Virus record (IMG/VR): IMGVR_UViG_3300032288_005385
Coordinates: 1-49,621 of that record
DNA from: a virus
Strand: one strand, 5' to 3'
Length of the DNA: 49,621 nucleotides
Part shown: one piece after another, positions 1 to 49,621 of the stretch
How the letters are laid out: every line of letters begins with the position of its first letter
Position numbering within the stretch: the first letter of the stretch is position 1
Program-made: the position numbers and the translations under genes
Notes under the pieces: generated by a model
The model's database searches: none
Told to the model about the DNA's origin: nothing
The model's input: only the letters and a program-made list of their open reading frames with translations

Positions 1-421
1 GAAGATGATTGGCATCAAAAACTCGACGATAGTGTCTGGCGCTGGCCCGTTGATCTTTCCAATCTCTACAACCAGTGCTGACCACAACATCGCGATTTCT
101 CAACATGGTCCACCAGTGGTCCACTGGACTGGTTATCAACATGTCAGCTTCGAGTTTGATGGTTTCCCTAAATGGTGTGGCATGAAATACCTGCCAGTCG
201 TTGGCATAAGGATTTTCCACTGTGATGGGAAAAGGAAATTCACGCACATAATCAAACAGATGTGGTGCTGGATTTTCTGTGCTGTTGGTCAACAAACAAA
301 TTTTGGCATCAGGGTGCCAGTACTTGATGGTCTTGGCCAGGGTCACACTGCAATCCACGTAGTCTGTGTACACAGTGTTTGTGGCCACTATCAAGTAGCC
401 GCGCTCTTCAATGGGTTTCAA
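1..421 (-). CDS. Glycosyltransferase-like protein, C-terminus cut by window edge
   Basis: The reading frame stays open to the left edge of the window, so only about the first 140 residues are present. I place the start at a TTG at 419-421, because an in-frame TAA lies directly upstream and GGAG sits seven bases before the TTG. The N-terminus reads MKPIEERGYLIVATNT, a Rossmann-like beta strand, and a later KLEADMLITSP segment lines up with the DxD region of the neighbouring 268-residue protein, with EAD in place of DAD. This suggests a nucleotide-sugar transferase fold and an ancient paralogue of the upstream gene. It overlaps that gene by 14 bases, so the two are probably co-translated. Substrate is unknown; glycosylation of DNA, virion or host surface are all possible. 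Confidence 0.6.
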   Translation of the reverse strand, partial: MKPIEERGYLIVATNTVYTDYVDCSVTLAKTIKYWHPDAKICLLTNSTENPAPHLFDYVREFPFPITVENPYANDWQVFHATPFRETIKLEADMLITSPVDHWWTMLRNRDVVVSTGCRDWKDQRASARHYRRVFDANHL

Positions 422-1214
422 TTATTTTCTCCAGGTGTTGTTTGCCCATGGCATGAAAGTCCTGATTGTTCAGCGTGATCCAGCGAGCACGTTTATCCCG
501 ATCTTGATAGTTGATTCGATAACAATCTTCGGCAATTTGTAAAACTTCATGTTCAGGAGTAACGCTGGCCAACTGCCAAGGCATTGACGGCGCTGCCAGC
601 GTCTGCCCATTCACAATATGCAGTGCTATGCTCAAGGCATGATCATTACGATAAGTGTTACTGACATTTCTGTAGACATTTTTGTAATGCTGCCAGTTAT
701 TTTTGACCATTTGCATACAGTCAAAAATCAATTCAACATGACGACTCCGACTGAAAATCATCACTGTGGCCCAACTCATTGGCATGCAATACATACCGTA
801 GTGATTTAGCTCTTGAAAATCGTTGACACCGGTCACGTCAAAGGCAGCAGCATGTGCCAAGAATTCTTGACTGCTGTTGATTGCAACTTGCAGCTGGCTG
901 CTAGCCACTACATAGTCAGCATCCAGCACTACAGTTCGATCCCAGGGCGACAGTTGATAAGCATCGGTTCTACTGGCATTGTACCAAGACACTGTGGCTG
1001 CATAGTCTTCAAACCAGCGTGTTCCCCCAGCCTGGCCCTGGGCTGCAATCACTTGATCAACGTCGGCAAGTCTAGGATCTGTGGGATCTACGTCTGTGAC
1101 AATGGCTGTGGGCAAGCCCAGGTGCCTACGAATGTTCTTGGCGTTCCAGGCAGCCATTTTGACGTAGTCAATTTGCTCATTATTGAACGCAAATATCAGT
1201 GCACCAGTGGTCAT
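408..1214 (-). CDS. Glycosyltransferase-like protein (nucleotide-sugar transferase fold)
   Basis: The 268-residue product begins with a hydrophobic strand (GALIFAFNN). It carries WDRTVVLDADYVV at about residues 91-103, where DAD (98-100) looks like the metal-binding DxD motif of GT-A glycosyltransferases. No signal peptide or membrane segment is visible, so it should act in the host cytoplasm. The ATG overlaps the stop of the upstream small gene as ATGA, and its own stop lies inside the start region of the next glycosyltransferase-like gene, so these are the last genes of a tightly packed minus-strand run. The fold assignment rests on the DxD context and the paired paralogue. The acceptor cannot be read from sequence. 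Confidence 0.6.
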   Translation of the reverse strand: MTTGALIFAFNNEQIDYVKMAAWNAKNIRRHLGLPTAIVTDVDPTDPRLADVDQVIAAQGQAGGTRWFEDYAATVSWYNASRTDAYQLSPWDRTVVLDADYVVASSQLQVAINSSQEFLAHAAAFDVTGVNDFQELNHYGMYCMPMSWATVMIFSRSRHVELIFDCMQMVKNNWQHYKNVYRNVSNTYRNDHALSIALHIVNGQTLAAPSMPWQLASVTPEHEVLQIAEDCYRINYQDRDKRARWITLNNQDFHAMGKQHLEKIIETH

Positions 1215-1516
1215 CTATTGTTGTTTAAGGTTTCGTATTCGATCAGCCAGGCCGTCATTTGTTCTTGCCAGCGTTGTTGGCTTTGTGCATATAGCTCCTT
1301 GGCATCAACTCGAACAGGATTTTCATACAAATCCAATAACACTGCTTCGGAATTGGGGCAGGCCAGCAACGTTGTCTGCAATTCGGGGCCAGCACGCCAC
1401 ATGCCTCCGCAATAAGCAAACAGCATTCGTGCTTCGTATTTTTCTTTTAGAGTGCGTCGTGCGGCAGCGTGATCAAATCTGGCTCTTGCATGAGCCACAA
1501 GTTCTTGAGTTTCCAT
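1211..1516 (-). CDS. Conserved small phage protein, unknown function
   Basis: The product is 101 residues from an ATG at 1516. A longer reading from a TTG at 1534 would run into the U-tract of a terminator, so I prefer the ATG (METQELVAHARARF). The protein is charged and mostly helical with a central block around LLDLYENPVRV. From memory, similar short proteins occur in aquatic T4-like phages without an assigned role. It is the first gene after the terminator at 1533-1557. A TACAAT sequence at 1523-1528 on the minus strand could be part of a promoter, but no -35 match accompanies it. Its stop overlaps the next start (ATGA). Confidence 0.65.
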   Translation of the reverse strand: METQELVAHARARFDHAAARRTLKEKYEARMLFAYCGGMWRAGPELQTTLLACPNSEAVLLDLYENPVRVDAKELYAQSQQRWQEQMTAWLIEYETLNNNR

Positions 1517-1532
1517 GGTAATATTGTACAGC

Positions 1533-1557
1533 AAAAAGAGGTAATAGTCTACCTCTT
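1533..1557 (-). terminator. Rho-independent terminator after the fibre genes
   Basis: Read on the minus strand, an 8-bp perfect stem AAGAGGTA / TACCTCTT closes a 6-base loop (GACTAT) and runs straight into a T tract. It lies between the stop of the 334-residue fibre-like gene (1576) and the start of the 101-residue gene (1516). It therefore separates the structural block from the glycosyltransferase-like genes. Confidence 0.8.
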
Positions 1558-1575
1558 GTGTGCCAAGTTAGCCAA

Positions 1576-2580
1576 TTAAGCCACCGAAGCGGCGATTGTG
1601 GGTGTGCCCCAGGTGTTGGTAAGGAAAGAAGTGCTGGGTGGAAGATAGGTACACAGCGTAGTGGGTGCTGTGGCTGCACCAATTGATGTGGCCGGGCTTG
1701 ATACCGCAGTGCCACCAGTGATGTTGGCACTGGTTCCTGCTCCTGAGCTACCATCACTGACCCAGGTTGTGACCAAAGTAAGAGTGGTGCTGCCTGCGTT
1801 CACAGCAGCAGTGGTTCTGATGTATTCGCCACTGTAAGGTGCTGTGGCGTTGTTGAGTTGGAATATTGTTGTTGCTGCTGCGCCTGCAACCAGACTGTAC
1901 CAGCCTGTGGTGGTGGCCAATGTGGTTTGAGTTCCGCCAGTGCCACCAATTCTAGTGGTTCCTGTATAACTGGTGCCAGCAATGGTTTGAGCGGCACTGT
2001 TTACTCTTCCGCTGACATACAGGCTTCCGCACTGTCCAGCAAATGTGTTCCAATCTGGATCTGTGTCAGTTCCAGTTGAGGATTTTCCGTACTGTAAACG
2101 CACTAGTCCACCAGCGTTCCAGAAATATCTAGCAGAGTTTGCATCAGCAAAAGTTATGGTGTGTGTAAACGTAATAGTCCAAGCTGCTTGGCCCGAGCCA
2201 GTGGCTGTGGTCTTTGAAGTGGTTCCAGTGAATACGCCGTATTCAGTACCAACAGCCGCAGCGTTGCCTCGGTTTGTGGTCACACTGGTGATATCAGTGG
2301 CCACGTTGGCCAAAATACTGATGGTGTTGCCAGCAACTGGTGCTGTGCGCGATGTTAATGTGGTGTTGGTTTGACTTCCGGAGCTGGCCAAGTTGTTGAC
2401 TAATGTGGCCCATTGTGTTGCTGTAACAGTACCGCCTGCAGACGCTGTGGCAATATTGGTCTGTCCCCAGCCTGCATCACCCGATCCTGTACTCCACACT
2501 CGGTTTAGGCCTGCTGTGGTATTACCTACAAAGGTGTTATAGTCTGTGGCTTCTATTAAACCGCCCGATGAATAAGTCAT
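1576..2580 (-). CDS. Tail-fibre-like virion structural protein
   Basis: The 334-residue protein is rich in Thr, Ser, Gly and Ala and predicted mostly beta, typical of phage fibre or decoration proteins. It opens with MTYSSGGLIEATDYNTFVG and a NRVWSTGSGDAGWGQT segment, a start style I associate with structural proteins of aquatic T4-like phages. There is no enzymatic motif, signal peptide or coiled coil. AGGAACAGAA lies just before the ATG. It follows the larger repeat-bearing fibre gene by 12 bases and is followed by a clear terminator, so it is the last gene of the structural block. Exact role (distal fibre, decoration) is inferred only from composition and position. Confidence 0.65.
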   Translation of the reverse strand: MTYSSGGLIEATDYNTFVGNTTAGLNRVWSTGSGDAGWGQTNIATASAGGTVTATQWATLVNNLASSGSQTNTTLTSRTAPVAGNTISILANVATDITSVTTNRGNAAAVGTEYGVFTGTTSKTTATGSGQAAWTITFTHTITFADANSARYFWNAGGLVRLQYGKSSTGTDTDPDWNTFAGQCGSLYVSGRVNSAAQTIAGTSYTGTTRIGGTGGTQTTLATTTGWYSLVAGAAATTIFQLNNATAPYSGEYIRTTAAVNAGSTTLTLVTTWVSDGSSGAGTSANITGGTAVSSPATSIGAATAPTTLCTYLPPSTSFLTNTWGTPTIAASVA

Positions 2581-2592
2581 TTCTGTTCCTGT

Positions 2593-4344
2593 TTAATTTT
2601 TAATGGTAACAATTGCTTCAATTGTACCTGATTCCTGGGTGGGTTTGTCAACCAGACTACGCCCAATTACGTTGAATGCAGTTGCTTCCCCAGGAAGCGC
2701 AGCACGAGCAATACCATTTCCAGCAGATACTAGTCTATCGCCTTTGTTGACACACCCAATGACTTTGACCGGAACACGACCAGTCATGGCCACCGGAGGA
2801 TGCGTATCATCATCCCCGGCGCCGCCGTTCATTAGATAAGCTGCACGAGTACTTATGACTCCAAATACGTTTTCGCTAAGTTCATCGCGACTTCTTGTAA
2901 TCTCTTTGACGCCGCCTAGCTCAACCACAGTACCAGCTTCTAGTACTTCGTCGGCAGCAAAACGTTCTGCAACGTCGGCGTAAAGAGCTGTAGTGGCTGT
3001 GGCAAACACACGGTTAAAGTAGTTGCTTACGCTACCGATGTTACCAGTAGCGTTAGGTCCAGATTTTGCAATGCTTGCAACGTTGGCCACATTTGCATAA
3101 AGTGTTGTACTGTCAATCACAACCACGTTGGCAACACTGTTTACACCAATAGTGACATTACCATCTGATGCGGCAATTCTCACATTTGAGTTACCGTTCT
3201 GAATTTGTGCCACACTAACTGCTGCGCTCAAGCCAGTGAGCTGACTTCCGTTACCCAAGAAAAAGCTACCGCTGATGTTGGCAGCACTGGTAATTGTGCC
3301 CGTGGCGCTTATTAATCCACCGGTTAGGATGTTGCCGCCAGTGATGTTGGCAGCCGATGTAATTGTTGATGTAGCCGAAATCAATCCAGCAGTTAGGATG
3401 TTGCCGCCAGTGATGTTGCCGGTCGCTGTGACTACGCCTGCGGTTCGTATATTTCCGCCAGTGATGTTACCTGTGGCACTGACACTGCCGCCAGTCAACA
3501 AATTACCACCAGTGACATTGCCTGTTGTACTGACGTTACTGCCAGCTGGAGAGATCACGTTACCAATGAAGTTTGCGCCCGTAATGTTGCCTGTGGCTGA
3601 TATTTGTCCGGCTGTTAGAATGTTGCCACCAGCGATGTTGCCACTGACTGTTGTGTATCCAGTTATATTAGCACCAGTAGTGGTGATTGTAGCTGTGGTG
3701 TTGCCCCCTGAAGTAATTACTATATTTCCCAAACTGACAAGATTGCCTGCCATGTTGGTACCGGTAGAATTGCTAAATGTCACACCTTTAAAAACTGTAG
3801 GGAACAAGGTTGAAACAGGGGCAGCCGCTGTAAAATCAGCATCACTACTGAAAATGGCCACTCGCACGCTGTTGGAATAAAGTGTAGTAACGTAATGCGG
3901 TGTAGCTGTGTTGTCAAGAATGGTTTCTGGAATAGCACCAGTTGTACCTTGACTACTAGAGTAAGCTGGGCCCACGACAATGAAAGTACTGCCAGTGTAG
4001 ACCTTTAGTTGTTGGTTTGTGGTGTCGTACCAGAGATCACCAGTGACATTGGATGTTGGGGTAGATGCGCTGGCTGTGGCTGCTGAAATTACTTTGAATG
4101 TTGTACCGTTGTAGACCTTGAGCAAGCCGTTAGTCTTATCCCACCAGAGTTGACCGGTCAAAGGCGCAGGTGGTGCAGTAGTATTTGAAAAATTTTCCAG
4201 CATCTGGATAAAGTTTTCGTCTAAGAATTCACCATAACCAGCATAGTTTTTTCCCACCAAAGTCACACTACTGCTTTGGTTATAAGTACCATCCGATATA
4301 GTAGCAAAAACTGTGCCGTCTGTAAGATTAATTGTATATGCCAT
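2593..4344 (-). CDS. Tail fibre protein with central tandem repeats
   Basis: The 583-residue protein has three parts. The N-terminal ~150 residues contain two copies of a TGQLWWDKTNGLLKVYNGT / TGDLWYDTTNQQLKVYTGS module, common in aquatic T4-like phage fibres. The middle (about 220-365) consists of repeats around ATGNITGGNILTAG, likely a triple beta-helical shaft. The C-terminus has ALYADVAERF followed by a compact domain with VISTRAAYLMN and TGRVPVKVIGCVNKGD, also recurrent at the ends of such fibres. It probably forms or tips a host-recognition fibre. An exact late box (TATAAATA, 4370 to 4363) precedes the ATG by 18 bases, with AGGA between them. A long plus-strand frame over the repeats is a composition artefact. 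Confidence 0.75.
   Translation of the reverse strand: MAYTINLTDGTVFATISDGTYNQSSSVTLVGKNYAGYGEFLDENFIQMLENFSNTTAPPAPLTGQLWWDKTNGLLKVYNGTTFKVISAATASASTPTSNVTGDLWYDTTNQQLKVYTGSTFIVVGPAYSSSQGTTGAIPETILDNTATPHYVTTLYSNSVRVAIFSSDADFTAAAPVSTLFPTVFKGVTFSNSTGTNMAGNLVSLGNIVITSGGNTTATITTTGANITGYTTVSGNIAGGNILTAGQISATGNITGANFIGNVISPAGSNVSTTGNVTGGNLLTGGSVSATGNITGGNIRTAGVVTATGNITGGNILTAGLISATSTITSAANITGGNILTGGLISATGTITSAANISGSFFLGNGSQLTGLSAAVSVAQIQNGNSNVRIAASDGNVTIGVNSVANVVVIDSTTLYANVANVASIAKSGPNATGNIGSVSNYFNRVFATATTALYADVAERFAADEVLEAGTVVELGGVKEITRSRDELSENVFGVISTRAAYLMNGGAGDDDTHPPVAMTGRVPVKVIGCVNKGDRLVSAGNGIARAALPGEATAFNVIGRSLVDKPTQESGTIEAIVTIKN
3270..3660 (-). repeat. Degenerate tandem repeats in fibre shaft
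   Basis: Inside the 583-residue fibre gene, seven or eight diverged units encode segments such as ATGNITGGNILTAG, each about 17-23 residues. The DNA units share blocks like GTTGCCGCCAGTGATGTT on the plus strand. This is a coding repeat, not a CRISPR array, because the unit spacing keeps the reading frame and there are no unique spacers. Confidence 0.75.
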
Positions 4345-4362
4345 GTCAGCTCTCTGTTCCTA

Positions 4363-4370
4363 TATTTATA
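4363..4370 (-). promoter_or_regulatory. T4-type late promoter box TATAAATA
   Basis: An exact match to the T4 late -10 element lies 18 bases before the fibre gene start at 4344 and overlaps the end of the upstream gene. The window encodes a gp55 late sigma factor that should recognise it. The following sequence TAGGAACAGAGAG supplies the ribosome binding site. Confidence 0.8.
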
Positions 4371-4971
4371 CAGCGTTTATGTTGCTCAGTGTCTGGATTC
4401 GCAGCGTGTAATCAATTTGAATTTGACGATTCAAGCTCTTTTGCACCGGGTGAAAAATCACATGGGTGATCAGGCGCAAATCTTCAGTAGAACCGTTCCA
4501 GGTCTTGAGTCCTAGTTCGTCAAATACGTATTCGCCGTTGAAATTGGTTGAATTGTCAAACGCCTGTTGACCGCTTGGTTCGCCGTAATCCAGCAAACAA
4601 GTTACCAAAATGTCAGTGTAAACATTTCCAGCCGTGTGCAGCACAGTCATCTTGTTATTTTCTGGATCTGTGTCGGCTGCTGAGTTGTCATCAACTACTT
4701 TTTGATATGTTTGATTGTACAGCGAAGCACTCTGACCTGTGGTATTTGGCGGAAGATATGTGATCACACCGGTGGGATCAACTGAACTGCCCCCGTTGCC
4801 AAATGCCATTTGATAGATATAGCCTAGATTGCGATTTGACAAACTTTGAGCCAATGCTACGCTGATGTTTTCATAGTGAATAGCATTGTGATCGTTGTAG
4901 AATATTTCACCGCTGTTTGGATCATAAATCTTCACGTGCCCGGTGATTTTTGCTAGTCCTGGTTCAATCAT
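4366..4971 (-). CDS. Conserved virion structural protein
   Basis: The 201-residue protein opens with TGHVKIYDPNSGEIFYNDHN and continues AIHYENISVALAQSLSNR, a pattern I recall from structural proteins of aquatic T4-like phages. The rest is beta-rich without catalytic motifs. GGAGGGACG just upstream is a strong ribosome binding site, and the ATG overlaps the stop of the preceding 49-residue gene (ATGA). Its first ~25 residues resemble the last part of that small neighbour (both have a G-x-x-K-V/I-x-D-P core), suggesting a local duplication of a short beta module. Location between the giant baseplate-region gene and the fibre genes suggests a fibre-attachment or fibre-network role, but this is inference. 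Confidence 0.65.
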   Translation of the reverse strand: MIEPGLAKITGHVKIYDPNSGEIFYNDHNAIHYENISVALAQSLSNRNLGYIYQMAFGNGGSSVDPTGVITYLPPNTTGQSASLYNQTYQKVVDDNSAADTDPENNKMTVLHTAGNVYTDILVTCLLDYGEPSGQQAFDNSTNFNGEYVFDELGLKTWNGSTEDLRLITHVIFHPVQKSLNRQIQIDYTLRIQTLSNINAV

Positions 4972-5117
4972 GCTCGTCCCTCCACATAGACTTTTTGTGT
5001 TTTGGGGTCAAACACCTTGAAATAACCCTGAACATTCACTGTGCCAGTTTCGTTGGGCCGGCGAGGTTTTTCCTCTTTTTTCGTTTCAACCTGTTGATTT
5101 TGCTGTGTATTTGACAT
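4968..5117 (-). CDS. 49-residue small protein between giant and structural genes
   Basis: ATG at 5117 to TGA at 4968 gives 49 residues: a charged, Gln/Lys/Glu-rich N-terminal half (MSNTQQNQQVETKKEEKPRR), then GYFKVFDPKTQKVYVEGRA. The second half matches the start of the next gene, which has GHVKIYDPNSGEIFY. It lies in an otherwise empty gap after the giant gene, has a late-like box GTAAATAA six bases before the ATG, and ends in an ATGA overlap with the next start. These features support a real gene despite its size. Function is unknown; a small linker or adaptor of the fibre assembly is a guess. Confidence 0.65.
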   Translation of the reverse strand: MSNTQQNQQVETKKEEKPRRPNETGTVNVQGYFKVFDPKTQKVYVEGRA

Positions 5118-5123
5118 GGTCTT

Positions 5124-5131
5124 TTATTTAC
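5124..5131 (-). promoter_or_regulatory. Late-promoter-like box GTAAATAA
   Basis: A one- to two-base variant of the late box lies only six bases before the ATG at 5117. If it is used like a T4 late promoter, transcription would begin at about the start codon. Confidence 0.45.
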
Positions 5132-5135
5132 CTTG

Positions 5136-8100
5136 TTATAAACCACGCAAGAACCTTGCAGCTTGCGTTTCGGTATCTTGCAAGGCAATTCCGTTGCTGG
5201 CAGTACCATCGCCTGGCGCATACCAAGTCACGCCCTGACGTACCAAAATAGTGACTTCGACGCCTGCAGCAGGGGCTATGTCAAACTCCACTGCTAGAGG
5301 ATCAAAATCGGTTACAAACCAACGATACTGGCTGTCGGCACTGGTGTCGCTGACAGCATACTGTCGTGCTCCGCCCACATAAACTTCAATGGCTGTGGAC
5401 TCAATTGTAGAATCTTCAAAATCAGCAAAATTTATACTGGGCGCATAGAATACAGTGGTGCTGTCGTCGCCCATGCTGCTGTCGCTGACAATGTAATCTT
5501 GGAATTGCTGGGGCAATAAATTGCCGCGGCCCATGTCACTCACACTGCTACCTGCGCTGTGGTCAGCTGCACCGGTGCCTGCAGTACCGCGCATGAGTCC
5601 TGATACTGTGTTTGCTACAGTGTCTCTCTCACGATACATAATGCGCTCACCGTTGATGGTGATGACTCCAAAAATTCCTGCTTCTAAGTCGGGGTCGCTC
5701 AAAGTCCAAGCATTGTCAACATAAGCAATGTCTGCTGTGCTAGACAAGTCTTGTGCCAACGCTGTGGTTGTTTCTGGAGTTATTCTATACACTGCTTGCA
5801 CGCCGCGCATGTCTTGGAAGATGCGGAAAGCCATTGCTTCAGGAACAATGCTGTTGGTAAATTCTTCCACAACCAAAACATCACTCACACCAATAACACC
5901 GCTGGCCAAGATCAAATAGTCACCACTCACTGTGTAATCTGTACCTTCAAACAATCTATAGCCGTTGAGTGTGACCCATAATCTGCTGGCGTTGTTTGAG
6001 CTTCTTTCAAGATAGAAATTGTTGGTGTAGACTGTGTTTCCAGCTGAGTAATCAAACGACCCCGGAGCATTGTTTACTGTGTCGGGAGAGTAGTCTGTTT
6101 CATCATATCCTTCAGTCACAGTCACTGTTTCAGTGATGGGTCCTTTGAATACCAGAGTCAACGGATAAAGCTGCGAGGTATCATTCCATGTGGTCACTGC
6201 AAACAAATCGTTTAGCACAACCGAACTTGATATTTGCAATTCATTGGCAATGATTCGATAATCAGCTGCTGTGCTCACAGCAATCAAAATTCTAGCACCG
6301 CTGACTGGGGGTGTCGTAAACACCACTTGACGGCCTGGCGTATTACTGCCGGCCCATGGTGTCACAATGTAGGTTCCCGTGGTAGGTCCCACGGTTTGAG
6401 GTTGTAGAACATTGTCTACCCAAACAGTTATGTCAGTGACTGCGTTTATTAAAGACTGACTATATCCTCCACGCTGTGGCAAACCAAAACTCACACTGGA
6501 ATCATCGCCAATCCATTCAATACCTTCAGGCGGTTGCAGTCTTAGGCCATTGCGAGTTACCACAGCATTGACTGAATTTGTTCCTTGCAAGCTGTTGGTC
6601 AAGTATATGACTTTGTTGGTCACCAAACTTGCGTCAGCCACCTGATATTGTACTTGTGGGGTACTCCAGCTGTAGTTGGTGGTCGCTGTACCCGTACCAG
6701 ACCCAACACCGGTAGCCACAAAAGATGTGCCCACTGTGCTTGACGCTGCACCAATAGCTGTCCAGTTAGTAGTACCCACAGTGCTTATGGTGTATGATCT
6801 GCCAATTATAAAATTGCCAGCATCAATTGTGGAGGCTCCAAATACCACTAAAGCAATTCCGTCTGTGGCGCCATAGTCGGTACCAAAATCCACAATGCTT
6901 TCAATGGTGGGAACGAATTCAAACCAGTACAACACATTGGCAATGTCTATGCCTGCTGGGACGTCTTGTAGTGCGCGGTAATAGTTTCCGCCGTTGTTGA
7001 CCACGTCCAGTTTGGTGTAGCTGTCAAGAATATTCCAATCAGTGCTGGCAGTATATGGTTGCCAAGTCACGCTGTCTACATTTTCACCATTGACAAATAC
7101 TGCAATACTGTCTATTTCTGAAGCGCCAACTGGAACCACCACAGTTTCGCCAATGTCTCCACCAATGTAGTTGGCACGATACAATTGACTGCCGCCCCCA
7201 AGTTCAAACACATTGATTTGGAACCGATCACCAGCCGTGACCCAGGGAGCCATTTCTATCAACGAAACAGTTTGATTTACCCAGTTAATGGTGTAGTTGA
7301 CATCCAGTGCTAGATCAGTGTTAGTGGTAATATTGCTTACCAGAACTTGAACTGGATGCTGTGTGATCCCTGCCCAGCTGTAGTTGGTTTCAATCAAGGG
7401 ATCAAACATGTAACGAATACTGCTCCACTGGAATCCGTGACCGTCACGTGCCCAATCAGCACCTGGGCGTGTGTACACGCGGAAATCAAGTGTGTCAAAC
7501 TCTGCTCCATTGACCAGTTCTTCGGGGGCATGCCCCTCGTATAGGCCAATAAATTCACCTCCATCTACGTTGATGTCTGTGGGCAGTGTGCCCAGTGTAA
7601 CATCTGTAAATTCGCTAGAGTAGTTGGTGTCTATTGCGGCGGGATTGTTCAAGAAGTAGTCGCCGTAAACCTGCACGCCAGGATAGTCTACTCCGTCAAT
7701 CAACAATGGCAATTCAAGTCCAGGTTGGTTGACTCCAGGCACATAGTAACCCATGGTACGATCAACGCCACTTAGTTGTCGTGCCGGTATCAAGGTCCAA
7801 TCTTCAAGATTGAATGTAGGACCAGTGACTGGCGTTGCCGAAGTGGCTTGCCACACACGATCTTCGTAACGTACCAGGGTACCTGGATTGTAAATTTGAT
7901 TTGGTTCCCAAGCTGCTATGTCTGAAAAATACTGGAAACGATCATACTTGATCACTGTGCGGAAACTGCGCACCAGGTTGTTGTTCATTACAGCATACGC
8001 CCGGGCAGCAACACCGTTTCCGCCATCAAATGTTATTGTTGGAGTTTGGCTATAACCTGATCCTGGATTGGTGACATTTATAGCAACCACCTGCCCAACG

Positions 8101-11100
8101 CTGTTGATCACTGCTGTGGCTTCAGCTGGTTCTATTGCATCTCCGTTGATTATCACCACTGGAGGTTGTGTGTATCCCGAGCCGCCATCGATAATTTGCA
8201 CACTTTCCAACGACAACAAATAGTTGCTGTACCACTGATTGTAAGGCCAGGTGGACCACAATGCGCTGGTTGCTGGTACGTCACTTTCGATGTTGGTGCT
8301 AGAATTAAATGCTGTTCCTTGATCGTATGGCAACAACACAGGACTAGTAAACTTGGGTATTTCCAGTGATGTATTGTAGTAGGCCGGCAAATCAAAGTCA
8401 GTTATATCACCAAAGAATTCATCAAAACCGTTGTACAGCAAGTTGAATTCTCTAATGGTCACGTGATATGGCTTGACTTCTTGAATGTAGTCGCTTACAA
8501 ATTCTTGGTTGTCTCGCACGTAGTTTTGATACGGTATCAATTGACGAATTCTATGATCAACATCAATTAACGATGTCTTGACCAACCACTCTGGCGCAGA
8601 GAACTCACTCAACACAAAGTTAAACATCAATACCAACAGCTTGTTGCGCTGTATTTCCAAGTCTCCAACAAACAGTTCTTCGTTGATGGCTTGAATAATC
8701 TTTCTTGTTTCTATCACAGGCTCTTGATCAAAATACTGTGCATCAAATACTTCTACGTCAAATCCAAATCTGCCCAGGGCATAATCCCATAGTTCTGCGC
8801 TGAATTCAATGGTGCCATCTTGCAACCCAACTCTTTCCCAACCCAGGTCAGTTCTTAGATAGATTTCAAATTTTCCTTGAGCGTTGGCTGTGACTTTTAC
8901 ACTGCTGCCAACTGTGACAGTCAGTGTGCTCAAAGATGCATAATTGGGGACCTCGGCAACAACCTTAGTGCTAGAATTGTATCCGGGACGATACCAATTG
9001 ATATAGCTCCAATAGTCTGGTGTGTTGTACCCTTGTACTTTGGTGAGAACCAGTTCTCTAGTGTTGGGCGTAGTGTCGCTTTCTTGAACAGTGTAAATGG
9101 TCCATAGTCCGCGTTGACTGCTGTCAGTGGTCACAAGGTACTTGTAACCCAATGGTATTGATCCCAAGGGATCACTCCAGAACGGTGTTTGGAATCCCAA
9201 TATTTCTAAGTTGGCAACCTGAAGGTTCCAATTGGTAACGGTGACAGCATTGACAATTTCAGTCTGTGGAGGGATTGGTTCGCTGCTGTTCAGCAGGGTA
9301 AACGATTTGCTCTCAGTAATTGGATATTGTGCCAACACTGAATTTGCACGCTTTAGGTAATTTTTCAACGCGGCAAAACGATCCACAAACATCGATTGAC
9401 GTGGACGGAATTGCACGCCATAACGTTCGGCAGGCCCCAGGTTGGGATCAGGTACTTTGTTACCAAAGGTGTCTACCCCACAGAAACTGTCTTGAAGTTT
9501 GCGATATAAACTAGCACTCAAGAAACCATCGGCACGGTCCTGCGGAATTAATTCATACTCAACGTGCACATTGTCGTTGGTAAATTCACGATCATATTCA
9601 ATGCTGATCACTGTGTCGCTGGCTGAAATAAAATCAGCACAGTTGTACAATGCAATTGTGCTGGCATTTATAGGCGCCATGTAGGGAATGCCACTGGCTT
9701 TGGCATCAGCAATGTAAGATGCCACAGTGCTGGCTGGTAATGTTTTGCCCAACTGTGTGGCTGTGACCGTGATGCCACGTACCCAGAAATAGTAGTAGGT
9801 AGCAAATGTGCCATCTTGTGAAAGATTGGTGTTAACTGTGTAAGAAACAGTATTCAGTGGTATTCCTTCGCCTGTGTAAGATGATGGCGGTGTTGTGCTT
9901 TGTACCCACTGATAAACATCTACTTCACTGCCCGGGAACAACTGTGCCCAGCGTCGGCTGGCGTACACTATGCTGTCTTGATTGGGGTCAATGAATCTAA
10001 CTGAACTGATGTCCCACCAAATTTCTCCTACATGATCAGCAAACCATGTGCTACCTTTGAGGTTTGCAGGTCCCACATTGTAGGCCGCAGGGTCCACTGC
10101 GCCCACGTAATCAATGTTGGCTCGGGCGGCGCCCAATATTTTTCCTTGCAATGGGTTTATAAAATCCAAGAATTCAGTTCGTGCACTGGTGATTCTGTCA
10201 AAGAAGAACGCTGAGTTCAGCAGTCTAATATCTACCGTGGGCTGTTGAATTTCTACCACGCTCCAGGCGGGTGCTTGAGTTGGGTTTTCAAACACAAACA
10301 CAGCTCCAAAGTTTGCATCACTGTCGCCGGCATCATTTTTTGGTGCGCCGGCCATCAACACACCCGAGGTATAATCAACAGCAGCACCAAACCTATCATA
10401 CTGCCCCACAAGATTGTTGTTGATTTGTTGGCCAAACACAAACTTTCCAGGATTGGTTATAGTTAGCGAACTGCTGGGCAAATAATCAAATGTGTAAATT
10501 GCACCACTCTGCACAATTACCGAGAAGAATATTGTGCTGCCGGCATCAAACACTGTGGTACCATCATCGAATACTGTTTCAAGATAGATTGTGCCTTGAG
10601 GTGCGCCTACCACTAAGTTTTCAGCTGAATCATTTATGCTGATTGCGCTGCCAAATCCTGCGTATTGTACAGGGTATGGGCTGGTAATGGTTTGTGTCCA
10701 AGCAAACGTTTCAAATCCAAAATCAGCAAATGTGGTACCTACAGTGCCCGGTGCCACTTGCACCTTGTTGAAAGGGGGTGCTGCTGCCGAATTCTTGACG
10801 CTGATTGTGAGATATCCGGTGGTGCTGACTGTGGCCAACACATTCGGCACCGCGGTGTTGATTGCTGTGGCCAGACTAGCCACCGTTTCTGCCACAGGAA
10901 CCTCAACATCTATGTTGTCGATTCTAATTGTGTCTCCAGCAGTCAATCCTGGATTGGCCACCGTGGCTGTGATAGTGCCATATACTCTGCTTTGATTTAC
11001 AAAACGTTCAACAACACCACCTTTGAATATTTGTTGGCTGCTTTGTGGTTCGCCCACATACAGACTGCAATTGTTACTGCAAATTTGTACTGCTTGACCA

Positions 11101-14100
11101 AAGTTACTAAAGTCAGCTGTCACATGTTGGTCAACTTGTTGCACCTGCTGAAATTGATTGGTTTCAATTTCAATTATGTCACCAATTTGCAGATCGCCCA
11201 ATATGGTAACAATGTCACCAGATACAGTAAACGAGTTGGGAGCATCGATCACACTGTTGTCTTGGTTAATGAAAAATTCATTGTTAACCAATACACTGAC
11301 TGGTGCTGTAGGCGTTCCGCCCAGCACTGTGAAGCTCACGCTGGAAGGATCTGATCCGTATATGAACTTTTGTACATTGCGATCAAATACATAGACTGTG
11401 CCTGCTTGTGTTTCGCCATCAATGGTACGGTCTGGGGTTCCAATCATGACCTGACGGCCGTCTGTGGTACATGACACTGAGTGTCCAAATCTGTCACCGG
11501 CAGTTAGGCCGCCAGTGACCATGCTGGAATCAATTGTATCTACGTATTCAAAGTATCCTTTGGCGCTGACCACAACAACGTCAGTTGAAATGTAAGATCC
11601 AGCAAAGGTCACTGTGGTACCCGAGAACGTGTAATCAATATTGGGACGCAGCAGTGACTCGTTGACCTTGATACTGAAAGAGTAAATGTTTGTAGCGGTG
11701 AATAATCCAACTCTGCGACCACTAGCATCAATGTCATTGTCAAGATCATATGTTGATGCAGTATAAGGAATTTGGAAACTGTTGTAACGTGCAAATTCAA
11801 TCAAGGTCAATGCAAGTGCGGTGCCAGTGCCAGATCCCGTTCCAGTGGCAATAAATTCAACCCCAACTTTGTTGGCGCTGGCGCCTATAGCTACAAAATC
11901 TGTGTTGCCCAGGCTCAAGATGGTATAGGTTTGTCCAGGGACAAAACTTCCAGCTGTGGCTACACCAGGAGTGTTTGCAAAAGTAACAATGTTGAAATTG
12001 TTGTCGATGGTATAATCCACATCAACCGTTTGTATTTGACCGTTGAGAGTTACTTTGAGTTGATACTTGTTGTTGATCTGTATGCTGTCAGCAATGGCAT
12101 ATGATAGAGTAGTGCCGTCGGCCAAGATTCTTATCAACTGATCTTGCCAGTCAACGTAACCATAAGCATGAACCTGATTCAATCCTGGGGCGCCAATGTA
12201 CATCCAACGTTCGTCTAGACTCATGGCTACACTGTAGCCAAATTCTCCTGCACCAGTCAACAGTGTTCCGTAGCCTGCGGGTTGAGTCAGCAATTGGGAT
12301 TGTCCATAAGGAATAGATCCAGGAACACCCAACACCGGATCACGATAAATCACAACCGCATAACCGTTGTCAGCTTGTCCTGCTGAACCCAGGCTGGCGC
12401 TGGCACCGGCCACAGCATAGGTTTGATTGCCAAAGTCTATGGCATTGCCGTATCCGCGAAGGCCGGTCGTATCTAAGGTGAGTATGGCATCACCAATGGC
12501 CAACGGACTTACTGGAGTGTATTGATCAGTGAAACTCTTGACATAAACATAGATGGCTCCCCGGGCAGTGCCGCTGGCAAAACCATAACGTGGGCTACCA
12601 ACCAAGGCAGCCACTTTGTTTCTAGCCTGTGCTACGCTGGCCCCGTATTGTTCACTGGCATCAAGCAGCACTGGGTTCAGGGCAACAATGCTTGAAAATA
12701 CATTGTTTTTCTGGAGCACTTCCCATAGGCCGGCACCGTTGTCATCTACCCAAACTTTGGCGCCTGGCAAAATATTCAATGCATATGACAGGTCACCCAC
12801 ATCGCTGGCCTGTGCTACCCGCATGGTTTGCAAGGTAAATCCTAGACCTGTGCCATTGGCCACTGCACGATTGCTTGTGAAAGTAAATGCAATGTTCACT
12901 GTGTCAAGCGACGGAACGCTGAGTACCTGATAGACTCCGTTGATCTCACTGTCAAAGAACTTGATAATCAGTTTGTCACCAGCTTTTAACCCGTGCTGAC
13001 TGTTGAAAATTACTCGGCTGGTTCCATTTAAATTGTCACAAACATGCTGTAACTGTCCAGGCACTGCTTGGGCACGATAAATGTTCCAATCGTAATCGTT
13101 GATCTTGGCCACCCAAATACTGGTTCCTACTTCAATTTGATCTATGTTGGCCGCAAGACTGTCTGTGTTGTTGATATCAAACACTGTGATATCAGTGTCA
13201 TCCAAACTCACGTATCCAGCTGTTGGTAATCCTATATCGGTAGGCAGTTCAGTAGTGGTAGGCAGAATGTTGGTGCTGGTGAGATTGTAGCTAGAGCGCC
13301 ACACATCAGACAACAGCACTGTTTGGTCGGCTTGGCTTGATTGCTGGGGCACAACTACTTCTACCAAGCTGGGATTGCTGCTCAACAATGCACGATTTAA
13401 TCTCAATTCAAAGAAACTACGGTTGGCATTGGCACCGTAGACTGCTCGTTGAACTCCCCAATTTTCATAGATTGTGTAATCAGCTGCTTCTTTACCAAGG
13501 TTAGCCGATTTGAATAATTCTGCTGCCAGTATGGTACCTTTGGTACCCAAGAACTGACGATACACATTGACCTGGCTGACATCATCAAGATTCAATGCGG
13601 CTAGATATTGGCGTGGCTTGAAACCAATCAATCCATAACTCAATAGATCGTTGTCACTTTCAATATTGGCATCATTGATATTGTAGCTGTTGGCCAGTTG
13701 ATCAGCTTTGTTAGCAAGGTTAGGTAACAGTCCCAACTCAATTTGGGTATAATCACTCTGAGCCCAGTCATTGAAATTGAACTTTGCGCTGGGTTGCACA
13801 ATCTTGAGTGCTGACCAATAAACATTCTTGTATTTGACAATCTCGCCCTTGGGATAAGTCTTAAGTCCAGTCCACTCTTGAACATTGTCCTGATTCAAAA
13901 TAAATCCTGGCGTGTCTACGCTGCCATTCCAGTCACTGGTGGTCACAGCCACCAGTGTCAGTCTGCTTTGTCTTGCACCAGTAATTGGGTCATATATGAG
14001 GTCGCCGAACACGCTTTGATTGTCCAACACCATCATGTGTTCAAAATTGGTAAATCTTAAATTGATATAGCTGATGCTTTGTGTGGACAGTGGTTGTATA

Positions 14101-17100
14101 GTAAAAGTGTTGTCCAGACGAACCACATTCAAAGAGCGTGTGGGAATTTCGTTTGAGTTTTGATCCAACAATAGATTTTCGGTGGTTTCGGTCACAATAC
14201 CATCTACCACTGCACCAGGGCGGGTTACAGTCAATCCTTCGGCCAAGGGATTCAAATTGATAATGGCATTTGCGCTCCAACCCTGTTGACTCCAGTACAA
14301 AAATTCATTTACCATTCTTGGCCAGTTGAGCTCATAGCCATTGACCATGTTGTCAAATGTCAATCCTTGTTTTTCCAACAACTTTCCGTAACTCAGCAAA
14401 AAATCACTCACAGCAGTTTCGTTTACAAACACATATCCGTAAGGAACTTGCACCACAGTATCAGTGTAGAAAGTTGGTACACGCACCGTGATACCACCTG
14501 AACTGTATTCCTGTAGTCGACCCACTGCTTGACTTTGTAGTATTTCAAAATACGGCTGCGATGTTCCATATCCAAACACAGCAAATCCGCCGCCCTCGAC
14601 TCTTTGCACTGCCACACTGCTGTATCGGATTTGATCAAACGGCTGATTTTTATACAACAAAATGTTGTAGCTTTCGTCTGGAATGGTCAGTGTTGTGTTG
14701 GTGCTGTTGGGACTGGACTTTTCAGTGATCAACTTGATGTACTGCTTATCTGAATAGCTGGCCATGCGGTAGCACAATCTCACGTCCAGGGCCTTGAGAT
14801 CTGCGGTCAACAAGTCAGTTGAATCAATTCCAGTTTGTCTATTATAGTCCACGATCCAGTTGATGTAACTGGCTTTGCTGACACCGTTGCCGTAGACTTC
14901 AACACCGTTGGCATCCAATCTATAGCGACCATTGTAGAGATATTGATTGTAGTCAGTGTCAAACTTGTACAAGTCTCTGTCAGCAAAAAGTGCAAAGAAT
15001 TTTGCCGGGCGTGTAACTGCCAACACATGCATTACCGAGAATGGATATGAACTTGAATTCCACCACGATGCTTCAACTGGGCCGCCATCGCCGATTGCCC
15101 AGCTCTTTTGGTATTTAGATGTGATGTTTTGATTGAATGGTACCACGCCTACAACTGAGTTGAGCGGGCTCAATAATTCACCTTCCGGACCAGTGGGAAT
15201 CACCGATGTAAGACCAGGACGAGCATATTCTGGACGAATGTAAGGCGCAACGGGGTCGGCAACCAAGCCTGCTGCTAGGTCATCCCACAACACCAAGTTA
15301 TCCCCAGTATATGGCGCAGGTCCATAACGATCTTGCCACCAGTCGGGTTCAATTGTGAAACCCAGCATCTCCCAAGGAGTATAGCTTGGCTGCTGTGTGT
15401 CGTAGAAATAACGGTAAATTCCACGCCAGGCGCCCAACAAGTTTTCGTTGTTGAGTCGGTTGGTGGTATTGCTGTAGTTCCATGTAAACTCGTTGGTCGC
15501 ACTGAACGTCTGAGTTTTGTAATCCAATTTGTTCCAACCGCAGAAACTCAACAGATCAGAACCAAAAATTGAGTTCACTTCTTCAAAGCTGTAACCGGTA
15601 TTACGGAATTGACCCGGCAATACATCTTCCACTGTGAGAGGAACAGGATTGCCATCTTGCTTGATGTTGTTGTAAATTCTGGTTTCAAATTCCAACAGCA
15701 CTTGATCGCGAATGTCACCAAACACCAGCGTTGAGCTTCCGTCATGCCCAATTATGAATTCACCTGTGCCATTGCTGGTCACAAGCGTGGTAATCTCTGG
15801 CTCCCAGGCTGGGTACAAACCCATTTTGCTAGGAGTGTTGGGCACAAAGCTTCCGTAAGTGGCGCCGTACTCGTTGATGGTAACTGTGTCGCCAGTAGCA
15901 AGAGTTGTGGTAATTGTGATTCTAGGACCGTTTGTGGCCACCACATAATCTTTGTCACGAGTTAGAATTTGATCGTTTAGATACACACACAGTCCCAGAT
16001 AGTTGGAAGATGTATAATTGTAAACTTGTACAGTGTCAAAAACATAGTTGACGACCAGACCAACATTGTAGGTATTGCTATAAGAAGTTACCCCTTGAGG
16101 AATCATGTCGCTCCAGTAGAAGGGCTGAGTGTTTAACTTGCCCAAGGTAATATCTTGTATGGCTTCGTCTAAAATACTGGCTGTGGTTCTAAACGCAATG
16201 TTGTTTTGATTCAGCACTGCATCCAACATCTGCGCTTTGAATTTGGTATATTCGCGACTGCTGTACTGCAATGACGCAAAAATGTTATAGGCAGAACTGC
16301 GCATAAAGTAGCCAGCCAAAGTCAGCGGGCTACTTTGTTGAAGTATCACCAAACCGTATGGAACAATGTTTCCAAGATCACGACTGTTGTTGGATCCGTT
16401 GACGGGCCCAGTTAACGCCAATAAGTTTTCGCAAATGCTCTCGTAGTGAGTCCGGATTGTGCCCAATGTAAACGATGAGCTGTTGGCATTGAGCGGATTA
16501 TTTTCTAAATTGTTTGGTACTTGATAAAAACCCACCTTGCTGGTCTGATCACTTAGTGCCAAAATTTCAATTACATCTGTGGGCAGATATGTGTTGCTCA
16601 AGGTAATGGTTGTGCTGTCATCGCTGGCGATATAGGTATATTGACTTGGTTCAATAAATTGGCCGCCAACATAGGCCTTGATCACTGGCATTGCAATAGA
16701 TGATTGCGGTGTCACTGCAATGTCAAGTTGAAGTTTGTTGCCAGTATAGTTGAACTGAAATTGTTGATAAATTTGTTGCTCAACTACTGCGGTTTGCCAG
16801 CCAATCAACTTGGCGTATTCAGTTCTTGTTGCGTATTCTCTGGCCGAACCTGAGCTAATTGGAGTAACTGTACTGACATTGTCTATGGTGTAAGTGAAAC
16901 TGTCAACATACAAATTGTTGTCAAAAACAATGTCTCCCACGTTGTTGATATTCAGATATTGCAAAGGGAATTGCAACACTGGATCAAGAATAGTGGTATT
17001 GCCCACAGCATAACTAAACAATTTTGAACCCACAAAGTCGCTGGATTGATATTTGACTCTGTCACCAAAACTTACACCGTCCACATCATAGATATTGAAC

Positions 17101-19319
17101 AACGGTGCTTGTTGAACCTTGGTTTTCTGTTGCGCTTCAATCCAGTTGGAACCATCATACCAAAATGTTTTTCCAGAGATTGAATTGCCATTCAAACACA
17201 CAGTTGATTCATCTAATTCAACTGCACCATCAGTAGCTTCTGTCAACACAATCACTGGTTGGGCAATCAAGGGGGGAACTGTGTCCGGAATGGCAAAAGT
17301 CACCACGTATATCTTGTTGCGCACAGACAAATCTTCGTCGGCAGCAAATATAACCCTTGACCCTTCGACCAAGGCGTAACCGTCTGTGGTGTATCCAGTA
17401 GATCCTTCCACATTTGAAAAAGCATCGGTTTGTGTAAAGTCAATTATGTCAACTGGGGCCTTGCCTTGTGTGCCCATGTTCCACAAGCGTACTCCGGGGC
17501 GGAACTGAATAATTGGACGCTTGGCACGAAGATTATTATCAAGATTGGCAGCAGTATTGTTGTATTCTGCTGTGGCATTCAAAACACTGACATGGAACCA
17601 ACGATTGCTTCTAGTCCATGCATTTAAATCTCGGCTTGCTCGACTGATTGTTAAGTAATCAGGATCTGCGGGCTCTACTGCAATGGTACTATCGTTGTAG
17701 TCTTCAACATAGGTTTCAGGCACAACAAAATCTGTTACTGGCAGTAGCTCTATTGCAGTTCCAACACCACTCACATAGTACTCGTGATTGCTGATGGCAA
17801 TGGAGTTCATGGTACCTGTGCCATTTTGCAAGGTCACTGCTGGACCGCCAGGGACTGCGCTAACTGTGAACTTGATACCGCTGGCTGCAATTGATCTTAC
17901 ATAATATGTTGTGCCAGCGTCAAGTCCCCCAAGTGTGGGAGTTAAAAACACCACCTGCTGACCCACATATAAACTGCCAGCATCATAATATGTGATGTAG
18001 TTTGTATTGGCTTCAGTGGCAGTGCATTCAAAGCTTGAGGTGCCTGACTTGTAACTAGTGGGTACCACATCCCCAGTGAATCTCACCTTGAGTCCGTTGG
18101 TAAACGCCACGCCGTTGGGGCTGGTATAAGTTTTTTTACCGATTATGGTGTCAACGTCCAGTACACTGCTGGCGCTGGGTTCGATCAGAACAATGCGACC
18201 AAAAATTTCCGAATTTGTGCCAGACTGGTAGTACAGTGTATCTTGTACTGCGCTCAACAGCGGAATACTGCGAATAACCCCAGCAGGATCTTTGTACCAT
18301 TGTGTGTTGCTGTAAACTGTTCCGTAACTGGTGGTCCACTTTTCTAAATTATTGATATTGGCCAGCAATGACACTTGCAAATAAATTGCATCACCAACAG
18401 TGTTGTAGGTGATTTGATATTTTTGTGTGTAAGCAGGGTTGTTGAGAAAAATCAGTGTACGATTATCTAAGTTGGTTGTGCCATCAATGCCACCGTTGGC
18501 AAGAATAAAATCAACCAAAGGTTGTCCGTTGATATCATCAAAACTTAATTCAGTTACTAGGTCGATTGTGCCAATACTGTCAAGAGAAGTGTAGTAAAAA
18601 CTCTGTGCATTCTTCTGCGGCACATTGAATACCACAGTGCCAGATGTTTCACCATTGTTGGTTACTCCATACACATCTCGGCTGCTGATATTTGGAGTGG
18701 CTGGGATTGTACCGGCGATACCAGGTGCGCTTTGGATCCAGAATTGATCAGTTACCTGGAATGTGTAGCTGCCGCCTCGCACCAATTCAATCACAGGGCT
18801 GTTGCCATTGACGCCTGAAAAATTATAAACATTGTTGCTAGTGGTTACCACAAAGTTATCAGTGGTTGGAATCCCAGTGGCACTGACATCTACTGCGTCG
18901 GGCCCATTGGGTACCCAATAGTACTGGCTGAAGTTTATGAATGTGTCAAAATCAATAAACGGATCCCAGGTGTAATATTCGCTGGAATACAGCCTGTCGG
19001 GACGATTACCGTTGCCACCTTGAAAAGTCACAGCATCATTGAGTCCTGGATAGGTAATGGCATTTTTAATTGTGTTGGTGTCTGGTACAAGACTGACAAC
19101 CCCGGGTTCAAGTTGATAGTTACTTCTTGTGACTGTGGGTTCTACCACGTATCGGTCATTAGGGTTGACGCCAGGCCCCACTCGTCGACCAATAAAGCCC
19201 TGTGTTTTTCTAAATTTAGGCTCTTGTATCAGTTGATCAAGTGTTGCTGCCAAAAATTGTTTGTTGGCATCAGTCTGAAAAATCTCAGGAAGAAAATCTA
19301 CGCTGCGGACTGTTGCCAT
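5136..19319 (-). CDS. Giant (4727-residue) baseplate-region structural protein
   Basis: One uninterrupted frame fills 14.2 kb. The N-terminus has FLPEIFQTDANKQFLAATLD and a Tyr/Trp-rich stretch (LYSSEYYTWDPFIDFDTFIN). About residues 2230-3020 hold at least six FG-GAP-like units (for example AGEFGYSVAMSLDERWMYIGAP), suggesting an integrin-type beta-propeller. A ~48-residue module ending in ATGxGSGTGTA occurs twice (about 2455-2500 and 4166-4213). A later helical part has TSLIDVDHRIRQLIPY and DYIQEVKPYHVTIREFNLLY. I see no catalytic motif. The ATG overlaps the gp6 stop (TAATG) with GGAG before it, so it is translated after gp6. It lies where T4 has gp7-gp10, so I infer a wedge periphery or fibre-anchoring role. 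Equally long relatives exist in aquatic myophages, as far as I recall. Confidence 0.75.
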   Translation of the reverse strand: MATVRSVDFLPEIFQTDANKQFLAATLDQLIQEPKFRKTQGFIGRRVGPGVNPNDRYVVEPTVTRSNYQLEPGVVSLVPDTNTIKNAITYPGLNDAVTFQGGNGNRPDRLYSSEYYTWDPFIDFDTFINFSQYYWVPNGPDAVDVSATGIPTTDNFVVTTSNNVYNFSGVNGNSPVIELVRGGSYTFQVTDQFWIQSAPGIAGTIPATPNISSRDVYGVTNNGETSGTVVFNVPQKNAQSFYYTSLDSIGTIDLVTELSFDDINGQPLVDFILANGGIDGTTNLDNRTLIFLNNPAYTQKYQITYNTVGDAIYLQVSLLANINNLEKWTTSYGTVYSNTQWYKDPAGVIRSIPLLSAVQDTLYYQSGTNSEIFGRIVLIEPSASSVLDVDTIIGKKTYTSPNGVAFTNGLKVRFTGDVVPTSYKSGTSSFECTATEANTNYITYYDAGSLYVGQQVVFLTPTLGGLDAGTTYYVRSIAASGIKFTVSAVPGGPAVTLQNGTGTMNSIAISNHEYYVSGVGTAIELLPVTDFVVPETYVEDYNDSTIAVEPADPDYLTISRASRDLNAWTRSNRWFHVSVLNATAEYNNTAANLDNNLRAKRPIIQFRPGVRLWNMGTQGKAPVDIIDFTQTDAFSNVEGSTGYTTDGYALVEGSRVIFAADEDLSVRNKIYVVTFAIPDTVPPLIAQPVIVLTEATDGAVELDESTVCLNGNSISGKTFWYDGSNWIEAQQKTKVQQAPLFNIYDVDGVSFGDRVKYQSSDFVGSKLFSYAVGNTTILDPVLQFPLQYLNINNVGDIVFDNNLYVDSFTYTIDNVSTVTPISSGSAREYATRTEYAKLIGWQTAVVEQQIYQQFQFNYTGNKLQLDIAVTPQSSIAMPVIKAYVGGQFIEPSQYTYIASDDSTTITLSNTYLPTDVIEILALSDQTSKVGFYQVPNNLENNPLNANSSSFTLGTIRTHYESICENLLALTGPVNGSNNSRDLGNIVPYGLVILQQSSPLTLAGYFMRSSAYNIFASLQYSSREYTKFKAQMLDAVLNQNNIAFRTTASILDEAIQDITLGKLNTQPFYWSDMIPQGVTSYSNTYNVGLVVNYVFDTVQVYNYTSSNYLGLCVYLNDQILTRDKDYVVATNGPRITITTTLATGDTVTINEYGATYGSFVPNTPSKMGLYPAWEPEITTLVTSNGTGEFIIGHDGSSTLVFGDIRDQVLLEFETRIYNNIKQDGNPVPLTVEDVLPGQFRNTGYSFEEVNSIFGSDLLSFCGWNKLDYKTQTFSATNEFTWNYSNTTNRLNNENLLGAWRGIYRYFYDTQQPSYTPWEMLGFTIEPDWWQDRYGPAPYTGDNLVLWDDLAAGLVADPVAPYIRPEYARPGLTSVIPTGPEGELLSPLNSVVGVVPFNQNITSKYQKSWAIGDGGPVEASWWNSSSYPFSVMHVLAVTRPAKFFALFADRDLYKFDTDYNQYLYNGRYRLDANGVEVYGNGVSKASYINWIVDYNRQTGIDSTDLLTADLKALDVRLCYRMASYSDKQYIKLITEKSSPNSTNTTLTIPDESYNILLYKNQPFDQIRYSSVAVQRVEGGGFAVFGYGTSQPYFEILQSQAVGRLQEYSSGGITVRVPTFYTDTVVQVPYGYVFVNETAVSDFLLSYGKLLEKQGLTFDNMVNGYELNWPRMVNEFLYWSQQGWSANAIINLNPLAEGLTVTRPGAVVDGIVTETTENLLLDQNSNEIPTRSLNVVRLDNTFTIQPLSTQSISYINLRFTNFEHMMVLDNQSVFGDLIYDPITGARQSRLTLVAVTTSDWNGSVDTPGFILNQDNVQEWTGLKTYPKGEIVKYKNVYWSALKIVQPSAKFNFNDWAQSDYTQIELGLLPNLANKADQLANSYNINDANIESDNDLLSYGLIGFKPRQYLAALNLDDVSQVNVYRQFLGTKGTILAAELFKSANLGKEAADYTIYENWGVQRAVYGANANRSFFELRLNRALLSSNPSLVEVVVPQQSSQADQTVLLSDVWRSSYNLTSTNILPTTTELPTDIGLPTAGYVSLDDTDITVFDINNTDSLAANIDQIEVGTSIWVAKINDYDWNIYRAQAVPGQLQHVCDNLNGTSRVIFNSQHGLKAGDKLIIKFFDSEINGVYQVLSVPSLDTVNIAFTFTSNRAVANGTGLGFTLQTMRVAQASDVGDLSYALNILPGAKVWVDDNGAGLWEVLQKNNVFSSIVALNPVLLDASEQYGASVAQARNKVAALVGSPRYGFASGTARGAIYVYVKSFTDQYTPVSPLAIGDAILTLDTTGLRGYGNAIDFGNQTYAVAGASASLGSAGQADNGYAVVIYRDPVLGVPGSIPYGQSQLLTQPAGYGTLLTGAGEFGYSVAMSLDERWMYIGAPGLNQVHAYGYVDWQDQLIRILADGTTLSYAIADSIQINNKYQLKVTLNGQIQTVDVDYTIDNNFNIVTFANTPGVATAGSFVPGQTYTILSLGNTDFVAIGASANKVGVEFIATGTGSGTGTALALTLIEFARYNSFQIPYTASTYDLDNDIDASGRRVGLFTATNIYSFSIKVNESLLRPNIDYTFSGTTVTFAGSYISTDVVVVSAKGYFEYVDTIDSSMVTGGLTAGDRFGHSVSCTTDGRQVMIGTPDRTIDGETQAGTVYVFDRNVQKFIYGSDPSSVSFTVLGGTPTAPVSVLVNNEFFINQDNSVIDAPNSFTVSGDIVTILGDLQIGDIIEIETNQFQQVQQVDQHVTADFSNFGQAVQICSNNCSLYVGEPQSSQQIFKGGVVERFVNQSRVYGTITATVANPGLTAGDTIRIDNIDVEVPVAETVASLATAINTAVPNVLATVSTTGYLTISVKNSAAAPPFNKVQVAPGTVGTTFADFGFETFAWTQTITSPYPVQYAGFGSAISINDSAENLVVGAPQGTIYLETVFDDGTTVFDAGSTIFFSVIVQSGAIYTFDYLPSSSLTITNPGKFVFGQQINNNLVGQYDRFGAAVDYTSGVLMAGAPKNDAGDSDANFGAVFVFENPTQAPAWSVVEIQQPTVDIRLLNSAFFFDRITSARTEFLDFINPLQGKILGAARANIDYVGAVDPAAYNVGPANLKGSTWFADHVGEIWWDISSVRFIDPNQDSIVYASRRWAQLFPGSEVDVYQWVQSTTPPSSYTGEGIPLNTVSYTVNTNLSQDGTFATYYYFWVRGITVTATQLGKTLPASTVASYIADAKASGIPYMAPINASTIALYNCADFISASDTVISIEYDREFTNDNVHVEYELIPQDRADGFLSASLYRKLQDSFCGVDTFGNKVPDPNLGPAERYGVQFRPRQSMFVDRFAALKNYLKRANSVLAQYPITESKSFTLLNSSEPIPPQTEIVNAVTVTNWNLQVANLEILGFQTPFWSDPLGSIPLGYKYLVTTDSSQRGLWTIYTVQESDTTPNTRELVLTKVQGYNTPDYWSYINWYRPGYNSSTKVVAEVPNYASLSTLTVTVGSSVKVTANAQGKFEIYLRTDLGWERVGLQDGTIEFSAELWDYALGRFGFDVEVFDAQYFDQEPVIETRKIIQAINEELFVGDLEIQRNKLLVLMFNFVLSEFSAPEWLVKTSLIDVDHRIRQLIPYQNYVRDNQEFVSDYIQEVKPYHVTIREFNLLYNGFDEFFGDITDFDLPAYYNTSLEIPKFTSPVLLPYDQGTAFNSSTNIESDVPATSALWSTWPYNQWYSNYLLSLESVQIIDGGSGYTQPPVVIINGDAIEPAEATAVINSVGQVVAINVTNPGSGYSQTPTITFDGGNGVAARAYAVMNNNLVRSFRTVIKYDRFQYFSDIAAWEPNQIYNPGTLVRYEDRVWQATSATPVTGPTFNLEDWTLIPARQLSGVDRTMGYYVPGVNQPGLELPLLIDGVDYPGVQVYGDYFLNNPAAIDTNYSSEFTDVTLGTLPTDINVDGGEFIGLYEGHAPEELVNGAEFDTLDFRVYTRPGADWARDGHGFQWSSIRYMFDPLIETNYSWAGITQHPVQVLVSNITTNTDLALDVNYTINWVNQTVSLIEMAPWVTAGDRFQINVFELGGGSQLYRANYIGGDIGETVVVPVGASEIDSIAVFVNGENVDSVTWQPYTASTDWNILDSYTKLDVVNNGGNYYRALQDVPAGIDIANVLYWFEFVPTIESIVDFGTDYGATDGIALVVFGASTIDAGNFIIGRSYTISTVGTTNWTAIGAASSTVGTSFVATGVGSGTGTATTNYSWSTPQVQYQVADASLVTNKVIYLTNSLQGTNSVNAVVTRNGLRLQPPEGIEWIGDDSSVSFGLPQRGGYSQSLINAVTDITVWVDNVLQPQTVGPTTGTYIVTPWAGSNTPGRQVVFTTPPVSGARILIAVSTAADYRIIANELQISSSVVLNDLFAVTTWNDTSQLYPLTLVFKGPITETVTVTEGYDETDYSPDTVNNAPGSFDYSAGNTVYTNNFYLERSSNNASRLWVTLNGYRLFEGTDYTVSGDYLILASGVIGVSDVLVVEEFTNSIVPEAMAFRIFQDMRGVQAVYRITPETTTALAQDLSSTADIAYVDNAWTLSDPDLEAGIFGVITINGERIMYRERDTVANTVSGLMRGTAGTGAADHSAGSSVSDMGRGNLLPQQFQDYIVSDSSMGDDSTTVFYAPSINFADFEDSTIESTAIEVYVGGARQYAVSDTSADSQYRWFVTDFDPLAVEFDIAPAAGVEVTILVRQGVTWYAPGDGTASNGIALQDTETQAARFLRGL
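6681..6822 (-). repeat. Second copy of GSGTGTA module in giant gene
   Basis: Encodes about residues 4166-4213 of the giant protein: FIIGRSYTISTVGTTNWTAI followed by GAASSTVGTSFVATGVGSGT. It is clearly homologous to the copy at 11820-11955, sharing the pattern G-x-x-Y-T-I, I-G-A, V-G-x-x-F and ATG-x-GSGTGTA. Confidence 0.7.
11820..11955 (-). repeat. First copy of GSGTGTA module in giant gene
   Basis: Encodes about residues 2455-2500: FVPGQTYTILSLGNTDFVAI followed by GASANKVGVEFIATGTGSGT. It sits between two FG-GAP-like units, at roughly 2360 and 2610, which are about twice as far apart as the others. It therefore looks like an insertion into the propeller. Confidence 0.7.
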
Positions 19320-22300
19320 TAAATTACTCCACTACCGGGTGCAGTACGCAAGTTGGTACTGGTCAATGCTTCAATCACTTCAATGTTGTTTATAGTAGCA
19401 CCGTTGACAAATATCTCATTGGGTGCTGAACGTATTTCATACAAATCACCAAAGTATTTCTGACTGTTCAGTGGTACCAATACCACTGAACTGATAATAG
19501 TTCCAAGCTCTCTATGCAAATATGCAGCAAGTTCTGAAAAATAGAATGTGTCTCCAAAATTCCATTTGTCAATGCTGAAATAAGTGTTCATGGCAGCTAC
19601 CACACTGCTCTTGATTTCACTGGTGCTGGCAGTAGAACCTTGTGCACGAATCACCTTGATCGTGGCACGCAATTCTTGTGAGGCTTTTTCACCAAACAGT
19701 GGTTTGAATACAACTGAATTCAAAATGATATTATCGCTGACCATTTTGTAATTTTGCAGGCCTTGATATTCGGTTGACAATTCATCAATGGTGGGAACAT
19801 CGGGCTCTGGCACAGTTCCTGTGGTGTCTCGTATCCAATTTTGATAGGCTGTATAATAGCTCAAAGTCACAACATACAAGTCAATGATGTTTGTGGTTCC
19901 TGGATCAATGCGTGTTGTCAGTGGTGCATTGTGGCGATATTGATAGTATAGAGATTGACGACCAGTGCGGGCGATCCACTCGTCGGTGACATCAATCAAT
20001 GTTCGTGTTCCGGTCACAGTCACCGACAACTCATAGAACGCAAGATCAGTGTAGGCATAAAAAACTTGTCCCGGAGTCCAAGCACTCTTTTGCAATTCAA
20101 TTTCAGTCAATGTACCATAGTCGCTGACCACACGACCCGGTTCAACCAGCAGGTAGCGTTGCAGGTTGTCAAAGTCCACGGTCTTTTGCAGGTACACGTA
20201 CTTTTGAGTGGGGTTGGTGTTGGGTGCAACAATTTCGTCAAAGAAGTCTGGATTGTCTGGCACGCCATCGTTGTCGTTGTCGCGGTAGCCTACCAATACC
20301 TGGAAGTCATCAACATAACCGTCGCTTTCCACCGGTTGCCCAATAATGGTCATAGTGATATCCCCGGGCAAATGATCAGTGCTGTCTGGCTGAGTGTTTA
20401 CAGCCAAGACATTGATAAAATCTTTGATCACTGTGCCTGTGCGGCTGTCATAAATCTGACCGCCGTCATAGTAGAAGAAGCGAGTTTGCAACACTGATCC
20501 AAAGTAGTAGGCCAGGCCACGGAAAGTTGCTGTGTAGTTTTGATTTTGCACCACAAACTGAATCAGCCACGATGCATCCAAGTTAGTGCCCGATGTGTTG
20601 CCAGCGTATTGTTGACTCCAGGTGGCGTCCTGTGCAAGATTGGTACTGGTGATCAGATACCACGAATAAGGTGTACCAGTAATGTCTCCGTTGCTGTCAT
20701 AGCCAAGACCAAAATTGCGATTCAACAAGATTTGTTCAGCAATGGCCTGCTCTACTGAAACTGGAAGATCAGTAATAAACAAAGGAATAATTGTGTCAAC
20801 TAGGGCGCCCGTGGGCACAAAGTTGTTGAGTGCAATGGGGCCAGCGCCAGATGGAAGATTACCAAGTCCGTTGTTGTAGCCCGAACCTTCGATGCTGATG
20901 GGACTGGCCCAGATTTCTAACTTTTGATCTGCGGCTGTGGGAGTTCCTGGCTGTAACTTGTTGTTGCGATCAAAGTAGTATCCGGTGGGTGCCACAAACT
21001 TGATCAAACTGCCCACAGCAACATATTTGAATGCTGTGGTTGTGGTGGGGCCTACTGGTATGGGAGAGCCAGTGGGCCATTGAATCGAGTACACATCGTT
21101 CTTGAAGTATCCGGTGGTTTCATTGGCCAATGTGGTACTTTGAGTCCATGAGGCCCCGGTGACCCAGGTGGTACCACCATATGCGGGCAAGGTGTTTTCG
21201 GTCACTCTAGGAAAGTTAGAATAGTAAAACTGTCTTTCTGTGGCTGCGGCAATGGCTGGTTGAACTTGGTTGCTCACAAAATCAGCAATTTCATTGCGAT
21301 TGGTCCATGAGAACAAAATTGTAGGAAGAATATTTTGTTCCCAAAGGCCACCATCAGTACCAAAACTGTTTGTACTAGAATACTTGCCAGTGTTGTCCAC
21401 TAGATCCAGATAACGACTGGTGCCGATGCTGGCACGATTAAGTGCCTTGCTTTTCACAATTGAGTTGTATTGTGTGTAAGGAAAGAGATTGTAGTCTTCA
21501 CCGTTGACCATGCGGTCCTGTGTGTAGTATCTAGCAGGAGCACGTTGTTTGATTGCATCAATGGGCTCACGTGCTTGGCTGTTGCTCACAGGTTGTGTGA
21601 TGCCACAGGTGAATGTAAGTGTTTCAAGATTGCCAGCACGACTGATATAGCTAATGGGTATTGTGACCGCTTGCATTTCTTCAGGGTTGATGATGTATTG
21701 CAACCCGTTAGAAGCACGCACATAGGCACGGAATGTGCCCACTGGAATTTCAGAGAACACACCATCACCAAACACCATGGTGATTTGATCATTGGTTCTA
21801 GAAGTTACTGAATAGATAGGACGCAAGGTTGTGCCTATTTGTTCTGCAGCAGCAGAGTAAATGTTTTCTGTGTAAGCCCATTCGCGACTGACATTACCAA
21901 CATTGTCTAATTGAAACAACCAGCGATCTTCGTTGTTGACCCCTTCAATATTGATGTTCACTGTGCGGTTGCTGACTTTTTCTGCCAAGTTGAAGTCTTG
22001 GTTTTGCAACACACCCTGTTTGAACATAAAGAAATAACCAGTGTTGGCACTTTGGAACCCCAGGCTATCGTTACGGAACAAAATGTTGAATGGTACATTG
22101 GCCTGTGGAGCTGGTTCATACACAAAATCTTGGCCCACAGATGTAGAGCTCATGGCTTCAAATGGCATGCTTACACCATCAACTGTGGCAGTATAAGGTA
22201 CAACGGGCAAATACCCAGGAACCAAATTTATTCCATATTCATCTGTACGCACACCCAGTATGGTTTGACGATTACCGGGTCGACCAACTTTTTGTGTATC

Positions 22301-22795
22301 TACCAAGCTGGCATTGATGATGGCTGTAAACTGTTCTTGCCAGTCTGGGTTTGTTGGATCAGCCCAGTTTACTGTAATATTGCTGAGATTTATACCTTGA
22401 TAGTCCACGACGTTTTCTGTGGTCTGCACAGAAAACACTTTTAATAGGCCTTGCGCTGCAATATTGCGTTTGGCAGTATAGCTCACTAGATTGGCCAAGC
22501 GAACCACTGAATCACGACGCTCGGCCGTGTCCATGTAGTTTTCACGTGTGTTTAAATCAGTTCGGAAGGCCAGTGCTTGACCCATGAATGCAATAAGATC
22601 CAGGAGTGCAATGTATTCTGATGATTCAATGTAGTCGTTGAATGTTTCAGGATAATACAAACGCAGATAATCAACAAAACTTTTGCGTAGAGTTTCAAAG
22701 TCGTAACTTTGAAAGTCAGCTTCGCGATAGGTTTGATAGATTTGTTTCCAATCTTCTACGCCAAATATCGCTGTTTGTCTAGTTGTTTTTGCCAT
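19319..22795 (-). CDS. 6: Baseplate wedge protein gp6
   Basis: The 1158-residue product is much longer than T4 gp6 (about 660 residues) but has its hallmark N-terminus: SYDFETLRKSFVDYLRLYYP, SSEYIALLDLIAFMGQALAF and NTRENYMDTAERRDSVVRLA. In T4, gp6 dimers form the inner ring that joins the wedges around the hub. The middle is beta-rich and probably carries the extra domains. The C-terminal region (IDKWNFGDTFYFSELAAYLH, then GTIISSVVLVPLNSQKYFGD) also looks like the conserved gp6/J-type core. A late-type box lies 19 bases before the ATG, with AGAGG between them. gp25 is directly upstream and the giant gene overlaps downstream, keeping the 25-6-(7) order of a wedge operon. Confidence 0.9.
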   Translation of the reverse strand: MAKTTRQTAIFGVEDWKQIYQTYREADFQSYDFETLRKSFVDYLRLYYPETFNDYIESSEYIALLDLIAFMGQALAFRTDLNTRENYMDTAERRDSVVRLANLVSYTAKRNIAAQGLLKVFSVQTTENVVDYQGINLSNITVNWADPTNPDWQEQFTAIINASLVDTQKVGRPGNRQTILGVRTDEYGINLVPGYLPVVPYTATVDGVSMPFEAMSSTSVGQDFVYEPAPQANVPFNILFRNDSLGFQSANTGYFFMFKQGVLQNQDFNLAEKVSNRTVNINIEGVNNEDRWLFQLDNVGNVSREWAYTENIYSAAAEQIGTTLRPIYSVTSRTNDQITMVFGDGVFSEIPVGTFRAYVRASNGLQYIINPEEMQAVTIPISYISRAGNLETLTFTCGITQPVSNSQAREPIDAIKQRAPARYYTQDRMVNGEDYNLFPYTQYNSIVKSKALNRASIGTSRYLDLVDNTGKYSSTNSFGTDGGLWEQNILPTILFSWTNRNEIADFVSNQVQPAIAAATERQFYYSNFPRVTENTLPAYGGTTWVTGASWTQSTTLANETTGYFKNDVYSIQWPTGSPIPVGPTTTTAFKYVAVGSLIKFVAPTGYYFDRNNKLQPGTPTAADQKLEIWASPISIEGSGYNNGLGNLPSGAGPIALNNFVPTGALVDTIIPLFITDLPVSVEQAIAEQILLNRNFGLGYDSNGDITGTPYSWYLITSTNLAQDATWSQQYAGNTSGTNLDASWLIQFVVQNQNYTATFRGLAYYFGSVLQTRFFYYDGGQIYDSRTGTVIKDFINVLAVNTQPDSTDHLPGDITMTIIGQPVESDGYVDDFQVLVGYRDNDNDGVPDNPDFFDEIVAPNTNPTQKYVYLQKTVDFDNLQRYLLVEPGRVVSDYGTLTEIELQKSAWTPGQVFYAYTDLAFYELSVTVTGTRTLIDVTDEWIARTGRQSLYYQYRHNAPLTTRIDPGTTNIIDLYVVTLSYYTAYQNWIRDTTGTVPEPDVPTIDELSTEYQGLQNYKMVSDNIILNSVVFKPLFGEKASQELRATIKVIRAQGSTASTSEIKSSVVAAMNTYFSIDKWNFGDTFYFSELAAYLHRELGTIISSVVLVPLNSQKYFGDLYEIRSAPNEIFVNGATINNIEVIEALTSTNLRTAPGSGVI

Positions 22796-22814
22796 TGTAC
22801 TAAGCCTCTATTTT

Positions 22815-22822
22815 TATTTATG
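22815..22822 (-). promoter_or_regulatory. Late promoter box CATAAATA upstream of gp6
   Basis: One mismatch to TATAAATA, 19 bases before the gp6 ATG in a 47-base gap after gp25. The spacing leaves room for the AGAGG ribosome binding site. Confidence 0.65.
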
Positions 22823-22842
22823 GAATTTTAAAACGGCTTAGT

Positions 22843-23220
22843 TTATATGTAAGACGCACTGCGCTGTTGTAAATCAAAGAAGATGCTTAGTCGTTCAGCA
22901 TTGTCACTGGGTATCACCTGTAGTTCAATCTCCAACAATATACCATTCTCTTGTGGATATACCTGTGTGTCACTGATATAGATCCTAGGATCGCCGCCGG
23001 CCACTCGTTGCACTTCTGTGACAATGGCGTTTTGTAATTCTTCCAATTGATTTTCAAACAAAAAATCCCAAAGCACAGTGCCATAGGCCGGGCGACCAGG
23101 CAGCTGGCCTTGGCGGATGTTGAATGCGTTCAACAGGTCGCGTTTGATCAGTTCAAAGTCTGTGAGAGTGAACTTTTTAAATTGTCCCTGCGTGTTGAAT
23201 CCAATGAATGTTTGTGCCAT
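22843..23220 (-). CDS. 25: Baseplate wedge protein gp25
   Basis: The 125-residue product matches the gp25/GPW family in length and motif: LIKRDLLNAFNIRQGQLPGR, then AYGTVLWDFLFENQ. This is the conserved core of the small lysozyme-like wedge protein that nucleates sheath polymerisation in T4 and its relatives in contractile injection systems. It is not an active lysozyme, since the family lacks the catalytic residues. It lies directly upstream of gp6. An AATAAATA box lies four bases before the ATG and no normal ribosome binding site is seen. Confidence 0.92.
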   Translation of the reverse strand: MAQTFIGFNTQGQFKKFTLTDFELIKRDLLNAFNIRQGQLPGRPAYGTVLWDFLFENQLEELQNAIVTEVQRVAGGDPRIYISDTQVYPQENGILLEIELQVIPSDNAERLSIFFDLQQRSASYI

Positions 23221-23224
23221 GTTG

Positions 23225-23232
23225 TATTTATT
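23225..23232 (-). promoter_or_regulatory. Late-like box AATAAATA abutting gp25 start
   Basis: The box is four bases before the gp25 ATG, too close for a normal leader if used as a late promoter. It may instead be an A/T-rich translation-enhancing sequence. Confidence 0.35.
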
Positions 23233-23237
23233 GAGGT

Positions 23238-25202
23238 TTATTCGCCCTCTCCGCGCCCTTCAATTTTTTGGCTCAGCACATACAATCTTTCTTTTTGTAG
23301 GTTTGAATATATTATTGCAGCCTGTACTGTCTTGGCAATCTCGCCGATGTTGAGTCCCAGGGCTCTGACCGCGGCCTTGTCAAGTTCAGGTAAAGAATCA
23401 AACAGTTGAGCCAATTCTAGTCCTTTGGGAATGCCGTTGACGCTGTAATCGTTGCGAATTGCATCGCGTTCAGCACCGAGAGCGTTGTACTGGGCTTGAG
23501 TAATAGTTTGTTGATTTTGCAAGGCAGCAAACTTTGAGTCCAAAGCCTGCAATTTTGCACCAAAGGGCAAAACATGTTGATTGATAAATGCTTTGGCTTT
23601 GTCCACGTAAAAAGTGTAATCAACTGTATTGGCAGGCGTGGTATAACTGGGCACAGGTACTTTTTCATCCCCAACAACACGAGTGCTGGCAGCATCAACA
23701 GTGGCTCGATTCACCGTGTCTACCTGGGGTACCGGAATGTCTTGCTGTTTAAAAGCTGTGGGTATTTTGGTATTAACCAAATTCACAGCAAAGGCACCAT
23801 CACGTACAGCACTTGAAAATGCTGCCTGAACTTGCCCTGTGGCATCGCCGGGAATGGGCAATCCTTTGGCAAATGCTTCGGCGCTGGGCAAATCTTTGGC
23901 TGCGTTCAAGGCCATGCCTGCAATACCTTGACTTGATAGATTTTGCACAGGCACGCCCACTGCGGCCAGGCCGGCAACACCCTTGGTCATAAGATCTTGC
24001 TGTATCAGACTTTGTTTGCCAGGGTTGCTCAAGAGGTCTGTTGCGCTTTTTATACCATCCTTGCCAGTCCAGGCTGCAGGACTCTTGATCACAGTGGAGA
24101 ACAAGCTGGCACCTTTTTCTGCCAACGCTCTAGTACCTGGCTTGACATAGCCAGCTGCTTCTAGTTGTGCAAGGTCAAGTCCAAATGTGCCAAGGCCTTT
24201 GTTGTTGCTGATGGCAGCTGCATCCTGTGCCACTAAATTTTTTGCTTGTGCTAGTACCCCGTTGACTTCGGCAACTCCCATGGGCCCAATTCCGCTGACC
24301 GCACCAGTGCCAATTACGCCGCTGGCAAATTTTGTAAAATCAGCAGTGTTGATTGGATTGGTTACAGGTATCTCTGTGATGGTCTTGTTAATGGTTTGTA
24401 TGGCTGCAATGGCTGTGGAGCTCTGCGTGACCACAGCATTGACCAAGGGTTTACCTGCATCTGCGGCACCCGGAATCAATGACACTGCGCCAGACACGGC
24501 CGACACAGCTGGTCCCACTGCCGCAGTCAGGCCTGCTGCGGTTTGAGTAAGGGATCCCCGATCTGCGCCGCCAGCAGCGCCCAGGCCGGGCTGCAAGCTG
24601 CCAATTACATTAACGAGTGATCCAGCGGCGCCATTGATGCCACCCCTGGCAAATGCTGCGTCAACTGATGGAATTCTTCCAGTTGCGAGATCAACTCCTG
24701 ATGCTGACAAACTTGTTGTAAATGCACCTATACTACCTGTCAGCCCTGACTGTGCCTGTTGCAGGGCACTCTGTGCCGAAGCAAGACCATCAGCTGCCTG
24801 TGTGGCAGCTGATAAACTGTCGCCAGATTTAAAACCCACCAAGGCACCAGTGTTGACTTGCTTCTTGAAGATTTCAAATGCTTGTTCTCTTGTGAGGCCA
24901 GGTGGCCCTTTGACTGCAAACACTGTGGCTTGTTCGGTGGAAGGAGTTGATGTTGTTCCTGTGGCGGGCAAGGCCTGCGTGCCCGATGTATCTTCAGGCG
25001 GTCTAGGTAGTCCAATTGCAGCCAGGCCCGGCAGACCGCGACGCAGACGTTCTTGGTTGGTTCTGTCCCATACTATGTAATCATCGCCGTTGTAGATTAA
25101 TTCTGAGTCAGGTGTTTTGGCAAAGATAGCAGTGTTGATCCTGCTGCCAGTGGCTGCGGCAGAAGTTGCGAGTTGGCTGAGGTTAAATGTAAATTCTGCC
25201 AT
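23238..25202 (-). CDS. Ala/Gly-rich baseplate-associated structural protein
   Basis: The 654-residue protein has an N-terminus with ELIYNGDDYIVWDRTNQERL and a PPGLTREQAFEIFKKQVNTG segment. A long low-complexity Ala/Gly/Ser helical stretch follows (about 130-280), then a repeated-looking region with LEAAGYVKPGT, KSPAAWTGKDGI and LSNPGKQSLIQQDLM. A more ordered helical C-terminus ends ERLYVLSQKIEGRGEGE. I recall the KPGT / AWTGK / LSNPxxQ block in other large aquatic phage structural proteins, possibly a peptidoglycan- or tube-associated module, but its role is not known to me. It lies between gp5 and gp25, so a baseplate hub or tail-spike role is plausible. Confidence 0.6.
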   Translation of the reverse strand: MAEFTFNLSQLATSAAATGSRINTAIFAKTPDSELIYNGDDYIVWDRTNQERLRRGLPGLAAIGLPRPPEDTSGTQALPATGTTSTPSTEQATVFAVKGPPGLTREQAFEIFKKQVNTGALVGFKSGDSLSAATQAADGLASAQSALQQAQSGLTGSIGAFTTSLSASGVDLATGRIPSVDAAFARGGINGAAGSLVNVIGSLQPGLGAAGGADRGSLTQTAAGLTAAVGPAVSAVSGAVSLIPGAADAGKPLVNAVVTQSSTAIAAIQTINKTITEIPVTNPINTADFTKFASGVIGTGAVSGIGPMGVAEVNGVLAQAKNLVAQDAAAISNNKGLGTFGLDLAQLEAAGYVKPGTRALAEKGASLFSTVIKSPAAWTGKDGIKSATDLLSNPGKQSLIQQDLMTKGVAGLAAVGVPVQNLSSQGIAGMALNAAKDLPSAEAFAKGLPIPGDATGQVQAAFSSAVRDGAFAVNLVNTKIPTAFKQQDIPVPQVDTVNRATVDAASTRVVGDEKVPVPSYTTPANTVDYTFYVDKAKAFINQHVLPFGAKLQALDSKFAALQNQQTITQAQYNALGAERDAIRNDYSVNGIPKGLELAQLFDSLPELDKAAVRALGLNIGEIAKTVQAAIIYSNLQKERLYVLSQKIEGRGEGE

Positions 25203-25203
25203 G

Positions 25204-26724
25204 TTATCTAGCCTGTATCTCTATGCCAGGTGGCACGGGTTCTGCACCTGGTGGTGGGCTGGGTTTGCCTTCTTCAAAGGCAATTTCAACATCCACACCC
25301 TTGTTGTGATAAGGATAGGGCTCATGTGTGGGCGCACGACTTACCACACTAGACAGTCCTTCAGGTTTTACCATCCATCCCTTGCTGGTATCCCATTCTG
25401 TGTCATCCAGCAAAGTTGTAGTTAGAGGCTGCGGATTGGCCACTGTGCCTGCTGCTGGTCCATTGAGATCGATGCCGCCGGCCTGCAATGCCAGTGCAGA
25501 TCCAGCACCCCAAGAACCCGATGCGCTGTTCAAAGTCAGTGTGCCGTCAGCTTTGACGCCAATTGTGTTTTTGCTGTACAGTGTTATGTCTTGTTGAGCT
25601 TGCAAGCTCAAGAAAGTGCTGCTTTCAATCTGCATGTCTTCTTTGCTTTTCATTTTCAAATAACGTCCAGCAAACATATTGATGTCACGGTCTGCATGCA
25701 GGTTGATATCACCTTTGGTGCGCACGTTGACAGAGTTTGTGGCATATACATCTACTGTGCCTTCAACACCAAATTCAATCCAGGTTTGCCCGTTGGCATG
25801 AATAATGTAGAAAAAATTACCACTGTCATTCATGGTGATCTGGTGGCCTTTGCTGGTGCGCAGTCGCAACAAAGAATTGTTGCCTTCAAGGTCGCCATCA
25901 TCCATCACAAGGCTGTGCCCGCCAACACGCCCAATTACTTTGGCGTCGCCGGACTTGAGTTCGCCAGAATTCAGTTTGGTTCTAATGTCATTGGGTTTCA
26001 TACCCCCTTGATAGATAGGAATGCCCGGAGTACTGATGCCAAACACTGCACTGGGACTTTCACGCTGACTGCTGGAGTTTATGGTGCCACGTTCAGTGTC
26101 GTTGATCAAACCTTGTTGCAACAACGACTGTGCCACCACGCTTTGTACTGGTTTTACGCCGTCAAAAAATCTAGGATTGTTGAAAAGATCAGTGTTGTTG
26201 GTGTTGATTTCTGTGACAGGCAAACGTGAGGCCTTGGCAAAATATGTTTCTTGATTTTGATTTTGTACTTCTGCTTGCAGTACTGGCACCGAAGCCATGG
26301 CTGGCACCATTCTGCCTAGCCCTTGATCAGGCGCAACACCAATATAGTAGCCTTGGCTACGATCACCATTGACAAAAATGCATATAACAGTGACCCCCAC
26401 GTCGGGCGGGGTGAACCACATGCCGTAGCTGTTTTGATTGCCAGGATAAGAACCGTTGTCGCCGGTATTGGCTGTGCCTTGCAGAGGAGTTGAGCCGTAA
26501 AATGGTGGCATGTACCTCACCGTGGTCCATGCACTTTCGTCGTTCATGTTGGCTTCAGTGCCGGCAGCAAAGGCATCAATATACACACGCAATCTTCCGG
26601 CACGTGTGGGATCAACTGTGCTCATTACTATGCCAGTAAACGGCCCAAATTCTGTGGGTACGCCGCCTCGATCTAATTTGTAATTACTGGGCCGGCCTCG
26701 GCTGCGTTCTACACTTTCTGCCAT
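25204..26724 (-). CDS. 5: Baseplate hub spike gp5, without lysozyme domain
   Basis: The 506-residue product has two T4 gp5-like parts. The first ~160 residues form an OB-fold domain (FGPFTGIVMSTVDPTRAGRL, SYGMWFTPPDVGVTVICIF, NGDRSQGYYIGVAPDQG). About residues 265-420 form a VgrG-like beta-helix needle with short hydrophobic repeats (GDINLHADRDINMFAGRYLK, then MQIESSTFLSLQAQQDITLY). The internal lysozyme domain of T4 gp5 is absent: no E-x8-D-x5-T catalytic set occurs. A lysozyme of that type is instead found at the end of the tape measure gene at 43309. GGAGGATA gives a strong ribosome binding site. It should form the membrane-piercing spike of the hub. A hub-like 1111-residue gene lies directly upstream. 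Confidence 0.85.
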   Translation of the reverse strand: MAESVERSRGRPSNYKLDRGGVPTEFGPFTGIVMSTVDPTRAGRLRVYIDAFAAGTEANMNDESAWTTVRYMPPFYGSTPLQGTANTGDNGSYPGNQNSYGMWFTPPDVGVTVICIFVNGDRSQGYYIGVAPDQGLGRMVPAMASVPVLQAEVQNQNQETYFAKASRLPVTEINTNNTDLFNNPRFFDGVKPVQSVVAQSLLQQGLINDTERGTINSSSQRESPSAVFGISTPGIPIYQGGMKPNDIRTKLNSGELKSGDAKVIGRVGGHSLVMDDGDLEGNNSLLRLRTSKGHQITMNDSGNFFYIIHANGQTWIEFGVEGTVDVYATNSVNVRTKGDINLHADRDINMFAGRYLKMKSKEDMQIESSTFLSLQAQQDITLYSKNTIGVKADGTLTLNSASGSWGAGSALALQAGGIDLNGPAAGTVANPQPLTTTLLDDTEWDTSKGWMVKPEGLSSVVSRAPTHEPYPYHNKGVDVEIAFEEGKPSPPPGAEPVPPGIEIQAR

Positions 26725-26727
26725 GTT

Positions 26728-29700
26728 TTATCCTCCGTCTGTGGCAATTTTTTGCACAGCTGGATTGGTTACAGGACTGTACTTGGGTGCTGTGCCAGCA
26801 GCTCTTGCTCTTAAATCTGCTATTCGTTGGGCATTCAAGGCAGCGCCAACTTGTCCTGGTGTTGCTCCAGATTCTGGCAACTTTGGTGGTCCACCTGTGG
26901 ACGCTGGAGGTGACACTGTTCCGCCAGTACCATCTGTGGCTGGCGCCGGAGGACCTGCTGGTCTTATGTTTACACCTGGGTCAGTGTTCAGACTGTCTGC
27001 ACTGGGTCCTGCGTTGCTTAACGGGTTACGGAACACTGGTTTGGTGCTGGATGCCTGTTGTGCTCCAAGTATCGCAGCAGTACCGCCATCAGCACTCAAC
27101 GTAGATCTTGGATCTGTGAAAGCATTGTTTTGTACTCTGTTCTGTAACTCAAGGCCAGTGCGCCCAGCTGTTGCGGCTGTTTGATTAGGATTGGCATTTG
27201 TTCTTGTGCCATTGGTACTTACATTTCCGGACTCAGTTGCAGCTCTTGCTTGGTCCAATGCATCGCTGGTGGCAGGACTGCTTGATGCTTGCACAGTATT
27301 TTTCTTGCTGGGCAGAGGAAATTGATACAATGTGCCCTCAAGGGTCTGGTAAAATGCGCCTTGTCTGAATTCACTGATGACTTTGACTGCCTGATAAACT
27401 CTGCTTTGAATGGGTTCTCTTGGTTTATTGGCGCGACCACTGTAGCCCCCGCTGTAGGGATCCGCTACTCCAGTTGAGAGATCATAGTCTTCGGGACGTT
27501 GCCACACTATTTCAAACAGCACATCTCCTGTTTCAAAACTGATACTACCGTCTTCTTCAAACCCAGTGACATCTGCCACTTGGCGTTCGCCTGGTTTGAT
27601 TTCTTTGAACAAGCTACCTTGTTGGATCCAATCAGGATCGCCAAGAATTTTTATTTTGGCATTGGCCAAGTCCCCGGGACTGAATAGATAGTCAGCTGCA
27701 TTGGCTGCAGGTTCATTGAGTCTGGTGTCTGACGAACCGTGAGTGCTTTGTCCGCTGGTGACAGCATAGTTGTATTTGGCAATATCTCGCAGACTTGATG
27801 TAGCAGCTTCACGTATTTTTGCTGCCGCACTGTTTTTGGGATCGCTGCCACTCACGGTGATATTGTACAGTGCATTCATGGTTTCTTGATATTCAACCAC
27901 GGCAGTATTTTGACCAGTGAACCAGTAAGGATAGCTTTTGTGTACTCCGGCAAATCTACTGGCTGGAAAATATTTGCTGTTGAAATTCTGCAACCTATAG
28001 GGTTTCACCGTGTAAATGATATCAAATGCATGGTCGTTGCGTTTGGGATCAATGCCACCGGAGCGTGGTACAGCATTCATTATGATGTTGAACCAACTCA
28101 TGGGCGAATTTCTTTTGTCTGGATTGGGGATTTGAAACCCATCGCTGTCTTGTCGGGTCAGAGCTTGACCTAAAATATAACTGCTGTTGCGAATGGCAAG
28201 ATCAATGGCCTGAGTGATCATTTGTCCAGCAGTGATACTAAAACTGCGGGTTACATTGTCTCGTGATTGCTTGAGTGGATCAAGATCTTTTGTGTCGCTG
28301 TTTTTGCCCGAGGCTGCTAGACCATTGTCAACTTTGGTGTTGGGCAAGGTAATCTCAGCATTTTCAATTGCCGATGCAGGGATTACTTTGCCATCATACC
28401 CCATGCCATCAACAAATCTAATAAAGTATCTGTCAGCTATATTGAATATTGGTTCAGCTTGGCCCTTTTGCGGTCTTGTTAGTTCTTCTTGAAATTCTGT
28501 GAGAGCGCCCATCAACCCCTGCGTAACAGTTTTTCTAGAAGTGGGTGCGGCAATAGCCTTGGGAGGTGTTGGGGGATTGCCTGCTTGTCTATTCAGCCTT
28601 GCAGTTTCTGCATCACTTTGATCTGGTGACGAAGTTTGTGCAGTGGTAGTTTGACCTGGGTTCGCACTGCTTGTGTCATTGCCAGTGTAAATTATGTCGC
28701 TGCCCAGCAATTTTCCTATCGTGGTACTGGTAATCTGCATGTCGTGTGGGATTGCTCCACGAGCTGTGTAGCCTGCAATCAAGTGCCCTTGTGGTACACA
28801 ATCCCACTCATAGGTGACCATTTTACTACCAATGCTCCAATTGATAGATGCTAGTTTAAAGGGAATAAATTTTTCAATAACAGCTCCGCTGGCAGAACGA
28901 ACCTGCACTGGATTACCATCTGCACCTTGGCCATAAAATCTTATCACAGCCAAATAGTCGGCTGCGGTGTAGTTGACTTTTCCGCTGCCATCTTTTTGTT
29001 GCAGGTTGGCCACAGCAGAATACAAATTATCAATCAATGTGATACCGTTGGGTTCATTCACAACCAATTTCATTGAGGCAGTCATGTGGCTGGCCCCAGT
29101 GGCCTTGCCCAAGGGGCTGGTGTCCAGTGTCAACGAATCAATGTAGTAATCGTTGGGGAAGAATGGGTTACGTCCGCTGTCGCTGGCAGAGATATTTGTG
29201 TTTGTGCCCATGCCTTGTTTGATACCGCCACGGTTAAGCGGGGCGCCACCGTCTTGAAACAGCAAATAGTAACCATCAATCTTTTTTGTTTTGCTACGTA
29301 GCAATCTTTCATACTGACTGGCGCTCAACAAATAAATGGATATGGAATAGGTGTAACTGGCAAATTGATCTAGGGCGTTGGGTCTAGGCTGAATTTTTAA
29401 TGCGTTGACGGCGGCATTGGTTTCTGTTTGTTTGGTAACAGTGCTGTTGTTGGCAGCATCGTCATTGGTCACTGTGCCCGGTTCAGTTTTTAAATCAACG
29501 CTGCCAGGCAGACCACTGGGATCATACAACTCGCCAGTTTCGGGATTCTTTCTAAGACTGGACAATGTTCCATCTTCGGCTCGGACGTCGATGCCTTGGT
29601 CATATCCTCCAGTGGCCTGTGTTTGTTCAGTGGTGCGCACAGGTGCATTGGTACCTGTATCCCCGCCGGTGTCTGACGTGACGGGCTGAACAGCGTTGGT

Positions 29701-30063
29701 TGCTGTAGATGTGTCTGGCGGTGGCACCACGCGGCCCGAAGGACTAACTTCGGCTGCGGGCGGGGCGTTTGGTCCTTGCGGTGCATCGTCTGCCACTGTT
29801 TGACTGGCACTAGCAGCCGGTGGCGGTTCTGGTTCTGGTGTTGCTTGAGTAGCAACAACTTGTCGTGCCGCTTGCAAATCAGCTTCGTATTGAGCCAGCG
29901 TTGCCCGAGACGCACCCAAATTGAATCTTTGTGCTTCAAGTTGTTCTGGAGTAAAGTTCGGTGGCGGATTGGCCAGAATGGCTTCTCTCTGTGCAATTAT
30001 TCGTTTCCATCGTTCAACTTCAAGTATTAAACGTGCAACTTCATTCTCAGCAAATGTGGCCAT
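26728..30063 (-). CDS. Large baseplate hub-like structural protein
   Basis: The 1111-residue protein starts with a coiled coil (about 1-75, ENEVARLILEVERWKRIIAQ). A disordered Pro/Thr/Gln-rich stretch runs to about 230, then a folded part from YTYSISIYLLSASQYERLL, containing NDYYIDSLTLDTSPLGKATG and VVNEPNGITLIDNLYSAV. A second linker lies near 470-510, and the C-terminus after ~905 is again low complexity. Its place directly before gp5 and after gp53 matches where a hub protein (T4 gp27 role) would be needed, but I see no convincing gp27 sequence signature. Very similar layouts exist in other aquatic T4-like phages, as I recall. Function is therefore inferred from position. Confidence 0.6.
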   Translation of the reverse strand: MATFAENEVARLILEVERWKRIIAQREAILANPPPNFTPEQLEAQRFNLGASRATLAQYEADLQAARQVVATQATPEPEPPPAASASQTVADDAPQGPNAPPAAEVSPSGRVVPPPDTSTATNAVQPVTSDTGGDTGTNAPVRTTEQTQATGGYDQGIDVRAEDGTLSSLRKNPETGELYDPSGLPGSVDLKTEPGTVTNDDAANNSTVTKQTETNAAVNALKIQPRPNALDQFASYTYSISIYLLSASQYERLLRSKTKKIDGYYLLFQDGGAPLNRGGIKQGMGTNTNISASDSGRNPFFPNDYYIDSLTLDTSPLGKATGASHMTASMKLVVNEPNGITLIDNLYSAVANLQQKDGSGKVNYTAADYLAVIRFYGQGADGNPVQVRSASGAVIEKFIPFKLASINWSIGSKMVTYEWDCVPQGHLIAGYTARGAIPHDMQITSTTIGKLLGSDIIYTGNDTSSANPGQTTTAQTSSPDQSDAETARLNRQAGNPPTPPKAIAAPTSRKTVTQGLMGALTEFQEELTRPQKGQAEPIFNIADRYFIRFVDGMGYDGKVIPASAIENAEITLPNTKVDNGLAASGKNSDTKDLDPLKQSRDNVTRSFSITAGQMITQAIDLAIRNSSYILGQALTRQDSDGFQIPNPDKRNSPMSWFNIIMNAVPRSGGIDPKRNDHAFDIIYTVKPYRLQNFNSKYFPASRFAGVHKSYPYWFTGQNTAVVEYQETMNALYNITVSGSDPKNSAAAKIREAATSSLRDIAKYNYAVTSGQSTHGSSDTRLNEPAANAADYLFSPGDLANAKIKILGDPDWIQQGSLFKEIKPGERQVADVTGFEEDGSISFETGDVLFEIVWQRPEDYDLSTGVADPYSGGYSGRANKPREPIQSRVYQAVKVISEFRQGAFYQTLEGTLYQFPLPSKKNTVQASSSPATSDALDQARAATESGNVSTNGTRTNANPNQTAATAGRTGLELQNRVQNNAFTDPRSTLSADGGTAAILGAQQASSTKPVFRNPLSNAGPSADSLNTDPGVNIRPAGPPAPATDGTGGTVSPPASTGGPPKLPESGATPGQVGAALNAQRIADLRARAAGTAPKYSPVTNPAVQKIATDGG

Positions 30064-30066
30064 GGC

Positions 30067-30366
30067 TTAGAACCCCAGAGCTGATTTCAGCGTTGTAATT
30101 TTTGGCAAATAGATCAAGGTGCCCACCTTGAAATCCAGAGGTGGCGCTTGTAGTGTGTTGGGGTTGCGTTGATAAAATACCCACCACAATGCAGCATCCT
30201 GATACAGGTCAAATGCCAACAAGTCTGGACGATATTGATAAGTGGTATTGATTGTAAAAGTCAAGTCATCATCTTCCTTGGGAATGGGTCTGTTGACCAT
30301 GACGTCAAGAAAAAACTGACTGTAACTGGTTTCAAAATACGGGCTGGTTGATGTATAGTTTGCCAT
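30067..30366 (-). CDS. 53: Baseplate wedge protein gp53
   Basis: This short protein (99 residues, versus about 196 in T4) has the typical gp53 core: TYQYRPDLLAFDLYQDAALW followed by WVFYQRNPN and DFKVGTLIYLPKI. That core resembles a LysM-like fold that in T4 bridges wedge and hub. It starts where the upstream gene ends (TAATG overlap at 30366). GGAGGATACTGG provides the ribosome binding site. Downstream is the hub-like gene after a gap of three bases. Confidence 0.8.
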   Translation of the reverse strand: MANYTSTSPYFETSYSQFFLDVMVNRPIPKEDDDLTFTINTTYQYRPDLLAFDLYQDAALWWVFYQRNPNTLQAPPLDFKVGTLIYLPKITTLKSALGF

Positions 30367-32354
30367 TACCAGTATCCTCCTTTGAGTAGTTGCCCGTTAG
30401 CAAAGCCTTTGAGGCTGAATTGCTGACTGACCTGACTGCGTGTCTGTACGGGTATCAATGTGACATCTATTTCCATTTTGGTAGGTACATAACTGGCCGG
30501 CACATTGTTTGTGACACTGCCTGCCACGGTGTTTGGAGCCGGCACCCTTGGCAGTGCGCCTTTGCTCAATCCACCAGGAATAGCGTTTAGCAATCTGTTC
30601 AAACCTGCCAACGCACCGCCTGCTGGCAAACTGGCTCCTGCTGGATTATATCTGTTGTTGAGGTTCAAGCCAAAGTTGTTGGGGTTGGTTGTTCTTATGT
30701 AGTCCACATCGTTGGGCAATGAGTAATTAAAAGAGCTTACCACCACAGGATGGTCTGAGAACTGATACCCACCGAATCCATTCAACAAACAAATTGGTGG
30801 AGGTGTTCCACGTAAATCTGTGTCTTGACCATAGAACATTTTGGTCACACTTCTAAAGAAGTGTATCACTGCCAACAGGTAGTTGGCTTCTGTGGTGTCT
30901 TGTGCTGTGAACATTCCTCGAATTTGAATGTCCCCCACTCGTGAACTTTTATAAAACAAACCGCGATAGTTTGAGTGTGTCAAGTCATACTGTTCATAGT
31001 TGGCTGAATAGGCGGTGGTGATGCTTGGAGTGTATGGAAATATTACTCCATCTGTGCCACCGTTGGCGGCCAACGGTGCTAATATACCAGCCGGTGTGGC
31101 GTTGTACAAATACTGTGCCCCAGGGCCCAGGCTCAATCGCACACGCCAGTCTTGATTGCCTGGTTGCTTGTAACGTGCTTGTATTGTGGCCTGTTGTTTT
31201 GCTCTTTCTTTGGTAGCTGATCCTTGGCGTGCCAATACTTCCTCGTCAGACAATCCATTGGGATTTTGACGTGCTAAAATTTCCTCGTCAGACAGTTCAG
31301 GATTGACTGGTTGTGGTTGGCGAGCCAAGATTTCTTCATCAGACAATCCGCCAGCATTTTGTCGTGCTAAAATTTCCTCATCTGACAATCCTGAGTCTGG
31401 ACTGAACACTGTGGGCGGGGTGTCAGGATCAAACCGCACTGGATTGTTGTTTTCGTCAAGCTCGTAACCAGGCAGTAGATTGTTGTCATCATCATAGGCC
31501 ACAGGATAAACACTTTGCTGGGGTGGCGGTTGGGGTGCCACCTCGGCCACTGCATCGGCACCTGCGGCCGCAGTCGGGGGACTGACGGCTGCGTCTTGAT
31601 TGGGATTGACTGCGTCAGCAGTGGTTGATTGAACTTGTGTAGAGACGCCAGCTTGAACAGATCTTGTTATCTGTGCAGGATCATTAAAATTAACTGGAAC
31701 AACTTCAACACTGTTCTCAAACGCCACAGTACTAACTGTGGTTGTGGTATTAGGTACCGTGGTGATTGACGGTGGGGTGGGCTCTCTAGCAGATGTTGCT
31801 GCTTCACGCTGTGCGTTGTATTGCTGTTGCAACTGTAGAATTCTAGCGTCGTTGGCGGCTTGTTGTTCTTCACTCAGCTGCGGCCCTGGACCAAAGCCCG
31901 AGTTGGCCAACTGTAATGCTTCAATTTCTCTCTGAGTTTGTTGTGCTTGTGCATCTGCTGCTTGGCTAGCAGCAGTAGGACGGCCTGGTGTGGCCACAAT
32001 GGTGGTACTACCACCACCGCTGATTGAAGTAGTACTTTCTTCAGTGTAGTTGGTTGTGCGTACTAGACCAGGTGTGGTATTTGCAGTTTGAGCATACGGG
32101 GTGGTTCTGGGTAGTCCAGTATTGTAAAACCGCTCCTCTTCTGCTCGTTCTGCAGCGGCTTCTTCCTTGGTCATTGTTCTAGTATCGGTATCAGCCTTGA
32201 GCTGCGACAACGGACCCATGACTCCGTTCTTGTCCACCGACACAGAGAATATTTCTGCGCTCGTCAAACCAGCTGCTCTAGCAGCCTGTTGATAGGTCAG
32301 CCCTTGTGCGCGAGCCCGGTTAAACGCTTCAACTTTTTCTGCATTGTATGCCAT
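30366..32354 (-). CDS. Tail-tube/baseplate junction protein with DEEILARQ repeats (gp48/gp54-like)
   Basis: The 662-residue protein has a helical N-terminus (AFNRARAQGLTYQQAARAAGLT), then a long Gln/Pro/Thr-rich disordered region. Four repeats of SDEEILARQ follow at about residues 318-378. The folded C-terminal ~270 residues include YEQYDLTHSNYRGLFYKSS, ANYLLAVIHFFRSVTKMFYG and VVVSSFNYSLPNDVDYI. The helix pattern before FYG resembles the tube-cap/initiator proteins gp48 and gp54 of T4, whose position next to baseplate genes also fits; this match is weak and I give it as inference. It is the first gene of the minus-strand late block, with a late-type box 17 bases upstream and TAGGA as ribosome binding site. 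Confidence 0.55.
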   Translation of the reverse strand: MAYNAEKVEAFNRARAQGLTYQQAARAAGLTSAEIFSVSVDKNGVMGPLSQLKADTDTRTMTKEEAAAERAEEERFYNTGLPRTTPYAQTANTTPGLVRTTNYTEESTTSISGGGSTTIVATPGRPTAASQAADAQAQQTQREIEALQLANSGFGPGPQLSEEQQAANDARILQLQQQYNAQREAATSAREPTPPSITTVPNTTTTVSTVAFENSVEVVPVNFNDPAQITRSVQAGVSTQVQSTTADAVNPNQDAAVSPPTAAAGADAVAEVAPQPPPQQSVYPVAYDDDNNLLPGYELDENNNPVRFDPDTPPTVFSPDSGLSDEEILARQNAGGLSDEEILARQPQPVNPELSDEEILARQNPNGLSDEEVLARQGSATKERAKQQATIQARYKQPGNQDWRVRLSLGPGAQYLYNATPAGILAPLAANGGTDGVIFPYTPSITTAYSANYEQYDLTHSNYRGLFYKSSRVGDIQIRGMFTAQDTTEANYLLAVIHFFRSVTKMFYGQDTDLRGTPPPICLLNGFGGYQFSDHPVVVSSFNYSLPNDVDYIRTTNPNNFGLNLNNRYNPAGASLPAGGALAGLNRLLNAIPGGLSKGALPRVPAPNTVAGSVTNNVPASYVPTKMEIDVTLIPVQTRSQVSQQFSLKGFANGQLLKGGYW
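31227..31396 (-). repeat. Four coding repeats, (L)SDEEILARQ
   Basis: Four units of the same nine-residue motif are separated by short Pro/Asn/Gly linkers (NAGG, PQPVNPE, NPNG). The last unit reads EEVLARQ. The DNA is also repetitive, with CGTGCTAAAATTTCCTC on the plus strand. The repeats probably form short amphipathic helices on a flexible linker, suited to repeated binding of one partner. Confidence 0.8.
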
Positions 32355-32371
32355 GTTTGTGTTCCTATCAC

Positions 32372-32379
32372 TTATTTAC
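32372..32379 (-). promoter_or_regulatory. Late-type box GTAAATAA upstream of the tail block
   Basis: Lies 17 bases before the ATG at 32354 with TAGGAAC in between. It is the natural start for transcription of the long minus-strand baseplate block. Confidence 0.55.
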
Positions 32380-32412
32380 CCAAAAAATTTTCGGCGTAGT
32401 TTAAGAAAAAGG

Positions 32413-32440
32413 TTGACAAGTGTTGTAAAAATGTTACAAT
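32413..32440 (+). promoter_or_regulatory. Sigma70-like promoter for gp55 cluster
   Basis: TTGACA (32413-32418) and TACAAT (32435-32440) are separated by 16 bases, a near-consensus bacterial promoter. Predicted transcription start is about 32447. AGGAG follows at 32452, 12 bases before the gp55 ATG, slightly longer than usual. It points to early transcription by unmodified host polymerase. Confidence 0.75.
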
Positions 32441-32468
32441 AAGTACATATCAGGAGACTCGGTCAATC

Positions 32469-33365
32469 ATGACTTTATTACCCAAAGCGGCTCCCCGCGT
32501 AAACTATCTCAACAATAGAGACATCTTAAAAGAAATACACCTTAGCAAAAACAACTATTGCTGGTTCCGTGATCGTGTGAACGATCACCAATTTGACATA
32601 ATTTTGCCCAGCATAGACAAAATAAATCAACGCACAATAGCCGAAGCCCGGCGCAATCGAGCAGATCGTTTGAAACGTGAAGGCACCATTGTGGATCCAA
32701 AAAAGATACCCAACACAGACATTGTGTTCCGTATCACTTGCTGGGATCACATTCCCCGAGCGCCCAAAAAAATCACCAAGGCCGAAGCCAAACGACGCAA
32801 GTTGGAGGACATTCTTGACCTAGACGATGCCACCGAAGATGATCCCTTGGCAGATCTTGTGGATGTTCCTGTGCTGGACATGAATCATGTGCGTGTGAAT
32901 TTTCCTCCGTTCGAACACTATCGCATTGACGAGGACAAAAACCCTTTTATCGTGGGACGTAGTCATTGGCGGGGCGATTTAGAAACTGGGGAGTTCAGCA
33001 AGGATCATGGCGAGATGACCAAAAAACTTGCGCTGATGTTTATGAAACTGTGCGAACGTTATGCCACAAGATCTAACTGGAGAGGATACACCTACAATGA
33101 AGAAATGCGCGGTCAAGCCCTGCTTCAACTCAGTCAAATTGGTCTTCAATTCGATGAGTCTAAAAGCCAAAATCCATTTGCTTATTACACTGCCGCTATT
33201 ACTAATAGCTTTACTCGCATCTTGAACATTGAGAAGAAAAATCAAAACATCCGAGATGACATCCTGGAAATGAACGGGCTCAACCCGTCATGGACTCGCC
33301 AGAACTCGGGCAAACACTCAATGGCTGCCATGTCCGGACCGGTTGTGTCTAGCTTGGATGAATAA
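32469..33365 (+). CDS. 55: Late-transcription sigma factor gp55
   Basis: The 298-residue product is longer than T4 gp55 (185 residues) but has its signature: a helix reading LMFMKLCERYATRSNWRGYT, then QNPFAYYTAAITNSFTRILN, the region 2-like core that contacts polymerase and the late -10 box. The first ~150 residues are charged and contain NYLNNRDILKEIHLSKN and an acidic linker (DILDLDDATEDDPLADLVDV). The late boxes in this window (TATAAATA and variants) are its expected targets. It leads a plus-strand cluster under a sigma70-like promoter, so it should be made before the late genes. Its stop overlaps the next start (TAATG). Confidence 0.88.
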   Translation: MTLLPKAAPRVNYLNNRDILKEIHLSKNNYCWFRDRVNDHQFDIILPSIDKINQRTIAEARRNRADRLKREGTIVDPKKIPNTDIVFRITCWDHIPRAPKKITKAEAKRRKLEDILDLDDATEDDPLADLVDVPVLDMNHVRVNFPPFEHYRIDEDKNPFIVGRSHWRGDLETGEFSKDHGEMTKKLALMFMKLCERYATRSNWRGYTYNEEMRGQALLQLSQIGLQFDESKSQNPFAYYTAAITNSFTRILNIEKKNQNIRDDILEMNGLNPSWTRQNSGKHSMAAMSGPVVSSLDE

Positions 33366-34225
33366 TGGATTCTTTGGCAGTTAAGTGGTTGCAGGTCGAG
33401 AATACTTCCAAATGCAACGCATGGTGCCCAGGTTGTGATCGCAATCAACAAGGTTACGGACTTGCACCGGGGTTGATTGTTCAGGATCTTGACACCGATC
33501 GCTTTGCAGAAATTCTTCAACAACTGCCCAATTTACAAACCATACAGTTCTGCGGAACCCATGGCGACTTTGCTGCGGCCAGCAATGTGCTTGAGCATGT
33601 AGAGCTGGCGCTGAAACACAGCAAAAAAATTCAAATACACACGCACGGCGGAATTAGAAATGCACACTGGTGGCGTAATCTTGCCGACATGCTGAAACCA
33701 GTTGAGCATGACGTTTGGTTTGGTATAGACGGGCTCAAAGGCATACATGAAATATATCGCCAAGGCACAGATTTTGACAAGACCATGGAAAACGCCGATG
33801 CCTTTATTCAAGCTGGGGGACATGCCACTTGGCAATTTATACCTTGGGCACACAACGAGCATCAAATCAAAGATTGCATGCGCGAGAGTCAGCGCATGGG
33901 GTTCAAAAGATTCAAGTTTGTGTTTGGAGTGCGTCGCGGACCCAATGCTTATCATTATCGCACCGGCGAACCATTTGAGTTAAAGGATTGGAGCAGGACA
34001 CAGGGAACCAATCACTGGAGATTGGAAAAAACGCAAATCCAAACGTCTGACTGCTTGCACCTCAGAGAAAACAGTATCTATGTCAATGCAAACGGAACCG
34101 TGAGTTCTTGTTGTTTTTTTAATTTGCACAGATCATGCAGCAATGTAAATGAGCTTCCGGATCTGCACGCAGAGCTGACTACTAAGCCCAGTCTGGCATG
34201 CATCAAAACCTGCGGATCGGTTTGA
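33365..34225 (+). CDS. Radical SAM protein, twitch/SPASM-type (first copy)
   Basis: The 286-residue product has the CX3CX2C iron-sulfur motif at Cys17, Cys21 and Cys24 (CNAWCPGC), then IQFCGTHGDF and IHTHGGIRNAHWW, resembling the beta strands of a radical SAM barrel. The C-terminus has further Cys (CLHLREN, SSCCFF, RSCSN, ACIKTC) that could bind a second cluster, as in SPASM or twitch proteins. Such enzymes cleave S-adenosylmethionine to start radical chemistry, often on peptides. No precursor peptide or partner is evident, so the substrate is unknown. It is paralogous to the protein at 37889 (shared FCG-x2-GD and HWW). It starts within the gp55 stop codon. Confidence 0.8.
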   Translation: MDSLAVKWLQVENTSKCNAWCPGCDRNQQGYGLAPGLIVQDLDTDRFAEILQQLPNLQTIQFCGTHGDFAAASNVLEHVELALKHSKKIQIHTHGGIRNAHWWRNLADMLKPVEHDVWFGIDGLKGIHEIYRQGTDFDKTMENADAFIQAGGHATWQFIPWAHNEHQIKDCMRESQRMGFKRFKFVFGVRRGPNAYHYRTGEPFELKDWSRTQGTNHWRLEKTQIQTSDCLHLRENSIYVNANGTVSSCCFFNLHRSCSNVNELPDLHAELTTKPSLACIKTCGSV

Positions 34226-34240
34226 TTTTGTCAGTTAGCT

Positions 34241-34268
34241 TTGTTTTTGCAAAAATTTATTGTATACT
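34241..34268 (+). promoter_or_regulatory. Possible weak sigma70-like promoter before gp47
   Basis: TTGTTT and TATACT (34263-34268) are separated by 16 bases in the only sizeable gap of this cluster. The predicted start of transcription is at about the ATG (34275), so a transcript from it would have almost no leader. No ribosome binding site is visible before that ATG. Confidence 0.4.
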
Positions 34269-34274
34269 ACATCA

Positions 34275-35291
34275 ATGACCAATCTATTCAAAAAAGCCGC
34301 CATCTTCACGGACATTCATTTTGGACTAAAATCAAACAGTGTTCTACACAACGAAGACTGTTTGGATTTTGTGAAGTGGGCCACAGCCAAGGCCCGAGAG
34401 GAAGGTTGTGAAACCTGCATGTTTCTGGGTGACTGGCACAACAATCGTGCCAGCTTAAATATTGTCACGCTGAACTACAGCCTACGAGCCCTGGAGCATC
34501 TCAATGCAAACTTTGAACGTGTGTATTTCATTCCTGGCAATCACGATTTATACTATCGCGACAAGAGAGATATACAAAGCGTTGAGTGGGCTCGGCACCT
34601 CCCTAATGTGGAAATTTGCAACGATTGGTTTTGCAGTGACGATGTGGTTATTGCACCTTGGCTTGTGGGCGATGATCATAAACGCCTAGCAAAGATGTCC
34701 GGTCAGTACTTGTTTGGTCACTTTGAGTTGCCAGGGTACTTGATGAATGCCATGGTAGAGATGCCAGACCATGGTGAGATACGTCGAGAAGATCTTGGAG
34801 GGTTTGGACATGTTTTCACTGGACATTTTCACAAACGACAAACTAAAAAAAATATTACCTACATCGGTAATGCGTTCCCTCACAATTATGCGGATGCCGG
34901 CGACGACGAACGAGGCCTCACTGTATTGGAGTGGGGATCAGCGCCTACTTTTTATGCTTGGCCTGATCAACCAACGTACCGTGTGTACGGCCTGGCCAAC
35001 CTTATCGACAACGCTGCAACGCTTCTTCAACCCCGTATGCATGTACGTGTCAATCTAGATATCGAAATCTCATACGAAGAAGCCAACTTTATCAAAGAAA
35101 CTTTTATCCAACAATACAAACTACGCGAGATGGCCTTGATCCCCAACAAAACTGCCGGGGTAGATGAGGACATGGCACCCGGAGAAATCAAGTTTGAGTC
35201 AGTGGATCAAATTGTTGTGGATCAACTTACCAATATTGACTCAGAATTTTACGACAACAAACTACTGTTGAAAATTTATCAAAACTTATGA
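34275..35291 (+). CDS. 47: Recombination endonuclease subunit gp47 (Mre11/SbcD-like)
   Basis: The 338-residue product has the metallophosphoesterase motifs in order: FTDIHFG (Asp13, His15), FLGDWHNN, IPGNHDLYY, FGHFELPGY and FTGHFHKRQ. These bind the two metals of the Mre11/SbcD/gp47 nuclease, which with gp46 trims DNA ends for recombination-dependent replication. I choose the ATG at 34275; an upstream TTG at 34260 would overlap a likely -10 element. The C-terminal half has the capping domain. Unusually, a 269-residue unknown gene separates it from gp46. Confidence 0.92.
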   Translation: MTNLFKKAAIFTDIHFGLKSNSVLHNEDCLDFVKWATAKAREEGCETCMFLGDWHNNRASLNIVTLNYSLRALEHLNANFERVYFIPGNHDLYYRDKRDIQSVEWARHLPNVEICNDWFCSDDVVIAPWLVGDDHKRLAKMSGQYLFGHFELPGYLMNAMVEMPDHGEIRREDLGGFGHVFTGHFHKRQTKKNITYIGNAFPHNYADAGDDERGLTVLEWGSAPTFYAWPDQPTYRVYGLANLIDNAATLLQPRMHVRVNLDIEISYEEANFIKETFIQQYKLREMALIPNKTAGVDEDMAPGEIKFESVDQIVVDQLTNIDSEFYDNKLLLKIYQNL

Positions 35292-35322
35292 TCAATCCCA
35301 ACAGTAAGACAAGGCCAATGCA

Positions 35323-36132
35323 TTGATTACTTCTAGAGTACATTGTATTTGGTACCCGTCTGGGGGGTTCGGACACTATGTCAATGCTGTTCTTAGCATG
35401 TATGGCAAGGGATATGTTAGACCAACCAACACTTTGACTTTGTCTAAGACAGGAGATTGCCATTCTCTATCATTGGTAGCCCCCAAATATTTGCATGATC
35501 CGTTGACGTATCAATTTGAGTTTGAATCAGAGTTAAACTACAGCGTATTGATTGACAATGGAATCAATAACGAAAGCACAAGATTTAGAAAATTTTTTCC
35601 AGACGCCCAAATTACCAAACTTTGTTATAGCGATTTTAGTTGGCCAGTAGTTGCACAAACCATGATTGTCAAAGCAATGCAGCAAGATCTTGACAAAGAA
35701 ATACAGATTGACAAAGATAAATGGGATACCAACGAAGACTGGGTGCTACGAGAAAAGTATTTTTTATTTCTAAGAGATCATGTGTTACGGTATTCATGGA
35801 AACCAGATTTGGTTTCGATGCCGTTGCCATTGGAGGATATTTTAGATTATCACACTTTTAGAAAAACACTCAACGCAGATCTTGACGACTTTGAACTGTT
35901 TCACTCCCAATGGCGCCAAGCAAATCAGTGTTACTTTCAGCCTATTTTAACCGCGCAAAAAATATTGCAAGGTAACTTTGTACCTGTGACAGATATTTGG
36001 ACTCAAGCCGTTGTGTACTATCAGATTTGGTGCAATTACGGAATAGAAGTTCCTCATAACGACTATTCTAATTGGTTTACAAGTTACACCGATATTGCTA
36101 CAATGTTATCAAAACACGGAGTTAATGCTTGA
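35323..36132 (+). CDS. Unknown protein inserted between gp47 and gp46
   Basis: The 269-residue product starts at a TTG (35323), the first start codon after an in-frame stop at 35305, with AAGG eight bases before it. The N-terminus CIWYPSGGFGHYVNAVLS has a Gly-rich turn after a strand, loosely like the start of some nucleotide-sugar or sulfo-transferases. LDDFELFHSQWRQANQCYF near the C-terminus is also reminiscent of sulfotransferase ends, but neither is decisive. The gene looks richer in A and T than gp47 and gp46, which hints at separate acquisition. Its stop overlaps the TTG start of gp46. I do not recognise it with confidence. Confidence 0.6.
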   Translation: MITSRVHCIWYPSGGFGHYVNAVLSMYGKGYVRPTNTLTLSKTGDCHSLSLVAPKYLHDPLTYQFEFESELNYSVLIDNGINNESTRFRKFFPDAQITKLCYSDFSWPVVAQTMIVKAMQQDLDKEIQIDKDKWDTNEDWVLREKYFLFLRDHVLRYSWKPDLVSMPLPLEDILDYHTFRKTLNADLDDFELFHSQWRQANQCYFQPILTAQKILQGNFVPVTDIWTQAVVYYQIWCNYGIEVPHNDYSNWFTSYTDIATMLSKHGVNA

Positions 36133-37892
36133 TTCACTTTAAAAATCTAACAGTTAAAAACTTCATGAGTGTGGGCAATGCCACACAAGGTATTGATTTT
36201 GACCGTAAAGATCTCACACTAGTTCTAGGTGAAAACTTAGACCTTGGGGGAGATGGTAGTCGCAACGGCACCGGCAAAACTACAATTATCAATGCACTAA
36301 GTTATGCGCTGTACGGCCAGGCCTTGAGCAACATTCGCAAAGACAATCTTGTAAACAAAACCAATGGCAAAGGCATGCTGGTGAGTTTGGATTTTGCAGT
36401 TGGCAACGCCACGTATCGAATCGAGCGCGGCCGCAAACCCAATGTGTTGCGATTCTACGTCAACAACGAAGAAAAGTCTGCCACAGACGAAGCCCAAGGC
36501 GACTCAAGAGAAACACAGGATGCCATTGAACATATTTTGGGCATGAGTCATGACATGTTCAAACATATCCTTGCGTTGAACACTTACACTGAACCGTTCT
36601 TGAGTTTGAAGGCCAACGAACAGCGCACTATCATTGAGCAGTTGTTGGGTATCACACAACTTTCGGAACGTGCTGATCGCATCAAAGAGCTCAACAAGCA
36701 AACCAAAGACGCTATCTCGCAGGAAGAATTTAGAATTCGTGCTGTGCAGGAGGCCAACAAGCGCATCGAAGAACAGATTGAAAGTCTGCGCAAAAGGCAA
36801 CGCTTGTGGATTGCCAAACGTGATGAAGATGTTACCAAGCTACAGCAGGCCATTGCGGATCTTGAGCACATTGACATCGATGCTGAAATACAAGCACACC
36901 GAGATCTAGAAGCCTGGCACCAGAAAAAGAAAGCCATAGACGATGCCAACCGATACATTCGACAAATTGACGCCGACGATGTCAAGCAGGCACGACAGTT
37001 GGAACGGCTCAAAAAAGAAATTGAAGCCCTGGACAATCACAAATGTCACAGTTGCGGGCAAGATCTTCACGACAACAAACAAGATGAATTAAAACGCGAC
37101 AAAGAAGCCTTGCTACGAGAAACAGCACTGCAACTTTTGACCAACGATACTCAACGTCAAGAACATCAAGACACCCTGACCAGTTTGGGCGAGTTAGGTA
37201 CTGCACCCACTGTGTTTTATGATTCCCTGGAGCAGGCCTTGAATCATCGCAACTCAGTGGAAACACTGCGTAAAGATCTTGTGCAACGACAAGCTGATGC
37301 TGATCCCTACGGCGAACAGATTGAGGACATGCAAGGACAGGCTTTACAAGTTGTGAGCTATGACACACTCAACGAGCTCACTAGACTGCAAGAACATCAA
37401 GACTTCTTGCTCAAACTGCTGACCTCCAAAGATTCATTTGTTCGCAAGAAAATTATTGATCAGAATCTCAGCTACTTGAATCAACGACTCACACATTATC
37501 TGGACAGGATTGGCCTGCCACACACAGTGAAGTTCCAAAACGACCTCACAGTGAGCATCGAAGAACTGGGGCGCGAACTGGACTTTGACAACCTGAGTCG
37601 CGGTGAACGCACACGCCTGATCTTGTCAATGAGCTGGGCCTTCCGCGACGTATGGGAGAGCCTGTATCATCCCATTAACCTGTTGTTCATTGACGAACTC
37701 ATGGACAACGGCCTGGACACACAGGGCGTGGAGAACGGACTAGCTCTACTCAAGCGCATGAGTCGTGAACGCAACAAGAGTGTTTGGCTGGTGAGTCACA
37801 AAGACGAATTGGCTGGGCGTGTAGAGAATATTCTCAAAGTCATCAAAGAGAATGGATTCACCAACTATAACACTGATGTAGATATTGCATGA
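36129..37892 (+). CDS. 46: Recombination endonuclease subunit gp46 (Rad50/SbcC-like)
   Basis: The 587-residue product shows the full Rad50/SbcC layout. There is a Walker A at GSRNGTGKTT (Lys50), a long coiled coil broken by a zinc hook CHSCGQ (Cys306, Cys309), an ABC signature LSRGERTRLILSMSW near 490, a Walker B LLFIDEL near 522, and an H-loop WLVSHKDE. With gp47 it forms the ATP-driven nuclease that resects DNA ends. The start is TTG (36129), overlapping the upstream stop as TTGA; no ATG is available before the conserved HFKNLTVKNFMSVG. The next gene overlaps by ATGA. Confidence 0.93.
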   Translation: MIHFKNLTVKNFMSVGNATQGIDFDRKDLTLVLGENLDLGGDGSRNGTGKTTIINALSYALYGQALSNIRKDNLVNKTNGKGMLVSLDFAVGNATYRIERGRKPNVLRFYVNNEEKSATDEAQGDSRETQDAIEHILGMSHDMFKHILALNTYTEPFLSLKANEQRTIIEQLLGITQLSERADRIKELNKQTKDAISQEEFRIRAVQEANKRIEEQIESLRKRQRLWIAKRDEDVTKLQQAIADLEHIDIDAEIQAHRDLEAWHQKKKAIDDANRYIRQIDADDVKQARQLERLKKEIEALDNHKCHSCGQDLHDNKQDELKRDKEALLRETALQLLTNDTQRQEHQDTLTSLGELGTAPTVFYDSLEQALNHRNSVETLRKDLVQRQADADPYGEQIEDMQGQALQVVSYDTLNELTRLQEHQDFLLKLLTSKDSFVRKKIIDQNLSYLNQRLTHYLDRIGLPHTVKFQNDLTVSIEELGRELDFDNLSRGERTRLILSMSWAFRDVWESLYHPINLLFIDELMDNGLDTQGVENGLALLKRMSRERNKSVWLVSHKDELAGRVENILKVIKENGFTNYNTDVDIA

Positions 37893-38896
37893 TCAAGTGG
37901 GACCATTGGCATATTGAAGCGTCTAGTATCTGTGCATTACAATGCCCCAGATGCCCACGTGCCGAGGTTCCAGAAAGCTTGTTGAATCGACAACTTACAT
38001 TGGATTTTTTTAAAAATCAAGTAGGCGAAAGTGTTGCAAGACAAATTCGTAAAATTACATTCTGCGGCAACGATGGTGATCCTGTATACTGTCGAGATTT
38101 AGTAGAAATTATCATTTGGTTCAAGACGCTCAATCCAGAGATACAAATTGTAATTGTCACCAACGGCAGTTACAAACCTGTGCATTGGTGGGACTATCTA
38201 GGCAAAGCTCTTGATCATCGCGACGAAGTTCATTGGAGCTTGGACGGTTGGGACCAGGCCAGCAACCAACAATACCGTGTTCACAGTGACTGGATCAGTA
38301 TCATGCGTGGCATAGAAGCATTCAAAAACGCCAACAATTCTACGTATCTTGTATGGGCCGCAATAGCATTTAGATTCAATCAAGACTGTATTGAACACAT
38401 GAAAACGCAGGCTCGAACCTTGGGATTTGACAGTTTTCAGCTCACAAAATCCACAAAATTTGGCAGTAAATACCCCAGTGCTTATGGCACAGAAGATGCG
38501 TTAGAGCCCACCGAACCTGCATTAGTGGCGTCTGCACACCGGTTTGAGCGTGTAACTACACCTCTCACTGTTAAAACAAGGCCCGGTGCAGAACTTCGAA
38601 TTGAATTTTTAAAACGAGCAACACAGTTAGGCAGCTACTCAGGCATCTGTTTGATAGGCAGCAAAGGCGTTTTTCTCAACAGTCGCGGGGAGTTTTATCC
38701 TTGCTGCTGGACAGCAAACCGCTACGATCACAATGCATCATGGCAAGGCCGATTCAACTTAAACACAAAAACTTTTGAAGAAATCATTGCAGACTCATTC
38801 TGGACCGGAGAGTTTTTAAATTTTGACAATTTAGAATGTCAAACCAAATGCACACCAGAACGTTTGATTGATCCTACACACACCTCAGAATGGTAA
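37889..38896 (+). CDS. Radical SAM protein, twitch/SPASM-type (second copy)
   Basis: The 335-residue product has CX3CX2C at Cys15, Cys19 and Cys22 (CALQCPRC). It continues ITFCGNDGDPVYCRDLVEII and IVTNGSYKPVHWWDYLGKA, a clear radical SAM half-barrel, and ends with Cys-rich GICLIGSKGVFLN, FYPCCW and CQTKC, fitting an auxiliary cluster. It shares order and key positions with the 286-residue protein at 33365 (FCG-x2-GD, HWW), so the two are paralogues flanking the gp47/gp46 pair. It overlaps gp46 by ATGA, so translation is coupled. Substrate unknown: possibilities are a phage or host peptide, or a small molecule handled by the accessory enzymes on the other side of the RNA region. Confidence 0.82.
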   Translation: MIKWDHWHIEASSICALQCPRCPRAEVPESLLNRQLTLDFFKNQVGESVARQIRKITFCGNDGDPVYCRDLVEIIIWFKTLNPEIQIVIVTNGSYKPVHWWDYLGKALDHRDEVHWSLDGWDQASNQQYRVHSDWISIMRGIEAFKNANNSTYLVWAAIAFRFNQDCIEHMKTQARTLGFDSFQLTKSTKFGSKYPSAYGTEDALEPTEPALVASAHRFERVTTPLTVKTRPGAELRIEFLKRATQLGSYSGICLIGSKGVFLNSRGEFYPCCWTANRYDHNASWQGRFNLNTKTFEEIIADSFWTGEFLNFDNLECQTKCTPERLIDPTHTSEW

Positions 38897-38935
38897 ATTT
38901 TGACTCACAGGCAGCAAACAGGTAACTAAGCATGA

Positions 38936-39370
38936 ATGACATGGCTATACAACAATCAACTAGTGGAAACTCTCCCCGAAGATTGCGTGGGCTACGTCTA
39001 CATGATCACCAACATCACAAACGATCGCAAATACATAGGCAAAAAACTAGCAAAATTCTCTCGCACAACTCAGCGAACAGTAAAACTCAAAAACGGCAAC
39101 AAGAAGAAAAAGAAGATTCGCACCAAAGTGGATTCAGACTGGCGTGACTACTATGGGTCAAGCCCCGAGCTTACCCGGGATGTGGAACTTCTAGGCAAAG
39201 AAAATTTCAAAAGAGAAATACTTTATTATTGTAAGTCAAAATCAGAGTGCAGTTACATCGAAGCAAGAGAACAATTTTCACGTAGAGTGCTGGAATCCTC
39301 GGACTGGTACAACGGACACATTCAGGTTCGTGTGCACGGTTCGCACATAATCAACAAGTTAAGCAGTTAA
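38936..39370 (+). CDS. GIY-YIG-type endonuclease
   Basis: The 144-residue product has GYVYMITNITNDRKYIGKKL near its N-terminus, the two strands of the GIY-YIG motif (Gly19-Tyr22 and Tyr33-Gly35), then a Lys-rich stretch and SDWRDYYGSSPELTRDVELL. IEAREQF may carry the catalytic Glu. Small proteins of this type occur widely in T4-like phages as free-standing nucleases. I choose ATG 38936 over the out-of-frame ATG at 38932. It is the last gene of the plus-strand cluster, and the hairpin-rich RNA region begins directly after its stop. That could make it the partner of a mobile element, though I see no splice-site evidence. Confidence 0.75.
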   Translation: MTWLYNNQLVETLPEDCVGYVYMITNITNDRKYIGKKLAKFSRTTQRTVKLKNGNKKKKKIRTKVDSDWRDYYGSSPELTRDVELLGKENFKREILYYCKSKSECSYIEAREQFSRRVLESSDWYNGHIQVRVHGSHIINKLSS

Positions 39371-39722
39371 GACTCGCACAGGTCAACCACGTGTGCCCAG
39401 AGACAACCGGATGATAACGGGGACGGAAGCCTCACCGCGCTAGTGAGCACTCAGCAACTATCCTTGACAGGACGACGATCGCAAATTGCCGCGGTTTTGC
39501 TGTTTGAACAGAATTTTAAAGGCTGAAAAGACGCTGTAGTGATACAGCACGTTTGTGTGATATGTTAGCGTATGTTGTACAAACCGCCGTTGTGATAAAG
39601 ACGCTGCTCGAGGTACCGGACAACCGCCTCTGTAATGCAGTAACGCTAAGTGACTGAGTCGACTCGGATGAAGTTTCTTTGCCCTGAGCGGGCAAAGTGT
39701 GACCAAACAATCTGGATGAAGC

Positions 39723-39777
39723 TTAACATCGCTCCGCTCTTGAACTTTAAAACATTAACGAGCGACAGCGAAGTTAA
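39723..39777. repeat. Interrupted inverted repeat
   Basis: TTAAC, CGCT and CGCTC (39723-39739) pair in order with GAGCG, AGCG and GTTAA (39760-39777), leaving about 20 bases in the loop. It belongs to the 3' part of the structured region and could work on either strand. Confidence 0.6.
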
Positions 39778-39778
39778 T

Positions 39779-39797
39779 AGATGTGCGCAGCACATCT
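39779..39797. terminator. Strong hairpin at the convergent gene junction
   Basis: An 8-bp perfect stem AGATGTGC/GCACATCT with a 3-base loop lies seven bases after the stop of the minus-strand gene ending at 39804. No T tract follows on either strand. It may stop or stabilise transcripts from both sides rather than act as a classical Rho-independent terminator. Confidence 0.4.
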
Positions 39798-39803
39798 TGA
39801 ATG

Positions 39804-40139
39804 TTAAAACTGATCTGGCCAATCTCTAAACAATGCGTGTTGTATATTACCTGACACGAATTGATTGAAAGATCGATGCTTGTCTTCAAGTTCGCCTTGA
39901 AGTGGGGCTACACGTTTAAATGCTGAATCCATTTGACCCATGTCACGGAACTCCATGAGGATCATCCATTCAGGCATGTCTGCTATGCTACGGAACCCCA
40001 TCTTGCAACGGGTGATTCTGTAGCTTTCCATCCGGCCTTCGGAGATCAAATGATCAAAGAAACTCTTCATGCCATTGACCCAGTCAAGGTCTGTGATGTC
40101 GCCTTCTTTGTCGGCCCAAATTGTATATAAATCTGCCAT
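39804..40139 (-). CDS. DUF6614-like small protein (probable alpha/beta-barrel fold)
   Basis: From the ATG at 40139 (GAGAGG five bases upstream) the product is 111 residues; a longer upstream reading lacks such a site. LYTIWADKEGDITDLDWVNG, ESYRITRCKMGF and PEWMILMEFRDMGQMDSAFK match my memory of bacterial DUF6614 proteins, which look like ferredoxin-fold dimeric barrels related to monooxygenase- or EthD-type proteins. No function is established. It is the last gene of the gp26-led operon and follows the amidinotransferase by one base, so it may act on or carry a product of that enzyme (inference). Confidence 0.65.
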   Translation of the reverse strand: MADLYTIWADKEGDITDLDWVNGMKSFFDHLISEGRMESYRITRCKMGFRSIADMPEWMILMEFRDMGQMDSAFKRVAPLQGELEDKHRSFNQFVSGNIQHALFRDWPDQF

Positions 40140-40140
40140 G

Positions 40141-41274
40141 TTAACCTCTCTCTGGAAAATAATCTTGCATTGTACCTTCTCGGTGTAAATCACTAGTTAC
40201 ACAGTGTATGCCACCATCCCAAAAATATCTGTGTCGGAAGTTTACGATGTGCGGGGTAATACCGTGGCGTTCCAATGCATCAAATACCAATTTGTTATAG
40301 TTGAACACAATAACGTTCTTGGGATCAATGATCAACATGTTGACGTCGAATACTGTTTCTTCTACATATCCGGTCCAATGACCTAACCAACGTTCAACGC
40401 AATTGATAACAGCTTGATCGTGTTCAAACCCAGGAATCCACCACTTGCCGTTATTTTGACGTTTTAGATTGTGCCAGCCATTGACTTTGTTCCAGCTTTG
40501 TCCTGGAAGATAAACAACTTCCCAGCCTGGAAAAGTTTCCTTGTATGTAGGAACGTCTTGAAGACTGATAATCAGTCCAGGTGTAACTGGGCAAAAGGTA
40601 CCATCACTGTGGCCGCCGGTGTTGATGATGTGATTTCTAGTGTCAGTAAATTCGGTGTTGATATATTGAGTATAATCTTTGATATTTTGGTCGTATGAAT
40701 CTGTTCCAAAATACAAGTCTCGACCTATTCTGGTACACATGGCACCGTTTATAAATGAGCCAAATGGGTTGAATATTTTGTTACCTTCGGACTCTATTCT
40801 TTTAATAATTTTATCATAACTTGAGTAAAATCTCGTTAATTTATCGTAACTGTGTATTTCTTTGCACTCTTTAAGAATATGCAAGGGAAGATTGTTAAAG
40901 TCGTCGACTGATCTGCAGTCTGGCCAACTTTGATCCTTGACATCGTTGTAAAATGCCACTGTATTGAGAGAATGGTTATTATAAAATTTCTCGCCAATGA
41001 TTATACCGTAATCTCGAGGAGTCATTGGTGGGGGAAGATAACGCCCATTGACAAAAATATCATCGACATTGGGCAAGTCTGGACGCAGAATCTCTACATC
41101 AAACTCTTGTAATTTTTTTATTATATTTTGATAATCCTCTTCAGTTTCGATGGCAATACGCTCAAACAAACTTCTAACATGTGGTACTGTTATCCATGAA
41201 TAAAATTCTGGAGGGTAACTTCGTCCTACCATGCAGACTTTGAGAGGATCCCAATGTTGATACACGCTAAACAT
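40141..41274 (-). CDS. Amidinotransferase-family enzyme
   Basis: The 377-residue product carries the catalytic set of the glycine/inosamine amidinotransferase family. GGHSDGTFCPVTPG (His222, Asp224) matches the family H-x-D-x-T-F motif, and GGIHCVTSDLHREGTMQDYF near the C-terminus has the nucleophile Cys358. These enzymes move an amidino group from arginine to an amine through a Cys-amidino intermediate, yielding a guanidino product and ornithine. The acceptor cannot be predicted. CAGGAA precedes the ATG. It sits between a GNAT-like and a DUF6614-like gene in a late operon headed by gp26, an unusual place for a metabolic enzyme. All catalytic residues I can check are present, so it is probably active. 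Confidence 0.82.
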   Translation of the reverse strand: MFSVYQHWDPLKVCMVGRSYPPEFYSWITVPHVRSLFERIAIETEEDYQNIIKKLQEFDVEILRPDLPNVDDIFVNGRYLPPPMTPRDYGIIIGEKFYNNHSLNTVAFYNDVKDQSWPDCRSVDDFNNLPLHILKECKEIHSYDKLTRFYSSYDKIIKRIESEGNKIFNPFGSFINGAMCTRIGRDLYFGTDSYDQNIKDYTQYINTEFTDTRNHIINTGGHSDGTFCPVTPGLIISLQDVPTYKETFPGWEVVYLPGQSWNKVNGWHNLKRQNNGKWWIPGFEHDQAVINCVERWLGHWTGYVEETVFDVNMLIIDPKNVIVFNYNKLVFDALERHGITPHIVNFRHRYFWDGGIHCVTSDLHREGTMQDYFPERG

Positions 41275-41276
41275 AA

Positions 41277-41711
41277 TTATTCCTGGGGGCCTAGTATTTT
41301 GAAGCCTTGTAGATCAAACATGTACGGCTCCACACTTTCAAAATACATGAATTTAAAACCGCGATCTCGATAAATCGCGCACTCGTTTTGAAAACTGCGT
41401 ATGCCCAGCCTCAACTGCGGATTGCGATAGTCCCAGGCATGATGGTCGCACACCACTGACTCTGGATCCCATACTCGGTACATGCTCCAGGCCACCAATC
41501 GGCCTTGATCGCGATAACCCCAGACTTCAGTTCCAGGCACAGAAAATCTGCCAGGTACCATGGGCATGACACTGTGAAAATGTTTGTGTGCACAGTAGGC
41601 CCGATACACTCGCAATACATCATCCAAGGGCACAGGATACAGGCGTTCGTATTCAATATCGCTTTGATACGTGACCTGCTCTAGATCAATACGCCCAAAA
41701 GTAAGACTCAT
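41277..41711 (-). CDS. GNAT-like acyl/aminoacyl transferase
   Basis: The 144-residue protein ends with a pattern like the catalytic half of GNAT or arginyl/leucyl-protein transferases: VWGYRDQGRLVAWSMYRVWD, then DYRNPQLRLGIRSFQNECAI, and FKFMYFESVEPYMFDLQGFK. It is shorter than typical aminoacyl-protein transferases and lacks their Cys-rich N-terminus. An acyl- or aminoacyl-transferase on a small molecule or a protein end is plausible. Its ATG overlaps the upstream stop (ATGA), and AGGA lies eight bases before it. Two bases separate it from the amidinotransferase gene, suggesting one pathway. Confidence 0.6.
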   Translation of the reverse strand: MSLTFGRIDLEQVTYQSDIEYERLYPVPLDDVLRVYRAYCAHKHFHSVMPMVPGRFSVPGTEVWGYRDQGRLVAWSMYRVWDPESVVCDHHAWDYRNPQLRLGIRSFQNECAIYRDRGFKFMYFESVEPYMFDLQGFKILGPQE

Positions 41712-42211
41712 GATCTAGGATCCTGACGATGTTGAAACAGTCCTGTTAGATATTCTTCGGGCCAGCCATGATAAAATCCTCGACTGGCCATTTGCTGTGC
41801 TTTGCTGTTGAGATCACTGAGACTCTGCACCAGAGCCAAGGCATAGGTGCCTTGATTCATGCACACACCATTCACAATTTCTGCATCGTCAGGATGGTCT
41901 TCCAAGGCAATGAGATCTTGCCGCAGCAACATGTCTTGATTGGCAATGTTCAAACTGGCCGAAAACAACTGATGCGGCCACTCTTGAGGATCATACGCAT
42001 ATATCACAACTTCTTTGCCTTGCAGACCCCAACGGCTGATGTTCTTGAGATCATACAGTGGATCAACACCAATGTACACCGAATAACTGTTTTTCAGTCT
42101 TGCACTTCGTGCAAACGGACAAGGAGGAAATCCACCCAAGGCGGGATGTGGAACTTCTACAAAGTTCTCGATCCAGTGTGCTATGTGTTGGCGGACTTGT
42201 TCAATTTCCAT
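41708..42211 (-). CDS. Conserved unknown protein with PPCPFA motif
   Basis: The product is about 167 residues from the ATG at 42211, which overlaps the upstream stop by one base (TGATG); a TTG directly before it is an alternative. The N-terminal part HIAHWIENFVEVPHPALGGF then PPCPFARSARLKN is distinctive: a Trp/Phe helix followed by a Cys-Pro turn. The remainder is an alpha/beta mix (YSVYIGVDPLYDL, VVIYAYDPQEWPHQLF). I have the impression that similar proteins occur near radical SAM genes in aquatic phages, but I cannot name a family. It overlaps the GNAT-like gene, so it probably belongs to the same accessory set. Confidence 0.6.
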   Translation of the reverse strand: MEIEQVRQHIAHWIENFVEVPHPALGGFPPCPFARSARLKNSYSVYIGVDPLYDLKNISRWGLQGKEVVIYAYDPQEWPHQLFSASLNIANQDMLLRQDLIALEDHPDDAEIVNGVCMNQGTYALALVQSLSDLNSKAQQMASRGFYHGWPEEYLTGLFQHRQDPRS

Positions 42212-42387
42212 CAAAAGAACGGTAGTTTGGATTTTTGTGTGGTTTCAAGGTTGGTCTTGATCAGTTCTGCAATCATGTTGCGTTCATTGAAACTCATGTT
42301 GAGAACATCTTCATAACTGCCGCCGCCTCGAAGATGCCAACTCATTTTCAAGCACTGCGCTTTCAAGTCGTTCGCCTCCTTTTCCAT
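42211..42387 (-). CDS. 58-residue protein following gp26
   Basis: From the ATG at 42387 to TGA at 42211 the product is 58 residues: a charged helix, then LKMSWHLRGGGSYEDVLNMS, then IKTNLETTQKSKLPFF. This RGG-S-E-x-x-x-x-LS and NLETTxKxxLPFF pattern follows gp26 in T4-like phages of this type, as I recall, and may be a baseplate hub or tail assembly chaperone in the place of T4 gp51. The start is uncertain because no clear ribosome binding site precedes the ATG and the frame is open further upstream. It fills what would otherwise be a 215-base gap. Confidence 0.7.
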   Translation of the reverse strand: MEKEANDLKAQCLKMSWHLRGGGSYEDVLNMSFNERNMIAELIKTNLETTQKSKLPFF

Positions 42388-42425
42388 GCGTTCAACGGTG
42401 GCAGAAATTTCTTCAGCAGACGAGA

Positions 42426-43268
42426 TCAGGAGGCTTGATCGAAAAAACTTGTTTGGTCCAAGGTCACGGCTTGCTTGTACTCATGCCCACATGCTGCACA
42501 TTTGATTTGCACAGGCTTGAACTCACTGACATTGCGTTTTTCAATAATTAGATCGCGAATTTTGACAAACAACTTTCGATCAGTGTTGCGTAAAAATTCT
42601 TCAATGTGCGTGGGATCTGTTACCAACGCTTGTGGAGTTCTGATGCTGGCAATGTTCCACTTCAGGGTACTCACTGTAAGTTCAGTGATTTTTTTCAGAG
42701 CTTGATTTAGCATTTCTAGTTTTTGCTCGTCAGGCAAGTTGCTGTTGGGAACAGATTGCAAAATTCTTTGCTCTTCAAACTGTTTCATGTTGGTGTCATT
42801 TTGATCACGATAAGCCATTGGCTGGAACGAAATTTCCAAATCACCTTCCTTGAGTGGAGTCACGTAGTCTGGCATTTGCAAGTTGTCCAACACTATTCGC
42901 AGGTCGATGGTGTAATCATCTTCATTCTTGCATTCGGGGCAGGCGCTGTTGATTTCCATGTCATGTCCGTAGCTGGCAATTCTGATGGCTACCAAGATAG
43001 AATTGAGATCAGTGCCCGGTGTGGACCATGCATCTCGAATATCAGGCACGCAACTTTGAATCACATTGACCACTGCCGAACCGTTGAACAACGCATCTGG
43101 TGTGCGATATGTAATTTCATCAAGAGCAGTCATGGGCAAAACTGGCAATTCTTTGTTTGGGGGCATGTTGACAGCGTCGGCGGGCCAAAAGTTGCCCTCT
43201 GAAGGCAAGCGCAGATATACTGATGGCTGTCTAAAATATTGTTTTAGAGGGTTAGCAGTTTGGGGCAT
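42426..43268 (-). CDS. 26: Baseplate hub protein gp26-like (T4 baseplate protein family)
   Basis: The 280-residue product contains YLRLPSEGNFWPADAV, LPVLPMTALDEITYRTPDAL, FNGSAVVNVIQSCVPDIRDA and ILVAIRIASYGHDMEI, the conserved core of the T4 gp26-type family. It also carries two zinc-ribbon-like pairs, Cys110/Cys113 (CPEC) and Cys257/Cys260 (CAAC). In T4 the protein takes part in building the baseplate hub. AGGTGA lies five bases before the ATG, and a late-type box (TATAAGTA) precedes it. It heads a minus-strand operon that continues into the accessory enzyme genes and diverges from the tape measure gene. Confidence 0.85.
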   Translation of the reverse strand: MPQTANPLKQYFRQPSVYLRLPSEGNFWPADAVNMPPNKELPVLPMTALDEITYRTPDALFNGSAVVNVIQSCVPDIRDAWSTPGTDLNSILVAIRIASYGHDMEINSACPECKNEDDYTIDLRIVLDNLQMPDYVTPLKEGDLEISFQPMAYRDQNDTNMKQFEEQRILQSVPNSNLPDEQKLEMLNQALKKITELTVSTLKWNIASIRTPQALVTDPTHIEEFLRNTDRKLFVKIRDLIIEKRNVSEFKPVQIKCAACGHEYKQAVTLDQTSFFDQAS

Positions 43269-43276
43269 AATTCACC

Positions 43277-43284
43277 TATAAATA
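43277..43284 (+). promoter_or_regulatory. T4-type late promoter box TATAAATA (tape measure)
   Basis: Exact late box 24 bases before the ATG at 43309. The expected transcript begins near 43290 and would carry ACCUAU-ACUU-AUAGGU, a hairpin that includes the AGGU of the likely ribosome binding site. Confidence 0.75.
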
Positions 43285-43290
43285 TACCTA

Positions 43291-43298
43291 TACTTATA
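43291..43298 (-). promoter_or_regulatory. Late-type box TATAAGTA (gp26 operon)
   Basis: One mismatch to the late box on the opposite strand, 22 bases before the gp26 ATG and followed by AGGTGA. It lies within 20 bases of the plus-strand box, so the two late promoters overlap face to face. Confidence 0.55.
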
Positions 43299-43308
43299 GG
43301 TAGAAATC

Positions 43309-45933
43309 ATGGCAGAAGATATTTCCGGAACAGCGCGAGAACTTGCCGACGCAATGCTGCAGGTGCAGCGGGACATTGAACGGTACGGCAAGGTCCAGGC
43401 CGAAACCGCCGATCGCTTGACTGATGCGCAGATGAAATCCAAGTACGGAATTGAAAATTTCACCAAGGGCATGGGCAAAGCCACTGATGCAGTGGGAAGT
43501 TTGGCAGCAGCTGGCATAGAAGCCGGCAAGGCCATGTACGAAGGCAAGAAGGGTGCTGCGGCTTTCAACAGTTCTCTTGATCAGTTGAGCTCAGCAGCCA
43601 CAGCAGCTGGCACTGCTCTTGCCTTGCTGATCCCAGGCGGATTTATAGTAAAAGGATTAGTTGCTGGGTTGACCATGGCAACCACAGCAGCCATTGCTTA
43701 CACCAAAGCAGCCAATGACATGGCCGACAAGCTGTACACAGGGTACAGCAAACTACAAGAATCAGGTGCCGCAGCTGCCGATGGCATGACCGGCGTATTC
43801 AACGATGCCAAGAAGCTGGGCCTGAGCATGAACCAGCTGGACAGCATGATAGGCTTGGTCGCTAACAACAGTCAAGAACTAGCATTAATGTCAGGATCTG
43901 TAGCTGAAGGACGCAAGAAGTTTGCTGAAGTAGGGGAAGCTCTTGAAGATTCAAGAGCTGCCTTCTTCAAGATGGGTATAAGTCAAGAAGCGCAGAATGA
44001 AGGCTTGATGCGCTATACTAGAAATATGACTCTGGCTGGTCGTGCGCAAAACATGACCACCAAAGAGTTAGAGGCTGGTGCTAAGGCGTACATTTACGAA
44101 CAAGACAAACTGACCAAACTCACAGGCATGAGCGCACAAAAGCAACAGGCTTTGCTGGACCGTGCTAGAGAAAATGAACAGTTCAATGCCAAACTGCGTA
44201 TGCTTGAACTCAAAGGCGATGCAGAAAGTCTAGCAGCCGCAGAGAGATTAAAACAAGGTTTGCAAGTAGCAGCCATGGCCGGAGATGAATCTGCTGAAGC
44301 ATTCATGGCCAGTGTCAACGGTAATTTGAGAAATCAAGCCGCACAAAAAGCCAATCTCAGCACATTTGGTGAAATGGGAAGATATGCTAGAGATCTAGAA
44401 GCAGGGACAACTACGGCAACCAAAGGCTTTGAAAAAGTTGCCAGGGCCGGTGCTGATTATGAGCGAGGGATTGGTGTGCAACGCAGTGCATTGGAAGCAG
44501 GCGCTGAAACACAGTTCAAAACTTCTACCATGCAGAGATTGGCTCTAATTGATCAAATGGGTATTGATGAAGCTCGCAAGAAAATCGAAGCTGACCAACT
44601 GAAACAGCAAGAAGGCCAAGGCGATGCCATCACTGATCAGTATGGCAACATGATCAAGAAGCAGCAGGATATAAACAAAAAGCTTGAAACGGATGTGTTT
44701 AAAGGCATTCCCAATGCACTGGCCAACATGAACAGATTGGCTGATGTTACTGATACACTAGCAGATGCTTTTAGTTCTCTAACCACTGGCCTTAATAAAC
44801 TTTTGAACCTACTTGGGCTAGGCGAAAAAAGAAAAGCAAGCAAAGAAGAAAAAGATGCTTTGACTGAATTTGATAAAGCCAAGCTTGGGTATGAAAAAGC
44901 CTTTGAGGGAGCTACTTTTACTCAGAAGATTCTAGGTAAAGATCTAACTGATACTCAGAAAGAAGCCAAAGCAACATTTGATGCGGCCAAAAAGCATCGT
45001 AATTTAATTGAACAACAAATTATCGATCAGCAATCTGGTGCTGGGTACACAGAACCTCCTGCTACGTCCAGCGCGGCAACAGCGGGTGCAACAACAGCAG
45101 CTCCGGCTGCGGGAGCGTCAGGCGCCAAATCAGCTGCTCCAGCCGCCAGTAATCCAACTAATACTAGATCAGCAGCCGGCGCCACAGATGGACAAGGCGC
45201 AGTAAAAACTGGGTCTAACAACATTCAACCACCCAAGAAAACTGCGTCTAGAGGTCGTGGTGGTAATATGAGTGAAGAAGACATCAAGCAGATGATTATT
45301 GCTCACGAAGGTAAACGGTATGAGCCATACAAAGACAGTTTGGGATTGTGGACGGTGGGAATAGGTCACCTAATAGGTGACGGAAAAACATTACCACCAG
45401 AATGGGATCGCAAATTCAGTGAAGAAGAAATCATGAAGTTGTTTGATGAGGATTATAAGCATCACAGACTGGCCGCACAACGCATTCCGGGATTTGATAA
45501 AATTGGTACATTGGGACAAGGTGCATTGACTGATTTGACTTTTAATATGGGACCAAGTTGGATTGAAAAGTGGCCTAAACTAAAAGAACAATTGGCTAGT
45601 TTAGATCTTGAAGGTGCTGCATCTAATCTGGAAAGTAGCAAATGGTATGCACAGGTAAAATCTCGAGGACCTACAATAGTAGACCTGGTGAAAAATTCTA
45701 CAGTTACAGCCGAAGAAGGTGGTGTGTTTAGCGGTCCAGATGCAGGATATCCCATCATAGCACACGGAGACGAAGCAGTGGTTCCGTTGAACAACGGTGG
45801 AGGAAACTTTGTCAAGGTATTTGAAGACATGGCCATGATGATGAGCAAACAAGTGGGTGCAATTGACGAACTGATTAGAGTTGCCAAGAACGGCAATGAC
45901 ATACAAACCAAGATCCTGCGTATACAATCCTAA
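43309..45933 (+). CDS. Tape measure protein with C-terminal T4-type lysozyme domain
   Basis: The 874-residue product is mostly helical with a hydrophobic stretch at about 95-135 (ALALLIPGGFIVKGLVAGLT), typical of tape measure proteins that span the tail and enter the membrane. An Ala/Thr-rich linker (about 585-640) leads to a GH24 lysozyme domain: IIAHEGKRYEPYKDSLGLWT then VGIGHL, with Glu667, Asp676 and Thr682 at the same spacing as T4 lysozyme Glu11, Asp20 and Thr26. The domain should cut peptidoglycan during entry. The end has GGVFSGPDAGYPIIAHGDEA then VVPLNNG, a motif frequent at tape measure C-termini. It replaces T4 gp29 by position, and gp5 here lacks the lysozyme. A late box precedes it. 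Confidence 0.88.
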   Translation: MAEDISGTARELADAMLQVQRDIERYGKVQAETADRLTDAQMKSKYGIENFTKGMGKATDAVGSLAAAGIEAGKAMYEGKKGAAAFNSSLDQLSSAATAAGTALALLIPGGFIVKGLVAGLTMATTAAIAYTKAANDMADKLYTGYSKLQESGAAAADGMTGVFNDAKKLGLSMNQLDSMIGLVANNSQELALMSGSVAEGRKKFAEVGEALEDSRAAFFKMGISQEAQNEGLMRYTRNMTLAGRAQNMTTKELEAGAKAYIYEQDKLTKLTGMSAQKQQALLDRARENEQFNAKLRMLELKGDAESLAAAERLKQGLQVAAMAGDESAEAFMASVNGNLRNQAAQKANLSTFGEMGRYARDLEAGTTTATKGFEKVARAGADYERGIGVQRSALEAGAETQFKTSTMQRLALIDQMGIDEARKKIEADQLKQQEGQGDAITDQYGNMIKKQQDINKKLETDVFKGIPNALANMNRLADVTDTLADAFSSLTTGLNKLLNLLGLGEKRKASKEEKDALTEFDKAKLGYEKAFEGATFTQKILGKDLTDTQKEAKATFDAAKKHRNLIEQQIIDQQSGAGYTEPPATSSAATAGATTAAPAAGASGAKSAAPAASNPTNTRSAAGATDGQGAVKTGSNNIQPPKKTASRGRGGNMSEEDIKQMIIAHEGKRYEPYKDSLGLWTVGIGHLIGDGKTLPPEWDRKFSEEEIMKLFDEDYKHHRLAAQRIPGFDKIGTLGQGALTDLTFNMGPSWIEKWPKLKEQLASLDLEGAASNLESSKWYAQVKSRGPTIVDLVKNSTVTAEEGGVFSGPDAGYPIIAHGDEAVVPLNNGGGNFVKVFEDMAMMMSKQVGAIDELIRVAKNGNDIQTKILRIQS

Positions 45934-45938
45934 TCCCG

Positions 45939-45946
45939 GTAAATAA
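45939..45946 (+). promoter_or_regulatory. Late-like box GTAAATAA before portal gene
   Basis: Six bases separate the box from the portal ATG (45953), so transcription from it would start at about the ATG. Confidence 0.45.
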
Positions 45947-45952
45947 ACAACT

Positions 45953-47737
45953 ATGGCAGACAAACAACAAGGCTGGCGCAAGTACTTCAAGGTAGCAGAC
46001 ACTTCGGGAGTGCAGAGTCCAATATCGGGCACAAATCAATTTGGTCTGCCGGGGTATGCCCGCAACGATGGCAACAACGCAAGTGTGCAAGCGGATTTTG
46101 TGTTTCGTAACTATGCGTCAAGACTGCCCGAAGTTTATTCGGGTCACCCCAATCGAATTGAGCGGTACAATCAGTACGAAAACATGGACATGGACTCAGA
46201 AGTCAATGCCTGTTTGGATATCATTGCTGAATTCTCCACACAGATGTCGGAAACCAACGGCACACCGTTTGATGTAAAGTACAACGACAAACCCACTGAT
46301 CACGAAATTTCAATCATCAAAAAGCAGATGCAGCAGTGGGTCAAGATCAACAAGCTGGACCAGCGCATATTCAAACTGTTCCGCAACACCATCAAGTACG
46401 GTGATCAGGTGTTTGTGCGAGACCCAGAAACATTTGAAATGTACTGGGTGGACATGAGCAAGGTCATGCGCATCATTGTGAACGAGTCAGAAGGCAAACG
46501 CCCTGAACAATATGTGATTCGTGACATCAACCCCAATTTCCAGAACATGACTGTGGCAGCAAAAACCACCACAGACTACATGACCAACCCTGTGACTGGC
46601 ACAATATCTGGCTCAGCAAACTACACCATGCCCAACGGCGGCGTGGGCGGCGGCGTGGGCAACAGTCGGTTCATGCATGCCATGAACGAAGCCACAATCG
46701 ACGCCAAGCACGTGGTGCATTGCAGCCTGAACGAAGGATTAGACGTATTCTGGCCATTTGGACGCAGTGTGCTGGAGCAGATTTACAAGGTTTACAAACA
46801 GAAAGAACTGCTGGAAGACGCCATTCTCATCTATCGTGTGAGCCGTGCGCCCGAGCGTAGAGTGTTTAAAATTGACGTGGGCAACATGCCCAGCCACCTT
46901 GCCATGCAGTTTGTGGAACGCATCAAGAACGAAATGCATCAGCGCAGAATCCCCACCATAACAGGTGGCGGGCAAAACATGATGGACAGCAGTTACAATC
47001 CACTCAGCATCAACGAAGACTACTTCTTCCCACAAGGTCAAGACGGACGTGGCTCTAGTGTAGATGTGTTACAAGGCGGCCAAAATCTAGGCGAAATTGA
47101 CGATTTAAAGTATTTCAACAACAAAATGGCACGTGGTCTGCGTGTACCATCAAGTTATTTGCCCACCGGGCCCGACGACTCAGACCGTGCTTTGAGCGAT
47201 GGAAAAGTAGGCACCGCCCTTATACAAGAGTACAGATTCAACCAGTATTGCGAACGTTTGCAGCAGCTGATTTCACAAAAACTTGACGACGAATTCAAGA
47301 TGTTCTTGAAGTGGCGTGGGTTCAACATAGACTCGGGTCTGTTTAACTTGACGTTTAATGCGCCACAAAACTTTGCAAGTTATCGCCAGAGCGAACTGGA
47401 CAACACGCGAATTCAAGCTTTCATGCAGCTAGAACCTTTGCCTTACATGAGCAAACGTTTCATGCTTGAGCGTTTCCTGGGCCTAACTGAAGAAGAGATC
47501 AAAGAAAACGAAGACATGTGGCGAGAAGAGCGCGAAGATCCTGAAATCAAAGTTGCTGGCAGTGATCTACGGTCAGTGGGAATCAGCCCTGGCGCCCTAG
47601 AAACAGATATTCAAACTGGTGAAGAAATTGCACAAATGGAACCAGCAGCACCAGGCACACCCGAAGTGGGTTCAGCACCAGCTGGTCCTGTGGTACCCGG
47701 CGGAGTGGGTGGTGCTGGAGCGCCGCCGGCAGCATAA
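45953..47737 (+). CDS. 20: Portal protein gp20
   Basis: The 594-residue product matches T4-like portal proteins throughout: RIERYNQYENMDMDSEVNAC, then FRNTIKYGDQVFVRDPETFE, RMNE-type wing residues and EIDDLKYFNNKMARGLRVPS. Twelve copies form the ring at the head vertex through which DNA is packaged and ejected. The C-terminal tail is Pro/Ala/Gly-rich (AAPGTPEVGSAPAGP) and likely disordered. It is preceded by a late-like box and followed at nine bases by a small gene, then prohead core and protease genes, as in the T4 head cluster 20-67-68-21-22. Confidence 0.93.
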   Translation: MADKQQGWRKYFKVADTSGVQSPISGTNQFGLPGYARNDGNNASVQADFVFRNYASRLPEVYSGHPNRIERYNQYENMDMDSEVNACLDIIAEFSTQMSETNGTPFDVKYNDKPTDHEISIIKKQMQQWVKINKLDQRIFKLFRNTIKYGDQVFVRDPETFEMYWVDMSKVMRIIVNESEGKRPEQYVIRDINPNFQNMTVAAKTTTDYMTNPVTGTISGSANYTMPNGGVGGGVGNSRFMHAMNEATIDAKHVVHCSLNEGLDVFWPFGRSVLEQIYKVYKQKELLEDAILIYRVSRAPERRVFKIDVGNMPSHLAMQFVERIKNEMHQRRIPTITGGGQNMMDSSYNPLSINEDYFFPQGQDGRGSSVDVLQGGQNLGEIDDLKYFNNKMARGLRVPSSYLPTGPDDSDRALSDGKVGTALIQEYRFNQYCERLQQLISQKLDDEFKMFLKWRGFNIDSGLFNLTFNAPQNFASYRQSELDNTRIQAFMQLEPLPYMSKRFMLERFLGLTEEEIKENEDMWREEREDPEIKVAGSDLRSVGISPGALETDIQTGEEIAQMEPAAPGTPEVGSAPAGPVVPGGVGGAGAPPAA

Positions 47738-47740
47738 ATA
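47733..47740 (+). promoter_or_regulatory. Late-type box CATAAATA at portal gene end
   Basis: One mismatch to TATAAATA, overlapping the portal stop codon and six bases before the next ATG (47747). Confidence 0.5.
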
Positions 47741-47746
47741 TTCATT

Positions 47747-47968
47747 ATGATACTGAATGAATTTTGGCACAAGGATCCTGAAGCCTACCAGGATCTAGCA
47801 CAAGACAACAGCCAAACACAACTGGGCGATCTGCGCAAAACGCATCTAACTCTACGTCAGTTAAACAAACTGCGCAGAATGAATGATGTGCGCACAGTTG
47901 AATACAAAGAAAAACTCAAATTGGTGCGTCAACAATACGCACCGCCACCAGCAGCACCGGCGATGTAA
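47747..47968 (+). CDS. Small head-cluster protein, unknown role
   Basis: The 73-residue product is basic and helical (LRKTHLTLRQLNKLRRMNDV, then VEYKEKLKLVRQQYAPPP). It sits between portal and prohead core genes, where T4 has short core genes. I recall similar small proteins at this place in aquatic T4-like phages, but I do not see a clear match to T4 gp67 or gp68. A role in prohead core assembly is inferred from position only. Confidence 0.7.
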   Translation: MILNEFWHKDPEAYQDLAQDNSQTQLGDLRKTHLTLRQLNKLRRMNDVRTVEYKEKLKLVRQQYAPPPAAPAM

Positions 47969-48015
47969 TTTATCGCCATTTTGACCCCATAAACCGCTAG
48001 TTTTTCCCCTCCTGT

Positions 48016-48023
48016 GTAAATAA
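48016..48023 (+). promoter_or_regulatory. Late-like box GTAAATAA before prohead core gene
   Basis: 29 bases before the ATG at 48053, with AGGAG (48041-48045) in between, giving a conventional leader. Confidence 0.55.
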
Positions 48024-48052
48024 CAGCACACTTTACTTACAGGAGTTTCCCT

Positions 48053-48898
48053 ATGAACAGATTTGAACAATTGATCGAATACGTGATCAATGATGAAGAC
48101 GCAAAAGCTCGCGAACTTTTCCATGACATCGTTGTGGCCAAGAGCCGTGAGATTTATGAAAATTTGATGCAAGAAGAATCTGACCTTGAAGAAGGTCTTG
48201 AAGAAGCTGAAGATCTTGAAGAAGCTGAAGATCTTGAAGAAGCAGATGACATCGAAGAAGGCGCCATGGACATGGACGCTGCTGACAGCCTAATTGACAA
48301 CATCGAAGCTGACGAAACCAGCATGAGCATGGAAGGCGAAGGCGACGACGCTGAGTTTGATGACAAAGCTGAAAAAGCCGGTCATGATCTTACTCGCGAT
48401 ATTGAAGATGCGCACGACAGCAATGAACCTGCCACCAAAGATGACATCATGAATCTTGAAGACAAATTGGACCAGTTGATGGCTGAATTTGAAGACTTGA
48501 TGACCGACAAGGAAGGCGACGGCGACGGTTTTGGTCCCAAAGAAGGCGGCGACGCCATTGAGATGGACGACACAGGCGAAATGATGGAAGCAATTTCATT
48601 AAAAGCAGCCCCAAAGCCAGTGACTTCTGAAGAAGGCGGCGTCAACAAGAAGTCTAGTGTAGCCGCTAATGCTGGCGCAAAAGGCCCAATTGGCAACACA
48701 GTCAAGCCAGTGCACGCTGGTGGCGAAGGCGGCGGCAGACACGATGCTCCCGGTGTTTACAGCAATCAAACCAAGGACTTGATCGGCGACTTCCAGAACA
48801 AAGCTGGGGCCAGCATGAAAGATCAAAAGCCTGCTACCAAGCCACACCTGGCACAAGCAACAGGCGTTAACACAAAGAGCCCAGTGGCCCGCGGTTAA
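48053..48898 (+). CDS. 67: Acidic prohead core protein (gp67-like)
   Basis: The 281-residue product starts with a helix, NDEDAKARELFHDIVVAKSR, resembling the N-terminus of T4 gp67. It continues into a very acidic region with near-exact repeats of EEAEDLEEAEDL (about 47-65) and a Met/Asp-rich segment. The later half is Gly/Lys/Ala-rich and disordered. T4 gp67 is only about 80 residues, so this protein is expanded and might also cover the role of gp68. In T4 the core is cut by gp21 during head maturation, which fits its place just before the protease gene. The ribosome binding site is AGGAG. Confidence 0.75.
   Translation: MNRFEQLIEYVINDEDAKARELFHDIVVAKSREIYENLMQEESDLEEGLEEAEDLEEAEDLEEADDIEEGAMDMDAADSLIDNIEADETSMSMEGEGDDAEFDDKAEKAGHDLTRDIEDAHDSNEPATKDDIMNLEDKLDQLMAEFEDLMTDKEGDGDGFGPKEGGDAIEMDDTGEMMEAISLKAAPKPVTSEEGGVNKKSSVAANAGAKGPIGNTVKPVHAGGEGGGRHDAPGVYSNQTKDLIGDFQNKAGASMKDQKPATKPHLAQATGVNTKSPVARG
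48192..48245 (+). repeat. 18-bp coding repeat (LEEAED)
   Basis: Consecutive, nearly identical units of CTTGAAGAAGCTGAAGAT encode LEEAED. The unit is exactly six codons, so copy number can change by slippage without frameshift. Confidence 0.8.
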
Positions 48899-48901
48899 TC
48901 C

Positions 48902-49537
48902 ATGAAAACGCTTAGAGAACAACTTACCTTTAATCAGGCCAACATCCAGGTGCTAGAGGAATCTGCACCGGATGGCCACGGTAAGAACCTCTACTTAAAA
49001 GGCATTTGCATTGAAGGCAACAAGCGCAATGCAAATGACCGCGTCTATCCGCTGCATGAAATCAGCAAAGCGGTAAACACTATTAATCAACAGATTAAAG
49101 AAGGTAACTCGGTGTTAGGTGAAGTGGATCATCCTGATGATCTGAAGATTAACTTAGACCGTGTTTGCCACAGTGTTGAAGGCATGTGGATGGATGGCGA
49201 CGCTGGCTGTGGCAAACTAAAGATTTTACCAACCCCCATGGGCGAGTTGATCAAGACGTTGTTGACATCCGGTGTCAAGTTAGGAGTTTCAAGTCGTGGC
49301 AGCGGCAACGTTGACGACAGAACAGGACATGTAAGTGACTTTGAAATCGTCACTATAGATGTGGTTGCTCAACCCAGCGCACCAAATGCGTATCCAAAGG
49401 CAATTTATGAAAGTATGATGAATATGAAGTACGGTCATAGATTGTTAGAGATCGCAAAGGAAGCGGGCGAAGACAACAAAGTGCAAAAGTATCTCAAAAG
49501 TGAAGTTGTAAAACTCATTCGAGAACTTAAGATCTAA
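48902..49537 (+). CDS. 21: Prohead maturation protease gp21
   Basis: The 211-residue product has the T4 gp21 protease core: LYLKGICIEGNKRNANDRVY, VLGEVDHPDD with likely catalytic His77, and GVSSRGSGN with likely catalytic Ser130 or Ser131. DFEIVTIDVVAQPSAPNAY follows. The enzyme is packed in the prohead core and cleaves scaffold and shell proteins after assembly. Length is equal to T4 gp21 (about 212). Its ATG lies three bases after the core protein stop. Confidence 0.93.
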   Translation: MKTLREQLTFNQANIQVLEESAPDGHGKNLYLKGICIEGNKRNANDRVYPLHEISKAVNTINQQIKEGNSVLGEVDHPDDLKINLDRVCHSVEGMWMDGDAGCGKLKILPTPMGELIKTLLTSGVKLGVSSRGSGNVDDRTGHVSDFEIVTIDVVAQPSAPNAYPKAIYESMMNMKYGHRLLEIAKEAGEDNKVQKYLKSEVVKLIRELKI

Positions 49538-49550
49538 GGAGAATCTACTA

Positions 49551-49621
49551 ATGTTAGATGCAATCAAACCATTGTTAGATAGCAACCTGATCACCGAGGA
49601 AACTCGTCAAGAGATCAATGA
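49551..49621 (+). CDS. 22: Prohead scaffold protein gp22, N-terminus only
   Basis: The 71 bases before the window edge encode MLDAIKPLLDSNLITEETRQ and continue in frame. They follow a strong AAGGAG site and lie directly after the gp21 gene. Position and the helical start fit the T4 scaffold core protein gp22. The call is based mainly on synteny because little sequence is available. Confidence 0.7.
   Translation, partial: MLDAIKPLLDSNLITEETRQEIN

Follow-up and report, generated by a model that had tools for sequence, protein, structure and literature searches.

Positions 39371-39803 of the window (the whole 49,621-nt stretch of virus record IMGVR_UViG_3300032288_005385) almost certainly encode a large structured RNA on the + strand. 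The complete RNA is ~430 nt long, about three times the length of the Rfam entry that covers its 5' end (RF01718, Polynucleobacter-1). An initial annotation had proposed a large structured RNA beside a GIY-YIG nuclease, and this is borne out by covariation and by the adjoining SegE-like gene. Its further proposal, that the RNA is undescribed, holds in part: the first 135 nt match RF01718 over the full length of the model (1-141; 91.1 bits against a curated cut-off of 37), whereas the other two thirds, the pseudoknots and two further RNA types (B and C, below) lie outside Rfam and, together with the phage locus, are new. RF01718 covers only the 5' third, and the remaining ~300 nt are conserved with it as a single unit in more than 100 phage loci. 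In Weinberg et al. (2010) (PMC2864571), the table row for RF01718 gives a candidate from Burkholderiales and fresh water or estuary.

We obtained 80 phage loci as best-scoring matches to the nuclease protein; in about 40, the match to a profile grown from the window sequence extends over its full 426 positions or nearly so. A 17-base core from the unnamed 3' part gave a further 119 viral stretches, again best-scoring matches, almost all of which contain the RNA. As the loci are the best-scoring matches listed, the counts given here describe this phage group and are not unbiased frequencies. Across 111 non-redundant full copies, lengths run from 408 to 625 nt, with a median of 443 nt. The conserved unit may begin ~10 nt further 5', at AGCAGTTAAG, which overlaps the nuclease stop codon and is also kept in RNA copies displaced from the nuclease. 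Among isolated phages, 50,697 records gave no DNA match to the RNA, and their nucleases are at most 48% identical. Matches to the core pattern in bacterial genomes had RNA profile scores at chance level, and we therefore rejected them as chance matches.

Covariation supports a pseudoknotted fold

We built by hand a structure of 98 pairs and tested it on 35 sequences. In these, 92.1% of alignment cells are paired, compared with 34-42% when the partners are slid by 1-3 columns, a control that leans towards the drawn structure because the latter was drawn partly from the same covariation. Both sides change in 69 of the 98 pairs, and none of 500 shuffles reached any of five measures. A second test used no structure: all column pairs of 111 sequences were scored with the G statistic and average-product correction, against a null of 30 alignments simulated along the tree (the cut-off is the second-highest of the 30 maxima, and significance is rough). 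Forty-four column pairs exceed this null, including members of PK1, PK2 and the P7/P8/P9 pseudoknot; 34 of the 44 are base-paired in at least 83% of sequences, all within drawn helices. G-U outnumbers A-C in the helices (758 vs 263), and the RNA therefore lies on the + strand.

Single-sequence folding, the comparison with shuffled sequence that had been proposed at the outset, was not significant (z -1.5 on the + strand and -1.8 on the - strand); folding energy alone would have failed here, and covariation was decisive instead. The absence of a believable reading frame, also part of the initial annotation, was confirmed. In homologues, 1,548 of 1,689 indels have lengths not divisible by three, and the longest stop-free run has a median of 37-51 codons, whichever frame is read; indel lengths and stops together rule out a protein-coding reading.

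Sixteen helices on the + strand are supported by covariation, three of them forming pseudoknots (Table 1). Every stem named beforehand was found and covaries: the GTGA (GNRA) hairpin is P5, the TTAGCGT/ACGCTAA pairing is PK2, and the crossing stem GTTTGT/ACAAAC is the base of the long hairpin P6, which PK2 crosses. In the 5' pseudoknot, the pairs at 39372-39383 (GC in 79 sequences, AU in 29) and 39378-39394 (AU/GC) lie above the null, as do 39591-39622, 39604-39640, 39605-39639, 39606-39638 and 39611-39629 in P7/P8/P9. Of the RF01718 stems, P1, P3, P4 and P4b are kept with compensatory changes. P2, weak in alignment A1, is the weakest helix and poorly aligned (31% of cells paired in the 35-sequence test, 90% in a larger alignment). 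The Rfam structure lacks PK1, P5-P12, PK2 and the paired word described below. Beside P4a, 39461 and 39473 show non-complementary covariation (UC/CU, in 78 and 33 sequences), perhaps a tertiary contact.

Table 1. Features of the RNA and its flanking genes (window coordinates).
Feature	Position	Strand	Evidence or remark
SegE-like GIY-YIG endonuclease gene	38936-39370	+	PF19835, E 7e-33; linked upstream neighbour
Whole RNA gene, type A	39371-39803	+	Profile match along all 426 positions in about 40 loci, then >100 more
5' domain, RF01718 Polynucleobacter-1 (PK1, P1, P2, P3, P4, P4a, P4b)	39371-39505	+	91.1 bits, cut-off 37
5' pseudoknot: PK1 39371-39373/39382-39384 crosses P1 39376-39380/39392-39396	39371-39396	+	Pairs above null
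P4 with inner stems P4a and P4b	39452-39502	+	P4 cells 99% paired, 5 of 6 pairs compensatory
P5, hairpin with GUGA loop	39533-39548	+	5 of 6 pairs compensatory
P6, 13-bp hairpin, loop enters PK2	39551-39584	+	All 13 pairs compensatory
PK2: 39565-39571 with 39643-39649	39565-39649	+	97% of cells paired; all 7 pairs compensatory; 39570-39644 above null
Second pseudoknot core: P7 39586-39593/39620-39627 crosses P8 and P9	39586-39641	+	Covariation above null
P8; P9	39603-39607/39637-39641; 39610-39612/39628-39630	+	Both crossed by P7
Repeat copy 1, GACUC-GGAUGAA-G	39661-39673	+	Four positions covary by identity with copy 2, offset 48
P10, hairpin between the two repeat copies	39677-39697	+	~90-95% of cells paired
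Repeat copy 2, AAUCU-GGAUGAA-G	39709-39721	+	Identity covariation with copy 1; replicated in type B RNAs
P11	39754-39778	+	Near the 3' end
P12, terminal 8-bp hairpin with GNA triloop	39779-39797	+	All 8 pairs compensatory
Convergent DUF6614 gene	39804-40139	-	PF20319, E 3.7e-20; stop codon begins at 39804

A variable word present twice

Four of the 44 column pairs above the null covary as identical rather than complementary letters, and all four are 48 positions apart. The first is 39661/39709; the others are 39666/39714 (GG 59, AA 51, one mixed), 39670/39718 (GG 56, AA 55, none mixed) and 39672/39720 (UU 80, AA 24, GG 3). They belong to a direct repeat (ACUC-RNAURAN and AUCU-RNAURAN) whose leaders, CUC and UCU, are constant and different; the word that follows varies between phages with its two copies in agreement. 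Of 137 loci in which a pair could be read (among the matches listed), 133 have identical copies, a count that picks the best pair in the span and is slightly biased to identity, a bias from which the tree-based column test is free. Type B RNAs independently show the same identity covariation above their tree-based null (GG 25, AA 17). To our knowledge, few RNAs have a pair of short sites that vary and nevertheless always agree.

Neither gene conversion nor a fresh duplication would leave the distinct CUC and UCU in place. Because the words agree while these leaders stay distinct, we infer selection for a pair of sites that both read one partner. Inside the RNA there is no complementary covarying column or segment for the word. 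In its own RNA, a phage's word has fewer complements than do words swapped between phages (52 vs 64.9, sd 3.8, uncorrected for relatedness), and the 600 nt upstream have none, as expected if both sites must stay free. A search for a partner of the word gave no enrichment near the locus and no shared gene position across 11 long contigs.

We set aside three readings of the word itself. A CsrA sponge acting through GGA motifs is at odds with the many alleles that change the motif to AGA in both copies, and neither a C/D box nor a tRNA anticodon fits alleles that do not keep the required letters.

Genomic context of the RNA

The window appears to belong to a large tailed phage of T4-like character, because its gene content includes SbcCD-like (gp46/gp47-type) recombination nuclease subunits, a portal protein and a baseplate hub. 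The gp47/gp46-like gene pair is flanked by two radical-SAM-like genes, both phrog_21308 (33365-34225 and 37889-38896), and one open frame on the - strand (5136-19319) runs to 4,727 aa, unusually long for a phage gene. The GIY-YIG family (phrog_447) carries the PHROG label 'NAD synthetase', which public phage records copy; this looks like an annotation error, as the Pfam SegE_GIY-YIG family fits much better.

The RNA fits exactly between the + strand GIY-YIG gene and the convergent - strand DUF6614 gene. Among the matches listed, the nuclease gene lies 5-92 nt upstream in 85 of 92 loci where the RNA was found, and the DUF6614 gene abuts the RNA in 27 loci and is separated from it by 0.5-2.1 kb in 20. 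In the latter arrangement (for example in L006, L008, L042 and L074), the space holds exchangeable insertions in which phosphoribosyltransferase-like, nucleosidase-like and radical-SAM-like frames were recognised by eye. Each of the 11 long contigs has one copy of the RNA, and in some phages it is displaced ~1 kb from the nuclease gene. A promoter scan gave no sigma-70 match at the RNA start, and the 3' end has no clear terminator.

The usual position directly after the nuclease gene, on the same strand and often abutted by the convergent gene, is what would be expected of a cis-acting 3' UTR element of the GIY-YIG mRNA that stabilises, terminates or processes it, or keeps it apart from the convergent gene, and that does not act in trans. 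The 2010 catalogue also marks the 5' motif as probably cis-regulatory in its table columns (PMC2864571). Against this, some copies are displaced by ~1 kb, the chromosomal copies (below) have no GIY-YIG gene, the structure far exceeds the needs of a 3' end, three unrelated upstream halves follow near-identical nuclease genes, and the paired word is left unexplained. We therefore regard a 3' UTR element as unlikely.

Three RNA types are exchanged at one locus

Among the matches listed, 144 of 146 non-redundant nuclease loci with at least 450 nt downstream have an RNA there. By profile scores, we defined three types: A, to which the window's RNA belongs (84 loci), B (47) and C (13), with two loci having none. 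Type B is ~390 nt (L067:5433-5821) and type C ~470 nt (L026:5433-5900), both downstream of the same nuclease. All three share a 3' module with the twice-present heptamer, and some loci have only this 3' part in common. Type B has covariation support of its own. Neither B nor C matches Rfam at gathering score (L067 and L026 have no match at E up to 1), and sharing only the 3' module with type A, they are not members of the RF01718 entry. At one nuclease locus (L534), 1.8 kb of downstream sequence is without a type A, B or C RNA and could hold a fourth type.

The type hardly tracks the nuclease. Nucleases of 95-99% identity have the same type in 58 of 99 pairs, compared with 41-46% at 65-85% identity; where the nucleases are identical (two pairs), one pair combines B with C. 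The RNA is therefore exchanged as a cassette.

This bears on whether the RNA is a partner of the nuclease, guiding or restraining the GIY-YIG endonuclease in an RNA-protein complex in the manner of IscB or TnpB. The near-complete linkage and fixed order would suit such a complex, and two short variable sites could be guides. HEARO and other nuclease-linked guide RNAs are likewise structured RNAs beside a nuclease gene. However, nucleases that are 95-100% identical pair with different RNA types, and five isolated-phage neighbourhoods of distant nuclease relatives gave no RNA profile match. The nuclease here is of SegE-type GIY-YIG and has no IscB or TnpB domain, there is no HEARO match at E up to 5, and the association is not obligatory, since chromosomal loci have the RNA without the nuclease, though 144/146 of the nuclease loci listed are linked. 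A nuclease partner RNA thus seems quite improbable.

A conserved 3' part with an exchangeable 5' part has also been described for GOLLD, and ROOL is another large, ornate, phage-encoded RNA of unknown role (PMC12286853). Membership of GOLLD or ROOL, or kinship with introns, had been suggested for the present RNA, which is likewise large, ornate and phage-encoded; the suggestion did not stand, as GOLLD, ROOL, HEARO and introns were all unmatched at E up to 5 and RF01718 is the only Rfam family in the window. The RNA is about half the length of GOLLD, and ARAGORN found no tRNA genes in the window. Its likeness to GOLLD is one of resemblance, not membership. By analogy, it might be a self-assembling, multimeric scaffold in which the paired word makes contacts between chains. 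Size, pseudoknots, phage origin and the GOLLD-like division into 3' and 5' parts would agree with this, but there is no sequence or structure match to GOLLD or ROOL, and identical, non-complementary words make no pairing contact with each other. We think self-assembly improbable.

Chromosomal relatives

Covariance-model searches also found relatives in bacterial chromosomes. RF01718 scored above cut-off in 6 of 399 genomes sampled at family level around a Pandoraea genome, and in 12 of the 121 from the genus of one matching genome; the matching genomes are 1.6-2.6 Mb. Chromosomal members have the full-length layout and the paired word of the phage RNA, with other words that mostly occur twice the same (AACAAAAG, AGCGAAAG, ATCAAAAG and, by eye, AGAGAAAG); L331 and L411 deviate. 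The chromosomal loci that we read have a DUF6641 gene opposite the RNA, tyrosine recombinases and an AAA ATPase nearby, and no GIY-YIG gene. Four loci of ~19 kb each (L403-L406) show a ~9-kb element that carries tyrosine recombinases internally as well as at each end, the DUF6641 gene, a clamp-loader-like AAA ATPase and variable genes directly after the RNA. The sporadic presence and the integrases suggest an integrative element or phage satellite.

Mobility of another kind, that of an intron-like or other mobile ribozyme whose direct repeats are element ends or a target-site duplication, could account for the adjoining homing-type endonuclease, for the repeats and for the sporadic bacterial distribution (12/121 in one genus). 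Yet no group I or II intron or HEARO model matches at E up to 5, the RNA interrupts no gene but sits between two complete ones, and the repeats occupy a fixed position within a conserved fold and follow constant, different trinucleotides (CUC and UCU), unlike a fresh target-site duplication. We consider this reading very improbable.

What might the RNA do?

The evidence leaves us evenly poised on the reading that we prefer: that the type A RNA of ~430 nt is an independent, trans-acting structured RNA, in a family that includes Polynucleobacter-1, with two sites for one partner. Its ability to stand alone is supported by the copies displaced ~1 kb from the nuclease and by the chromosomal copies without one. 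Both copies of the word would bind one partner in trans. Base pairing with a nucleic acid would be the simplest way, given that several letters occur at four of the positions and that the RNA itself contains no partner column; a protein that reads sequence could also give rise to the identity covariation. The remainder of the RNA would serve as a scaffold for the two sites. Transcription most likely continues from the nuclease gene and is followed by processing. Exchange of the cassette may proceed by recombination, in which the adjacent endonuclease might assist, and would follow from changes in the partner (host, rival phage or satellite); the steady linkage to the nuclease may reflect homing-driven cassette exchange rather than a joint enzyme.

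More tentatively, we picture a phage specificity RNA, in which a pseudoknotted scaffold shows a variable word of 7-8 nt twice and reads one nucleic-acid partner in trans. Alleles A, B and C, swapped at a nuclease-linked locus, might then be a short RNA code that is re-tuned in conflict by phages and by related integrative elements of their likely hosts; we hold this as a possibility, and a doubtful one.

An orphan Rfam entry is thus extended to about three times its length, as a complete RNA that has alternative alleles and a defined position in the genomes of T4-like phages. Types B and C, without an Rfam match, could be described as families. The matching variable sites point to a specific partner in trans, and the paired word provides a concrete signature for asking what large structured phage RNAs do.
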